This document shows positions 1-64,000 of a stretch of DNA of 64,000 nucleotides, one piece after another (positions within the stretch are counted from its first letter, which is position 1; every line of letters begins with the position of its first letter). Both the position numbers and the translations under genes were made by a program. The notes below the pieces were generated by a model, which was not told the DNA's origin, did no database searches, and worked only from the letters and a program-made list of their open reading frames with translations. Source of the DNA: Lepisosteus oculatus (lineage: Eukaryota; Chordata; Actinopteri; Semionotiformes; Lepisosteidae); contig NC_090716.1 in the NCBI RefSeq assembly GCF_040954835.1, positions 4,203,605 to 4,267,604 on the forward strand, given 5' to 3'.

Positions 1-504
1 AGCTACACGTAGCTGGTGATAAATCATGAAGCACAAAACATCCATTTCCTTTCTCAAAACCGGGCCACAGGGCATTTTCACACAGAATTATGTATAATGT
101 ATCGTATGGATTTTTCCTGCATTGGAATGTCCCGTGCAAATCGAAGCAATCTAAACTTTCCAGCTGCCGTACAGTAACTTCCCCATTCTCCCAAAATACC
201 AGTGAAGCAAATAACACCTGTGACGTGAAAGACTCGCATTTATGCACCTTGTACATCAATTACACACATCAGTATTGTAAATTTTACACATGAACAATTA
301 TTGGGCATGAGGCGCTGCAGCCGTCAGAGTTTGGTCTTAGGGTTCGCCCGTTGGACTTCCTGGCACACGTGTTCAGCTGCCTGTCTGCAGTGAGGTCCGT
401 CGCCGAGTTTGAACACGTGCCGTCACCTTGCTTTCAGCTGTCCAGGAGAAATCAAAGGTTCATAGAGGAGCCGGTGAAATATTCTGCAGAGGGCTCTGCT
501 AGAC

Positions 505-700
505 CTTAGAAGCATTACACCAGGAGAGGAGACCATTTGGTAGTTAGTATTGATTGGAGGATCTCATCCAGCTGTTTCCTGAAGGACGTCAGGGTAGCGG
601 CCTCAACAGCGTGGCCGGGTAGCTTGTTCCACACTCCTACAACCCTTTGAATAAAGAAATGCCTCCCAGGTTTTCCTAGAACAAAAAAATAAATAAAAGG
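505..700 (-). repeat. LINE-like 3' terminal fragment (CR1/L2-type)
   Basis: Read on the minus strand, 515-754 is open and contains a stretch of the form FFIQRVVGVWNKLP followed by SFRKQLDE. This resembles the last residues of fish LINE reverse-transcriptase ORFs, where an RVV-WN-LP motif precedes a short tail. The rest of the element is missing, so this is a 5'-truncated copy. The family name is recalled, not searched. Confidence 0.55.
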
Positions 701-3043
701 TAGAGGGTTAGGAGTGATCGGTCCAGGCCGGAGAACAAAAATTTCACGGAGCAATTTGAGCTCTAGTTATATTCCCTGCTTCTCCCCAGGTATTCCTTCC
801 TGGAGTATTTTTTTTTCTTTTCCCTCCCTCTGCAGCAGGAAAGCGATCTTCAGTCCCTGCCATGGGCTGGATAGTTTCGCTGCAGCAGTGGTGATAGTGT
901 AGCTATGGACAACCATGGAGTTAAAAAAAAAAGGATATTTTAAATGTAACGGAGTATAACGTTTTTAGTGTGAAAGCCTATAAGCTACTGGTCCAAACCC
1001 CAGTTCAAGAAATGGCTGATCATGGTTCCATTCGCCTATGTCAGCACAATATTGACACACGGCTAGTTTTCAAAATCCCTTGTATTCCCTCACGTGGGGG
1101 GTGGGGGGGAGTTTTCAAGTCATGTGCACTCCTCCTCAGTGTTTTCTCTTCTACCTCTCAAATTGAAGCTACAATCTGATTTTACTGGCACAGGCACAGA
1201 GCGCTGTGTTGAAACACTGGCTTTCGTATATAGATTTCCAGAGTGAGTTGTATTATAGAAAATAAAAGCACTAAGTATTTTTCAAATTGGTGACGTAAAT
1301 TATCTGTTTTGGGAAATAATTAAATGAATACTTAGGCTTCCAGGGTCATATAATGAGATTTTTATATAAATGCAAAGAGAAAAAGTTGTCCAGATGATGT
1401 ATATTACAAAACTGTAATGCCTTTTCTATTTTTATAGAGGTTTTATACTGCTCCTGAGTGTCGGAGTATATTTATTGCCTAAATTATTTCTCTGAAAAAG
1501 ACAGTATTTTGTAGAATCCTAATGTTGGTTAATATATTCAAATGTGTGAGGTTTAAACTACTGACCTATGTAGCCCTTTTCACTCAGTGTTGTGTATTGT
1601 TGATGTACACAGTGGGGGGAAAAATGTGAAATTTATCTGGAGGGTTTAACCAGTGCTGCTAAAGATCCCAAACCATTTGAGCTCTTGAGTGGAGATTTCA
1701 CAGTCGCTGTCATGCCCGGGGCACAGCTGTCTGTCTGCATGTTTAGAGTACCGCTGTGTTGCACCCTTGTAGCCTGAGCAAATGAGGTGTCTGGCAATCT
1801 GAAGCTGGCAGAAAGTAAATGGTTACCAGACTGTCTTAATTTCCTGCTCTTGATGTGTACATCCCCAAGAAACGGCTCTCCATTCCGTTTTGGAAGGGGG
1901 GTGACCCCTGTGAAACGAGGAGAAATAGTTAAACGTTGTGAAGAACAAACCGTGGGGGGAGAGTGTGGAGTCCAGGGTGTAGATTAGTAACGAAGGGGTC
2001 AGTGCATCATGGGAACACTGCTCTGACCATGCAACACATTCACTTTAACTTTTTATTTTGTGAATATATATATATACACACATGTTAATAAAACCCTGTG
2101 TTATTGTAGCCATTCCTGGCCCCCTCACCCTTTTCCAGTAGTAAAAAGACTTGTTTCAGTATACAGGAAACAAAATGGGTCCTTATTTGTGAAGTCACTG
2201 GCCTTCCATGCAGACTGTGCTCGTCATGTGCCAAATGTTCTCTTCTTCAGCAGATGTTTACAAGGCGAAAGGGTCTGATGAAGTCTTAATTAAAAGTTGT
2301 GGCTTTGTAATATTTGTTTTGACAAGCCAGGTTTACATTTTTGTTTTTCTCTAGTCTAAGGCCTCTAACAAGTTTTACATTTTCACCTTTTTTCTGTTAT
2401 TACAGACCTTTTTTTTTATTTAAGCAGTCACTTTGCCTTTAAAAAACTTTTCTCACCTCTTCTGAATGAACGTGAACCAGAAACTGATGCTCTGTGACAG
2501 CTTGGTGTTGTCTGGTGGCTTCTAAGGGGTTTGGGTTTCCTAGCGTAAATATCTGAGCCACTCCTTTCCTCTTGTAGCTCCACCAAATCCACTCGTTTTC
2601 CAAACAAGAAGCACAAAAACTGCACTGTCCAGGAGGGCTAGTGCGAACAGAAGACCACTCTAGCACGCACAAAAAATCAGTAACAAAAAAAGCTCTTTTT
2701 GACAGCTCTGAGAGTTCCTCAGGTTTGGGTGCATTACATTCCCAAAGTCACTGAAATCTGAGCAGCTCCATGCAGCAAAATTATTTTATATTTTTCACCA
2801 GTGCAATCAACCTTTTAGGTATACCAGATTGCATACCTCAGTTTCGATCTGATACAAATTTTTGATGTTTTCTGTAGTAAAGATCTCAGAGGCTTTACCA
2901 ATTTATTATCTTTTGACCTTAAGAGCCGCCCCCCCCCCCCCCCTTTTAGCCTTAACAAAATGCCCACCCTGGAAAAGCCACGTCACCGTTTCATTTGAGC
3001 GAGTCGGCAGTCTGTGTTGTCTTAGTGTTGTCTCATCTGTTAA

Positions 3044-3825
3044 TGACGTCAGCATGTGCTCAGCCCCTCCTCTCCTTCGTGTTGCATTAATTGTTCAATG
3101 TTTAGAGGATGTACAGAGCCCCATGCGGAGAGAATCATTTATGGTTTTCTTTTGTCCCTTCCTTTTTTAGTTGTTGCTTTAACTAGGGTGTTCTCCCTGT
3201 TTTGTTTTGTTTTATTCTAGATATCTTCGTGCCCGTTTGTTCATCGTTTGCCTAGCATGTCGATGTGACGTCAAAAGTTCATCGTCCAATCCTTGTCTTC
3301 TGAGCTTCTCTGATGCTTGAAATTTCACCTTTGACCTTGTTAACTTTTGACGCTTATTAATTATACAGTTTTTGTTTTTTGTTCTTCATTTCTGTCGTTT
3401 TGTGTGCTGCCAACGAGATGTGATAGCAAGACTGCAAAACCACGATGAAAAGTTATATATTTGAAGTTACATTTGAATATTGTTACAAGCAAAAAGAGAA
3501 TCTATTTTTCTAGAACTTCCTAACATAACCACTAGATTTTGCAAAAAAAAACTTTTGTTCACTTTGTTTTAGGTTTGTTTTTGTTTTCTTTGTTCTTTTC
3601 TCTTTTTTTGAAGCAGTCTTCCTAGCACATCAAATGTATTTGTCTGTAAGCAGCCAATTCAATTTATAGAAGCTACTTCTGTGTGTGTGTGGTTTCTTGT
3701 TAGTTCTACTTTTTTAGGATGTCTATGGTCACATTTTGCTGAAACTGAGGATGACTTTGTAATTTTGTGCTAGGTTAGTTAGCATGATGTATTTTTTGGG
3801 AGTTTCTATTAACCGAGTGACGTCA
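3044..3825. promoter_or_regulatory. Three perfect CRE palindromes
   Basis: The octamer TGACGTCA occurs at 3044-3051, 3266-3273 and 3818-3825. It is the consensus CREB/ATF site. Whether these sites act as an enhancer cannot be told from sequence alone. Confidence 0.4.
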
Positions 3826-4046
3826 TTATTATGGACACTTGAAATGCCTTTTTTTCTCTTAGTGTCTTGTCATCTTTAGGCACTTTTTTTCATTTTTTTT
3901 GTGTGGCGATCAGCATTTGTCTGAAGTGAAATATTCTAAAATGAGCAAACATAATTTGTCACAATTAGTTTAGTATATATCTTGCATGCATGTTATTTTC
4001 TTAACTGCACTGAAAATCCTCAGCAAAATGTGATTTAGTTTTGTTT

Positions 4047-4070
4047 AATAAAAAATAAAAAAACAATAAA
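4047..4070 (+). promoter_or_regulatory. Cluster of three AATAAA poly(A) signals
   Basis: AATAAA occurs at 4047-4052, 4054-4059 and 4065-4070. Three signals in 24 bases inside a putative 3' UTR suggest a polyadenylation region. Another AATAAA lies at 5587-5592, so alternative 3' ends are possible. Confidence 0.4.
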
Positions 4071-7000
4071 AATAGTGCCAAAACTTTTGCATGTTGCTGT
4101 TGGTCACGTTTTTCTGTATCTTTTGTTCCTTTTATGTCCCTTTCTCTATAGTTTAACCTTGCAGAGAAAAAGATATAAAAAGCAGATTTGGTTGAATATT
4201 ATTTTAAAGTGTCGATGTGGCAAATACAATTTAGGTGCCATTAAGATTCATCACTGTGTGTTTAGACTATGGTGGAATTTTTTTTATAAAGATCTGTGTG
4301 ATTCATCACCTGTGTGCAGTGGAAGTGAGATGTGCATTTGTTTTTCAGTAATGCTCTAGAGTAACAAAAAAAATTTCCACAGATGGAGATTGTCTTGAGT
4401 TCAATGACATGGAAAAAATTGGTAACATCCCTTCAGTCTGGGAATCATACTCCATTTCTGTGTAGGTACTGTATATATTGTGTGATCAAGAGCATTTGAT
4501 ATTTTAACACCTCTATACTTTTAAAAATCATTTTTTTCTTTACATGTGATATCGGTCTTGTCAAAGCTGTGGCTTAATAGAGCTTGTTGGTTGTCGTTTT
4601 TAAGAAATTGTGTGTAGCCAATCTAAGCGTATTCTGCAGAAGAACCTTGTCTTGCGTTTTGCATAGAAACACGTGTCAATCAGATGACAGCTTCCTTATT
4701 TTGAAGTTATAGTGACTGAGAATTACAGCAGCAACAAGTTTATTTTATTATACAGTATAGGCAATTTTTTAATTTACAAAAATCGAAAGGCATAACTTCT
4801 CTTCAGTCTTTTTTGTTCCAAATAATTATAGTCTTCATGAATTGTCAGCTTAAGTGTAACAAAGTAACTTGGAGACGTTTAAGATGAGAAGGAAAGTTTG
4901 AAGGTGAAATCAGGGAAGGAGCGTTTCCTCTTAGAACCAGATAATCTTCAATGTTTACAGTCTCTCTCATTTTGGGTTTATTTTATGGGACATGCCTTAA
5001 GCGATATACTGCCACTTACCTAAAGGTTTAAGCAATTTATTTCTCAGTGCAGTTAGTAATCCTGTCATTAGATTTGCCATAGTCTAAACACACATTGCCT
5101 GGTAATTCTTATTTTTAATCCATAGATGTATTCTGAGCCAGATAAAATCTCTTCTCCCTTATTGTAGGAAGCATTCAAAGTCTTTGGGAGGAAAATTGCC
5201 ACTTTAAGATCTGCAAAGTCAGCATCAAGCGATTGTGAATTCTAGGTTTTTCTTTTTTTTTGGCTCCAGTGATCAGTGTTGACTAATTTTTCTTCTGTGG
5301 ACTTCAGTTTCAGAAATCACCCTAATACCTGTGGAAATGTTCAAAATCAAAATACCAAAATGTTTGATCTTATGATAGACTGTGGTTGTTCAATTGATTT
5401 GAGATACTTTCGTGACTGACTTTCCTATTTTCTCAGCTGCTTTTTGTGAGTTTAAATGTAATCTTTGGAAGAAACCTGTGGGATTTTTTATTGGTACAAA
5501 GTGATTGTATTAAACACTAGGTTTTGTACAGTTTTTGCCTTTTCTACTAGAAAAAAATGTAAATCTGTTTCACAATGTGAAATTGAAATAAAATGAGAAA
5601 AAACTTGTAGAATTTGCCACTATGACCAAACTTAACAGTCTGTACTGCAGTAAGATTAAACATTGGGGAAAAAAAATCTGTGAAGTCTTCTTTAATTCTG
5701 ACAAAAGCTTTTTTTCTTTTGGAAGTCAGTGTGTGATTTTTGATGTACAGCATAGGTAAAATACTGATATAATTAGCTGGCAAAAAATGTTGCTTTTTTT
5801 GAACGCAGTTTCTGTAGTTGAATTTGAAATTACAAGTTTGGAACAAGCAAGTATTTGTTTAAAGATTTTCTTACCCTTTTTGTCTTGATGGGGGTACTAA
5901 GCTGTTTTAATTGCACACGCAACGAGCAGTCATTTTGTATGCCAAGTGTGGTACCTATTTTTGTTTATTTACAATTAAAATGTTTGAGAAGATTCACAAG
6001 CATTGTGTCTGGGATTTTTTTGTTCCCAATTTAAAAATACACGTGCACATTACACAGTTCTTATAAAGAATAGCCTTTGAAGGAAGCAAGTTTTTTTTAG
6101 GCTCATTCATCTGTATTCTGCGGCTCTGGAGCCCAGGGTGAGAGGAACAATTTCTTGCAATTTGAAGCTGTAAATTCATGAAAGAGCTGGGCCCGACAGA
6201 AGGCAGAGGATTTGACAGGTGGTCCAAGATGCAAAAAAAAAAAAGCCCCATCTCATCAGGTTATCGTTTCTTAAAATAGAAATGCACACTGCAGCCCACA
6301 GACTTTCAACACGTCAAAGAAATTCCTCCTCTTTTTGGCACGTTCGTGTTTCTTCCTATTTTCTTCAGCGTGCGTTTTGGTGGAGCGGCAGAGAGGGATA
6401 TCTTACCCCAACGGGGGGCATTTCCGAAAACATCCGAGGCCGTTTTGCCCCTGCCCCTCCGCTTTTTCCATAGCATCCAGAGGGAGTTATTCCTGATTAC
6501 TAACTTATCCAGAGCGGCTTGCATCCCATTGATACAGCTGTGTATTTTACTGGTGCGATTCAGGTGAAGTACCGTGCAGAAGGGTACAACGGCATCAGCT
6601 CGCCTGGGCTTCGGACCCACAGCTTTCCAGCGATGAGCCTGGAGCCACGACCGCCCCCACCTGTGCACTTTGTCCTCCTGTGTGCGCTTGTGCTCTCTGC
6701 CCAGTTTGTCGAGAGGTTCGTGCAGACAAAAGCCCCCCCCCCCCCCCCCTTGAGTTGCGTGGTCGTGCCACAGGGTGTAAGTATTTCTTCTGAACTCGGA
6801 ACTGGTGCAGACAAACACTAAGCAACTGTCCCGACTGGCCCTGCTGAGGTGAGTTATTTACAGGTGGTGGCGGTGGGGGTGGCTGCCTTGAGATCTGTCG
6901 AGATGAGACCCGTTATTGTTGTTCACCGTTGGTGCAGATTTCTGGTGTGCATGCACTCGTGGCTGTTGAGGAGCGTGGCTCTGTCGCCGTTGCTGCCTTG

Positions 7001-7949
7001 TTGCATCGATGACACTCCAGCTCTCGATAGGTATGGCCTGCCCTGCACACTGCACCGGTTCCAGCTGTTCTGATTGGCAATGGGAAATGAATGCTGAAGC
7101 AGGACTGGCTTCTCCTTTTTGCTCCCTTGTCCTCAGGCTACTCTCCGGAGAACTGTTCGCTCACGACTGCTGACTTGACACTTAACGCATCCTGGGATTG
7201 AACCCTGTGCTGTGAAGTTATCGCGCTGATGGGTGGAAAGTGTTGCAGGTTAAGACCCTGCTGAATTGCCACTAAGGGCCGATGTTTTTAGCTTTTTTGT
7301 TGAAATCTGAATATTTACAGCTTTTCTGCTCCTTGGTCCTGAACTCGTGCGATACACAAAACTCCTCATGAATACAGTGACAGCAGAAAAGTATAAAGTA
7401 GTGTTTATGATCCGAGATGCCAAAAGCACTTTAGCCTTACCCATGAGATAAAGCATAAAGGTTCTGATAGCTCAGCATGAAATGTTCATTTGGAATATTG
7501 TGTGCTGGGCAAGCTTAGCTTTTATATACTGAGTGGCTTAATAAACCTATCACTTATGAGTCTGTTGCAACAAATAAATGAAAAATTGATTTTTTTTATA
7601 GGAGGTGCCACAACATTTTATTGAATAAACCATCTACTTAACTGCTTAGTTCAGAGCAGAGGTGAGAGCTGGAGCAAGTGAAGGGACCCCTTGGAGAGGG
7701 CACCAGTCCAGTGTAGGGCAGAGACCTCTCTTCACACATCCAGGGGGCATCTTACACAAGGCAAATAATCTTAGGAATTGTTCGGACTGCAGGAGCAAAC
7801 GAAAAAGCCCTCGCTGCCGCGTGCAGAGCATGCCAACTCCCCACAGTTGTCTCGAATGTCCGATTCGAGCCCTGTGAAGAGGCAGCTCTGCGTCGGAGTT
7901 GGCCTAGGTAAGTTCATTAGCCTGGGTGAAGAGTGTCATCAACGTGGCT

Positions 7950-8500
7950 GAACAGGGAATTCACTCTGCATGTCACATGTTAGCAGCCACTGTTGGAAGC
8001 CTTACCTGCGCTGCTCTAGTGCTGTACAGCTTCACGGCTGCTCGTGCTGCCCTGTGGGGTCTTTCCATCAGCCCACCTGTGGGAGCCTTGACGAGCACGT
8101 GCCTTCGGATCATCCCACAGGTGTTCAAGGGGGCTAGCGTTCAGTATGTGCGATGTAACGGTCAGTCTCTTCTCCCACGAGAGATGCATGGTGTTGTCCT
8201 TCTGGAATGTCCCATCGAGAGCTGTAAGGGAATTCCCTGGATTTTGTCGTTCTAGATTCATGCATTCAGGATGCCATCAGTCTGTTCTGATGTTCTGTGG
8301 TGATTACACTCTCCTGCCCAGACCGTCTCTTACCTCTACCTTGATTGGCCTGTCATACACAATCACCATGTTCTGTACAACTGTGTGACTCGGTGTCACC
8401 CAGTAGCATGGTCTACACATCACCTTGACTGCTGAAGAGAGCTGGTCAGTCCACAGGGGGTGTCTTATTCCAGCCTCCAACATACCGCTGGCACAAGGGC
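7950..8500 (-). mobile_element. Decayed Tc1-like transposase fragment
   Basis: Minus-strand translations in more than one frame give pieces resembling a Tc1 transposase. Near 8200 is GTFQKDNT, like the FQQDNA block around the second catalytic aspartate. Near 8090 is SPLEHLWDD, like the SPIEHLWD block near the third acidic residue. Nearer 8340 is DRPIKVEVRDG, like the linker after the DNA-binding domain. The pieces are out of frame with one another and stops intervene, so the copy is dead. No inverted repeats were located. Confidence 0.5.
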
Positions 8501-10021
8501 CTTGTTCTCTAGGATCACTAGGCACATGGGTTTATTTCGTTTACTTATTTATTGGTTTTCAGTGGAAGTTCAACTTTGCTGTCCAATAATCAATTGATCA
8601 AAATGAGGCTGGAACCATGTGCTCAGTACACTAAATTAGTATGCTTTAGTTCTCTGAAAACATGCGTAAATAGTTATGTTGCTTTTGAATATCAATCTAT
8701 AAGTAAAGACTGCCATCTGCTACTCAGTGCAGACAGGGAGTGATTATATGCTGTCAGTTTCCCCTGATTTCTAGTTCTGCATCAGTGTTGATTTTACGAA
8801 TTTTGTAATTGACTTAGTAAGACTACTTACCCACTAAGATAGATAAAAAAATATATATAGAACACATTTCAATGAGCATTAAATGAAAATACAGATGACC
8901 AGAAAAAAAATGAAGTTTATAATTGTATGATGGATTGTCCATATAAAAAATCCAGAGGAAGCGTCAAAATAGAACTTGAATTTTTCTAGCTTTGACCAGG
9001 AATTACGATAGCTCTAAGGAGCAGTTCAAAGCCTTTCTAATAATATCTCATGCATGTGAAGAATTTCAAGATGATCAAAGTACAGTTTAAAGTCAGAGTG
9101 TGCTCAAGGAACATGATCACAGCGCAAACGGCAGAATCTGCTGACACTGACGTAGCGTGCATGACACTGGCTCTTGTTATCTTGCCACAGTATTGATGAG
9201 GTGTCTCAGCTGAGTTTTTTTTTTGTTGTTGTTCTGTCGTGGGTTATAATCTGCCTTGTCGGGTTACTAAATTATTGCTTTATGGTCCGGGCACAGGAAA
9301 AGATGCATCTTCTTTCACAACAACAAAGGCTCTGGCCCACGAGCTCGGAGATCCGCGCCAGAGCACATGTCGCTGAGAGACCCGCGGCTCCTGTTGGGCA
9401 ACCTGTTGTTCATGACAAAAGCTCGGGAGCAGCTGCAGGATATAACACCACGATATAGCTGTTGGCATTAAAGCGATAGTGACAGGGTGATTTACGGAGC
9501 TCGTTGGTCTGAAGCGGAATTTGTTCCCCATATATCTGGAGTTTTAAGGTGCAAATCTAACGAGCCGGCATAGCGGGGCTCTTCAGTTCCTGGAAATAGT
9601 TTCCAAAAACCGCCGGGGAGTTTTAATGGGGAGTGTGAAAAATGGGTCAGATTCTTGACTTGCAACGGGTGAAACGGCTTTGTAAGGTCCCTGCTGATAT
9701 CCTGCATTCCCTTTTCTGTGCCCTTTCCAGGCGACGAGAACGACGGAAACTGGGGGCATAGAGAACGTGCTGTAGCAATCTTTGGTTACTTATTGTTAGT
9801 CGTCGGTATGGATTCCACATAAAAAATGAGCTTCAGCTTCAAACGTCTTTATGCATCTTGCCATGAAACCGCATCGAGATTATACTACTCGCAGCTCCTG
9901 CTATCTCAGTCCTAGGACCCCCATCACTGGAGAGATCATACGTTTTAGACCTCTGTAGGGAGTATGTGGATCATCATGGTAAACTCACGCTCTCCCTTCT
10001 CTGTTAAACGCTGTAAGAAAA

Positions 10022-10345
10022 CATTATAATAATAATAATAATTGCTTACACTTATATAGCGCTTTTCTGGACACTCCACTCAAAGCGCTTTACAGGGAAT
10101 GGGGATCCCCTCCACCACCACCAATGTGCAGCCCCACCTGGATGATGCGACGGCAGCCATAGTGCGCCAGAACGCTCACCACACATCAGCTATCAGTGGG
10201 GAGGAGAGCAGAGTAATGTAGCCAATTCATAGAGGGGGATTATTAGGAGGCCATGATGGGGTAAAGGCCAGGGGGGAAATTTGGCCAGGACACCGGGGTT
10301 ACACCCCTACTCTTTTCGAGAAGCGCCCTGGGCGCTTGAATTGCG
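10022..10345 (-). repeat. Interspersed SINE-like repeat with (ATT)n tail
   Basis: On the minus strand the sequence runs from a GGGCGCTTCTCGAAAAGAG block to an AAGCGCTTTGAGTGGAGTG block and a GCGCTATATAAGTGTAAGC end, followed by ATT repeats. The same blocks recur at 18301-18910 and 36898-37005, which proves a dispersed family. I recall it as common in ray-finned fish genomes but cannot name it. Confidence 0.7.
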
Positions 10346-11459
10346 CTTCAATACATTGCGCTTGAATTGCTGCACACTTAACCCTGCAGCGTTCCCTCCA
10401 GCAGCGGGTGAGGGGGGTGTGTAAGAACATACCGCAGGTTTAAGCAAACAGCTTTTCTGGGCACTATGTGCTTTAATCCAGCCTGCAAAGCTGGAGCAGT
10501 TCTGTCAAAGAGCCCAGTGTGCCTCCCCATTGACGGCTTCAGCTTGTGAGCGCTCCAGGAGCAGTGGCGACCCACCTCGTGCATCGTGAGGTGATAAAAA
10601 AAAAACAGCTTGCCGTCTCTCCGAGTCCAAAATTTAATTTAAATGACCAAAGAGGTCAAAGAGCTTGTTCAAAACACTGAAGTGTAATTTGAGCCCAAGA
10701 AGGCGTAAGCCTTTGTGAACTATTCTAGGAAGCTGTCGCTGACGATGATGCCCAGGAGCCTGCGTGCTGTCAATCTGCGCTCCCGCATGCTGGGCGCCCT
10801 GTGGTCATGTGTTGTGAAGCCTCGCGGCTCGGTTTTCATGTTTTAAAGCAAAGACCGCCCCCCCCCCCCCCCTCCGACCGCGCAGGTCTGCCGGGCGCTT
10901 GTTCCTCACGAGCAGGTGGGCTTCGGCGGCGGCGAGTTCAGGGTGGGGGTGCCCGAGGGGCTTTGGAAAGCAGTGGGGTTGGGGTCTGGGGGGCTGGGGG
11001 TGGGGGAAGCGATACTTTGTGGGCGTCGCACTGCGACCTTGGGCCTCGCAGAGGGCAGGGCTGGATTCCTGCCGAGACATGTGGCCTGGAGTGACGGGCA
11101 CAGCTGGGCGCAGTTGCTAAAGAAGACATTCCTCTGGCTGGGAGAAGGAGCCACTCCGCGCCGCGCCATGCCAACGCCTCCAGCCCCGGTGAGCACCGGC
11201 TTTCCAGGCGGGTCGCACTCAGGCCTGGTTTGGAGGAAGCCGTCCCCTTAATTCCTCCGACGGGCCATGAGCCAGTCGGCCTCCTCTCTGAGCTCGGCCA
11301 CCTGGAGTTTCGCCGGCTTCCTTGTGGAAGCACCGTGATTGTCCAGACCTCTCTGCTAATTCCTGAACGCTAGATCTGGTTTCTCTGTCGCCCTTGAGCT
11401 GAATGAGTGGGATTTGTGCTTTCCTGACAAAGCTGTGGCAAGAGCTCTTTATTTTCTTT

Positions 11460-11537
11460 CAGCTGTGGAGTTCCCTAAGGCAATATCGGGCTGAACCCTG
11501 CTCCCTAGTGTCTGCGTTTCTTTCCACGCCGCAAGTG
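11460..11537 (+). promoter_or_regulatory. rapsn: E-boxes upstream of the rapsn start
   Basis: CAGCTG at 11460-11465 and CAAGTG at 11532-11537 fit the CANNTG consensus bound by myogenic bHLH factors. The second box spans -40 to -35 relative to the ATG. In human RAPSN, E-box mutations at about -38 are known to cause congenital myasthenia, so this box may be its counterpart. That comparison comes from memory. Confidence 0.5.
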
Positions 11538-11571
11538 GATGAGTATTTTTATGAGGCAGTTTGGCGCAGAC

Positions 11572-11763
11572 ATGGGCCAGGACCAAACCAAGCAGCAGAT
11601 CGAGAAGGGCCTTCACCTGTACCAGACCAACCAGACTGACAAAGCGCTGCAGGTGTGGCTGAAGGTTCTGGAGAAGACCTCTGACCCAGGAGGGAAGTTT
11701 AGGGTTCTGGGCTGTCTTATCACGGCCCACTCCGAGATGGGCAAATACAAAGAGATGCTGAAG
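11572..11763 (+). CDS. rapsn: rapsn coding exon 1
   Basis: Encodes residues 1-64, starting [13 protein letters not shown] and ending KEMLK before a GTAAGA donor. An in-frame ATG upstream at 11539 exists, but the MGQDQ start is chosen because Gly2 must be N-terminal for myristoylation and the family always begins this way. Confidence 0.96.
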
Positions 11764-14700
11764 GTAAGAGAACCATCCCTGTGCTTCTATCTACACTCTG
11801 TTCCAAGCTGAATTTTTCTCCCTCTGATATACACACCAACTGCAAACTGCAGAAAAAGCATTGATCTTTCATGTGTTCTTAACCTGACGCTGCATGCTAC
11901 GTTAATTTCCAGAACCCTGTTTCATGAACATTCCTCTTTTCTTCTTCGGTTAAACTCCTTTTATTGGCTAAGTAAGAAATTACCTGTACTGCCGCCTCCG
12001 GTACTAAAGCACATCCATTACAATCGCCACACATTTGAACTCTGTCCTCTTTTCCTCAACCACCACAGTCCCTGCCTCTCAAGCAGAAAAACGAACAGAC
12101 ACAAAATCAATTTCATCGCTCGTTTCTCCAAACTAATCCTCCGGTCGATCCTTCTCGGAAGTCTGTCATTCATTCGGAACCAATTGCTGCTCTCCTCCTC
12201 CCGTATGGAAAAGCATATGGAAACCTTTTCCCACTCAGAGGGTTTCTTCCTTTGCTATTGGTCATGTAACTGATCATAAAGGGAAAAAAAATCAGAAACC
12301 CTTTATCACTTCAATACACAAAGACTCAAGAATGTCACAATGATGACAAGAATTTGAGCATGAAACCCAGGGGCTGGGAAATGCAGTTCCTTTCCTGTTA
12401 GAAAAATGAGGGATTTTAAACTCCTTGTATTAAGTGGTAGCACAAAACTGTCTTTGTTTTTCAGTTCATTTGAGATACTGGAGCGACTGGCTTCCTTAGA
12501 AACCTTGTCATTGTGTGCTCTGTCCATGCACTGAGTGATCTCATTTTATTAATACTGAATCCTTTTTTTTCCCCCCAACTTCTGGCTGTCCTCTCTGTCA
12601 AACCCTCAGAAGGAGGTAGATTCTCACTGTCTCCATGAGAACTGTGCAAGCAGTCAGATGGGCAGGCTTTCAAAGCACAGACACTCCTGCCAAGAGCTCG
12701 CCTGCTTCTTGTGCTTTTACCTCCATTGGGCACAGGGGAAAGGAGCTCAGCTTTGGATTTTTTTCAAACTGGCAAGTTTTAAGTTACAAAACAGATTTCG
12801 TAGAGATCTGTGGGATCTGAATTAGATTTTCATGGAGCGTTGAATAACTGCAGTCTGTACATATACAGTACATGCCCGTCATCTGTACAGAAACAGTATC
12901 TGTTTCAATGCACACTGACAGATTATATCAGTGCAAATGTCAAGTGGGTTCAGAGTTATTGTGCTGGCAGACAATAAAACCCTCTCTGTGCGTACATGTA
13001 TTTCTGAGTAAAGAAATGGCAGAATATTGGAATATATTGGAAAGGCTTTAGTAAAAGACAATGCGAGCCCTGTCAGAACTGGATCCAGGGACAGACGTCA
13101 GACTGCACAAGCAAGGAATACATTTCTAACAATATGAATCTGAGCAATTCCTAATGTTTTGGACTCCTGTGGTCATGACTGGGTGTTCTTTGGTGGTGGG
13201 GGGTCTTTGTTTTTCATTCACATCTGCTAAGAAATGTATGAGATGTATTCTCCAAGAAACTATTTTTTTAACTTTCCTTTCTGGAAACTCTATTCTCCAG
13301 TGAATTGTTCCCTGTGAAGAAGGGCTCTCAGATCGTTGTAAATGGGAAATCCTTTGAAACCCTCCTGGTGTGGAGTCAGAAAAACAATATAAGCACCTTG
13401 TTCTACTGTGCTGTACCTCCACAGAGCTCCTTCCCTCCACTGTCACTATACTATACAGACGATGTAATGCAATAAGTTCCCAATGCCCCCAATTTGGAAC
13501 TCACAGACTTTAAGAGGAGACCTGATTATAACTGAGCTTGATATAGTACCTTGTCCTGAATTCCTCAGCTAATTCAGTTCATGTGTCTTGGTGAGTCAAG
13601 CTTACTTGCAGAAATTTCATTGGGTTTGTAGGCCAAGAATACTAGATCAGGCCCAGGCTGATTTACATCCAGCCACCTCCTGGCTACATGTGCTCCACTG
13701 CAAGTTCAGAAAGTGTTTTCCATGATGTGGCCTTTACCACACTTTCACATTTTCCCACCTGCCTCTCGTCACATCCGTCAGGATGCAGGAGCTGGTTTCT
13801 TGTTCAGGTACTGCAGTAAGGATGTCGCGTGATCCCAGTGGTGGAAAAAAAGGGGGCACTAGAAGATGTTCTTATTTCATCCCGTTCTGCCGCTGATTCG
13901 CTGTCTCTTTCTGTGTATAAGTTACTGAACCACTACTTTCTCTACCTACTGGGCGCAACACTAAACCCAACATCCCAGTTGTCAAATTCCCTGAACACAT
14001 CTGCTAAATCAGAACAAATGTGGTTTAGGAGAGTGGTGCATATTGCCTGATTACAGCCTTGCATGGAACTGCTGTGCCTGCTTGCCTGCTCTCTGCTAGC
14101 ATTAGTTGGCTGTGGACTATTGCACCACTGATATCTGTGGACCTGCAGAGACCTGCCTAAGGTCCAGAGAACACAGGGCTCCTGATCATTGCTTTGTCTG
14201 AACAGGGTTCACCTCATGTCAAAGTAAGCTCATCATTAGAGTAATTGTGCTGCGATATCTCTTTTTTTTGGTAGGAAAAGACAAATATTTTCACAGACGA
14301 AACTCAATAAGATTGAACCAGATGATTTTGTAGAGATCTTTCTCCACAGCAACCTTTTTTGTTTTTGTCCGATGCTTTGTGCATCCCACGCCTGTGCTTT
14401 GGAGGGCGTGGGATTGCACCGGAAGGAGCTCATGCACGAGAGTGAGGCCGGTGGTGCTTTGTGTTGCAGTACGCTCTGGCCCAGATCGACACGGCCCGGG
14501 AGATGGAGGACCCGGACTACCTCACTGAAGGCTACCTCAACCTCGCGCGGAGCAACGAGAAGCTGTGCGACTTCCAGAAGACTGTCTCGTACTGCAAGAC
14601 CTGCCTGAACATGCAGGGCACCACCATCAGCCTGCAGCTGAACGGCCAGGTGTGCCTCAGCATGGGCAACGCCTTCCTGGGCCTCAGCGTGTTCCAGAAG

Positions 14701-17700
14701 GCCCTGGAGAGCTACGAGAAGGCGCTGCGCTACGCCCACAACAACGACGACAAGATGCTGGAGTGTCGAGTCTGCTGCAGCCTGGGCAGCTTCTACGTCC
14801 AGCTCAAGGTATGTGCACCTGTAAGGTACATACAGGCCTGGGTAAAGGTATACAGTAGATTATAGGTGTGTGCACCTGTAAGGTACATACAGGCCTGGGT
14901 ACAGGTATACAGTAGATTATAGGTGTGTGCACCTGTAAGGTACATACAGACCTGGGTACAGATATACAGTAGATTATAGGTGTGTGCACCTGTAAGGTAC
15001 ATACAGGCCTGGGTACAGGTATACAGTAGATTATAGGTGTGTGCACCTGTAAGGTACATACAGACCTGGGTACAGGTATACAGTAGATTTAGACCTATAA
15101 GGTATATATATAGTTGTATACAGGTGTTATAGGTATTTGGACCTATAAAATCTATATACTGTAGATCTGTATGCAGCTACTGTATATATGCAAGTATATA
15201 TTATAGCTAGTTGGTCCTGCATAAACTTGTATGCAGATATATATTACAGATATTTGGACCTATGATAAAAAGTATGCATAGACCTGTATGCAGGCATATT
15301 TTATATCTATTTGCATCTATACAAAAAACATATATTAGATGTACATAAATATAGATGTTTAGATCTATAAGGTATATATGTACTGTAGGTATAACTATTT
15401 TGATTTAAAAAGCTGTGTTTTGGTAATAAATTAGCAATACATGATTTACAGGTCACCTTTCTTTCAGTCACTAAAAATATATAAAAAACCGAAGCTGTCA
15501 AATAATTCTGTTATTGTATTTTGGATTCTGTTCTGCAGTCTGATATTTTGTTTTAACAAGGGGGAATTGCTCCCTGCTAGATGCTTAATCAAACCGATTC
15601 TTGGCTTTGGCCTTTCCTTCGAAACTCCCAATGTGACGTCCCAGATCTCAGGGAGTGATCTGTCAATGTCTGCTTTGGTGCTAATCAGGGCTTCACAGTT
15701 AATTGATTTCACAGTGGAGTTAAAGACCTGAGCTCTGCGTGGCTCTGTGAATCTCACACATGACACATAGTTGTTTCGTTTCGCAGCCACATATTAAAGT
15801 CTAAACGGAACATTTCCCTACAAGAATACCCTTCTTATTTTCACTCCTATTAAAACAGGAAGACAGGAAAGATGGGAGCTCTTTTTTAACACCAGCCTTC
15901 CTCAGTGTGCTCTAGGGTCACTGCTACAGGGTGACACCACATATTACAGCAGGCAGGTTTTAGTAAAAGCTTCTATGGAGAAGATTTGACATCCATGTCT
16001 TTATCTTGGTCTCAGCAGCATACAACATGAAATACAAAAAAACTGGGCAAACTGGGTATGTGTGCAATAATAGCTGATTGTAAATGCTTTAAACGATGAA
16101 GTGTACTCAACATTGTACTGCATATTGTTGAAGTAGAAAGTGAAAGTCTGGAAATTGCAGCCCCTACAGAAGATAACTCTGCCAGACTTTGGCCTTGATC
16201 ATCTGATCCTTCCTCTAAGATGAGACACCTGCATTTCCATCGCAGGGAAAACTCATTCAGAAAGAAAGGTTGAAAATGGGTATGTTTCCACCCCCAGGGA
16301 GAGATGGTGGAAGGAAACTGAAAGACATCATTCTCAGAAAAACAGGTCGTGATGATATTATTCTGTCCTGCCATTATTAGTAGTGGCAGCCTGGAGCACA
16401 GGGCAGGGGTTGAGTCTGTTCCAGGGCACACAGTCAGGGTGGCCAACAAAGACACCCAGACAGCAGAGGATAGTGATTTTGTTTTGCAACTTTATGCTTC
16501 TTTAATGACATTTTCCTTCTTCTGGCTGCTAAAGTGTGTGTCACAGCAGAATGCAAGAAGGTCACCCCTTCTACTGTTAGTTAGAAATGTCTGTTCTTTT
16601 GACCACCATGGGTTGAATGACGTTTTTCGTTATTGGCATATAGGGAAGTTAATAGACATCAATGTAATGACTGATCTGATCACCTTAGTGGCTGCACCCC
16701 AACGTGTTGATACAGGCACAGGAAAAAGCCAAATATGGCCTTTGTTGCCATTTGTAGGACCAGTACAAACCTGCGCTTCATTAAATAAATGCTTTAACCA
16801 ATAATATGAGCAAGTTTGTTCAATCAAACAAAGTTGTCCCGTTCTGGGGTAACAGTTTGCGAGTCTCCCAAAAGGAGGATAAGTGCATATCTGGCTTCGC
16901 ATCACAGAGGACAAAGCCTCTAAAATCTGGGTTGTCTGGCATAAACCCAGACAAATGGCCACCCTGCGCCCAGGGACAATTTAGAGATGCCAGTTATCCC
17001 AGCCAGCATGCCTTGGCACAGTGGGGGGATAGCAGAGCACCCTTGTGAACACAGAAGGCACTCTGTTAAGGTAAAGGAATGGAGGCCAGCCAAAACAAAA
17101 CATGTCTCAGAGCCTTCCCTTTGCGATTTTACAGAAAAGCAACCGGCGTGCTCCAATCTGTTTAATTCCGAGAGCAAAACAAAGAGGGCAGACAGGTGGC
17201 TCAACAATGCTCTCTGATTCCTCGGAGCTCTCAGTTCAGTCATCAGCTGTCTCGGTGCAAGACGGAGCTCATCCTTGAGCACACAAGCACTGCTCAGTTC
17301 GCGGCCCGCAGGCCCAGGCCCCACAAGCTTACCCGTCTGCACGCAGGCCTGAAGAGCACTGAAGAACGGCGCCTTGCAGAGAGCTCAGGTCTCGCTGAAT
17401 ACGCAGCAGACAAGCTTGTTGTGATCTTCCAGGGGATATCTCAGGTGTCTTATCATCCCTGTCTTTGCGCTCACTAAGGTTTCATTCAGTGTCAACAATA
17501 CCTGCGTGGGGAATCGGAAATGCCTCTTCCTGCTATTTGCAGTGGTATCGCCCTGTGAAATCCAAAAGTAATTGAGAATAAAAGAAGCTGGGGTTGTAAG
17601 CCTTGCTGCTCTCCCGTGGCTTGACCTATAAGACTCTACAGGAACAAGTAATAGGTTTATTCCATGCTGAAAAAAAGAAGAAAGAAAACACAACATTTCG

Positions 17701-20700
17701 GCCGTGGAGGCTTCTTCAGGTGTGAAGGCTCTTGGGTGTGCTCACACCATGGACGAAACGTTGTGTTTTCTTTCTTCTTTTTTTCAGCAGGGAATAAACC
17801 TATTACTTGTTCCTCTGCAGCCTACGCATGCTGACGCAGCTCCCCGCCTGAACCGCTACAAGACTCTAGACGTCTATCTGCTGCGTGTCGGCTGTAGGAG
17901 AGCTCCCTCGTTCGCCCTCACTCCCTGGGCTCTCTCCCCTCCCGCAGGACTACGAGAAAGCCCTGTTCTTCCCGTGCAAAGCGGCGGAGCTGGTGAACGA
18001 TTACGGCAAGGGCTGGAGCCTGAAGTACCGGGCCATGAGCCAGTACCACATGGCGGTCGCCTACAGGAAACTGGGCCGCCTCCCGGACGCCATGGAGTGC
18101 TGTGAGGTAGGGGTCCGCGCGGCCGCGGTCACACGACAGCCACCCTTCAGCGCGCCCCAGCAGTGTTCCTGTGTCAGAGCACGTTCCTCCCTACGTACAG
18201 TGTCGCCAGCAGCTGTATCAACCTGCAGCTCCCAGCTGGCAGCCCACTGGAGCTCAGCAGGTGTGAGCCTGGTCAGTATCTGAGTGGGAGAAACTAAGGC
18301 TGCTGCTGGAAGAGGTGTTAGTGGGCCAGTAGGGGGCGCTCACCCTGTGGTCTGTGCAGGTCCTAATGCTCTTGTATAGTGACGGGGACGCTATACTGTT
18401 AAAAGACGCCGTTCTTCGGATGACACATAAAACCGAGGTCCTGACTCTCTGTGGTCATTAAAAATTCCAGGTTATAAGGTAAGAGAGATCACTTTATTGG
18501 CCATATACAATTTCTTGCATTAGGAATTCATCTTTTCGCATACCTCAACTTGCTCTCCATAAGACACACAGACAGACACACAGACAGGGAGAGAAGCTTG
18601 GGGTCAGAGCACAGGGTCAGCCATTGTACAGCGCCCCTGGAGCAGTTGGGGTGAAGGGCCTTGCTCAGGGGCCCAACGGAGTAGGATTCCTCTGCTGGCA
18701 GCGGGATTTGAACCAGCAACCTTCCAGCCACAGGCACAGATCCTGAGCCACAGAGCCACTGCTCCACCTTTTTGTTTCTCCAAAAGAGTAACAGTGTTAC
18801 TCCGACATCCTGGCCAACTTTCCCTCTAGCTTTTACCAGTCATGGCCTCCTAATAATCCCCATCTCTGATCGGTCACATGCACTGTCCTCTTTCAAGATA
18901 GCCACAGCCTAATAATAACAACAACATAACACACTTGCCTCTTCAGTCTGAGCTGTGTGGTGGGTGTCTTTGCAGAATCCGTTACCTTAATCCCCCTTCA
19001 CTCCAACTTAATCATGTCATTCACTCACCAGTCACCTCCTCGCTGCCCTGCGCTGTGCTCCTCTTGTGTGCGGAGCAAACTGACATGGACAGATGCAGTT
19101 GTCATTAGGCTCCTGTTTCATAATACACTCTACCCCCCGAAAAGATAAAAATACCCCTTCCTACACACAAGTGCCCCGTCCATTCAGAACCGGACACTTG
19201 AGTAATGGAGAGGAGGCCCCGGTACTCTCAGGAACAACAGCTGAAATGAAGCTCGTTGTCACTGGGTTGGTGTAACAGCGTGATATTTTACTGAAAAGAC
19301 ACAAGTGGGTCTCCGGCAGTGGTCCGGGATCGCAAGTTATTTTCGTCCATCGCAAGTTCTTTTTTAGAAAGCGTCACTGTCTAAAGAGCCCTGTGTCTAA
19401 TTACAATGTTCCTGTTGGACCACAAATTGACCTTCTCCCCTTGTTTTAAACCGCTTCTGTTTCGAGCAGAATCTGGAAAACGCGCTGCCGACCGCTGCTG
19501 CAGCGCTCGTGGTTTGCCGGATTCATTCAGCCTCGACTACTGACCTTTTGAAACCAGTTTGGTCAGTAAAAGAAGCGTCTTAAACGCTACAAAACAAAAG
19601 ATAAATAAAACACTAAGTTTCAAACGGCATTTGTTAGGATCGGTCCGAAGGGGCTTTGCACAGCCTGCGCGACAGGAGCTGGGATCTCTCCCCCCAAACC
19701 CAGACGGTAAAAGCCACCTCGCCACAGGAGCGCACCGCTCTTCACCCGTACTGCCGCAGTACGGGCCGCGGCAGCGAGCGCTCTGTTGACGCAGCTGTGG
19801 AGAGATCTGGCACAAGCGGTTTAAATAGACGAGGGAGCCGAGCAGATCTGATTACAGACGGGCTTAAGGTCTGTCCTGCCAGTTGCCAGAAACACATCCT
19901 CCGTCTAGCCGCCGGGATTCTGAAGAGGAGCTGGAGTTGACTCGGTATTCGGTAAACTGCGGGCGCGCTGAGCCTTCTGTACCCCCGGCGCGCTTGCTTT
20001 AATTAAAATTCATTTTCCTGGATTGGACGTGTTCCTGATCTCTGGACTCCCGGGGATTTTCTTCGGGAAAATAATCTTTTTCTTCTTCTCGTATATTTCT
20101 CTTTTAGACGCAGTCACTAAATACAGGAAAATCCAGAAGCACTTGCTAAGCTACACTTGCCTTGGACCGTCCTGTTCGGGCGCCGTGTCCCAAACGGTCC
20201 ACACCTTCTCCCTCTCCGTTGGGGTGAATTGGAGCGTCAGGCTAGTGTGAACATAGCTCGTATTTTTAGATATGAACCTGAGACGTGGCAGTGGGATGGC
20301 TATTAATTGCTACACCGTGTAACAACTTCAAACTCGTTTTGCGCCGGACGATGTTTGGAGACGGGGTGCGTCGAGTGCCATTATTAAAACGAGGCCCCTA
20401 ACGATCATGTTAGAAACGGGGAAAAAACGCGGTGAAATCATGGGAAAGCGTGGCTGGTGAAGTTGAAGAAAGTGCGAGACGACAACGTGAGAAACAGCAG
20501 CAATACGAACACACGTTTTACAAGTGGAAAACCTCAGAAAATGTCTTAAAATACTGTATAGTTACACCGGTAGTCCTTCCTAACGACTGATTCCAGCAAT
20601 TAAGAAAGGCAACTATTTTAGGATTCTGGGTTCAGCTTCTTAACATTCTGTATGTCATGTTACTAACATTGTTCTGCATGACAGCGTGTCTTAAATTGCA

Positions 20701-23700
20701 TTATATTAAGTGCTATATTTAAAGGAGCTGTGCAAATTCTACAGGGCATTTCTAAAACTTGCGTATTTAACCACCCTAATTAAATGAAGCTCTTTTTGTG
20801 GACCGGGGATACAACGAGTATGCGCCAGTTGTCGGCTGCTGCAGAATCAGTACATTCCTGCTCTTTCTTGAATTTTACTGCCCTCTGGTGGCGATGAGGC
20901 TGAACTGGCTCAAACGAATCGTGTTCTCCACTCGCGTTCTGCGGAATAATCCGACAATCGGGTGGGATTTAATCACACAATCTTCAGACAGACACAAGGT
21001 TTAAAGATCAAAATGATCAAAAATATTTTGTTTTCCGACCCCCCCCCCTCCTCAAAACGACCTTCAGGCGTTTAAAAGTGAAAGCACAGCATTGTGATTA
21101 TTTTTAACAAGTTTCTTGCTCACAGGTCCTTTCTGATTATGCATGGAAAGAATCATGTCTTCACCACATAAACAAAAAAAACTTTCTTTTCGTTTTTCAA
21201 ATCATACACCACGTGCTTGTTTACTGCGGACAACGGTAACGTGTAGTTTACGTGAATAATTAACTATAAAAATACTGATTTCATATTAGAAATTTCTTGG
21301 ATTATTGATTTAGTTAAGTTTTAATTCTGTTTTGTTTTCGAAATTCATTGTTAATTCGTTTTTTTATGGTAGAGGACCAATGTCTAATAGAGGACAATGC
21401 AATTATCATTAACACCTTTCTGATCAAGCCTGGAGTCTGTAACAACTTACAGAAAAGAAATAAAAATCCCCAGATACTGATCGATTTTAAAAACTGCATT
21501 TGAACAACTCTGTCCTCTACCGCATCTCATATTCCAGACAACAATAAACCAGACCAAGCCCGTTTCCTGAAAATGATTTTTTAATCCTTTTGTGAATCCC
21601 GTGAGTCCTGTTTTTCCACCTACGGCCTCTGCATTGTCCGTGCACAGGCACCAGGAAATGTCGAGAGAGATTGATTCACACATGAGTGCAAAAGCGTGCC
21701 ACTCCGGAGCCTATGCTATGCCACAGAGGATCCTGAGAGGACTGTTAAGGCGGGGAGTTCAAAGTCAGGTCATCTCCACACACACGACCTCCACAGAACT
21801 GGGCTGAAATCTGTCAGGTCATTAACAGAGGGATTGTCAAGACAGTGAGTGTTCGGTCCTGTCCACACTGACTGATGATAATGATCATCTTTATTAGCCC
21901 TATACAATTTCTTGCATTAGGAATTCATCTTTTCACATACCCCAGCTTGCTCTGCATGAGACACAAACATACAGACAGGGAGAGAAGCTTGGGGTCAGAG
22001 CACAGGGTCAGCCATTGTACAGCACCCCCTGGAGCAGTTGGGGTTAAGGGCCTTGCTCAGGGGCCCAACAGAGTTGGATTCCTCTGCCGGCTGCAGGATT
22101 TGAACCGGCAACCTTCCAGTCACAGGCGCAGATCCTGAGGCACAGAGCCACTGCTCCGCACTGACTGATATACGGTGCGTGCCTAACGAGCTCATATAGA
22201 CACCTGATGTCGTTTGCCAAGGTCTTAAGACAGAGTAGAGAAAAGAAGGCAGAAGAAGAGGATTACCTTTCCACTTGTCCCAGGAAGGAGCGTTTCGGGC
22301 ACAAAACACCCAGTTTTAGGGTGGTGTGCTCCCAGTGTATCTTCACCTTGCAGTACAATGAGCACCGCTGACCATGTTTGAGCTCCCCAGCTCTCCTGCC
22401 CCGCCCGGGCTCAAACCTGGGGTCAGTGTCTGTGTCTCCGTGTCCTTTCCAGGAGTCGATGAAGATCGCCCTGCAGCACAGCGACCGCCCCCTGCAGGCC
22501 CTCTGCCTGCTGAACTTCGCCGACATTCACAGGAGCCGGAGCAATGTGGAGGTAGGCTCCTGCCCGGTGTCCGGGGCGCAGAGACAACGAGAGATTTCGA
22601 TGTGCAGGGCAGCGCTTGTGACCCAGTTTCCCACCCGTGGCGACGTGCCCTGTGACACCAGACCCTCGCTTTTTGAGGGGCCTAGGCCAGATCTTGGAAA
22701 GGGGCCCCTTCAGATCACAGTTTGCACATAGACTAGTGTGATCAGCTCCCACCACAAACATTCTTACTGTGCAGCATTCCTGTAGCAGCAGCTGAAACCA
22801 CACTGCTATAGTCATTTTACGGCAAAGAAATAAAGTACTGCACTTACATTCACAGCTCATAATACTGTATTATCATTTATAACTAGCAGATAGCCTAGAG
22901 TAGCACAAAAGCAACAGATGGAGCCACTGGAGGGATTTTTGGGGGGTTCACATTAGAAGGTGCCGATTAAAAAAACATGTTGTGTTGCACATTGTGGGGG
23001 CCCCCTGGTGGCCTAAGAAGCCAAGGTTTGGCCCTGCATCAGAGGCAGCTCTGGTCTCCTTCATAGAGGAGGAGGGAGCACCTACGATCTGGTGTCAGGC
23101 TGGGAGTCCTCAGACCTGGGGGGTTCTGGGATTGTGTCCTTGTTTTGCTCATGGCCACAGTGGCCTTTGACCTCCTGCCCACCTGTGTCTTGTGGTCTTC
23201 TGAAATCTAGCTCAGGCTGTGCCGAGTAATCCTCACAGCTTTACTTGTCAGGAACTCGTAAGGCAAAAGAAGCAGGAACCTTTAATCCCGGGTTTACGCT
23301 CTGATCCGTATTAGCGCCTCCCCGTCTGTTTCTCTCTTCAAGAAAGCATTCCCTCGTTACGAGTCCTCGATGTGCATCATGACAGAAATTGGCAATCGCC
23401 TGGGACAGGCGCACATCTATCTGGGCGTGGCAAAGTGCTGGCTTCTGCAGAAGGACCTGGACAAGGTACTGTATCAGTGGATCGTCTTCCTACTGTCAGC
23501 CTGCAGAATCTGCTGCTGTCGGCACCCAAGAGCCTGTAGCTAAAAACCTGTGGCTGGAATATTGGGGATTTGCATAAAATACAGTCCTGAATATAGACTG
23601 TCATATAATCCCACGCTTTCTGTAAAAGAAACGCTCCTTGCCTGAGCTGTCTTAACCTGACCTAGATGTAGTCAAGCACTGGCTGCCTTGCACCACACTG

Positions 23701-25714
23701 CTTGCAGAGCTGTCGTTCTGTATACCCAGTAAGGGTTTTACGGTGCTGCTTTGTTCTGGGCTGGATTGTATACGCAATGTGTGACCTAAATAGTCCACAG
23801 GCTGCTTTAGCTGCATCCTAAAACATGCTTCACCAGTCTTGGAACTATCCTTCTTTTTATTTTATTCTTCAGAGAGCACGCAGGGAAGCTGCATTAAAGG
23901 GGAACCGCCACCCTATTTTTATATTTCAGGGTCAGAAAGAATCAGCACTGATAAGTGCATTTCAAACCACAATTAAAGTAAAATCCACTCAGTACCTTGT
24001 AAAACTGCCAAATTATTACTGTACATAATAAAATAGATTAAATTTCCAGATATGCGTAGTGCCATGTTCCGTACTTATTCGCTCGTACATCACAGTACAT
24101 TGATCGTTACAGGGCCGAGAGAGCAGGAAGGGCTGCACCACGTCTTGGCTCTTGTGAACTCTCGCTCTCGCCCGTGTTGAGACCAGTGGTTTTGCGACTT
24201 ACAGCCTGTGTACAAAGTTCACGATTTAGTGCTGCATTCGAAATCTGTAAAAATGTTATATACCATCAATGAACGTATTTTGTGAGAGAGATTTAATAAC
24301 CGGTCTGAGAAATTGTCTGCAGTGCCCAACAGTTGTCACCCGGTCGCACTAGTGGTGCTGGGTCATGATGTACCGCCTCTGTTTTCTCCCCTCAGGCTCT
24401 TGATGCTCTTCAGAGGGCTCAGGAACTTTCAGAAGGAGTGGGGAACAAGGTACGGTGTTTTTACACGTGACCACTTCCTGCTGCTTCAACGTCAGTGATT
24501 TTTACTGTAATCCCGGAGGGGAAACGGCACCTTTAGTTGTACCGCAGTACCGTCAGAAAAGCCCGATGGTGGTATTGTTGGCTGCTTGCTTCTTGAATCT
24601 GTGTAAGCGCTGTAGCAGCAGGGCACTGTGACTTCGCAGGAAAACCACAGGGCAGGGAAAAGCATGATCCAAACTTTTGGCAAAAGACAGCAAAGCAAAT
24701 CTGCAGTATGAATCAGGGGTGGCTCTGATCCAGGACGTGGAGAGTCATGGTCCAGCAGGTCACACACAGTAGGCCCCCCGTGTAATTATCAGTTTGTAGG
24801 GAGTTGGAAGATGTGTTTTTTTTTTTATCAGTTTAGCTGGTAGGTTCAACGAGAGGAGGAGTGGCCAGCTGTGGACCTTGAATATTTAAATTGCCCAGGT
24901 TTATGGACCTGGATTATGTGGTCAAAACAGAGCGCTTCCAAGAGTTTAGCATCTGATGTCATGAAGGTGCCCCCTCAGCCCTGCTGGGCTGTGGCTGTGC
25001 AGGACCGTGCCTCTCCACCCCAGGTATAAAAACGCGGTGAGCCCACGGCACCCACTCGACGAATTAGATGATTAGGTGCGCGTAAGGGATTGTGCGCGCG
25101 TTAACATCGAGACCCAACGCCACGGGGAGCCCGGCTGCCGGCTCCCCCCTCCAGCAGGGGGCGCTGCGTGCGTGTTGCGGCGGAGGAGGTCTGGGGCTGC
25201 GCTGAGGCGTGCCGTCGCTGTTCCCCCAGCTCTGCGTCCTGAAGGTGCACTGCCTCAGCGAGAGGATATTCCGCTCCCGGGAGCAGCAGGAGCAGCTGCG
25301 GGAGCAGGTGGTGAAGTTCCTGGAGTGCGTGGAGGAGCTGGAGCTCTACTGCGGCATGTGTGGCGAGTCCATCGGGGAGAGGAACCAGCAGCTGCAGGCC
25401 CTGCCCTGCTCCCACGTCTTCCACTTGAAGTAGGTACCCCACCGCCTGGGCCGCGCCCCCCGGCGCCCACCACCTGCCGAGCCTCCTTACCCCACGCGCG
25501 ATCGTGGCGCGCTGGCCAGGGGACCCGAGCGAGGCCCCGAAAACCTGCCGAGATGTTGCACCAGTGAAGAATGAGTGTTTAACTCCTGTCTTGACCGGTT
25601 TATTGGCTTTGCTGCTGCAGTGCGTGTTTTCCGTCGCGCAGGTGTTTGCAGTCGAACGGGACGAAGGGCTGTCCGAGATGCCGGCGCTCCTCCGTGAAGC
25701 CCGGGTTCGTGTGA
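11572..25714 (+). CDS. rapsn: rapsyn (43-kDa acetylcholine receptor-associated protein), eight coding exons
   Basis: Rapsyn is the cytoplasmic scaffold that clusters nicotinic acetylcholine receptors at the neuromuscular junction. Joining the eight exons gives 1239 nt, or 412 residues plus stop, the same length as the human protein. The start MGQDQTK carries the N-myristoylation glycine that anchors rapsyn to the membrane. Residues about 6-320 hold helical TPR repeats, for example [17 protein letters not shown] in exon 2. A Glu/Gln/Leu-rich coiled coil follows at about 335-360. The RING-H2 ligands are C363, C366, C382, H384, H387, C390, C399 and C402. Asn88, the common human disease site, is conserved. 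All junctions are GT-AG and in phase, and no lesion is visible. A myogenic E-box lies just upstream. The 3' end is unclear. Confidence 0.97.
11764..14469 (+). other. rapsn: rapsn intron 1
   Basis: Runs from a GTAAGA donor to a TGTTGCAG acceptor. I see no gene, repeat family or RNA gene in it that I can support. Confidence 0.7.
14470..14808 (+). CDS. rapsn: rapsn coding exon 2
   Basis: 339 nt encoding residues 65-177, from [11 protein letters not shown] to FYVQLK. It holds TPR repeats and conserved Asn88 in [12 protein letters not shown]. It is markedly GC-rich compared with the flanking introns. The donor GTATGTG leads straight into a tandem repeat array. Confidence 0.96.
14809..15095 (+). 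repeat. 57-bp tandem repeat, about five units
   Basis: The string GTAAGGTACATACAG recurs at 14821, 14878, 14935, 14992 and 15049, an exact 57-bp spacing. Units differ by only a few substitutions. Diverged, shorter copies with GACCTATAAGGTATATA continue to about 15390. Because 57 is a multiple of three, the array makes long repetitive open frames that are not genes. Confidence 0.95.
15100..17638 (+). other. rapsn: rapsn intron 2, middle part
   Basis: Begins with the decayed continuation of the 57-bp array (to about 15390), then AT-rich unique sequence. I see no exon or RNA gene. Confidence 0.6.
17639..17850. repeat. Foldback repeat, possibly a Penelope-like element terminus
   Basis: The left arm (about 17639-17705) and right arm (about 17753-17818) are imperfect reverse complements sharing AACAAGTAATAGGTTTATTCC and AAGAAAGAAAACACAAC blocks. 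It is followed by CCTACGCATGCTGACGCAGC, which recurs with related sequence at 31010-31165. The minus strand of the left arm reads CCTGAAGAAGCC-UCCAC-GGCCGAAA. That recalls the CTGANGA/GAAA cores reported in Penelope-like elements, but the class is uncertain. Confidence 0.6.
17948..18106 (+). CDS. rapsn: rapsn coding exon 3
   Basis: 159 nt encoding residues 178-230, from [16 protein letters not shown] to AMECCE. CCCGCAG acceptor and GTAGGG donor, phase 0 at both ends. Confidence 0.96.
18301..18910 (+). repeat. Interspersed repeat interrupted by a younger SINE
   Basis: The left part (18301-18478) reads GTTAGTGGGCCAGTAGGGGG to CATTAAAAATTCCAGG. The right part resumes at about 18779 with TTTCTCCAAAAGAG and runs to GGCCTCCTAATAATCCCC. 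Both match the family seen at 10022-10345. The tRNA-type SINE at 18479-18778 splits it. Confidence 0.65.
18479..18778 (-). repeat. tRNA-derived SINE, copy 1
   Basis: On the minus strand it begins GGAGCAGTGGCTCTGTGGCT and contains GGTTGCTGGTTCAAATCCCG, which has the form of a pol III A box and B box. The 3' part is rich in GCTTCTCTCCCTG and ends near a GAAATTGTATATGGCCAATA tail. Copies 2 and 3 lie at 21880-22165 and 49566-49835. Confidence 0.8.
18911..21879 (+). other. rapsn: rapsn intron 3, remainder
   Basis: Mostly unique sequence, moderately GC-rich at 19440-20020 and AT-rich after 20500, with a short poly(C) run near 21041. No exon, RNA gene or known repeat was recognised. Confidence 0.5.
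21880..22165 (-). repeat. tRNA-derived SINE, copy 2
   Basis: Nearly the same as copy 1, including AGGCCCTTAACCCC-type and GGTTCAAATCC (B-box) blocks on the minus strand and the CAATTTCTTGCATTAGGAAT block on the plus strand. It lies in the same rapsn intron and in the same orientation as copy 1. Confidence 0.8.
22453..22551 (+). CDS. rapsn: rapsn coding exon 4
   Basis: 99 nt encoding residues 231-263, [13 protein letters not shown] through [15 protein letters not shown] acceptor and GTAGGC donor, phase 0. Confidence 0.95.
23343..23465 (+). CDS. rapsn: rapsn coding exon 5
   Basis: 123 nt encoding residues 264-304, [17 protein letters not shown] through [14 protein letters not shown] acceptor and GTACTG donor. 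It holds a late TPR repeat. Confidence 0.95.
24396..24449 (+). CDS. rapsn: rapsn coding exon 6
   Basis: A short 54-nt exon encoding residues 305-322, [25 protein letters not shown] acceptor and GTACGG donor, phase 0 at both ends. Confidence 0.94.
25230..25429 (+). CDS. rapsn: rapsn coding exon 7
   Basis: 200 nt encoding residues 323 to the first two bases of codon 389. It holds the Glu/Gln-rich coiled coil and the first half of the RING-H2 (C363, C366, C382, H384, H387). The donor is GTAGGT after CACTTGAA. Reading through instead gives an immediate stop, so the splice is needed. Confidence 0.95.
25642..25714 (+). CDS. rapsn: rapsn coding exon 8 (terminal)
   Basis: 73 nt after a CGCGCAG acceptor. 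It completes codon 389 and encodes [17 protein letters not shown] and VKPGFV before TGA. The three cysteines complete the RING-H2, and the end matches the conserved KPGFV rapsyn terminus, a type I PDZ-like tail. Confidence 0.95.
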
Positions 25715-28700
25715 GCGGAGAGGGAAGCCCCTTCGTTTGGGTTCAGGACAACACTGACGCCCTCCACTCCCCGTCCCACAACCCCCTAAAAGAGGGCGCC
25801 AGGCGGGGAAGGCACTGCTGTCTGGGCCGAGGCAGCGAGGGCACCAGGACACTCCTGGAGACGCGCGTAAAGACGGACGGCTCTCAAACGGGGATCGCAA
25901 GCGTAACGAGGCCGAGCGACAGCTCGGTGCTGGAAACTCATTTCGTTACTGTCCCCTTCTTTTTATTTTATACCAGGAAAAAAATCAAGCTGGTGAAAAA
26001 AAGGACATGAATTTTTGGATTTCGTTCTTTGTTTTTCAGAAGCGCCGTCTTGAAAAGGGACGGCGTCTTTCTTCTTGTGTCTTTATTTGGAGCGTTTCCG
26101 CGGACAGCCGCGCTCACAGGAATGGAGGGGGGGGCTCGTTTCTGACAGCTGTCAGGCTATCTGCAAATGAGAACTCCCAAACTCTGGGTTTGGTGCGGGG
26201 GCATTCAATTGGAAGAGCAGAGAGATGATTCACTGATGGCTAAGATAACTGTTTCCCAGAAGACATGCTCTGGATCACCTTTAACTTTAGTGGATTTTTT
26301 TTAATTATTCTGTCATTACATGCAAGTTCCCTTCTTCAGCTGTTGTGCCTCCTTTTGTGTTGGTGCTGTTGTGTAATTATATGCTGTATATATTATACTA
26401 TGCTTGGGAGCCTATAAGCCACTGAGTTTTGCATTGACTAGCAGGACAAATTGCAAAAACGTGTGTTCCCCCCACACAGTGGAACAATCGAGCAAGCAAT
26501 TTGCACCTCTCTATCTCTGTTGAAACAGTGAACATTATCAGCACTCTGCTGGTTCTCACCCAGTGGCATTATTATTCTTTTCTCATTAAATACCTCCACA
26601 TACTACTGAAGAAATATCGGCTTTGGAGAGGTCAATCTGATAGTGGTATATTCAGTATAAAGAACACAAGGAAGGCAAATGATTAAGGGTTAGAGTGCAG
26701 TGTGCGCAGTGAGCTTTGCAATGAAGTGTTGGTTTTGAGACGAACTTTTTACATTTCCTTCCTCTCAACCAAATGCTCTCCTTGGCTCGTCTGCAAATGT
26801 GCCTGAACAGCAACACCTTTTTATTCAGAGACTTTTTTTAAGCAGACATGTAAAGTACTAGTGAATTCACAAATTTGCTTTATAGTCATCATGTACAATG
26901 TTTCATATATGTTACAACAGACAAAATACACTATTGTAAGGCTTAAATGTATGTTTTGACTTTTGGCTAGAATTAGTACGGTGGAGTTGTTTTTTTAATT
27001 TTAATATGAAATATGCTGTTTTTCTATAATTTGTTGTCCATTATTTTCAATGACTGGTATTGATATACATGATGTTTTCATATTTCTAGTTTGTATTTCT
27101 CTATAGTTAATTCATTATTATATTCTCAATGAGATCAATCATTTCTCAGTCTTCATTTTTTTAGAATTTGTTGTTTAATGCCGTTCACTGAATTTCAGCT
27201 CAGCTCCTTAAAGCTACCGATCTTTAATCATTGGACAAAAGATTCAATCACTTAGCTCATATGATGGATTTTCACATTTTTGTCATCTTCGACTGAATTG
27301 TTCCTTCATCAGAGTTATTCAGAACTATGTCAAATCAACACCTTCAAGCTTCCACTCAGAACGACCAAACTGTTTGTTTTTTCTGCAGCATGTCAAAAAT
27401 ATAAAAATCACTTTTTTGGAGGGAGTGGAGCCATGTTCAATCCTTTGACAAGAAAATAAATAAAGACTTACTGGAATAAATTAATCTTTAAAAATAATTT
27501 AGGAGCTTTGTATTGAAATATCAAATTTTGTTTTGAAGAACGTATTCATTGTGACTGATCTGAAGTCTAAACCAAAGCGCTCTGCAGAGAGGTTACAGTC
27601 TCAGGGATGCAGGAGTGCAGGGGGAGATCTGAGCTCTTGGGAGATCTCCTCTTTGGTTTAATCTTCTATTTTCTATAGAAATAATCTGCATTAATGATTA
27701 TGTTGTGTCCCATGCAATATAACACATTTGGGGTGACAACTCTGACTCCAGGCAGCCTGCAAGCAGAGACTCCAGCAGAATTACATTTCTCCTATGAGAG
27801 GGCTGAGCTGATCCAGAAGGCGTGGTTTGCGTAAGCTTGGATCAATGTCCGCAGGAAAGGGCTCAAAACTACGGTTGTAAAACATTCATCCAGTTTTCTA
27901 TCTGGCCTCTGACCTACCCGAGAAAAGCAATGAAATACCTTTAGCACTTTGGAAGCACCTTTACAAGCTTTGTCAAACCTCCAGTGCCTCTGTATCCAAG
28001 TGAAATCAACCTACTAGTTTATTATGTTGTGGTGAAACAGACAAAGGTTTCAGTAGAATAAGATTAATTGTTAAAAGATTAGGGCAGGAATTGTATTATA
28101 TCAGGTTTCTGGATAAACAATGTATATAGAGGAGGTTGCCATGTGATTATGTTATTCTGGACCTCTCTTCCCAAGGATATCAGGGACTCACCTTCTCTAA
28201 GCTCTTACAAATCCAGACTCAAAAACCTTCTTCTTTAGAACAGCCTTTACTGAACTGGTTCCATTCTTTACCCCTCTGCTCCTACTGTATTCAGTACCAT
28301 CATCTACTGTCTCCTCTGCATATTCTAATCCCGTGTATCTTGTGTATTTTTTATTGTTTATTTGTAATTGTTGTTGTTCTGATATATTTTAAAATATATA
28401 ACATATTACCACAATATAACAAATATATAATATTATTACCATGATTCAGGGTTTGGCATGACATTCTAAAAGGAGAGACTGAGGTCCCAGTGATAAACAT
28501 AATGGTTTGTAATGCATGATTTAAACTTCAGGCTGTGAAGGTTGTTTTTGGAAAAGATTTAAGGGTTTTGAGAGGAGTAGGTGCAAAAACTCATCACGAA
28601 GCGCCGAGGCAGCCTATACAATTACGCACAGTGAAGTGCTGGATCTACAGTAGGTTTGTTTTGAATTATCACAGCAGTATAAACCCTGCCGAGTTTTTAA

Positions 28701-29117
28701 TTTGCTATGAAAGAAACAAACTGATTATGTTGGCACTCTAAACAAGAAAAAAAAACACTAAATAAGAAGTGGATAAGTGATAATGACCAATGCGCGCAAG
28801 AGAGGGCTGGTGAAGTCACTCACAGTGATTAGGCATCGCTATTCAAAACCTGGGCGGTCATGTCCTTTGCGGTGCGCAATAATGTGCCTTTTAAAATGAA
28901 GTGCTTTTAGGCCACCGGAACTGTCAGGACGCACCTTATGCTAAATGCATATAAGATCAAACTCCTGCAGTCTTGGCATCTCTTGGCAATTCGAGATACT
29001 GAAGTGCGACATTCAGTAACGCGCACTGAACGTCATTTCAACGGTTTTTCTAAAGGCAGTCAGGAAGATGAGAATTTAAGGCGATGTCGCTGTTGAGATC
29101 AAGACGAACGCTTTGAA
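25715..29117. other. rapsn 3' flank and spacer
   Basis: Contains the rapsn 3' UTR, whose end is not clear. Tandem AATAAA signals at 27455-27464 are about 1.7 kb after the stop. The LINE-like tail at 28190-28400 sits here. No propeptide or signal exons for the astacin pseudogene were found. Confidence 0.5.
28190..28400 (+). repeat. LINE-like 3' tail, copy A
   Basis: Shares CTTTACTGAACTGGTTCCA, GTACCATC, GTCTCCTCTG and TATCTTGTGTATT blocks in the same order with 44925-45136. Its open frame resembles the out-of-frame tail of fish non-LTR retrotransposons. The family is not named. Confidence 0.6.
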
Positions 29118-29199
29118 ATGTCCAGACAGTTTGTGCCGATCTGGCCTAAAGACAGTAGTGGAACGGTCTCGGTCCCGTATCTTATCTCCAGTGAATACA
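29118..29199 (+). pseudogene. Astacin remnant: N-terminus of the protease domain
   Basis: Translates to WPKDSSGTVSVPYLISSEY and ends at a GTGAGTGA donor. The WPK-DG-V-VPY-ISSE-S pattern is typical of fish and frog hatching astacins. The cysteine usually found just before WPK is absent. A possible acceptor TGTCCAG ends at 29125. Confidence 0.75.
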
Positions 29200-30295
29200 G
29201 TGAGTGAAATACCAGTCATTACACTTTTCCCAAGATTTGGACACGAGTTAGTTTCCGGTTCAATAGCAGTGCAGCTGAATTGAAATCCATTTAAAACCCC
29301 GGTCTAGGCAGACAGTCTCCAGAAGCGCCACTTGAAACCATTTATATTATATTACGGGCCAACGAGTTTTGTAGAAGCAGCGTATACTGTATTTTATTTT
29401 TAAAATACACCGTGAAGTCATCCAAACTGTTGATCGGGCATCATGTTGAAACGTGCCCTTAACCAGAAAAGGCAGGGATGACGGAGAGAGACACACACGT
29501 GCACACAAATCACCCGGAGCAGTAGAAATACCGATCGGCAGCGTGCGTATTCACCGCGCAACCTCCGGCGACATGAAGTGAAGTTTGTGGAAAAGACGAA
29601 GGAGGCTGACTACTGGGCGAGTTCTTCACAATATTTTAAAATGCCAGCTATTAAAATATAGGGGCCTCCCAAGACAAGGTAGATGGGACCACCAGGTTCT
29701 GCAAAGGATGGGGGTTGTGGGGTGTGTAAGGACTTTGTCACTGGATACCAGTCATAGGAAATTTAATATCTCGAATTCTTTTCGCATGATCTTTGCCGAG
29801 GTATTTCAGAAATGCCGTCGCTCAGGGTCTCCGCTGATTTTGTTTTGTTTTTTTTTTTTTTAAATACAAGAACTATCGCGTGTGTGGACGTGTTGAGCTT
29901 TGCACTCGTTCTTGTTTAAGAATACGCGTGAGCGTCATCTTGTTTAAAGTTGTGTTCACATTAGGTACAAATAGTAATATTTCATTATGCATAAACCCCA
30001 GTGGAAAACACGACCGTGCGCGTTCTGCACCGCTGCATATGGTCACAAACATTCAACCCCCAGTTCCAGTTCAGCTCTCGGTAGCGTCTATCTTTGCACG
30101 AAGTCACGGGTTGTACGAACAGTCAGATGACCATCGCTATCTCGTAATGACAAGATAAGAGATATTTTTTTTGCTTGATGCAAGCAATATGCGGCAGCGC
30201 ATTGCTGCCATCAAGGTGTAAAACAATACCTGATTTAACTCGTGATTGAGTAATTTCCTGAGGGTTTTAGTGTCGGATCTGTACTTTGCCTTTAG

Positions 30296-30448
30296 GTGCT
30301 GGTTTCACCTGGGGCCGGCAGGTGGCGACGCTGAGCAGAAGCGGCCGCGTGATGCTCGAGGTGAACCGCGCCCTGGGTGTCCAGTACGGGCAGTGCCGCA
30401 GCGGTCGAGACCAGTACATCAAGATCCACTGGGAGTGCGTTGACCCAG
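30296..30448 (+). pseudogene. Astacin remnant: zinc-site exon, ligands lost
   Basis: Reads GAGFTWGRQVATLSRSG, then the damaged zinc motif at 30355-30387, then QCRSGRDQYIKIHWECV. All three zinc histidines are replaced; only the glutamate position looks kept. The exon fits best if it ends at CCCAG with a GC donor (GCAAGG), which joins in phase to the next remnant. Confidence 0.85.
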
Positions 30449-30876
30449 GCAAGGGCGCTGTGTTGGCCAGGCGGCGCCGAGGCTGACACGCGTGTAAAAG
30501 AACACGTAACGAGACGGCCCTTGGGGAGGGGGGGAGAACCCCTGGATGTAGATGAACTTCAGGGCAATGCGACAGTCGCTGCGTCCGCGAGTTTGCAAAG
30601 TAGCCGTTTCCAAGAAAGCCGGTGTGTTCATGCGGCGCCTTTTTTTATTTTGTAAACCTCCCACAAGGCCCGGGTTCGGCCTGAATCAGACAGCCGAGTT
30701 GATTTAATGTAAGCCCCAGTGCCTATTCCGGTACGGCTTGATTAAAGCTTTGGAAGCTCGATGGCTGCTTTTAGCGGGGGAACCTTTGTTGAGTGTCGCT
30801 CCAGACGGAGAAGTAATGCAGAGAAGGAAGGTGCTGATGGGGGGGGCACTCTCGGTGTTCTGCCTTCTCTTTTCAG

Positions 30877-30995
30877 GAAGTTCGTACAATGTCGAGAAAC
30901 AAGACACCGGTCATCTAGACATCCCCTGTGCCTACTTCCCCATCATGGATTACGGAAGATAAACAAGTGGAGGCTCAGCCGATGTGGGCATGCTG
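30877..30995 (+). pseudogene. Astacin remnant: Met-turn exon with premature stop
   Basis: After a TTTTCAG acceptor it reads SSYNVEKQDTGHLDIPC and PIMDYGR, matching the N-KQDT-N-PYDY-SVMHYGR stretch of astacins. The histidine of MHYGR is Asp here. TAA at 30960-30962 ends the frame, but the line TSGGSADVGML up to a GTAAGA donor still looks like astacin. Confidence 0.8.
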
Positions 30996-31009
30996 GTAAG
31001 ATCAGATAT

Positions 31010-31165
31010 TCAAGAACAAGTAAAGGTGTATTCCACGCTAGAAGGAAAAGAAAAGAGACTACATTTCAGCTGTGGAGCCTTCTTCAGGTGTGACACCTGA
31101 CACCCCATGTAGCTGCGTTAGCATGCATGTAGCCTATGCATGCTGACGCAGCTCCCTACTTGAAC
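31010..31165. repeat. Second copy of the 17.6-kb foldback family
   Basis: Shares GGAGCCTTCTTCAGGTGTG-type, CACGCTAGAAGGAAAAGAAA and CATGCTGACGCAGCTCCC blocks with 17639-17850. It lies between the astacin and CUB remnants and probably inserted after the gene decayed. Confidence 0.55.
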
Positions 31166-31971
31166 TTATTTCACCTAGATAAAATATCAGTCCATTATCC
31201 CGGGAAGGATGACCTTTCTAAACTCCTGACATACAGCAAACATAGAGGTTCTTTGGATGTGCATTCATATGAAAGCAGTTTTCCCATTCAAATTTCTTTT
31301 GCTTACCAGATGCCCCATCTCAGCTGCATAATTAATGAAAGGGTGAGGCCTGTGGCGTGTATGTCTCCCAACAGGTGTGCCTTCTCAAACACCTATGGGA
31401 GTGCAACAGTTGAGCCCCTAAAGGACACTAAAGAAATAACAGGATGACAGAGATGTGGCCTGAGCCCTATTGATGCGCTCAGAGTAAAAAGGCTACACTC
31501 TAAGGAGAGCCCTTTAGAAATTCTGGCTGTCAGTGCAGGGAATGAAAAGAAGTGCACTAACTAGTCAGGTCAGTCCTGAATATCATAAATGGTGTTTTTC
31601 CATTGCTGCTGTCTGTAATTGTGTAATTTGGCTGGCGAAAGAAGGCAAGACCCACAAAAATAACTTGTAAAAAAATGGTTAATGTGCCTCACATCTATTT
31701 GTCAGGATGAATGAGCACTTGGCAAATTCAGGAGAGATATAATTATCTGATAAGTATTATCTGATCATATTTTTGCACCACATAAATAACAAAGGCTCAC
31801 AACCCTTTCCTGTAAAAAAACAATGTTTTGGTAACACAGAAGGCATAATGGGCAAACAGCCACATCAATAACACTGTCAGGTGCTTGTGTCTTTGGCTAC
31901 AGGGTGTTAGGATGAGTGTGTGTTACGTTTGGAGTAGTTGTATATTGACATTTTAACCTGTTCGTCTCCAG

Positions 31972-32085
31972 ATGTCTGCAGCGCATTATTCACAGAAGCA
32001 GAGGGAGTCCTGACGTCTGCAACTGTCCCATCACAACATCCAGATAATTCCAGCTGTGTTCCCGATCCGCCTCCCATTGCAAAAG
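31972..32085 (+). pseudogene. CUB domain 1 remnant, first half
   Basis: After a GTCTCCAG acceptor it reads DVCSALFTEAEGVLTSATVP and HPDNSSCV. That matches the CUB opening C-G-L-G-SP-YP-YP-N-C, with the usual aromatic residues lost. A GTGACT donor follows. Confidence 0.7.
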
Positions 32086-32316
32086 GTGACTCTTCCGTTA
32101 TAAAAGTGAATAATCAAGGGCCAGAACAGTGCATGCTGGGTATTACAAGAGCTATTCTTGTCTTTTAACTTTCTCTAGATTTCTCCAGTTCTGAGATTAA
32201 AATTTTTAGCCAGCCTAACTGTAATTGTTTAGGCATCTGCTAATCTATGCTTGGATGCCAAAGATGTAAAATCTTGTAAAGCTCATGGAAGTTTCTTCCC
32301 TCATGATGTTTTGCAG

Positions 32317-32529
32317 ATTTTACTTGAATTTGAAGTGTTTAATCTGCAGATGTCTGAAGGCTGTGCCTGGTTTATAACGGTGACAGCAAAGACTCTCCAG
32401 TGTTACGGGAAAAGACCTGTGAGAAAAGACAGATTCCTCCCCTGTTTTCCAATAATGCTACCATGCTAATAGAGTTTGTCAGTGATGGGTTGCTCTCAGC
32501 ATCTGGATTTAGGGCAAAGTACAAAACTG
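32317..32529 (+). pseudogene. CUB domain 1 remnant, second half, frameshifted
   Basis: Reads ILLEFEVFNLQMSEGCAW, then loses the expected DYVxVYDG part to a small deletion. It resumes in another frame as GDSKDSPVLREKTCEK and LIEFVSDGLLSASGFRAKY before a GTAAGTC donor. The two pieces are typical of the CUB second half. Confidence 0.8.
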
Positions 32530-33273
32530 GTAAGTCAGCAAGGGGTGAGATCTGAGCTGAAAGATACAGTAGTGTAGCTTCTCCGCTGTTGGGTTCTGGG
32601 TTCATTTATAGTCTGGAAAACCTTCTGTGTGAAGCTTGCATGTTCCACCTGGACTTTCACCAGGTGTTCCAGTTTCCACTAGTCAAAGCCATGCTGCACT
32701 TCTCAATTGCCCTGTGTGCTTGTATGCAATAATGCACTAATCCCATCTGGGACATAGTCCTGCCTTGTGTTTAGACCTCCAGGGTTGGTTTCAGGTTGAC
32801 CTATATTACCCAGAATATAGTCGTTTTCTCAGTATGTATGGATGAATTCTGAGCTGGAATGGCAAATAAATGTGATTCTCCTTTCCTTTCTACATGGTGT
32901 GATTTCAGAACTGGGCTAGTCTTGTGAGAGGATTTGACAGTTGGGCTTCTAAGTAAAACCATAATGGCATTAAAAAAATGTCTCCCTGAACTCAGGAAGT
33001 GAATTTGGTTATTTATCGTATCCATACACGTGTACAGTGGAACACGTGCCCTGTGGACTTGAGCCATGAAACTTAACACACTTAAAATTTGGATATTGAA
33101 CTTGCGGTAGGTGTGTTGTTGATTCTGTACACAAGAGACTGGGCAGCTTCACTCTATTTTAACTCCAGGTAGGAAAGTTCCATGCTCCCACTGCTTTGTT
33201 TGGATAGGTAGAAGAATCTTGTAACTGCTCTGTATGCACATGAAAAGCAGATTGTGTTTTTTTTGTTTTACAG

Positions 33274-33414
33274 TGGACTGTGGTGTGACTCTGACAGCAT
33301 CAAAGGGAGAATTCTCATCTCTGAACTTCCCCTTTCTATCCCAATAATTACGACTGTACATGGGCCCTCATAAGCTCCACCTGGGTACAAGGACAGGATA
33401 TTCTGGATATTTGA
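33274..33414 (+). pseudogene. CUB domain 2 remnant, frameshifted
   Basis: After a TTTTACAG acceptor it reads VDCGVTLTASKGEFSSLNFP, then shifts frame near 33340 and continues YPNNYDCTWALISSTW and GQDILDI before TGA. The phase at the start matches the previous exon's end, which supports the exon chain. Confidence 0.8.
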
Positions 33415-34691
33415 TCATCCTCTTACACTGCCAGCGACAGTAGGATTCCTGGTATTTTTTTTTAAATACAGTATTAGGTATTTGTTTTTTTTCCAACAAA
33501 ACTTTTGTCTATGTTCCCTTGTTTCAGGTTTGAGCTGTTTTTTTTTTAAATGCCTTGTTTGCAACAGTAATTTTAAAAAGCAGACTGAATAACACTTGTA
33601 TTTTTTTAACTGTCTTTTCCCAGAAGTTATCTTGTGATCCTGCCAAGTCTGTGTGCTGAATATACTTATTCCTGGCAAAAACAAGATTCAGTGCAAATCA
33701 TCAGAATAAGTTAGGGACCCCCCTTTACTTATCAGCAAGTGCCACTATGAATAATTATAAATAGCGATTATAAAAACGTCAAAAAACTGCATGCTTAGCT
33801 CTGCGACAACTGAGCTTTGTGGTGTAGAGAGGTAAGCAGATACACAATGCCAAACTGGCTATCAGCCTGTATTGGTATTAAACAATCAATTTGCTGAAAG
33901 GAAGAGGAATACATTACTAAAAAATGCAAAGGTTTTAGATGTCACCAACAGCAACGGAAAGAGAGCTTTGTGTTTCTCAGAAAGTTTATTCAATTCTGTA
34001 CTGAAGGCTTACAAACAGACATGCTGGCTTGGTACTGCTGCAGACATCTTGGCAGTCTGACTCCTGCTGCAAAGGGCGTTACCCTTCCTCTCGGTATACA
34101 GATAAACATGCACATCTTACACACAGTTCTCCTAAGCCACTTAGACACTACAGGATCACAAACAGCCGTTCCAGAACTATTCATATAACTCGGATATAAA
34201 CACTTAGCAATTTTATCTACAGTGTAAAGCAGAGGCTCATTTTAGATAAAGAGATGCACTGAAGAGAGCGAGGAAAAAAAAACACTTTTCTATAAAACAG
34301 TCTTCATGTGGCACAGGAACTTCCACAGAGCAACCACAAGGTTGCCCAAGGAGGGAAATCAATGAGCAGATCAGCACCGCACACTTCTTCAAAACATGCT
34401 CATGTCCTATTTACACAATTCCAATACATCTCATTTAGTGAAAATACTCCCAATTTGTCTCCAACTGGCAATTAATACAAGGTTTGTCTGACAAAGTAAC
34501 TCACTATAATTAGGACTGCAGTGTGCTAGAAATGGTATAAACTCACAGAAGCAGGCAGGTACAGTACCCAGCTAACCCAAACACTGCCTTGCAGAAATCG
34601 CCCTATAAGCTGCAGAAGTGCTTGCCAATACATTTCTCTCCCTCCAGTGACTGACACGGCCAGCGCTCCGGGAGTCTTGCGGGAGTGCTCC
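33415..34691. other. Spacer between the pseudogene and cd59 copy B
   Basis: The pseudogene's likely 3' end and the cd59 copy B 3' UTR share this stretch. On the minus strand, AATAAA (plus TTTATT 33985-33990) lies about 700 nt past the cd59 stop and is a candidate poly(A) signal. Confidence 0.45.
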
Positions 34692-34894
34692 TCAGGCGTC
34701 CAGCACACACCACCAGAAGACCACCAGGGAGGCCAGCAGAGGGAGGAGGAGGGGCCTGGTGCTGGCAGGGCTGCTGTTGCACAGGTCTGAATTGCAGCAC
34801 TTGAAAGTGAAACTCTTTATGGTGGGGAACTGCACGCTGAGCTTTTGAAAGTCACAGGATGTGTAGTCGAAGCATTCCTGAATCGTTTTACCTC
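34692..34894 (-). CDS. cd59: cd59 copy B, coding exon 3
   Basis: 203 nt including TGA at 34692-34694. Encodes GGKTIQECFDYTSCDFQKL, the CCNSDLCNSS end of the Ly6 fold, and the GPI signal. The acceptor is ATTAAG, giving a Gly at the junction where copy A has Ala. Confidence 0.88.
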
Positions 34895-37688
34895 CTTAAT
34901 AAAACAAGCCAAAAAAGAATTAAAGTAAGTGCCACATTGCAGGTGATGAACAGCCAAATGAAGGTTCCTACAGTTTGTAATTGTAATATGTATGGGATTA
35001 AACACAACAGTATATACTATACTTTCATGCACTCTGTGCTTACTGCCTATAGCGTTATGGACTGAAATGACTAATACACAAACTTCACAGACCCACGAAA
35101 GGCAGGTTTCTCAGCCCATGTGCACCATAATGCAGCAGTAGCTGGGGCTCTAGTTTCAAAGCCCCAGTGCTGTTGTAGCCTTGAGCAGGGCACTACACTA
35201 CCTTAGTCCAGCTTTATATATGGGTACAAATGTCACTAGGGATAAAAGAAACTTTTCCAATCACACTAACCAGTATATTTTAAGGAAAAAAAACATTTTG
35301 TGGAAAAATAACACTTGTAAATAAGTAAAATCAGACCTGTCTCAGTTAGTTTCAGGCATGTATTCTTCGTGCCACAGTCCTCTACAGTGGAGCAGTTTGG
35401 CGAAATTCCTGTGCATTTATAGCACTTGAGGGCAAAGCCTGGGGGGAAAAAAAAATGCTATAATGCCATAAAGAACAAAACTCTCAACTCCAAAATCTGC
35501 ACGGCATTTCAAGGAGTATCTAATGGTACTTTTGCAAAGTAAACTCTTTACTGTACTTGACTTCTGAGGTTAAAGCCAAAACACTGAAGGACATCACCTA
35601 CTCCTCAGCAGTATTTAGCCCCTTGGGGAAACAAAACATACAATATAGGGCCCATTTACAGTATATTGTTACAGTAAGGAAATGGAACTCTGTTACACTA
35701 TACACGGCAATAGCTGAATGCATTAATACCTAGATCCAAAGGTCTTTTGCTTTGTACATACAAGTCAGCATTATCACACAGAATGCAAACAAGAGTCATA
35801 GTCACACATTTTAAAAGGGAGCTGGCCGATACTCTGGGTCACACTAGACCAGGGGAGCCTGACACCAAAAGTACCTTTAAAACCCCCAGCTTCTCAAGAA
35901 CAAGGAGAGGCTTCAGGTTGTCCAACTGAGCCACCGATGAGTCCACTTAGGTAGTGAAAGTACATCCTGGGGCATCCTGACCCTCCAGGACTGGACCCCT
36001 GACTAAGAGCGAAGGACCAGGACAGGGTAGGTCTCCCAGGATATCATGGGCTGCCACTCGCAAAGAGTGCTTCAGCTGGGACGCTGCATTCGTCAGATAC
36101 ATACAGGCCAGGCGTGACTAACCGCAATTCCCACCCAGCCAAACCCTCCATCTTCATGGCTGTTTGAAAGGGAGCCAGACAGCTCAGAGATGACCCATGA
36201 TGCAAATACCAAGGGCTGCAAGCGTCACAGACCAGAGCTGATCGATCCCGATTTAACTGCACCCATTACCTTACTAATGGATCTCTGACGCCCTGCCAGA
36301 CTGTGGTTATCCAGGGCCATGGTCAGTCTTCTCGCGCAGACTGAATGCTGTTTCTATTAAGTAGGTCTGATTTGGTTCTATACAATGAGAACGAATTGCC
36401 TTCTCGCATTGCGATTCCAGGGAAGACAACCTACAGTCTGTGGAAACACCTTGGGACCATGGACACTCATGAAATATTTGGTGGATGTAGCAAAATCCCT
36501 GGTTTCATGTTCATCCTGTAATATGTACGAGAATGACCCCATGAACATTTTTTTTGGGGGGACATGCTACAAGATGTGGTTCTCAGCTTTAACATTCATT
36601 GCAAACCTACACATTCGGGCTAGCAGCACAGAAAACCTGGACGCTAAACTGGTTTCTTTTCAGTCTTCTTTACAGTTGAGGCAGATTTGCACAAGAAAGG
36701 GCGGGTCACTACAAAACTATGCAGGTTTCCCCAGTCCTCAACACTTCCTGCTTTATTACGGCACTGAACCATCAATTCACTTGATTGGAATATCTGCAAG
36801 GTTTTCCTTGTTAAGATGAGGGTGCATTTCATCATACTTATAAAGATCAACAGTGGGAAGGCAACCTTGAACAAAGTTCAAGAGCTCTAAACTGCTGCAC
36901 ATTGGTGGTGGTGGAGGTGGAGGGGACTCCCCATTAACTGTAAAGCGCTTTGAGTGGAGTGTCCAGAAAAGCGCTATATAAGTGTAAGCAATGATTATTA
37001 TTAAACAAATCAAGGCATTTAAAATTCATAATTCATTGCATTAAGAGTCGATTCATGGCGTCACACCAATGAAGGGTTGCATTGTGTAACAGATGGGAGT
37101 GGAGAGAAAAAAAAAGACTAGCAGGGCTAGAACGACCAGCATCTGCTGACATTCAACAAAGGTTTAGCACTTAGGCCACCTGCTTGCTTCCAGTCCCTGA
37201 GCAATTTGAAACCATGCCGGTTCTCAAAGTGACGCGCTTTCTGGACACTGTCCGACACAGCAGCAGCCCTCCCGATATGGAGGCGGTGGCCGTCATCCCA
37301 CATCTAACTGTTGGCTCCAGCGCCTCGCACTGTGGCGATGCTTACTGGAGACGGGTTTGTGCGGCGACAGGGAGTTTCGCACGTCTACGGGATTTCTTCT
37401 TAGTGGTAAACCGTCGCATCACTACGGAAAACTCCACAGCAGCACAGTTATTCACAGTGGAGACTTTGTTTTGTATCGGCTCCACGCCCTGACAGGCCCT
37501 GGCTGGAGTCCATGTTTCGAGCGTATTTATCAAGGGTCAAAACGGACGCCCGGATTCGGGCAGTTTCAGATCTGCACCGAACAAAACCCGACTTGATCAT
37601 CGCGGGTGACAAAAATAAGGCTCAGGTACCGACCAATACTGAAGACTGCGGAGCAGAGGACCAGCGAAAACACCAGCGTGTTCTTCAT
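34692..37688 (-). CDS. cd59: CD59-like GPI-anchored Ly6 protein, copy B
   Basis: CD59 is a GPI-anchored cell-surface inhibitor of the complement membrane attack complex. Three coding exons (55, 102 and 203 nt) give 119 residues. The signal peptide is MKNTLVFSLVLCSAVFSIG. The mature Ly6/uPAR domain starts ALKCYKCTG and ends CCNSDLCNSS, with ten cysteines. A hydrophobic tail, LLLPLLASLVVFWWCVL, fits a GPI-attachment signal. All splice phases agree with copy A, 9 kb upstream in transcription. A TATA box and a CRE lie about 0.7 kb upstream. Assignment to CD59 rather than another Ly6 protein rests on the cysteine spacing and on fbxo3 next door. Confidence 0.88.
35125..35245 (+). repeat. SINE fragment in cd59 copy B intron 2
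   Basis: Contains AGTTTCAAAGCCCCAGTGC, like a decayed B box, then CCTTGAGCAGGGCACTACAC and TTAGTCCAGCTTTATATATG, like the common fish tRNA-SINE body. It is probably a relative of the 49566 element. Confidence 0.45.
35337..35438 (-). CDS. cd59: cd59 copy B, coding exon 2
   Basis: 102 nt encoding FALKCYKCTGISPNCSTVED and CGTKNTCLKLTET, the first half of the Ly6 fold with five cysteines. CCCCCAG acceptor and GTCTGA donor. NCS is a possible N-glycosylation site. Confidence 0.9.
36898..37005 (+). repeat. Interspersed repeat, 3' end fragment
   Basis: Carries the AAGCGCTTTGAGTGGAGTG and GCGCTATATAAGTGTAAGC blocks of the 10022-10345 family, in the opposite orientation, followed by ATTATTATTA. It lies in cd59 copy B intron 1. 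Confidence 0.7.
37634..37688 (-). CDS. cd59: cd59 copy B, coding exon 1 (signal peptide)
   Basis: 55 nt encoding MKNTLVFSLVLCSAVFSIG up to a GTCGGT donor. A CTAG acceptor just upstream (exon start about 37710) shows that the ATG lies in an internal exon, as in human CD59. Confidence 0.85.
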
Positions 37689-38351
37689 TCTTCCTTCGAT
37701 CGCTCACTTCCTAGGTAAAAGAGAAGAAGCACGTGGTTTTAACCGTTATTTCTTGCTCATTTGGCGTTAGCAGAGAGGGGAAAAAAAAGAGTGCGTATCA
37801 ACAAGCCTTCCTTAAAGCTGTAGCTTCAGGCCACTGGCGGCAGTGACCGCTGGGCAGGCGAATTAGTTCAGTTGTCGCTTAACGGAAAACCGAGTAAAAT
37901 CCTTACGTTTCCGTTTAACAGGGAATAAAGAGGTACAACTCGATCTGCAAAAAGCGATAACGAAAACACTCATGAACGAAGCCTTTCGAGCGGATACTCG
38001 CGCAGCCTGTGCAGAGGCTACCGTAACGGCGTGCATGGGAGGAAAAAAGAGATTTAAACGTGGACGGTAATAACAGCATTGCACTGCGACACAGCGCAAA
38101 AACCCGATTATAGTTCAGAGATTCAAGAACACGACATGTAAACCGGGTCACTTAAAAGCTGACCGAGCCCTCCAGTTTTTAGCACTGCCACAAATAGCAC
38201 AGACTCCCAGCTCCCCGTTTGTACTCTCGGCTGCGCCGAAAGGTGGGAGCTTTATCACCAAGATAGACGCAATGTGACAAATACTTCATCTGCCCTTTTT
38301 TTTTTAAAAAAAAAAAATAATAATCTAGATTTGGCATACACCACTACTCAC

Positions 38352-38424
38352 CTCCGCCTTCTCGACCCTTGGACAGGCTTCACGGTTTTATACAGCTCCC
38401 GTGTGATAGACCGCGCTGACGTCA
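38352..38424 (-). promoter_or_regulatory. cd59: Candidate core promoter and first donor of cd59 copy B
   Basis: On the minus strand a CRE (TGACGTCA, 38417-38424) is followed 25 bp downstream by TATAAAA (38386-38392). A strong donor GGAG-GTGAGT then ends an exon at 38352. A CCAAT motif lies further up, near 38676. TATA spacing would put the start near 38361, leaving a first exon of only about 10 nt, so either the true start lies further up or the TATA box is not used. Confidence 0.5.
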
Positions 38425-38914
38425 CCAGCTCCCCTCCCTCAGCCCTTGTCGTCTCACGGCCAGGGGGAGACGAGCGCCCACGATGACTCACCGCGAGCCC
38501 AGCCCTCACAAAACAGTTCTCAGCCGGCACGCGTGGGATTACTCACGAATGACCGGACTCTTTCGGGAGATAGCGTGGAACTAGAAGCCGGAGGGGGCTG
38601 CGTGACGTGGGTGTTGGTTCCCCACTCCCCCCTCTCGGCTTACCTGTTGGTATGTTCTCCCATGCCTGCTCGCCATTGGTCCAGGGGCGCGGCCGGGGAG
38701 GTTTAATAAAATATCTTAGTGACAAGATTGAAATGATATAACGCCACAAGGTTTTTTTTTCGGGAAAAATGGCCATTCGGTACCAAAACAAGTCCAAATC
38801 GTTTTTAAAATCCAGATTTGGCAAAGTATTTTTATCCTTTGCGAAAGTGTTTGCAAACGTACTTGAACCTGTCCGAAAGGAGAGTATAGCATGTTTTGAT
38901 CTCCCTCAATATAT

Positions 38915-39479
38915 ACTGATGGATAAAAGAAACGCAATACCTCCTCCTCCACACTCTGGCCCTCCCGTCTGCGTGGAACAAGCTGAAGGGTAACTCATCC
39001 ATGAGGAAGACCTGATGCCACTGCTGAGGAGTCCATCGCAGCCTCTGTCTGGCCCAAGTCCATCAGGGTGTGACGTCTAGGAGGTGTGAGCAGAGGGCCT
39101 CTGACAGGTTGCCTTGCTCTAAGGCCAGCAGCATGGAGCCTCACTGTCCTGTCACTGATGCGGGCATTGCGTCTGCTGGCAGTTTCAGCAGCAGTATGGG
39201 TGGCAGATCTGAAACGATCTCTCAGATTGACCAGTCTGAAGTGTCGGTCCTGCTCTGGTGTGGTCACTTGAGGGCGGCCGGATCTTGGACGGTCATCTGT
39301 CCTGCCAGTCTGCTGAAGCCTTCTCTGCAGCTTACTCCATAGTGTCCTTACAGCTTGCTCCAAGCTGTATTGCTGTTCAGAGGGCGTAAAACAAATTGAC
39401 AACTTTTTGTGAAATTACATAAGCTATAACTATAGTATTCTCATTCCAGAAAATGTTGCGTTTCTTTTTTCCATCAGTG
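38915..39479 (-). mobile_element. Internally deleted Tc1-like transposon with both inverted repeats
   Basis: Terminal repeats ACTGATGGAWAAAAGAAACGC at 38915 onward and up to 39479 match in inverted orientation, flanked by TA at 38913-38914 and 39480-39481. On the minus strand 38995-39402 is open and encodes QTGRTDDRPRSGRPQVTTP and AGLRARQP, the DNA-binding half of a Tc1 transposase. The catalytic DDE half is gone, so the element cannot move by itself. Confidence 0.85.
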
Positions 39480-39498
39480 TAATTGCATTTGATTCATG

Positions 39499-39840
39499 TC
39501 AGTGGGTGTTTCTTAGTAATGAGCTTTGCTTCAAATTTAATAATTTCCAAAGGTTTGGTTTAAAAAGCCTGCACACAAACCATCTGTTTATTGCATGTTT
39601 CTTAATGACTGCTTGCATTCCATGAGATACGAGTGTGAGCAGCATTTCACCAGGTGTTTCATGTTGAAAACGTTCTCCTCTCTCTAGTGAGTTAACGAGA
39701 CAGCAGCAGTTCTTGACAGCAAAAAGAAAAGTGCTCTTGGAAATAATCACAGGACTCCTGGGCACATCTTGTTGACTGTTTGCAGAGAGCTTCCCAATTA
39801 TAACAAAGACACAAGCAAGCCAAAACAGAAAAGTCCACAT
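39499..39840 (-). CDS. Possible small secreted protein, unknown family
   Basis: A 113-codon minus-strand frame starts MWTFLFWLACVFVIIGKLSA, which looks like a signal peptide with a cleavage site near ANS. The rest has a CCC cluster and about 90 polar residues ending SLLRNTH. On the same strand TATAAAT lies at 39921-39927, about 87 nt before the ATG, a plausible core-promoter distance. The Tc1 element begins about 20 nt after the stop. No family was recognised, no poly(A) signal is seen, and a frame of this length can arise by chance. A GTG start upstream at 39873 would lengthen it. Confidence 0.25.
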   Translation of the reverse strand: MWTFLFWLACVFVIIGKLSANSQQDVPRSPVIISKSTFLFAVKNCCCLVNSLERGERFQHETPGEMLLTLVSHGMQAVIKKHAINRWFVCRLFKPNLWKLLNLKQSSLLRNTH

Positions 39841-39920
39841 GATTCTAACTGACCTTGACACAAATGTAGGCACAGTCTAGCTGCTTGACCAGAGCCTGCG
39901 CCACACTGTCAGAGGTGCAG

Positions 39921-39927
39921 ATTTATA
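39921..39927 (-). promoter_or_regulatory. TATA box upstream of the small secreted ORF
   Basis: TATAAAT on the minus strand, 87 nt before the candidate ATG at 39840. It may be fortuitous in AT-rich DNA. Confidence 0.25.
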
Positions 39928-40353
39928 TGAGCACTGACGAGAAGAAGGCTGCCTGAGACTGGCACTTAAGTCTGTTTCAGCATGCTCCTGTATTCCCCAT
40001 GCAGCATTAACCCACAGGCAAGTCAGATCATTGTGTTCTTCCAGAGAATCTCCTTCTGCAGCGACTGCAGGGTTGGGACAGATCTAACCTGTCGTTCTGG
40101 GGCGCGCTTAGCTTGAGACTTGGGTTTCATGGGGAAATGAGTTGAGGTTTCTGGTCTTGTGGCCACAGGGAACTAGCTGCCTGTTGTAATTTTTTGGGCT
40201 AAACACATTGTGCCGAAACTTTGGGCATTTTCCAAAACATGCAAAATTGCATACCAAGTCTGTTACAGTAGCAAAGGCTCAAATGTGCTGATTTGCACTT
40301 CAGTGCAACCCTTTGCCCTGATATTTTGTAAGAATCAGAAATTGTTATTCTTA

Positions 40354-40460
40354 AGTCAGAGGGCTTAAAACAAATTGACACCTTTTTGTGAAAGTACACA
40401 AGCTATAACTATAGTATTCTCATTCCAGAAAATGTTGTGTTTCTTTTTTCCGTTAGTATA
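40354..40460. mobile_element. Solo end of the same Tc1 family
   Basis: About 100 bp matches the right end of the 38915-39479 element, including AAGCTATAACTATAGTATTC and GTGTTTCTTTTTTCCGTTAG. No matching left end was seen, so it is a truncated copy about 1 kb from the first. Confidence 0.7.
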
Positions 40461-43440
40461 TTTGTGCAAGTTTTTTAGTTTACATTTCTACAAAAATAGA
40501 TTAGGATCGTGTCCTTCGAGCATTATTTTATAAAGGTTAAAAGGTTGTTATATTCTTCTATTCTGTATTAAATAATGGTGCACTTTAATTTGCAGTATGC
40601 GATAGAGAAATTACACATTTTTAAAATAGAAATGCTTCTACATTTTTCTGCACAACACTGTAGTTTTGATTTAGGATATATGTCCCGTCTATATAGTACT
40701 TATCAGTATGTTCACACTGCATAATGACCTCTCCACATAGTTGCCTGTATATGTAGCACATATCAAAATGCCTTTCATTGTACTTTTAACAGTAGCATTA
40801 ATGGCATATTCATATCCAAACACTGCAAAATTATAAATAATGAGACCCAAAGTATTGTACATAGAACAAGTTTATTTGTGTGCATGCAGCTCATTAGCAA
40901 TATGAATTAACAGTTTTACCTGGAGGTTTTTACTGGTGTTTTTTAAGGAATGTACTGTATTTGGTTTCCATTACTTCAGTTCTCTTCCCTCTTCTTTAAA
41001 TCTGTGGCCTATCAGTTCCACTTTTCATTTGAACTGGCTGATTGATCCCTGTAACTGAATCTCTTGCTTTATTAAACCTGTGTTTTAGACCCTACATTTC
41101 TACATTCAGCCTTTGGTTTCACAATACACTGCTGCAATTGTGTTGCTGCAGAGAGCTTGTCCTAAACTAAACCATGTCCAGTCTGCTCCTCAAGGGGTTA
41201 CACTCTTAGTTTCACCTAATCAGCTCACAGGTGACCAGTTCACAATGTCCGGACTGGTGGAAATCACACTGTGGCTCCAACACCTACAAACAAGCAATGG
41301 TCTGCTTACACCCCTCACACCTGAAGAAAGACTGATACTAATTACGGTGGAATTAGCCTAATTGAGTCAGAGATAAGTGGAACAAAAACCAGAAGACACA
41401 GGGCCCCCCCGAGAGCCAGGACTGGCCCTCAGTTCTGGTCCTATGGAGCCTAACAAATACCGGAGTTTGTTCAGGCCAGCTTTCTTCACTTCATCAAATC
41501 CTTAAGTGGACTAATTGAGTTGCTTTATTGTATTTCTTTGTCTTTTTGCTCTACTCCGAAATTAGAGATCTTTTGTGACTTACAGACTGCAACCTCCTAC
41601 ATGTTCAGGAACTGAAGACAATTAAAAAGGTAAAGTTAGTATCCGTATAAGTACAATCAAAAGTTCAGTTATGTGACAGAGCTCAGATGTAACAAATACG
41701 TGTGGGTGTCCCCAGGACTGATAAGGGACCCCTGCTCTAGACTATACTGACCTGCTGGTCTGTAGAGTTTATTGTGGGTTTATTTACACACACCTCACAT
41801 GACATCTATTGCGAATTTCACTTTGAATGCTCCTTCAATAAGTGGAACTGTGATGGGGATGGTTTATACTGCCTTAGTTCAAGATGGGTAACATGCTTGT
41901 CCCTGCAGTCACTTGTGACTAACATTTTTGCAGAGAAAGGTTCCAGAGAAATGTTTCATGTCTGTCAGTTAAAGACTCCTAAAGAAATGTTTATGCATTT
42001 TATCCAAGCTTTTATTCAGGGGGTTGCTAAGCAGCTCTGTGCCTCTGTACTCTCTCTAACTGTCCTGCTGAAGCAGGAGTGTATTTAGATCATTTGTTCT
42101 GATCAATTGAAAACCAAATCATTATTTTTTACATTCCCAACAGCTATATTGACACTTTGCCAACAGCATACCACCAAAATGTAATCTTTTTTCATCCAGG
42201 TCTAAAAGTATCTGCCATTCAAGCCATTTCTGGGAAACAAGAATATTGTTTTTAACTCAGACCTAATACCTATGCTGGTACCCAAATCCAAAGTCCACAT
42301 TTCCATATCACTGAATAGGACTGCCTTTTCCAGAGACTGGCTACCTTTGTAATGTTAGGAAAATGTTCCTTTCAAATCTACCTCCAGTGCTTATTTATGA
42401 ATTAACGCAGTTTACAATTCTAACATACTTTATCTGCCCTTTCACAAAAGAGCACAGTTACTGTATGATAGTGAAAATGTGATGCCAATAATGTTTTTCA
42501 TGTCAGTGTACATGAATGAATTTTGTCCTTGACATATCTGTTCATTCTCTCCTGGGAAGAGATCTGAAATTAAGATTTTACTCAGGTGTACAAAAACATA
42601 ATATGTTTGGTATGTCTGGTACCAATTACTGTACCGAGATAATATAGTGATTGGGCTAAACGACCAACAAGGAAGTTGTTCCAGTTTTATAAACTCAATA
42701 GATGCACACATGTAGAGGGATTGCAATGCAAGCATTGCCGATAATAACTTTTTTAGCATTTAAAAATAACAAAGAAACACTGTGGGTCACAAAAGTCTAC
42801 AGTGCAGTTTAAAATGAAAATATTATTTATAATTTTTTTATTAATTTCCTGAAAAAAGCAGACATGAATGACCATTGCACTGCTTTGACCTAAAACACCT
42901 GTACTTTCCTGTAGGTATCCAGGCAATCTTCTCCTCTGGATCTAGTAAGATAAAATAATATGTGATTGATCCAGATTTAAATCTGTTGCTGAGCACCTGT
43001 TGCTAAATTAACTCAATTATATGCATTTAATGCAGTTTGGCAATGTCAATGAAATATGCTTCAAAGCATGTTTGCCTGCTACCTCTGCAAAAGTGCAATA
43101 CAGCTTGTGCACATCCCAAAAAGTGTACATAAGCAAATAAAATAAAATCACTACTCAACTGGAAAGCAAGACACTTTGTACATCATAGGGATCATTTTAT
43201 GCTAGGGTTACAATATGAGGAGTACAATTAAAAATACAAGAAAATAAACAAAAACTCAATGATACAGACTGTTATTAAGAAAGGGCGAGTGCTCTAGAGC
43301 AGAAAATCGGTTATAGGTTTCACATCTCTTATGAACGCATTCCTCTCTATTTGTTTACAAGACATTGGTGGCCCGGATATTTAGCAGAAGCAGACGAGTT
43401 AGTTCAGCGGCTGGGCTGTTATCTGCGCCTGTCTCCGTGC
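40461..43440. other. Spacer and 3' UTR of cd59 copy A
   Basis: AT-rich. The part nearest 43440 is probably the long cd59 copy A 3' UTR (minus strand). The repeat at about 41340-41450 (CCAGGACTGG...) resembles a common fish dispersed repeat also seen near 46430-46740. No gene was recognised. Confidence 0.4.
41340..41450. repeat. Dispersed repeat fragment
   Basis: Contains TTGAGTCAGAGATAAGTGG and ACAAAAACCAGAAGACACAG, then CCAGGACTGG. A related CCAGTCCTGGTCCTGAAGAG piece lies near 46450. Assigned by its general look only. Confidence 0.35.
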
Positions 43441-43643
43441 TTAGAGAACACACCACCAGAACACCACCAGAGAAGCCAGCAGGCCGAGGAGGGGCTTGCT
43501 GACAGCTGCCGCAGTGCTGCTGTTGCACAGGTTGCTGCTGCAGCATCTGTATGAAAATCCCGTCGATACCTGGGGGAACATCTGGCCGAGTCTGGCATTG
43601 TCACAATCTGTATATCTGATGCACTGCCGGATAGTTTTTCCAG
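43441..43643 (-). CDS. cd59: cd59 copy A, coding exon 3
   Basis: 203 nt including TAA at 43441-43443. Encodes AGKTIRQCIRYTDCDNARL, FSYRCCSSNLCNSS and the hydrophobic GPI signal. The acceptor is CTTCAAG. Confidence 0.92.
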
Positions 43644-46600
43644 CTTGAAGAGAGAAAAAAAAAACAAAGTGCAAAAAAACGAACAGATTAGTCCCAAAAC
43701 CCTCAAAAAAACAGCACAGCAGATTTGAACTGCTTTGTGCATATTGTCAGATCACTGCTCTTAAACCAGGACTTTATGTGTTAAGAAGAGCTCGATGTTT
43801 GATTTTTATTTTTACTTTAAGAATATAATACAAGGTATAAATCGAGGAGGGTTCATTTTGGCCCATCTTGCCTGTATCAATTATAGTAATCTTCTCAATC
43901 CAAGGATCTAATCCAACCACTTCCCTAAGGATTCTATGTAATATCTATGTAATGTGTTCCTGAAACCCAGGGCACTTTGAATCCTTAATCCCCTATTTCT
44001 ATTAGTCTCGCTATTTCTGCTGAGGCCTGTGGATCCTGGTCTTTTTGCTGAGCCTGTTGTTGTCAATGCATGGCATATATTTTTTGAGTATCTGTTTCAG
44101 TTCCTTTCACAAACTTCTTTTTGAGACCGATTCCCAACGACTCCACCTCCTCCCGCAATGCCAATTCAAACAAAAAACTCCTGTATGAATGTGCCACGCC
44201 TTAAAACGTCCCACATTCAGGACAAAGGTGTAAATGTGCCTCGTGCCTTTTTAGACGGAAGATTGCGAAATGCAACGTTCAGAGGAATAGTTTAGTCATC
44301 CTGCATGAGGGGAAGCAAGAATTCCTGGCTGTTTGAGTTTTCTAGTCTTGCTCAGAAGGAGGCGAATTCTTTCTAGATGTTTGTTTCTCTTGAGGTTATT
44401 TGCCATGCTGAATGGCCATCCCACTAAAAACAACACTATCTTAAAGAGCTGGTGCATTTTTGATGGAAGGGTAAGGAATTAATGGAGTTTATAGCAAAAT
44501 CTCGGGAGGGGTGACAACAGCCAGGTTCAATCAGCCTCAGCTGTCAGTAATTAGCAATCACCTCGGACATTATTTACTTCACATAAAAGAGCTATAAATA
44601 GTGTATGTGACCCTCTTCACTCCCTCGTATCCATCTTCTGTATCTGCCCCTGGGTCACTCCTCACCCTGGAGGAGGTTCCCAGCCTCCTTGTCGGCCTTA
44701 AGCCAAGGGGGTGAACTCTGATTTACTATGATTAAAACACTTTATTAAACTGTCCATGTGCAGAATCCCCACATGTTGTTATTCCCAATGAAAGGTAGCA
44801 ATGGCCTTTGCGACAGTAAAAGCTACAGCTATGTGTTGTCTTCCTGGTAGGCATACACCTGGGGAACACTTAAAATCGCGCAAACTAGGAATTCTGGGAA
44901 TATCGTCCTCTCTTAAACTCTGTGCTCACAAAGCCTTTACTTAACTGGTTCCAATTCTTCACTCCTCTGCTTTTCTTAGTACCACCATCCATGTCTCCTC
45001 TGTATATTGTAATTGTGTTTTATCTTGTGTATTCTTTTTATTTATTGTTGTTGTCATCCTGTAAAGCGCTTTGAGAAGCCACCTTTAAAGGCGCTATATA
45101 AAATAAAGTTTATTATTATTATTATTATTATTATTACTTTGTCGAATCTCAATTGAACCGCGAGCTGCCGTGGTGGTAGAATTTTAATCCTTTTAAAAAG
45201 CTGGTGTGTTCAGTGCTAAAATACCAGTTATTGATGGTGATTTTGTCGTGTTTCTTTTTTGAGTTCCCGAACCCCCCCAAAAAATGTTTTTGTGTCTGAG
45301 TGACTCTTTCAAAATCCTTGCCTATAATTCAGAATAAAACCAGAATAATGCTCTCCAATGTACACAAACAAGACAACTGACAAAAAGAGACAACTCCTTC
45401 ACACCCTGACACTTTAATTTCTGTGGGCACTGAGAGCACATGTTATTTTAAGCAAAACAAAAAAGTGGTGGGATTTTTTTCTAGAATGTCGCTAATCATA
45501 TTATTTACCTTTGTGTGTAAATGGGGCTTACTGGACCAGAATTCATCCTGGTTGCCAAGGTGTTACGTGAACAGAGAGCACAAGACTCCACCTTCTGGGT
45601 GTGACTCCACCTCCAGTGGGTGTGACTCCACCCCCCCTGGATGGGATATCAGCCCCTGGCCATGCTGGTCCCCACACATACAACTGGGGGCACTGGGACA
45701 AAGCAGCTCTCTCAAGGTACGCCTGTGTAAATGTAAGCCTTGCTAGAATCAAAATCACTCTAACCTCTTTCCTTTAGCGTCAGACAGGCATCCTCATAGG
45801 TACAGTCCTGCACGTATGTGCAACGGCCAGAGTAATCTGTGCATTTGTAGCACCTGAGAGCAGAGCCTGGAAGAGAAAGGAGGAAGGAACATTAATTCTT
45901 TCTTTTGGGTTCCGTAATCCATATCTAAATAAAGAAACGTAGTAGGGGGAGACCTGTGAACTGTAGGCATCCCCCTTTTTGCTGAACGGAGGCCCTCCAA
46001 GGGAAATCTAGTGATGTGAAATCCCATTTCACTAATAGCAGAGATTTTACTTCAGCTGCTCATGGTTGTGCAATCTGGTGTTAATTCTGTGGTTGGGGGT
46101 GTCCAGAGGTCTATGAGGACAATTTGGGGCCACAGATACAGCCCCCCCCCCCCACAGCACCTCTCCACCACACACATGGAAAAGGCCCACTACAGTAAAT
46201 GCATACTTTAGGCTTGGCTAAAGGAACAAATTGAAATCATTTTCATTGAACGACGTCATTATGGATACCCATAAAAGACCAAAAAAATCTTGTGCCTATG
46301 AGCCACCCTATTCATTACGCAGAAGAGAAACAGAAAAGTGAAGCAGGTTTCAGACTAATGCGGTCTCTCTTAGAACAGTTTTTAATAGACTCATAGTTAG
46401 ATTATGCACAGAACCAGCATGGACCAGGATGTATTGACTGCTATGTATTGACCAGTCCTGGTCCTGAAGAGCCCTGTTATTCTTACAATTTACAAGAAAT
46501 CACCAGTTAATTACAGATTAGTGATCAATTAAGCAATCAATGTTTTAGCAAAGGGACACTGTAGTCTTTAAGGGCTGAAGGATAAACTGTACCAATTTAT

Positions 46601-47758
46601 GTTCCAAATGATCTCTAAATTATGTAGCACATGATCAGTTGTATTGATCATAGCAAAATTGTTGCAGGCTCTTTTGGAAATTGGTGGTCACCTGTGAAAC
46701 CTGCTGGACTCCATCACCAGGGTTGGACAAACCTGACCTACAACGTTATGCACTAATGTAAGTACCCCCCATATTGTTGGTGAAGCCGTGCCTAAGTGAC
46801 AAAAATATCGCTAATCACTCAAACCCTAAACTCGAAACCCTTGTAATAATGTCATTTTAATCAGCAAAGGCAGGACTGTAGCACTGTTATTCAGTTTAAA
46901 GGTAATTAGAAATATCAAAACATGTAACCCTCAAAGGACCACAGCTTTCCATCTCTGACTTCTGATTTAACTGACGAACGCTTAAAAAGATGATCAAGGC
47001 GCATGCATCTCGCAAGATCTTACAGGCTGGTGAAGGGAAACCTGTAACACAGGCAGCACCGCACGTCTTCAGCAACAGCTCTGGACCCCGCTGGTATAAA
47101 GAATCTATAATCTACAACTGTATCTGTGCCAGTCAACGCCTGGAAACATTATTCTTCCCCTTATCATGACCTTTGTGTTTACACATATGGATCTACTGTA
47201 ATTCGAAACGATTAAGGGCGTTTTAAAAATAAAAGTGCAAAATTAAAAGTTCACAAATAGGGGGACGGCATTGATTATGTAGCGCTGTATAAATAAAAGA
47301 TAAACATCATGAATCTTCTTACCTAATTAATCACCACAACACTCTGATACAATGATACAGACAGTGGCGTTTCCTACGGGGATGGTGGAAATAATTTCAG
47401 TTATCCGACCATTCTCCCCTTGTAGACATACTGTATTTTAAACTCTAACCAATAAAACGCGGAAAATGTGTTTTATTTGTTAGAGATGATTAAATTTTGG
47501 TTTCACACGAAGTTAAAGCGTGTCAAAATCGCCATCGTATGACTGAATAAAGTACCAGATATCAACCGCGAGCAAATACATTGATCTGTCAATATGCGCC
47601 GTTGATTCGTCAGCTGTAAAACGGATTGAATCGGTGAGCAGTTTCATCTCCTTTCTCTGGTCCGGCCCTGAGCAGTGTAAAGTACAAAAACTGCGAGACT
47701 TACCAAGACCGAAGAGCGCAAAGCAGACAACTAACGCAATCACCAAAGTGTTGTTCAT
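43441..47758 (-). CDS. cd59: CD59 (GPI-anchored complement inhibitor), copy A
   Basis: Three coding exons of 55, 102 and 203 nt join in phase to give 119 residues (human CD59 has 128). The signal peptide is MNNTLVIALVVCFALFGLG. The mature protein begins SALRCYKCTDYSGRC, with ten cysteines in the Ly6/uPAR three-finger pattern ending CCSSNLCNSS. The tail LLGLLASLVVFWWCVL fits GPI attachment. CD59 binds C8 and C9 and stops pore formation on self cells. Immediately upstream on the same strand is fbxo3, as in human 11p13, which supports orthology. An upstream non-coding exon at about 48976-49100 precedes an acceptor at 47797. Confidence 0.92.
43848..44150. repeat. Possible LINE-derived fragment
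   Basis: GAGGAGGGTTCATTTTGGCC followed by CCATCTTGCC looks like a segment just upstream of the LINE-like tail at 505-700. The match is weak and made by eye. Confidence 0.25.
44925..45136 (+). repeat. LINE-like 3' tail, copy B, with (ATT)n
   Basis: Shares ordered blocks with 28190-28400 and adds TGTAAAGCGCTTTGAGAAGC and GGCGCTATATAAAATAAAG, then about nine ATT units. The terminal blocks resemble the end of the 10022 family, which suggests a SINE-LINE pair sharing a 3' end. Confidence 0.6.
45587..45650. repeat. Short tandem repeat, GTGTGACTCCACC-type
   Basis: Three near-identical units of about 18-20 bp containing TGTGACTCCACC, inside cd59 copy A intron 2. Confidence 0.6.
45765..45866 (-). 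CDS. cd59: cd59 copy A, coding exon 2
   Basis: 102 nt encoding SALRCYKCTDYSGRCTYVQ and DCTYEDACLTLKER, with five cysteines. TTCCAG acceptor and GTTAGA donor. Same length and phases as copy B. Confidence 0.92.
45867..47703 (-). other. cd59: cd59 copy A intron 1 (between coding exons 1 and 2)
   Basis: Holds a poly(C) run near 46142 and a possible dispersed repeat at 46430-46740 (CCAGTCCTGGTCCTG ... ACCAGGGTTGGACAAACCTG). No exon was recognised. Confidence 0.5.
47704..47758 (-). CDS. cd59: cd59 copy A, coding exon 1 (signal peptide)
   Basis: 55 nt encoding MNNTLVIALVVCFALFGLG up to a GTAAGT donor. The exon extends to 47796 as 5' UTR after a CTTTCAG acceptor. Confidence 0.9.
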
Positions 47759-48975
47759 TCTTGCAGGTCCCCGTTTGCGTCTTTTAGATCTGATTTCTGA
47801 AAGAAAGAGGGACGTATTGATGTATTAGCCCTGTGTATTCCATTGATGGATATCTCGAAATTAGCCTATATGAGCATCAGAGGCAGTCTTTTCGAGAATC
47901 TCACATAATATTGTTTTCTTCTTCTGCGATTCAAATTGGGGAACTTGCAACCAAAATCTACAATATTTTATCGTGTAAAATATACAAGCGACACACTTTC
48001 CCCGTTTGCCCCTGTTAAGTTGTCAATACCCTGGTTTCTCAACCCATGTCTTACTGACTGGCACCGGTCCCTGTCCGCACGTTCATAGGCAGAGCCCCAG
48101 AAGCGCCGTTAATAGTGTATGTGTGTGTGGGTTCTGCTGTTTATTCCATTGTTTTTGCACGTCGCAAAAATTGCACGGTCTTACTACACGTGAAGGGGAC
48201 TGTAAATAAAATCGCACCACAATTAAAATAATGTGTAACAGTTTTGCAAAGCGATGAAGTCATCCAGTCAAAAAAAAGCACCCAGTCGCAAGGAATCAAT
48301 CCAATTTTATTTCCAGCCCAACCGCTGGCTCCTGCTGGGGTATCTGAGAGGATGTATGACCCAGCTGCCTCTGTGACACGGTAACTGGGAGCTGTTAGCT
48401 GTACTTGTCTATATTAACATGACAATCGCATTACTGTTTGCGATCCCAACTCGCAGGAGCCCGGGTTCGCTCCCTTGTTTTCGAAGGACGTTTTGGTCGC
48501 TCGTACCGTCCTGGCAGGAACACATTGACAAGGCAGCGGTAGTGATATGAACGCATTAAGGTAGCCTCGCAGTGAGGGAAATTTAAACTCCTCTCTTCCA
48601 CCTGGCTGGGAGCGAAGCTTGCGCTCTCGTTTTGCACTACGGGACCTGTTGCCCGAGGGCAGTCTTCAAAAACATGCTTCAATACAACTTAACGCGTAAG
48701 TGTGCCATTTGTCTTGGTTCCGACGTTATTTTCTCATTTACTTTTTCTTCAGCCCACACTGCAAAATGAAGGTGTTATTATCTCGTAACGACGCACAAAT
48801 TACTGCGAAACAACGCATTATCCCACACATTTTTCCACATCTGGGACCTCTCAGAAAACAAAATAACACCACGCAATGTTATCCATTTTTTTTGCAAGGA
48901 CTGTAGGTCAACGTAGAATTCTTAAAAGCGCAGCAATTTCCAAAGCAGATAAAAAAAAAAGATTTCCCCCCTTAC

Positions 48976-49100
48976 CTTCAGTTGTCGGTCAAGTAGCACA
49001 AATCCAACTGGAGCCAGTGATCCCGCGATAGTCTTACACCCTCTCCGCCAAAGGCCACCTCGCTCCTCCCTCGGCTCCCCGTCCAATTACAGCTTCGGTT
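48976..49100 (-). promoter_or_regulatory. cd59: Candidate non-coding first exon and promoter of cd59 copy A
   Basis: On the minus strand a strong donor CTGAAG-GTAAGG ends an exon at 48976. The sequence just upstream (49000-49130) is GC-richer than its surroundings. Human CD59 also starts with non-coding exons. The transcription start is not determined. Confidence 0.5.
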
Positions 49101-49565
49101 CTGATGGTGATGCCCCACCGTCTCCAAAAAAAGAGAAGAAAGAAAAGATCAAAGTAAGTTCAGAAATAAAATATATAAATAAGTATATAGGCTGAGTCTT
49201 ACTGTACATCTTCGTTCTCTAATAAACCTTAAACACGCTGGCAGGGTTTAGTTCAGCACCAGATGCTGAGTAGTGGAAACGCCTGTGTGCTGCATTTATG
49301 AATTTATGTTTTTTAGTCCACATTCAATGGCATTCATCCATTAATCTACACTCATTCAATGTTGTGTTGGAACCCGGCTGCAAAAGTGTTTTCTTTTTTT
49401 TCTGGAAAAGGGAAACTGCTACGTGTTTAAGCGGCAATTCATTCCCCTCAGAAGACATTTGTGCGTCTGATTTGGTCTATAGTGTTCTGGTCAGACATCA
49501 CACTACGTCCTGCTAGAGTCAGGCTTGCATGATTTTACTGTGCTCAAAAGACTTGCAGGCTAACA

Positions 49566-49835
49566 ATGGGTGGGGCAGTGGTTCTGTGGCTAAGGATCTG
49601 CACCTGTGGCTGGAAGGTTGCTGGCTCAAATCCCGCAGCTAGTAGCGGAATCCTACTCCATTAGGCCCCTGAGCAAGGTCCTTAACCCCAACTGCTCCAG
49701 GGGTGCTGTATAAATGGCTGTGCTCTGACCCCCAGCTTCTCTCCCTGTCTGCGTGTCTCATGGAGAGCAAGCTGGGGAACTTGAAAAAGACAAACTCCTA
49801 ATGCAAGAAATTGAATATGGCCAATCAAGTGATTC
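49566..49835 (+). repeat. tRNA-derived SINE, copy 3
   Basis: Starts GGGGCAGTGGTTCTGTGGCT and includes GGTTGCTGGCTCAAATCCCG (B box), then GGTCCTTAACCCCAACTGCTC and GCTTCTCTCCCTG. It ends with CAAGAAATTGAATATGGCCA. Same family as 18479-18778 and 21880-22165, opposite orientation. Confidence 0.8.
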
Positions 49836-50444
49836 TCTTTTTTTTCCTCAATGTTGACCATCAGCTATGTAGGCTAGAAAATGTTACGATTCCCAGACAC
49901 TGAAAAGCAGCAATGAAGGTCACGTTTACCAAGACACCAGCAGCCCTGCACTGTTCATGCATAGACACCCATGCAGCCTTGAGTTCAGATACCAACGCGC
50001 TGTCATGCTAAAAATATCTGTCCCTCCCTATTTTATGCAGCTTAAAAAACATTTTTCAATTTTTTTTGTGGGCAGAAGTCAGTAGGAGCCTTCACTAAGT
50101 AGCTGGATGGTACAAAAGCTTAATTATGAGGACATCAATTTGCATTTCACAGCTGGAAGACAAACAATAGGATTCTGTGTATCAGTGCCCACAAATATTC
50201 TGTACTTTGCCTTCTCCTACAGTGACAAAGAATTGGGGCTAACCTCAATAGATCTGTTGTAGTGACATTGTTTTTTCTGGCTCAAATTTCTGCCGCCATT
50301 TTATCTTTTTATATCATGGGTACATGGTACCAGAGTTTAGGCTTCATAGTTTATAGACTTATGTAGTTGTTGATTGAACAGAGATATAAGGTGGATGACA
50401 TCAAAATCTACAATTCAGTATCGCTGTACTTGAATAAAAGCTGG

Positions 50445-50720
50445 TGGCGCAGTGTCTAACATTGCTCCCTTACAGAACTGGAGCCCTGGGTTTAAATCCA
50501 GACCTGGGATGCTATCTGTGTGGAGCTTGTATGTTCTCTAATCAAAAACATACTTTTAGATTAATTGGCTTCTGGGGAAAATCGGCCCTGGTGTGAGTGT
50601 GTTTGTGTCTGTGTGGGTGCCCTGTGGCGTACAGGTGTACCTTCTGCTGGCTGGGATAGGCTCCAACGCCTCTGTAACCCCGAATTGGAAGAATTGCTTT
50701 GAAAATGGTTGGAAACATGG
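50445..50720 (+). repeat. tRNA-type SINE, second family
   Basis: Starts GCTGGTGGCGCAGTGTCTAA (A-box-like), then GGGTTTAAATCC (B-box-like), TGTGTGGAGCTTGTATGTTC, TTAATTGGCTTCTGGGGAAA and GGCTGGGATAGGCTCCAACG. These blocks are typical of a widespread fish SINE. Confidence 0.65.
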
Positions 50721-53700
50721 TTTCCGCTGGGAAAAAAAAAACATTTAGATGTTGTTTAAAACTGAAATTGAACTTCAATTGTGCTGTAGATAAACTGAAC
50801 TGTTCAAAATGGAATTTACAGCTGTCCTGCAAGTACGTCTTCCTTTTACTACGAATCCCTTCACAGAGAAAAGTTAACTGTTACACTTTTCATATTATTT
50901 ACTCTGCAGCCAGGGATCAGTAAACAGAGCAGCACAGGACAAAACATTTCTGGGGTTCTGAAACTAGCTAACCAGCCTTTCTGTTAAAGCTGATATCCTG
51001 GCTTTTTTTCTGAAAAACATCTGGATGAGACCCTCTGATCGTTGAGCTACAAGCTGCTGTAAGTGGGCCATGCATCTCCCTTCACGTGCAACATTTCAGA
51101 GGTTTCTTACAATCGAAACGTCCCATATGCATATAGGACCCCCGATTGAAATTTCACTTTTACAGTCAACACAAAACAGGTGAAGCCTGCTTCAGGGTTA
51201 AGACCCTGCACTTGCACCACAACGTGTTTAAAAGTTTGTTGACAAACGCCGTTAAGAGAAACTTTCTATTTCCGCAGCACATATACTGTATATCAAAAAA
51301 GCATTGTGGAAATATTTTAATTACAGGTTTCAAAGTGGTGCATAAAAACCTGAGACCAGTTCTAAATATAAGTAGCTGTTCTGGCTCAAGCTGTGTTGCA
51401 TCTTTGTTATCAGTCCATTGTCCCCCCCACTGGAGTGTTAGTACTGGCCATGGAGAACTCAGACAAACAATGAAACAGTGGAGAGTTAAAGACAAAGAAC
51501 ACTTGCATTCTATAAGCAACGCATTCAATCTGGCCATATACATACAAACTGAAGAGGGGAAAAAAAAGGACCAGGCCAGATTTTATAAGGACATTTGTTC
51601 GCAAGAACAAGTGATGTTTTTGTTTAGATCTTCCAGTTCAAATGAAAGCCCTTTGTTGGTGATTAATGTAAGGCCCATGTCTCCAGATAAACATCTAGAT
51701 GTTTCAAAAGCATGGATGATGCACAAAACAGCAATTTTCATTTCAGCAATTAAAATTGAATTCCAGCTCCGGACCGGGCCTTAGAATTAGGGGTGGCAAG
51801 AAGTGCTATTATACAAACTGTACATACTGTACATTCTTTACAAAAAAGATAGCAATGTTTGTGAGAAATATATTAAAAACCCCCAAAACACATTTCTGAA
51901 CTTCTAAAGCTTGGTAAAACGGTTATGTCCCCTTGTTTAGAAACGTCATACAAAATTGTTTTTTTAATTAAAAACTACATTTAGCACTGTATTTAATATT
52001 ACAGTCATCTTGCTTGAAAGAACAGGGAAACCTTCAAAGATTTAAACATAGCGCATTTATTCCCCAACATAGAAAATCAAAACATCTGTTATATATAAAA
52101 ACAGTGATAATGAACAAAATGTCAAATTGCTTCATAAGAGGCGGACAGTCCTTGTGAAGTTCAGCCCGAAGAGCTATTGCACAACCTTCACAAAAAAGAA
52201 AAATATTTCTCATACCAAACAAGTGTATGTGTCAAAATTAAACAGATCACCTCAAGTGGGTAGCATAACTGATTGAAAGTAGCCTGAGGCAGATGTGCAC
52301 AGTTAATCACACAGTCACTCGAAAACAGTCATTTGAGTCCTGAAATAAACCAAAATGATGACATGGAATCTTTTCCCTGCCTCACAAAAATCAAGACGTC
52401 CTGAAAAATGTCCACACTGTTCCTATCCCAAACTTTTTTGTCTTATCCCAAAGAAAAAAAAAAACTTTATATCTATTCCTATCTATTTACAAACTGAGAT
52501 GAGTCATTTGTTGTCTTTTTTAGAGGAGGGGCTGGAGAAGCATGTGGCGATAGCTCTTCATTGCCAAGCATCAGTACATCAGTAGAGACCCCTGGGGTGT
52601 CTGTGTCTCGCAGAACTATTACAACACAGCTATAACGAAAGAGCAACACCGTCCTTTCTCCGAAAAACGTAGGGCCGTTACAGGACGAATGGAAAACAAA
52701 TGGTGTTGGAAAAAAATCACAGAGCCAGAACTGCCTGGAACAGAAAAACTGGGAAAACGTTACATCATGGCAACCCATGTGACAAAGCACCCGAACTCTT
52801 TCCCCAGTTGAACAATTCATTTTCATCTGGATGATAACAAATGCGTGGTTAAAGGTTTTTCTTGTGCAATTATATCAGTAAAATATGTCAATGCTGCACT
52901 ATGAATGCTGACTTCATTTGCGCTGAATTCAGAGGTTCAGAGGCGGAAATATTGACAGGGCAAAGCTGGGAATCACTTCAATATTGCAGAGCACTTTTTT
53001 AATTTCACATGACTTGATTTAGTAGATTAGGAAAATCAAGACGCATCATAACTTACTTCATCTGAATCTTTGTTTTAGGGGAGAACTACTAATTTCCGGC
53101 TCACTGGATAAAATAAATATTTGGCATAACGCATTATCTACTGGGATAATATGGGCCAAACTGTAGTTTAGACCATTCTCAGCATGTGGGCTAGGCTATT
53201 CTATTTTATCTACGAAATATGTTTTCCTGTTTGCACCACAGATATCTAATTGCATGTTATTTTCCTTTTTTAGATCCAAATGTCATATTACTTTTTTTTT
53301 TTTAATCATAGAGCCATGGGTTAAATGTGATCGACAGAAAACAACAAAAAAAATAGTATAACCCCAGCCTCATCTAACAGGGGAATGAGCTGCTGTTCCC
53401 ATTTAAATATGGAATATTTTTTTAATCACGAATACCACAGAGCTTTTTTTAGAAACTTACAGCTACTTGTGAGTCAAATGACTCATTTAAATCATTTTAG
53501 GAGCTGAGACACAAAAACAGAACCGCAAAAAGGGAAAAAAATACTTAATGCAAACCACATTAAGCAAATTTGCAAGAGTGTCCTCCCTTCACATGGCTCA
53601 TGGTTGTTATGAAAGTCTGGTGTGGATCAGAGTCACCCCCTGGCCACAATCACATTCACTTAGGAGTCCGTGAAAGTAAATGTGTGTCACCTAATCCATT

Positions 53701-54636
53701 ACAGCTTGGCAAGACATCACTTGAGGATGTTGTCAACTTATTTTAAGTAATTGGGAAGCAGAGAAAACTGACCGTCATTCAGTCGGAGTGGTAACTTTCT
53801 GCATGCAAAAAAGAAAAAACAAGATATCGGTTTAAATCAATTACATAGACAGCTTTAACCCTAATAAAATAAAATGTACTTGTCAGTGTTACTGTTGATG
53901 CTGTGACGCGAGAGTGCAGCAGAACAAAAACGGTTTTCAAGACGTGTCGAATACATTATTTAAAACATTTTTTTTCCACTAACCAGCGTTTGGAAAAGAA
54001 TGCATCATAAGGCAAAAGACTGCAATGATTCATTACAATAATGCATTTCATGTCTCTGTTTTCTGATCCTGCAGTCTAAGGCGGGCAAATATATATGAAG
54101 CTGTTGACCAGCACACGTAATAAATAAAAAACACCGATATTGGAAAACCTATTTATCGAGTCTACACAAACCTAAATGGGAACAGTTAATCTCCTATTGT
54201 TGACTATTCACTGTTTTCACTATTATGGTGCCCTGCTTCATATTTTAAGAGAAACGTATTTGGATAGAACAACGCCCAATCCTAGCTGCCTTTCAATGTT
54301 ATTGTCTGCAAACACACTCTGCAAAATAAATCTCACTGTACTGGACAAATGCTTTGAGGCCAGCTGGCACTGGAACATAATACCCATTATTCCCGCAGTG
54401 GAAAACACTCGGTCCCAGGTCTCTTCATTAAAAAAAAACAAATAACTAAAACCACCACACGCCCTTAAAATGAAGCCTGGCGACAGAGGGAGTTGGAAGG
54501 AAAGTCTCGGGGCTCCAGGAGGAAATTCTGAGGTCAGCACAATGTTAGAAAGGAACAGCTGACTGAGGCAGAATTTTGCAGCCCCTGTCCTGTCTCTCAA
54601 AAGTCTCGCCGTGAAATCAAAGAAGAGAAAAGTGCA
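50721..54636. other. fbxo3 3' UTR side and spacer
   Basis: The fbxo3 3' UTR must begin at 54636 and run leftwards. Minus-strand AATAAA (plus TTTATT near 52056) is one possible end. A long + strand open frame at 51146-51784 has no recognisable homology. Confidence 0.4.
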
Positions 54637-54774
54637 TCAGATGTGGCGGGGACAGCGCCCACTAGGGGTGGGGATATTCAGAACCCCCCGGTCGCTCTCA
54701 TCGTAGTCCTCGGTGTCCGAAGAGTGGTCCTCCTCATTGCACAGTGCGCTGGACGCCTCCGACGCCAGGCCCTG
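54637..54774 (-). CDS. fbxo3: fbxo3 terminal coding exon
   Basis: 138 nt from a TGCCAG acceptor to TGA at 54637-54639. Encodes [20 protein letters not shown] and [20 protein letters not shown], ending CPRHI. This acidic tail is shorter than that of mammalian FBXO3. A second possible acceptor, CAGCAG, would remove one Gln. Confidence 0.85.
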   Translation of the reverse strand, partial: QGLASEASSALCNEEDHSSDTEDYDESDRGVLNIPTPSGRCPRHI

Positions 54775-57700
54775 CTGGCAGGAAGCACATACACACAACA
54801 GGAGATCACTGCAGGTGAAAAGGGCTGCGCTGCACTTGTGCATATTAACCATCCCTAACGCCAAGAGTCATTTAAATCCCAGAAGGCATCAGCCAGCTGA
54901 GTTTTCAGTAAATGGCTTCCCTGGAACGTTTTTCTTGTAAGTGAGAAAACCACTCCAGAAATATTGGCCATCGTTCTCGACATGCAGTGAATGTCACAAC
55001 ATTTGGCAGAAGAACGGTTCTTGCAGAGGATTCTGGGCAGCTTCATTTTTTCTCCGTTTCAAGTCACTATTATTCGAAAAGGAACAAGTACTGATTGGCA
55101 AAACAGAGTCGGTTTTACTTCTTAAGGAGCAATGAACAACGAGGATGTTTTAAGTTAATTTTGGTATAAACAACTCCAGCCCTGGCATTCATTTTGCAGG
55201 TGCTTTTCAAACTAAAACCTACAAGATTTAACAGATATCTTCTCCAATTTGTCACCTCCTCCATCATCAGAGAGTTGTGTATTCCTATAAGGGTCTCGGA
55301 AAGCAAGAGTCTATCCTAGATGCTTTGGGCATGATGCAGGATTGCACCCTGGATGGGATACCAGTCCATCACAGGACACACACAGGAACAATGTACAGGC
55401 TCCAGTTAACCTAGCCAGAATGTTCTCAGGAGGAAGAAGGAAACCAGAGAATCTGGACAAAATTCATGTAGACACATGGAAAACATGCAATGTTCACACA
55501 GAACGCTCCCCAGATCAGAACTGAACCCAGGACCCCGGAGCGCCCCATCACACCACCATGACGGCCTTAACTAGTTCAACAAAGTAACGACAATGAGAAA
55601 GTCGGGACTGGAGCTGCCCGTCACTGGTTTAAGCCCTTCAAGAAGGGATTCCCAGTCCCGGACATGGAAGGCCAGAGTGTGCCTCCGGGTTTTCACTCCA
55701 GCTGGGCTCATAACAACCCGAATCAGCCCATCACTGGCTGAACTGGACCAGTTTAACAGTTCAGCCTCCCAGCTCTTCGACTGCTACTACTTTAACCAGC
55801 AGACAACACTGGGCAACTGTAGCGAGCTTGCAGGACATTTTCAGATCGGATATACTGGTTTCCTCCTGCTCATCTCCCCCCCCCCCCCCCAGGAGAACCT
55901 ACCATCCGCACCACGGACTTGCGAAAGGGGGGGCAGACCATGTGGAAGCGCGGGATAGCGACGTTGAAGACCTCCTCTTTGTTCTTGAGCCGGTGGAAAG
56001 TGTAGTGCCCTTCCATGTACTCGGAGGTGGTGGAGAAGGTGGTGCAGCTGGCGTACTCGTGCACCTTGCCAGGTGTCATGACAGGAAATTCCCCTGTGGG
56101 CGGGGGCAGAGGGCAGAGGGCAGAGGTCATGCAGGTCACACGAAAGCCCAGCCACTGCAACACCCCCGCAGAAAAGGGTCGTCGCAGACCCTGGTGACCC
56201 CAAGGTGTGCTGGCTTCTGTTACAACCGTCCTCTCCATTATTTCCTTAACCGGACACGCGTCACCCCTTTCAGCTGCTAAAAGGTTGCAGGTTTTAGGTT
56301 TGTTACAGAACTTCACAACTTCACAGTGAAGCTGAAACCTAAAAGTTTAAGCACTGAAAATGACGTGCGTTAAACCTTGTCCAACGAGGGTCTCTCGAAC
56401 CCAAAAAAATCTGACAATGCTCCATCATCCATGTTCTGGTAACACATAGATCTTCGCATCCTCTCCCCAACACCCCTGTGTCACGTCTCAGCTTCCCCCC
56501 TCTCTACAAGACCACTTTCAGGTGCCTCTTGTCACTCCTTGTTGCTATTTTTTTACGTACCAGCTTGTGGTATGGGCTGTCTACGATGTGTGGCGTTATG
56601 TGTCGTACAGTGCCGTCTCCTGCAGTGTGTATGTCCTGAGTGATTGGCGCGAATAAGAATTCCAGTGTACACATATGTATAACAATAAATTCCTCTACTA
56701 TTCGAGGTCTGGATGCCATACCGCTGTGGAAACAGAAGTTAAAAATGGCAGCCACGACTCTGCCAAGTTCCTACGGTAACGGCGTACGCAGAGGGCCTGA
56801 CGTCTGGGCCCATCGGCGGCCCAACTTTCTAACTTCCAACCGGACCCCTGATCCAGGATTTGAGGGGAAACACGGGATCACAACGTACCCACAACACCTG
56901 GGCCGCGCACCTCTTCCACGTTCCCGTTGGCGTTGGTGATCTTCCAGTACCTGGTGTCCAGCTGGCAGGCGTTCTCCGGCAAGGCGTCTCTGGACATTTC
57001 GATCCTGCCGCGAAGGAGACGCCACAGAGGTTACGGCTCGAGCCTGGCGCCACCGCTGCCCCCCCCACACACACACACACACCAAACGAGACAACTCCCC
57101 CGCCGCACGCAAAATCCACCCTGCAGACGCGGCGCAGTGTGTCGGCGGCTGTGCCCGCGGACCCGCCCACTTCACCGCCGGGCAGCCGCGCCGCGCGGCG
57201 GAGGGATGGGGGCCGGGCTCACCTGATGCGGTAGGTGAAGAAGAAATGGGGGGGGTGCACAGAACTGAGCTCGGGCAGGAAAGAGGTAGACACGGACACC
57301 TTGATGTCCCCTGTGGTCGCCACACACGCCTTGTCATGGACATACCTGGGGACACAGGCAGAGAGAGAGAGAGATCGAGGGAAAGCAGAGATTGAGGCAG
57401 TGTTGCGTCACCCTGCTCTCATTGGCATTTTAAAATACACAATTTGCTGTAAATCCCATGTCCCGTTCTCATGGGTTTTTTTCATCTCTTTTCATGTCTT
57501 CAAGTCATCTTGCTGAGGCTCCTGGCCAGGCCTCCCCAGTACATGCCTGTCGGTACTGGACGATGCATGGCTCTTGCAGGTCGGTTATCTTCTTTCAAGA
57601 CATGCACCACGCCGCACCGGATGGTACAGCCTACTATTGCCTACATAAGCTTACAAACGGGTGCATTTTGCACTTCGGCTTCTACCACGCGCTTCCCTCT

Positions 57701-60700
57701 TTCTGCAAGACCACGAAAGAAAAAAAGCACGAAGGAATCCAAGGAATGAAGAGGTCTGGCATGACAGCCATCAAGAGGCTAAGCTGAAGAGAAGTAACAA
57801 GTGAGTATTTCCTTGGCTCAAAGGCACATCAACATAACCACCTAGTGGAGCAGGGCCAGGGGATTTCGGAAAAAGGAGGATGAACAGCCTGCTCCAAACC
57901 GAGAAGGCAGAATGAACAACAGGCACATCCAAATGCAATTCAGACCAAAGCCGAGTGGCTTCAGGAAAATAAAGGCCTCTGGCAAGATTTTTACAGCAAG
58001 TTCCGTGTAAGAGCCCTTATTGTGTACGACTGAGAAATACCTGAAAATCTGGTCTCGGATTATTGGAAACTCTCCCGTCACCACATTGTGCACATAACTG
58101 GTGAACCACTCAGTGAAGCTTGATCCTGTGAAAGTAACAGGATACAGATGGCTGGAGGTCATTTGGGCAAGAGGAGGACATAATAAAATCACGCGTTCAT
58201 TGTCAATGCATTAGTCAGATCAATCCTGTACTGTACAGGTCACGACCGCTGTAAAGGTAAGCCCTTGTGCTGATTATAAAACCGCCCATTACCCACTCTT
58301 CAGGCACCACTCGGACTGTGCCTTATTCCACAAGCCACAATTTTGCTGTATTTCAAGATACTCGGGAAGTATCTGCAGGCTGGTGCCAGTGTTCATTTGT
58401 AACAAAACTGGTGCGGTAAAAATGAAGCAGGCAGGAAGCAGGTCCAGATTCCTTTGCGCCTCTCTTTCTAAAAACACACGCCCGGATTCAAACTCAACAG
58501 TCTCTCCGAAAGTCTTGTTCAGTTCTGTATCTGGGTTAATCTGCCTGACGAGGTTGTGGGGAGAGATCAATACTTGCTAGGAGCATTCGTGTCAGCACGT
58601 AAGAAAGCTATAACACATAAATGGTTACAAAGAGACCCCCGCCCCCCAACCAAAGAAAACTGGACTGTTATTGTTTCAGAGATTTATGAAATGGAAAAAT
58701 TAACCTTTCGGTTAGGATTCCAGAAGGAAGTTTTTGAGAGATACGGGGAGAGGTGGATTATTTCTAGAACCTAACAAGCCTGACTTTACACATTATACCC
58801 TCTGTAAAGATGCAAAAGACTGATAAATAACAGACTTTATACTCATTTATATTTTTAATACTTGAGGTTTTGAGATAACTGGCAACTTTTTTCCCCCCCC
58901 GATAACAAACATCCTTTGTATGTTAATAAAAAACATAAGTACAATCAACAGGCTCTCGAGTCGAGAGACTTCCACCCCTGCAGTCGCCATGACTACAAAA
59001 TAGATCACAGTGTTCTTTAGGCAGGAGGCCTGGTTACAATTCCTTCCTTTTCTCCCCTGAACATTACAATATTACTTATCTTGTGAAATAACTAGAAATT
59101 CTCCATTACTGGCCCTCCGTATCGCTAGGCAATTTTCCCCTACTATTAGCCAACGTTTCAGGCAAACACTGTCATCAGCCTTTCAAAACCAACGTGCTGA
59201 CTCCTGGTGCTGGACAGCCACGGTTGACCACATTGTCTGATCAACTTAAAAGGCCTTGATGAGTGAAGACTTTGCAAACGGAGGCTGCTTAACTAAAGTC
59301 AATAATGAACACAATTAGAAAGTGATGAAGTCGGATGGAATGAAAATCAGATCCGCATCCCACCTGTAATGAACATGTCAATTGCAGAAGGATCCTGCGC
59401 CATTTGATCCTGAAAAAAAAGAAGAGAGCATTTTTAGGATCATTAATCCATGAAGAACTTTTCCACTGTAACACAAAACATTAGCCTTCAAATACATCTA
59501 GCATCACAACCAATAAACTGAATAAGTGCTATGCCCTCTAGTGGGAAGAAGAGGTAATGTTTCTAGTAGCTCCCTAACGACTCTGCCTTTCAAGTAAAAA
59601 GAGACAACAGCACAGTACAGAACACAGATTCTGGAAGGGGAATTTAAGAATAATGTCTGTATATTTGGAATTCAGAAAATGTTCAGTTTCCTTGATAGCG
59701 TCCAGATTTAAGGACATAACTACCATTGTATTTGCACTTAAGTCTTAGTTGTCAAGGAACACAGTCATGCTGGCTTTCTAGAAACTCTTGACAATAAATA
59801 AGCTGTATCGTTGCATCTAAACCAGAACAGTGGATTTTTTTTTTTTTAAAGAAAAAGACTGCTGTACTTGTTGAAAAACTCTCCATTCTGATACACCCGG
59901 AGTTTTCTAGCTTTTTCTGTTTGGAGAGGCCTTTTTTCCCCAGCAATCACTCTCAGTCCAAATAAAACCAAAAAGCAAAACAAAAAAAAGACTGAGACGC
60001 TGTGACAGAAAACTCTGCTGCCACAGACTGAAAATAAAATCTGAAATAAAATGAAAATAAAATATCGAAGGCAGACCCGCTGGTTAACCGGCGCACTGAT
60101 CAGAGCAGGATCCCCTGTGCTATGTGCTGCCCTTACAGGACGAGAACACTCTGTGCTGCCCAAGTTCTGGGGGGTCATCTTTGAGCCACAAGGTCCCTGC
60201 TAAAACGGGGATTCTCTTCAGTTTCAACCATTGGGGGACGCCCTCTTTTTTAAGGGAAGAGCCTCTGCACACCCCCGTACTGCACCCCTAACTGTCCCTG
60301 ACGAGCTGCTGCCCTGAGCGGTGGTGGCGTCTCTGACCGGACAGTGGTAGAAGATCTCATCGCGGTGCCGGCCCTCCACGCTCTCCAGCGCCAGGTACTG
60401 ACTGAGGCCCGTGTGGAAGCAGAAGGTCAGCGGGAGGCACTTGCTCATGCCCTTGCGGTGCTGGAAGCCCCCGGCCGCCGTCTCGATGTCCAGCAGGTCC
60501 TCCGAGCGGTAGTGGTTGGACAGGGCCATGCTCCCCATCAGCCTGCAGCCCGAACGACAAGCGCCAGGCGCACGTTCCGTTTATCAGAGACATGAGCTAC
60601 CACCGTTCGCTTGTTTTGCACCCCTGAGAGGACAGGACACTGTCACATCCTGGTGACAGCCCAGAGAGAGAGAGGACACTGTCACACACTGTTCACAGCC

Positions 60701-62946
60701 CAGAGAGAGAGAGGACACTGTCACACCCTGGTGACAGCCCAGAGAGAGAGAGAGGACACTGTCACACACTGGTGACAGCCCAGAGAGAGAGGACACTGTC
60801 ACACACTGGTGACAGCCCAGAGAGAGAGCGAGGACACTGTCACACACTGGTGACAGCCCAGAGAGAGAGCTGACACACACTGGTGACAGCCCAGAGAGAG
60901 AGAGAGGACACTGACACACACTGGTGACAGTCCAGAGAGAGAGAGGGGACACTGTCGCACACTATTCACAGAATTGCAGTCTGAAGACAAAAGAATTGAT
61001 AGCACATGCATATAAAATCTATGGTATGGCTGTTTCACAAAATGGGTTCAGAAGAATGGAATGTACTGTCTCTTTTTACAGCCTTGGCTCAATGAAAGCT
61101 GTTTAAGTGAAGTGTAAAACCAGTTTATGTTTAAGTGAAGAGGCAGAGGGCCCGTCATTTTAAAAACTGCATTTCGGTGACATTCAATCCGAAGTATCAG
61201 TCAAACCTCACTGGCCAAACGACCTCTAGGCACGTGTGGACACTCAACAAGCACAGACAACCGCTTACATACAAAGAGATCGTAACACTCACTACACAAG
61301 CTCAACTCTGTAGATCAAACCAAGCAGGAAGTACATGGATGCCTTCTTTGCAACCGTGAAGCTCATCCTTACCCGGGCACCACCAGCTTCTGTCCGTTGT
61401 GTATCCGAAAGGAGCAGCGGTAATCAGTGGGCAGCTTGCAGCCAATCTGGGCTTCGACAGCATCGAGCTCCTCTTCTTTCACACCCTCTGAAGAACCATC
61501 GACAAAGTGGCACAGCCAGGGACGTTAAAATTAGGAACAGACCAGTGCATTTATTACCTATGGCAAATGTCTTTTTAGGTAAGCAGCAAACAGTGAAACA
61601 TTACAGCATAGTTAACCCTCAGCCTCAGATCTTTTCTTCTGTATTTACAGATCAATAATAGGTAGTGGAGGGTGTCTGACATTCCCATTAGTTCAGTTTC
61701 TGGAAGAGAAAACCAAAAGAATTTCTACTGGTCTCCATCTGTAATTTGGATCCACTTCATGCAATAATTCAATAATGCATGACCAAACTACGGTACTTTT
61801 AAAACACTCCATGGCAGGATTCCACTACCTTTCAGCGAGACAATCATTCTTGGGCTCTTCTGCTCGAGATATCTCTTCAGGTCGTCCCAGGCTTTCTTTA
61901 GAGTGGCATAATGATCAATATAGCGTCCCAGGTCTAAGTAGAACTCCTTGAACAAGTCCTTCCAGCTCTGATTCCTCTGGACTTTATCTGACCTGATGAA
62001 TACAGGAGTACATATCAACCAGGCATTTCTATAACAGCCCCTCGGGAATCACCATCAAAAAAGGATTTATAGATCGCTTAAAAAGCACAGGCTGCTGAAG
62101 AGCTGGGAATGAGGCTGACTTTATTATTGGCCTTTTAAGTAAGTAACGACATCAATTAAGTAATTATGGACTTGTATGAGATTCTGGGAAACTAAAGGGT
62201 ACAGACTCCGTATTAGTAATACAGTATCACAGCTCCATTCCAGAAATCGTAACCAACAAAAGAGTTCTGTCTCTGTAATGATTAATACTTATATATATCC
62301 TAGCTAGGCTTCTCACAGGCATGAAGTATCATGTGGGCTCAATGTCTCACAAACTGTTTTCTACAATTTGCATCTTGCTAATAAAAGGTTGGATATTTTG
62401 GATCTTGTGCCCTCTCACTAATTATGTAACAACGCCTTGTTAATTTTGTTCATCTGGGTGAAATGAATTGGAGAAAAACTCACTTTGCTGTTGGTTCAAC
62501 CTTTACAGAGAATGACCCCAGAAGTAGTAATAATACTTACACGCATTAAAACAGGCATCATGCTTTGATCTGCAGCATCAGGTTTTTATATGTGGACAAC
62601 TAAAACAACTCCTACTATTCATACAAAGCAAGACCTGTTCTCATAAGCAAGATGCACTACTTATTTTGGACAGGATAAAGAGAGTATGAATTCAAATCAT
62701 TTATTTTCAACTAAATGCAGTTTTATTTGTTTTATGACTATAGAAAAACAACAGCTTAATATGTTCCAGATATGTATAGAAATTAGCAAGGTGGGTTTTA
62801 CATAGACAAACAGCAGTACTAAATGGGGAAAGGGCACAATACCGGAGACACACTTTACTCACTCTGTTAAAAGCCAATATTTCTGGCATTGAGGTTTCCA
62901 CAGCGGATTGTGGTTGGAAAGTGCATGGAGCCTTCGGCTGACATTG
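54637..62946 (-). CDS. fbxo3: F-box only protein 3 (FBXO3), missing its first exon
   Basis: FBXO3 is the substrate receptor of an SCF ubiquitin ligase; it pairs an F-box with an ApaG (DUF525) domain. Ten exons follow in order on the minus strand, all with GT-AG borders and continuous phase. The first two visible exons carry the end of the F-box ([16 protein letters not shown]) and [20 protein letters not shown]. The middle exons carry the SMI1/KNR4-like part ([39 protein letters not shown]). The ApaG domain runs from [19 protein letters not shown] through [15 protein letters not shown] to NVAIPRFHM. The C-terminal acidic tail is short, [12 protein letters not shown]. The missing N-terminus should lie beyond 64000. 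Confidence 0.95.
55335..55565 (-). repeat. tRNA-type SINE, second family, reverse copy
   Basis: On the minus strand GGGGTCCTGGGTTCAGTTCT (B-box-like) is followed by TTTTCCATGTGTCTACATG, CTCTGGTTTCCTTCTTCC and GGACTGGTATCCCATCCAGG. It lies in the last fbxo3 intron. Confidence 0.65.
55903..56093 (-). CDS. fbxo3: fbxo3 ApaG-domain exon (C-terminal part)
   Basis: 191 nt encoding [40 protein letters not shown] and [20 protein letters not shown]. These are core strands of the ApaG fold. A poly(C) tract (55877-55890) sits just downstream of its GTAGGT donor. Confidence 0.95.
56889..57004 (-). CDS. fbxo3: fbxo3 ApaG-domain exon (middle)
   Basis: 116 nt encoding [46 protein letters not shown] acceptor and GTACGT donor. 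Confidence 0.95.
57223..57345 (-). CDS. fbxo3: fbxo3 ApaG-domain exon (start)
   Basis: 123 nt encoding [19 protein letters not shown] and [26 protein letters not shown] acceptor and GTGAGC donor. It opens the ApaG domain. Confidence 0.95.
58041..58125 (-). CDS. fbxo3: fbxo3 exon, WFTSYV segment
   Basis: 85 nt encoding [20 protein letters not shown] and [17 protein letters not shown] acceptor and GTATTT donor. Confidence 0.94.
59364..59409 (-). CDS. fbxo3: fbxo3 small exon, DQMA segment
   Basis: A 46-nt exon encoding [15 protein letters not shown]. It is found between TTTTTTCAG and GTGGGA, and its phase joins both neighbours exactly. Confidence 0.9.
60338..60542 (-). CDS. fbxo3: fbxo3 exon, [11 protein letters not shown] segment
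   Basis: 205 nt encoding [40 protein letters not shown] and [22 protein letters not shown] acceptor and GTCAGA donor. Confidence 0.95.
60627..60963. repeat. Minisatellite of about 37-41 bp in an fbxo3 intron
   Basis: About eight units of GAGGACACTGTCACACACTG followed by GTGACAGCCCAGAGAGAGAG. Unit lengths vary through changes in the GA run and small deletions. It yields repetitive open frames rich in Ser and Leu that are not genes. Confidence 0.92.
61373..61487 (-). CDS. fbxo3: fbxo3 exon, EAQIGCKLP segment
   Basis: 115 nt encoding [20 protein letters not shown] and [23 protein letters not shown] acceptor and GTAAGG donor. This is the SMI1/KNR4-like region of FBXO3. Confidence 0.95.
61829..61992 (-). 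CDS. fbxo3: fbxo3 exon, WKDLFKEFY segment
   Basis: 164 nt encoding [40 protein letters not shown] and [16 protein letters not shown] acceptor and GTAGTG donor. Confidence 0.95.
62863..62946 (-). CDS. fbxo3: fbxo3 exon 2, end of the F-box
   Basis: 84 nt encoding [20 protein letters not shown] and QKYWLLTE. It matches the C-terminal half of the FBXO3 F-box. CTGCAG acceptor and GTGAGT donor. It is the first fbxo3 exon in the window. Confidence 0.93.
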
Positions 62947-64000
62947 CTGCAGCTGAGAACACACAACGTATTGATTTCGGGTCAGGATGTTAATGGTTTA
63001 GTGGTGAAAACAAAGCCGGAGTATGTCGGCAGAATCTACCTGTCTCTATCGTGCATGCATGTCAATACACAATTAGGAAAGAAGTGTATTGTATATCGAA
63101 CAGACAGCTGAAAATATGATCCTGAAAGAGCATTCAAAGTATGTAAGCGACTGAATAAAGTTTAAAACATCCTAGTAAATACAATTGATAAAAGCACATT
63201 TTACACAATGCTATAGGGCCTCGTCAAAACTGTTTAAGGTAGAGAGATATGACATTCTATTTTCTACAAAACCAGGCATCTCCATTGAGGAAAAAAAAGT
63301 ATTTATTTACTGCTTTATACATTACAGATTCGCTGTGATGATCATTAACAAGTTTCGCAACACAAAAACACCTGTTTTGTGCAAACATTTTCTATTAAAC
63401 TACATGTTGTGTCTTAAATCAAGAACTTCCCACAGAGGTTTAACAATCATATCAACGATGATTAGGTGTCAAGTACAAATGTGTTTTCATCTGAAGAGAT
63501 CGTTTTGCTGCTCTTCTTAAACACGCAATAACCAATCTCCTGTCAACACCTATTAAAAGTTGTCACGAAACTCAACACGATGGGTTGGTTCTGGCAGAAG
63601 AAACCTTATATAGGCACATAAAGAACCACAAGGGCACAAAATGGATGTTTTGAAACGGAGAAATGCCATAGTCACCTCACACCGTGAGGATGTTATGCAA
63701 CAATAACCTGTCATTGCTATTCTAAATACAAGCATGATCCGACAACTGAATTTCCCACTTCAACGAAAAACAATCTGCTGTCATTGGCAAATAACAAGGG
63801 CAACACTTTATTTGGACCTACACCTATTCCGACGTAAAGCACCGAAAAACAAACAAACAATTTAACAACAACAAAAATCCAAATAATAATTTCTTTCCTA
63901 TCTCCGAAAACAACCACCTGACCGGAGTTAGGCAAACAGACACGGGGAAACTATTAACGTACGACATTCACGCAGCCGTGCCTTTTGTGCCACTCGGTGT
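62947..64000 (-). other. fbxo3: fbxo3 intron 1 (partial)
   Basis: AT-rich intron sequence. Exon 1, with the start codon and most of the F-box, was not found and should lie past the right edge. No repeat or RNA gene was recognised. Confidence 0.6.

Follow-up and report, generated by a model that had tools for sequence, protein, structure and literature searches.

A decayed astacin-CUB-CUB protease gene, probably of hatching-enzyme type, between rapsn and cd59 in Lepisosteus oculatus

What is preserved between rapsn and cd59 in Lepisosteus oculatus, and from what kind of gene did it come? The window analyzed here (the whole stretch of DNA, 64,000 nucleotides) was originally predicted to hold, in this interval, six short pieces of a ruined metalloprotease with one astacin and two CUB domains. 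All six pieces are present in that place, on one strand and in order, and alignments, matches to PDB chain 3vtg (high choriolytic enzyme 1), and Pfam CUB bear out the reading as a ruined astacin-CUB-CUB protease. The set was incomplete, as a protease exon at about 31375–31499 had been overlooked. The forward strand carries seven collinear exon remnants, four from the protease, two from CUB1, and one from CUB2; an eighth (29578–29613) is weak. Several extents also required revision: the first piece takes in the NALKCPDSLC cysteines (29080–29136) across a frameshift, the second CUB1 exon begins at 32317, and CUB2 extends as far as about 33415 through two further frames. The features are as follows, with scores from frameshift-tolerant alignment.

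11572..25711, forward strand: rapsn, upstream neighbor; sequence matches, seven stretches without a stop
29080..29199, forward strand: exon A, corresponding to exon 4 in the published nine-exon plan; prodomain end and NALKCPDSLC cysteine pair, followed in a different frame by IWPKDSSGTVSVPYLISSEYS; score 120 against 32 for the top of 60 shuffles; in-frame TAA immediately upstream of 29080; GTGAGT donor retained
29578..29613, forward strand: exon B, a possible scrap of exon 5, VKFVEKTKEADY; weak, score 38 against 36 for the top of 60 shuffles
30296..30448, forward strand: exon C (exon 6), the zinc-site exon; score 99 against 37 in shuffles; about five codons short; acceptor retained, GC at the donor position
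30877..30958, forward strand: exon D (exon 7), the Met-turn exon, SSYNVEKQDTGHLDIPCAYFPIMDYGR; score 78 against 29 in shuffles; acceptor retained, donor lost
about 31375..31499, forward strand: exon E (exon 8), CAFSNTYG ... QRCGLSPIDALRVKRLH; one in-frame TGA; score 61 against 31 in shuffles; AG acceptor retained, donor lost
31972..32085, forward strand: exon F, the opening exon of CUB1, with a single frameshift; both splice sites retained; score 71 against 33 in shuffles
32317..32529, forward strand: exon G, which continues CUB1 as its second exon; a single frameshift, length reduced by about four codons; both splice sites retained; score 90 against 38
33274..33415, forward strand: exon H, the opening exon of CUB2, with two frameshifts; acceptor retained, end unclear; score 152 against 42, the query having been modeled in part on the window itself
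35359..43746, reverse strand: cd59-like gene, downstream neighbor; two Pfam CD59 matches (35359–35439, E 0.0068; 43441–43746, E 6.8e-6), both under the cut-off

The remnant of an astacin-CUB-CUB protease gene between rapsn and cd59 is real, and chance is a very unlikely explanation. Seven of the eight exons scored far above 60 shuffles per stretch, and exon B barely exceeded them; the ast2 query also missed exon B, and 59 of 200 shuffles attained the score of that query there. Chain 3vtg gave collinear matches to exons A, C, D, and E at 30.0, 42.7, 33.5, and 26.2 bits, and when the dinucleotides of the whole window were shuffled 200 times the best match was 28.5 bits. Exon E alone would therefore not pass this control; in a separate shuffle control, 1 of 200 shuffles did as well as this exon. 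Profile searches placed Pfam CUB on exon G over the cut-off (E 1.9e-5), with Pfam Astacin on exon C (E 0.0019) and Pfam CUB on exon F (E 0.12) under it, and gave no match for three of the six pieces submitted. The second half of CUB2 was not matched by CUB queries reaching 36 kb in the window.

Damage is spread throughout. Breaks are present in every one of the seven exons found. Alignment places five frameshifts, with a sixth probable, and the damage also includes two in-frame stops and two lost donors. The HExxHxxGxxHE zinc motif is absent: in exon C, the first zinc histidine is missing and the second and third are R and Y. A frame change is probable near the start of this exon, where the opening seems to read CWFHLGPAGG in another frame. 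Because all three zinc histidines are gone, the remnant is a ruin and not an enzyme, and the locus, judging by its sequence, is no longer able to yield a working protease. The zinc motif and both CUBs had been called broken from the outset, and they are, but the TAA after MDYGR falls at the position that the intron donor, lost here, takes in intact relatives, and is not coding. Among the cysteines, the N-terminal pair and the Trp-flanked Cys of exon C persist; another cysteine of exon C is lost, as is the C-terminal one, and exon B is unreadable. An origin as a retrocopy is ruled out, since introns and splice sites persist. Assembly error is an unlikely source of so many separate breaks while seven rapsn stretches stay open. 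It is highly improbable that part of the remnant still functions, for example as a transcript or a CUB-only protein: exons F and G retain their splice signals, exon H retains its acceptor, and 57 codons of exon G are open, but all three CUB exons carry frameshifts.

As the best explanation, the remnant probably represents a gene, now dead but still with introns, that encoded a secreted six-cysteine astacin protease with two CUBs, the domain plan of non-teleost hatching enzymes. Homologous exons occur in the right order and on one strand, with splice sites as in intact relatives and with inactivating breaks. Hatching-enzyme genes have nine exons, with the protease in exons 4–8 (PMC2939575, in its available text). 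Exons A, C, D, and E keep that layout with conserved intron phases, and their ends agree with those of intact astacins of the same genome; exon B is weak in this respect. According to the available text of PMC8812170, CUB domains occur in the hatching enzymes of non-teleost bony vertebrates but are absent from those of teleosts, and among bony-fish C6astacins CUBs are reported for hatching enzymes only. The CUB-bearing enzymes described there resemble the remnant in having a six-cysteine astacin followed by CUBs, in exon plan, and in a locus comparable to the one implied for reedfish; they differ in that the remnant is dead, with zinc histidines gone, frameshifts, stops, and lost donors. Teleost hatching enzymes (HCE1, PDB 3vtg; 3lqb) are the closest intact sequences compared but lack CUBs. 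The CUB-less C6astacins (npsn, pastn, pac, C6ast4/5) have no C-terminal domain, unlike the remnant with its CUB exons. Hatching-enzyme pseudogenes of ovoviviparous teleosts (PMC6385490, available text) are likewise decayed, but descend from the CUB-less kind.

Comparisons of sequence gave a mixed picture within the astacins. Identity was highest to hatching enzymes (70/154 and 67/154 columns) and lowest for BMP1/tolloid (23/83); it was 63/163 columns with L009, an intact C6astacin on the same chromosome (C21:4.065 Mb, ~167 kb upstream). L009 shares the exon ends of the remnant but has an intact zinc motif and no CUB in the flanks examined. Descent from a BMP1/tolloid gene, which likewise has an astacin domain and then CUBs, was rejected on identity and on the tree, where the two are separate; the remnant also has an extra N-terminal cysteine pair, and the probability left to this origin is negligible. 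In the tree, the remnant joins teleost hatching enzymes with support of 81/85 (74/80 without short fragments), which is moderate and below the tool's own star, and its branch is very long. Ten columns separate two teleost hatching enzymes from four C6astacins of this genome; the remnant sides with the hatching enzymes at two, with the genome's own C6astacins at five, and with neither at three. Each own gene was also compared at the sites where it departs from both hatching enzymes: the remnant agrees with that gene at 5, 5, 3, and 6 sites and with one or other hatching enzyme at 27, 29, 20, and 28. Such a tally favors the side represented by two sequences.

The residue count does not favor the predicted hatching-enzyme identity, and it would fit a remnant of an old CUB-bearing C6astacin paralog, like those of cartilaginous fish, rather than of a hatching enzyme itself. 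CUB-bearing C6astacins of sharks are described in the available text of PMC8812170, which reports no such paralog for bony fish, and the tree and overall identity lean toward hatching enzymes; we consider a paralog unlikely. The hatching-enzyme type is the best fit for the remnant, as suggested by the N-terminal cysteine pair, the CUBs, and the exon plan, with moderate support from the tree and none from the residue count. On that reading, the product of the living gene would have cut egg-coat protein at hatching. The gene may then have fallen out of use in this lineage, perhaps since a CUB-less six-cysteine astacin took over, and the disused copy would have decayed in place.

An intact counterpart was sought in the rest of the assembly. 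Among the best candidates scored, Astacin and CUB profile searches, inspection of flanks, and a search with the CUB1 exon revealed no intact CUB-bearing six-cysteine astacin at any other place. The Astacin profile gave at least 21 other exon matches, and among the matches listed no CUB lies beside those of C6 type in the flanks examined. Further astacin pairs occur on contigs C12 and C19. The CUB profile search, in which the best 150 of 285 candidates were scored, recovered the CUBs beside three tolloid-type astacins. With the CUB1 exon as query, the remnant itself was returned and the next match had an E value of 0.079, among the matches listed; the best CUB exon of the remnant has no close relative in the assembly among the best candidates scored. 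The remnant could instead be a spare copy, if the species has an intact CUB-bearing hatching enzyme that the searches overlooked or that was left unassembled. The limit of 150 candidates leaves room for this, and the 813 contigs suggest gaps in the assembly, but the absence of CUBs beside C6-type matches, the isolation of the CUB1 exon, and the ability of the same profile to detect tolloid-type CUBs make a surviving copy quite improbable.

That no intact CUB-bearing kind appeared among the best candidates prompts the question of which enzyme serves this fish at hatching. One possible answer, which we regard as doubtful, is that the lineage has lost all its CUB-bearing hatching enzymes and relies on a CUB-less six-cysteine astacin instead; the switch would then predate teleosts or have occurred at least twice, with evidence kept in the rapsn-cd59 interval. 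The further suggestion that this locus could date the loss of CUB-bearing hatching enzymes in fish is unsupported as stated, non-teleost ray-finned CUB-bearing ones being already published (PMC8812170, available text). A remnant in a fixed gene neighborhood nevertheless offers a way to time the change from CUB-bearing to CUB-less enzymes, and it gives an address at which to look for orthologs in bowfin, gars, sturgeon, bichir, and basal teleosts. A literature search, covering text outside supplements, figures, and most subscription journals, found no published description of the rapsn-cd59 remnant.

The remnant lies within an ndufs3-ptpmt1-celf1-rapsn block, the position implied for the reedfish hatching enzyme by the available text of PMC8812170. 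Query fragments of tra2b, tgfb2, kcnk, psmc3, spi1, cd82, and others had no match in the loci examined. In lobe-finned vertebrates the hatching-enzyme locus is syt13-tp53i11-cd82 (PMC8812170, available text), which is a different place: tp53i11 is 7.2 Mb from the remnant.

A multi-exon, decayed gene encoding an astacin protease and two CUB domains lies on the forward strand between rapsn and cd59 (window 29080-33415). Exons A-E belong to the protease, F and G to CUB1, and H to the start of CUB2. The original prediction, of six astacin and CUB pieces, was right in its main lines, and 6/6 pieces were present there; it missed exon E. The assembly comprises 1.2 Gb in 813 contigs, with the window on contig C21 (17.4 Mb).

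Neighbouring features in the window
11572-25711, forward strand: rapsn, sequence matches
35359-35439, reverse strand: CD59, Pfam match under the cut-off
43441-43746, reverse strand: CD59, Pfam match under the cut-off
near 56 kb, reverse strand: fbxo3-like gene

Two cd59-like regions (34702-34786 and 43445-43532) share ~90 bases at 80% identity, a likeness that suggests tandem duplication of cd59. By eye, open frames at 14793-15176 and 60584-60961 consist of repeated, minisatellite-like peptide units.

The exon ends of the decayed gene agree with those of intact astacins in the same genome. Exon A retains the donor at its end. Exon C has a kept acceptor and GC, a form of donor able to work, at the donor position. 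Exon D keeps its acceptor and has lost its donor; the TAA noticed earlier is present, at this lost donor. Exon E has a kept acceptor, an internal TGA, and a lost donor. Acceptor and donor are kept in both CUB1 exons, F and G, and the acceptor is kept in H, with which CUB2 begins. In published hatching-enzyme genes, which comprise nine exons, the protease runs from mid exon 4 to exon 8 (PMC2939575), a stretch to which A-E correspond. CUB exons follow the protease as they do in non-teleost bony-fish hatching enzymes, according to excerpts of a second study (PMC8812170).

Seven consensus exon queries were compared with the window and 200 dinucleotide shuffles. Five of the seven scored above every shuffle; the queries for exon E (ast5) and exon B (ast2) were equalled by 1/200 and 59/200. 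Because some queries had been written after reading the window, the test was redone with two CUB-less teleost hatching-enzyme chains from the PDB (3vtg, high choriolytic enzyme 1, and 3lqb) and two intact gar genes (L019 and L009). The 3vtg chain matched four exons in their proper order: A (30.0 bits), C (42.7), D (33.5), and E (26.2), with a top shuffle match of 28.5. Matches were also found with 3lqb (C 50.1, E 30.8, D 26.6; top shuffle 28.5), L019 (A 28.1, C 30.0, D 28.9; top shuffle 28.1), and L009 (A 31.6, C 32.0; top shuffle 27.3). Stray matches occurred at 61.4 kb (3vtg, E 0.044; 3lqb, E 0.13) and, for L009, at several other places (E 0.048 to 0.60). Frameshift-tolerant alignment, controlled with 60 shuffles per exon stretch, scored exons A-D at 120, 38, 99, and 78 (shuffle maxima 32, 36, 37, and 29) and exons E-H at 61, 71, 90, and 152 (maxima 31, 33, 38, and 42), the query behind the 152 of exon H being partly shaped by the window itself. 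Exon B is a doubtful exon remnant on these scores. The Pfam CUB profile recognized the second CUB1 exon (E 1.9e-5), in line with the proposed domains; Pfam matched the zinc exon (E 0.0019) and the first CUB1 exon (E 0.12) weakly, and three of the six submitted pieces had no Pfam match.

By alignment, A, F, and G each carry a single frameshift and H carries two, with breaks in both CUBs, as had been proposed. A sixth, in exon C, is probable from a weak L019 match in another frame. In-frame stops lie directly before the first recognised residue of exon A and in exon E, and donors are lost at D and E. The zinc motif was correctly called broken: no histidine is left, the first being missing, the second reading R, and the third Y. 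Faulty local assembly is unlikely to explain these breaks, since seven stretches of neighbouring rapsn, trimmed to its matches, contain no stops. Most likely the gene died in place, decaying where it stood. The intron that separates D from E contains a short dispersed repeat (31014-31100), which also occurs at five other loci (L002, L015, L018, L023, and L025) and a second time in the window, near 17.6 kb.

Identical columns were counted between the joined pieces and each astacin. Values were 70/154 (3vtg) and 67/154 (3lqb) for hatching enzymes; 68/163 (C12, L019), 63/163 (C21, L009), 59/163 (C12, L018), and 59/162 (C19, L011) for gar six-cysteine astacins (C6astacins); 34/107 for a meprin-like gene; and 23/83 for each of two tolloid-type genes. 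The tree grouped the decayed gene with both hatching enzymes plus a pair of broken C14 exons (81/85), and with the hatching enzymes when the C14 exons and a second C19 copy were left out (74/80), although neither value was starred by the tool and the branch is very long. Both trees lean, with moderate support, away from a CUB-bearing paralogue that was not a hatching enzyme. That alternative is nevertheless live, as at ten separating columns the gene sides with a gar C6astacin in five, with hatching enzymes in two, and with neither in three. Given this conflict, what assigns the gene to the hatching enzymes is its exon plan together with its CUBs rather than sequence alone.

Gene order on C21 is a C6astacin (4.065 Mb), ndufs3 (4.132), ptpmt1 (~4.149), celf1 (~4.19), rapsn (4.215-4.229), the decayed gene (4.233-4.237), cd59, and fbxo3. 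Excerpts of PMC8812170 place a single C6astacin between the c1qtnf4-ndufs3-ptpmt1 and mtch2 sets in gar, sturgeon, coelacanth, and arowana; for reedfish they report that the hatching enzyme was the sole C6astacin found there, which implies that it sits at this place. In lobe-finned vertebrates the hatching enzyme lies near syt13, prdm11, tp53i11, tspan18, and cd82. From these flanking sets, ndufs3 and ptpmt1 were placed on C21; mtch2 and c1qtnf4 were not located. The tp53i11 gene lies at 11.46 Mb on C21, 7.2 Mb from the decayed gene, and none of the 21 Astacin-profile matches outside the window falls there. The address is therefore the one that the reedfish account would suggest, not the lobe-finned one.

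Those 21 exon matches came from a genome search with 47 scored candidates.

Astacin-profile matches outside the window
C1, C2, C4: tolloid-type astacins (type by our reading)
C2, C6: meprin-like astacins (type by our reading)
C21, C12 (two), C19: C6-type astacins
C2:65.3 Mb: astacin match
C19:2441210-2441350: broken second C19 six-cysteine astacin copy (L013)
C14:117809-118009 and C14:425972-426178: broken astacin zinc exons (L022, L021)

Among the best 150 of 285 CUB-profile candidates, CUBs lay beside all three tolloid-type astacins and beside no C6-type astacin. CUB queries on L001-L032, whose flanks contain no intact CUB as positive control, gave no match at E 0.5 or better outside the window. 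The second CUB1 exon, used as a genome query, recovered its own locus, and every other match had E 0.079 or worse. Within the limits of these searches, the decayed gene appears to be the only CUB-bearing C6astacin left in the assembly. New are this gene, its address, and the result that the genome searches turned up no intact CUB-bearing C6astacin besides it. A bold but testable reading is that the lineage may hatch with a CUB-less astacin.

In the tree, the two broken C14 exons fall with the teleost hatching enzymes; they are further ruins of that type, and the 10 kb examined around each yielded no additional exon. They sit in duplicated blocks whose main pieces are 84.5-91% identical. The broken C19 copy has three TGA codons in its match and lies ~29 kb from the intact L011. 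Beside the C12 astacin pair, L023 and L024 have frames that, by eye, resemble retrotransposon polymerase fragments.
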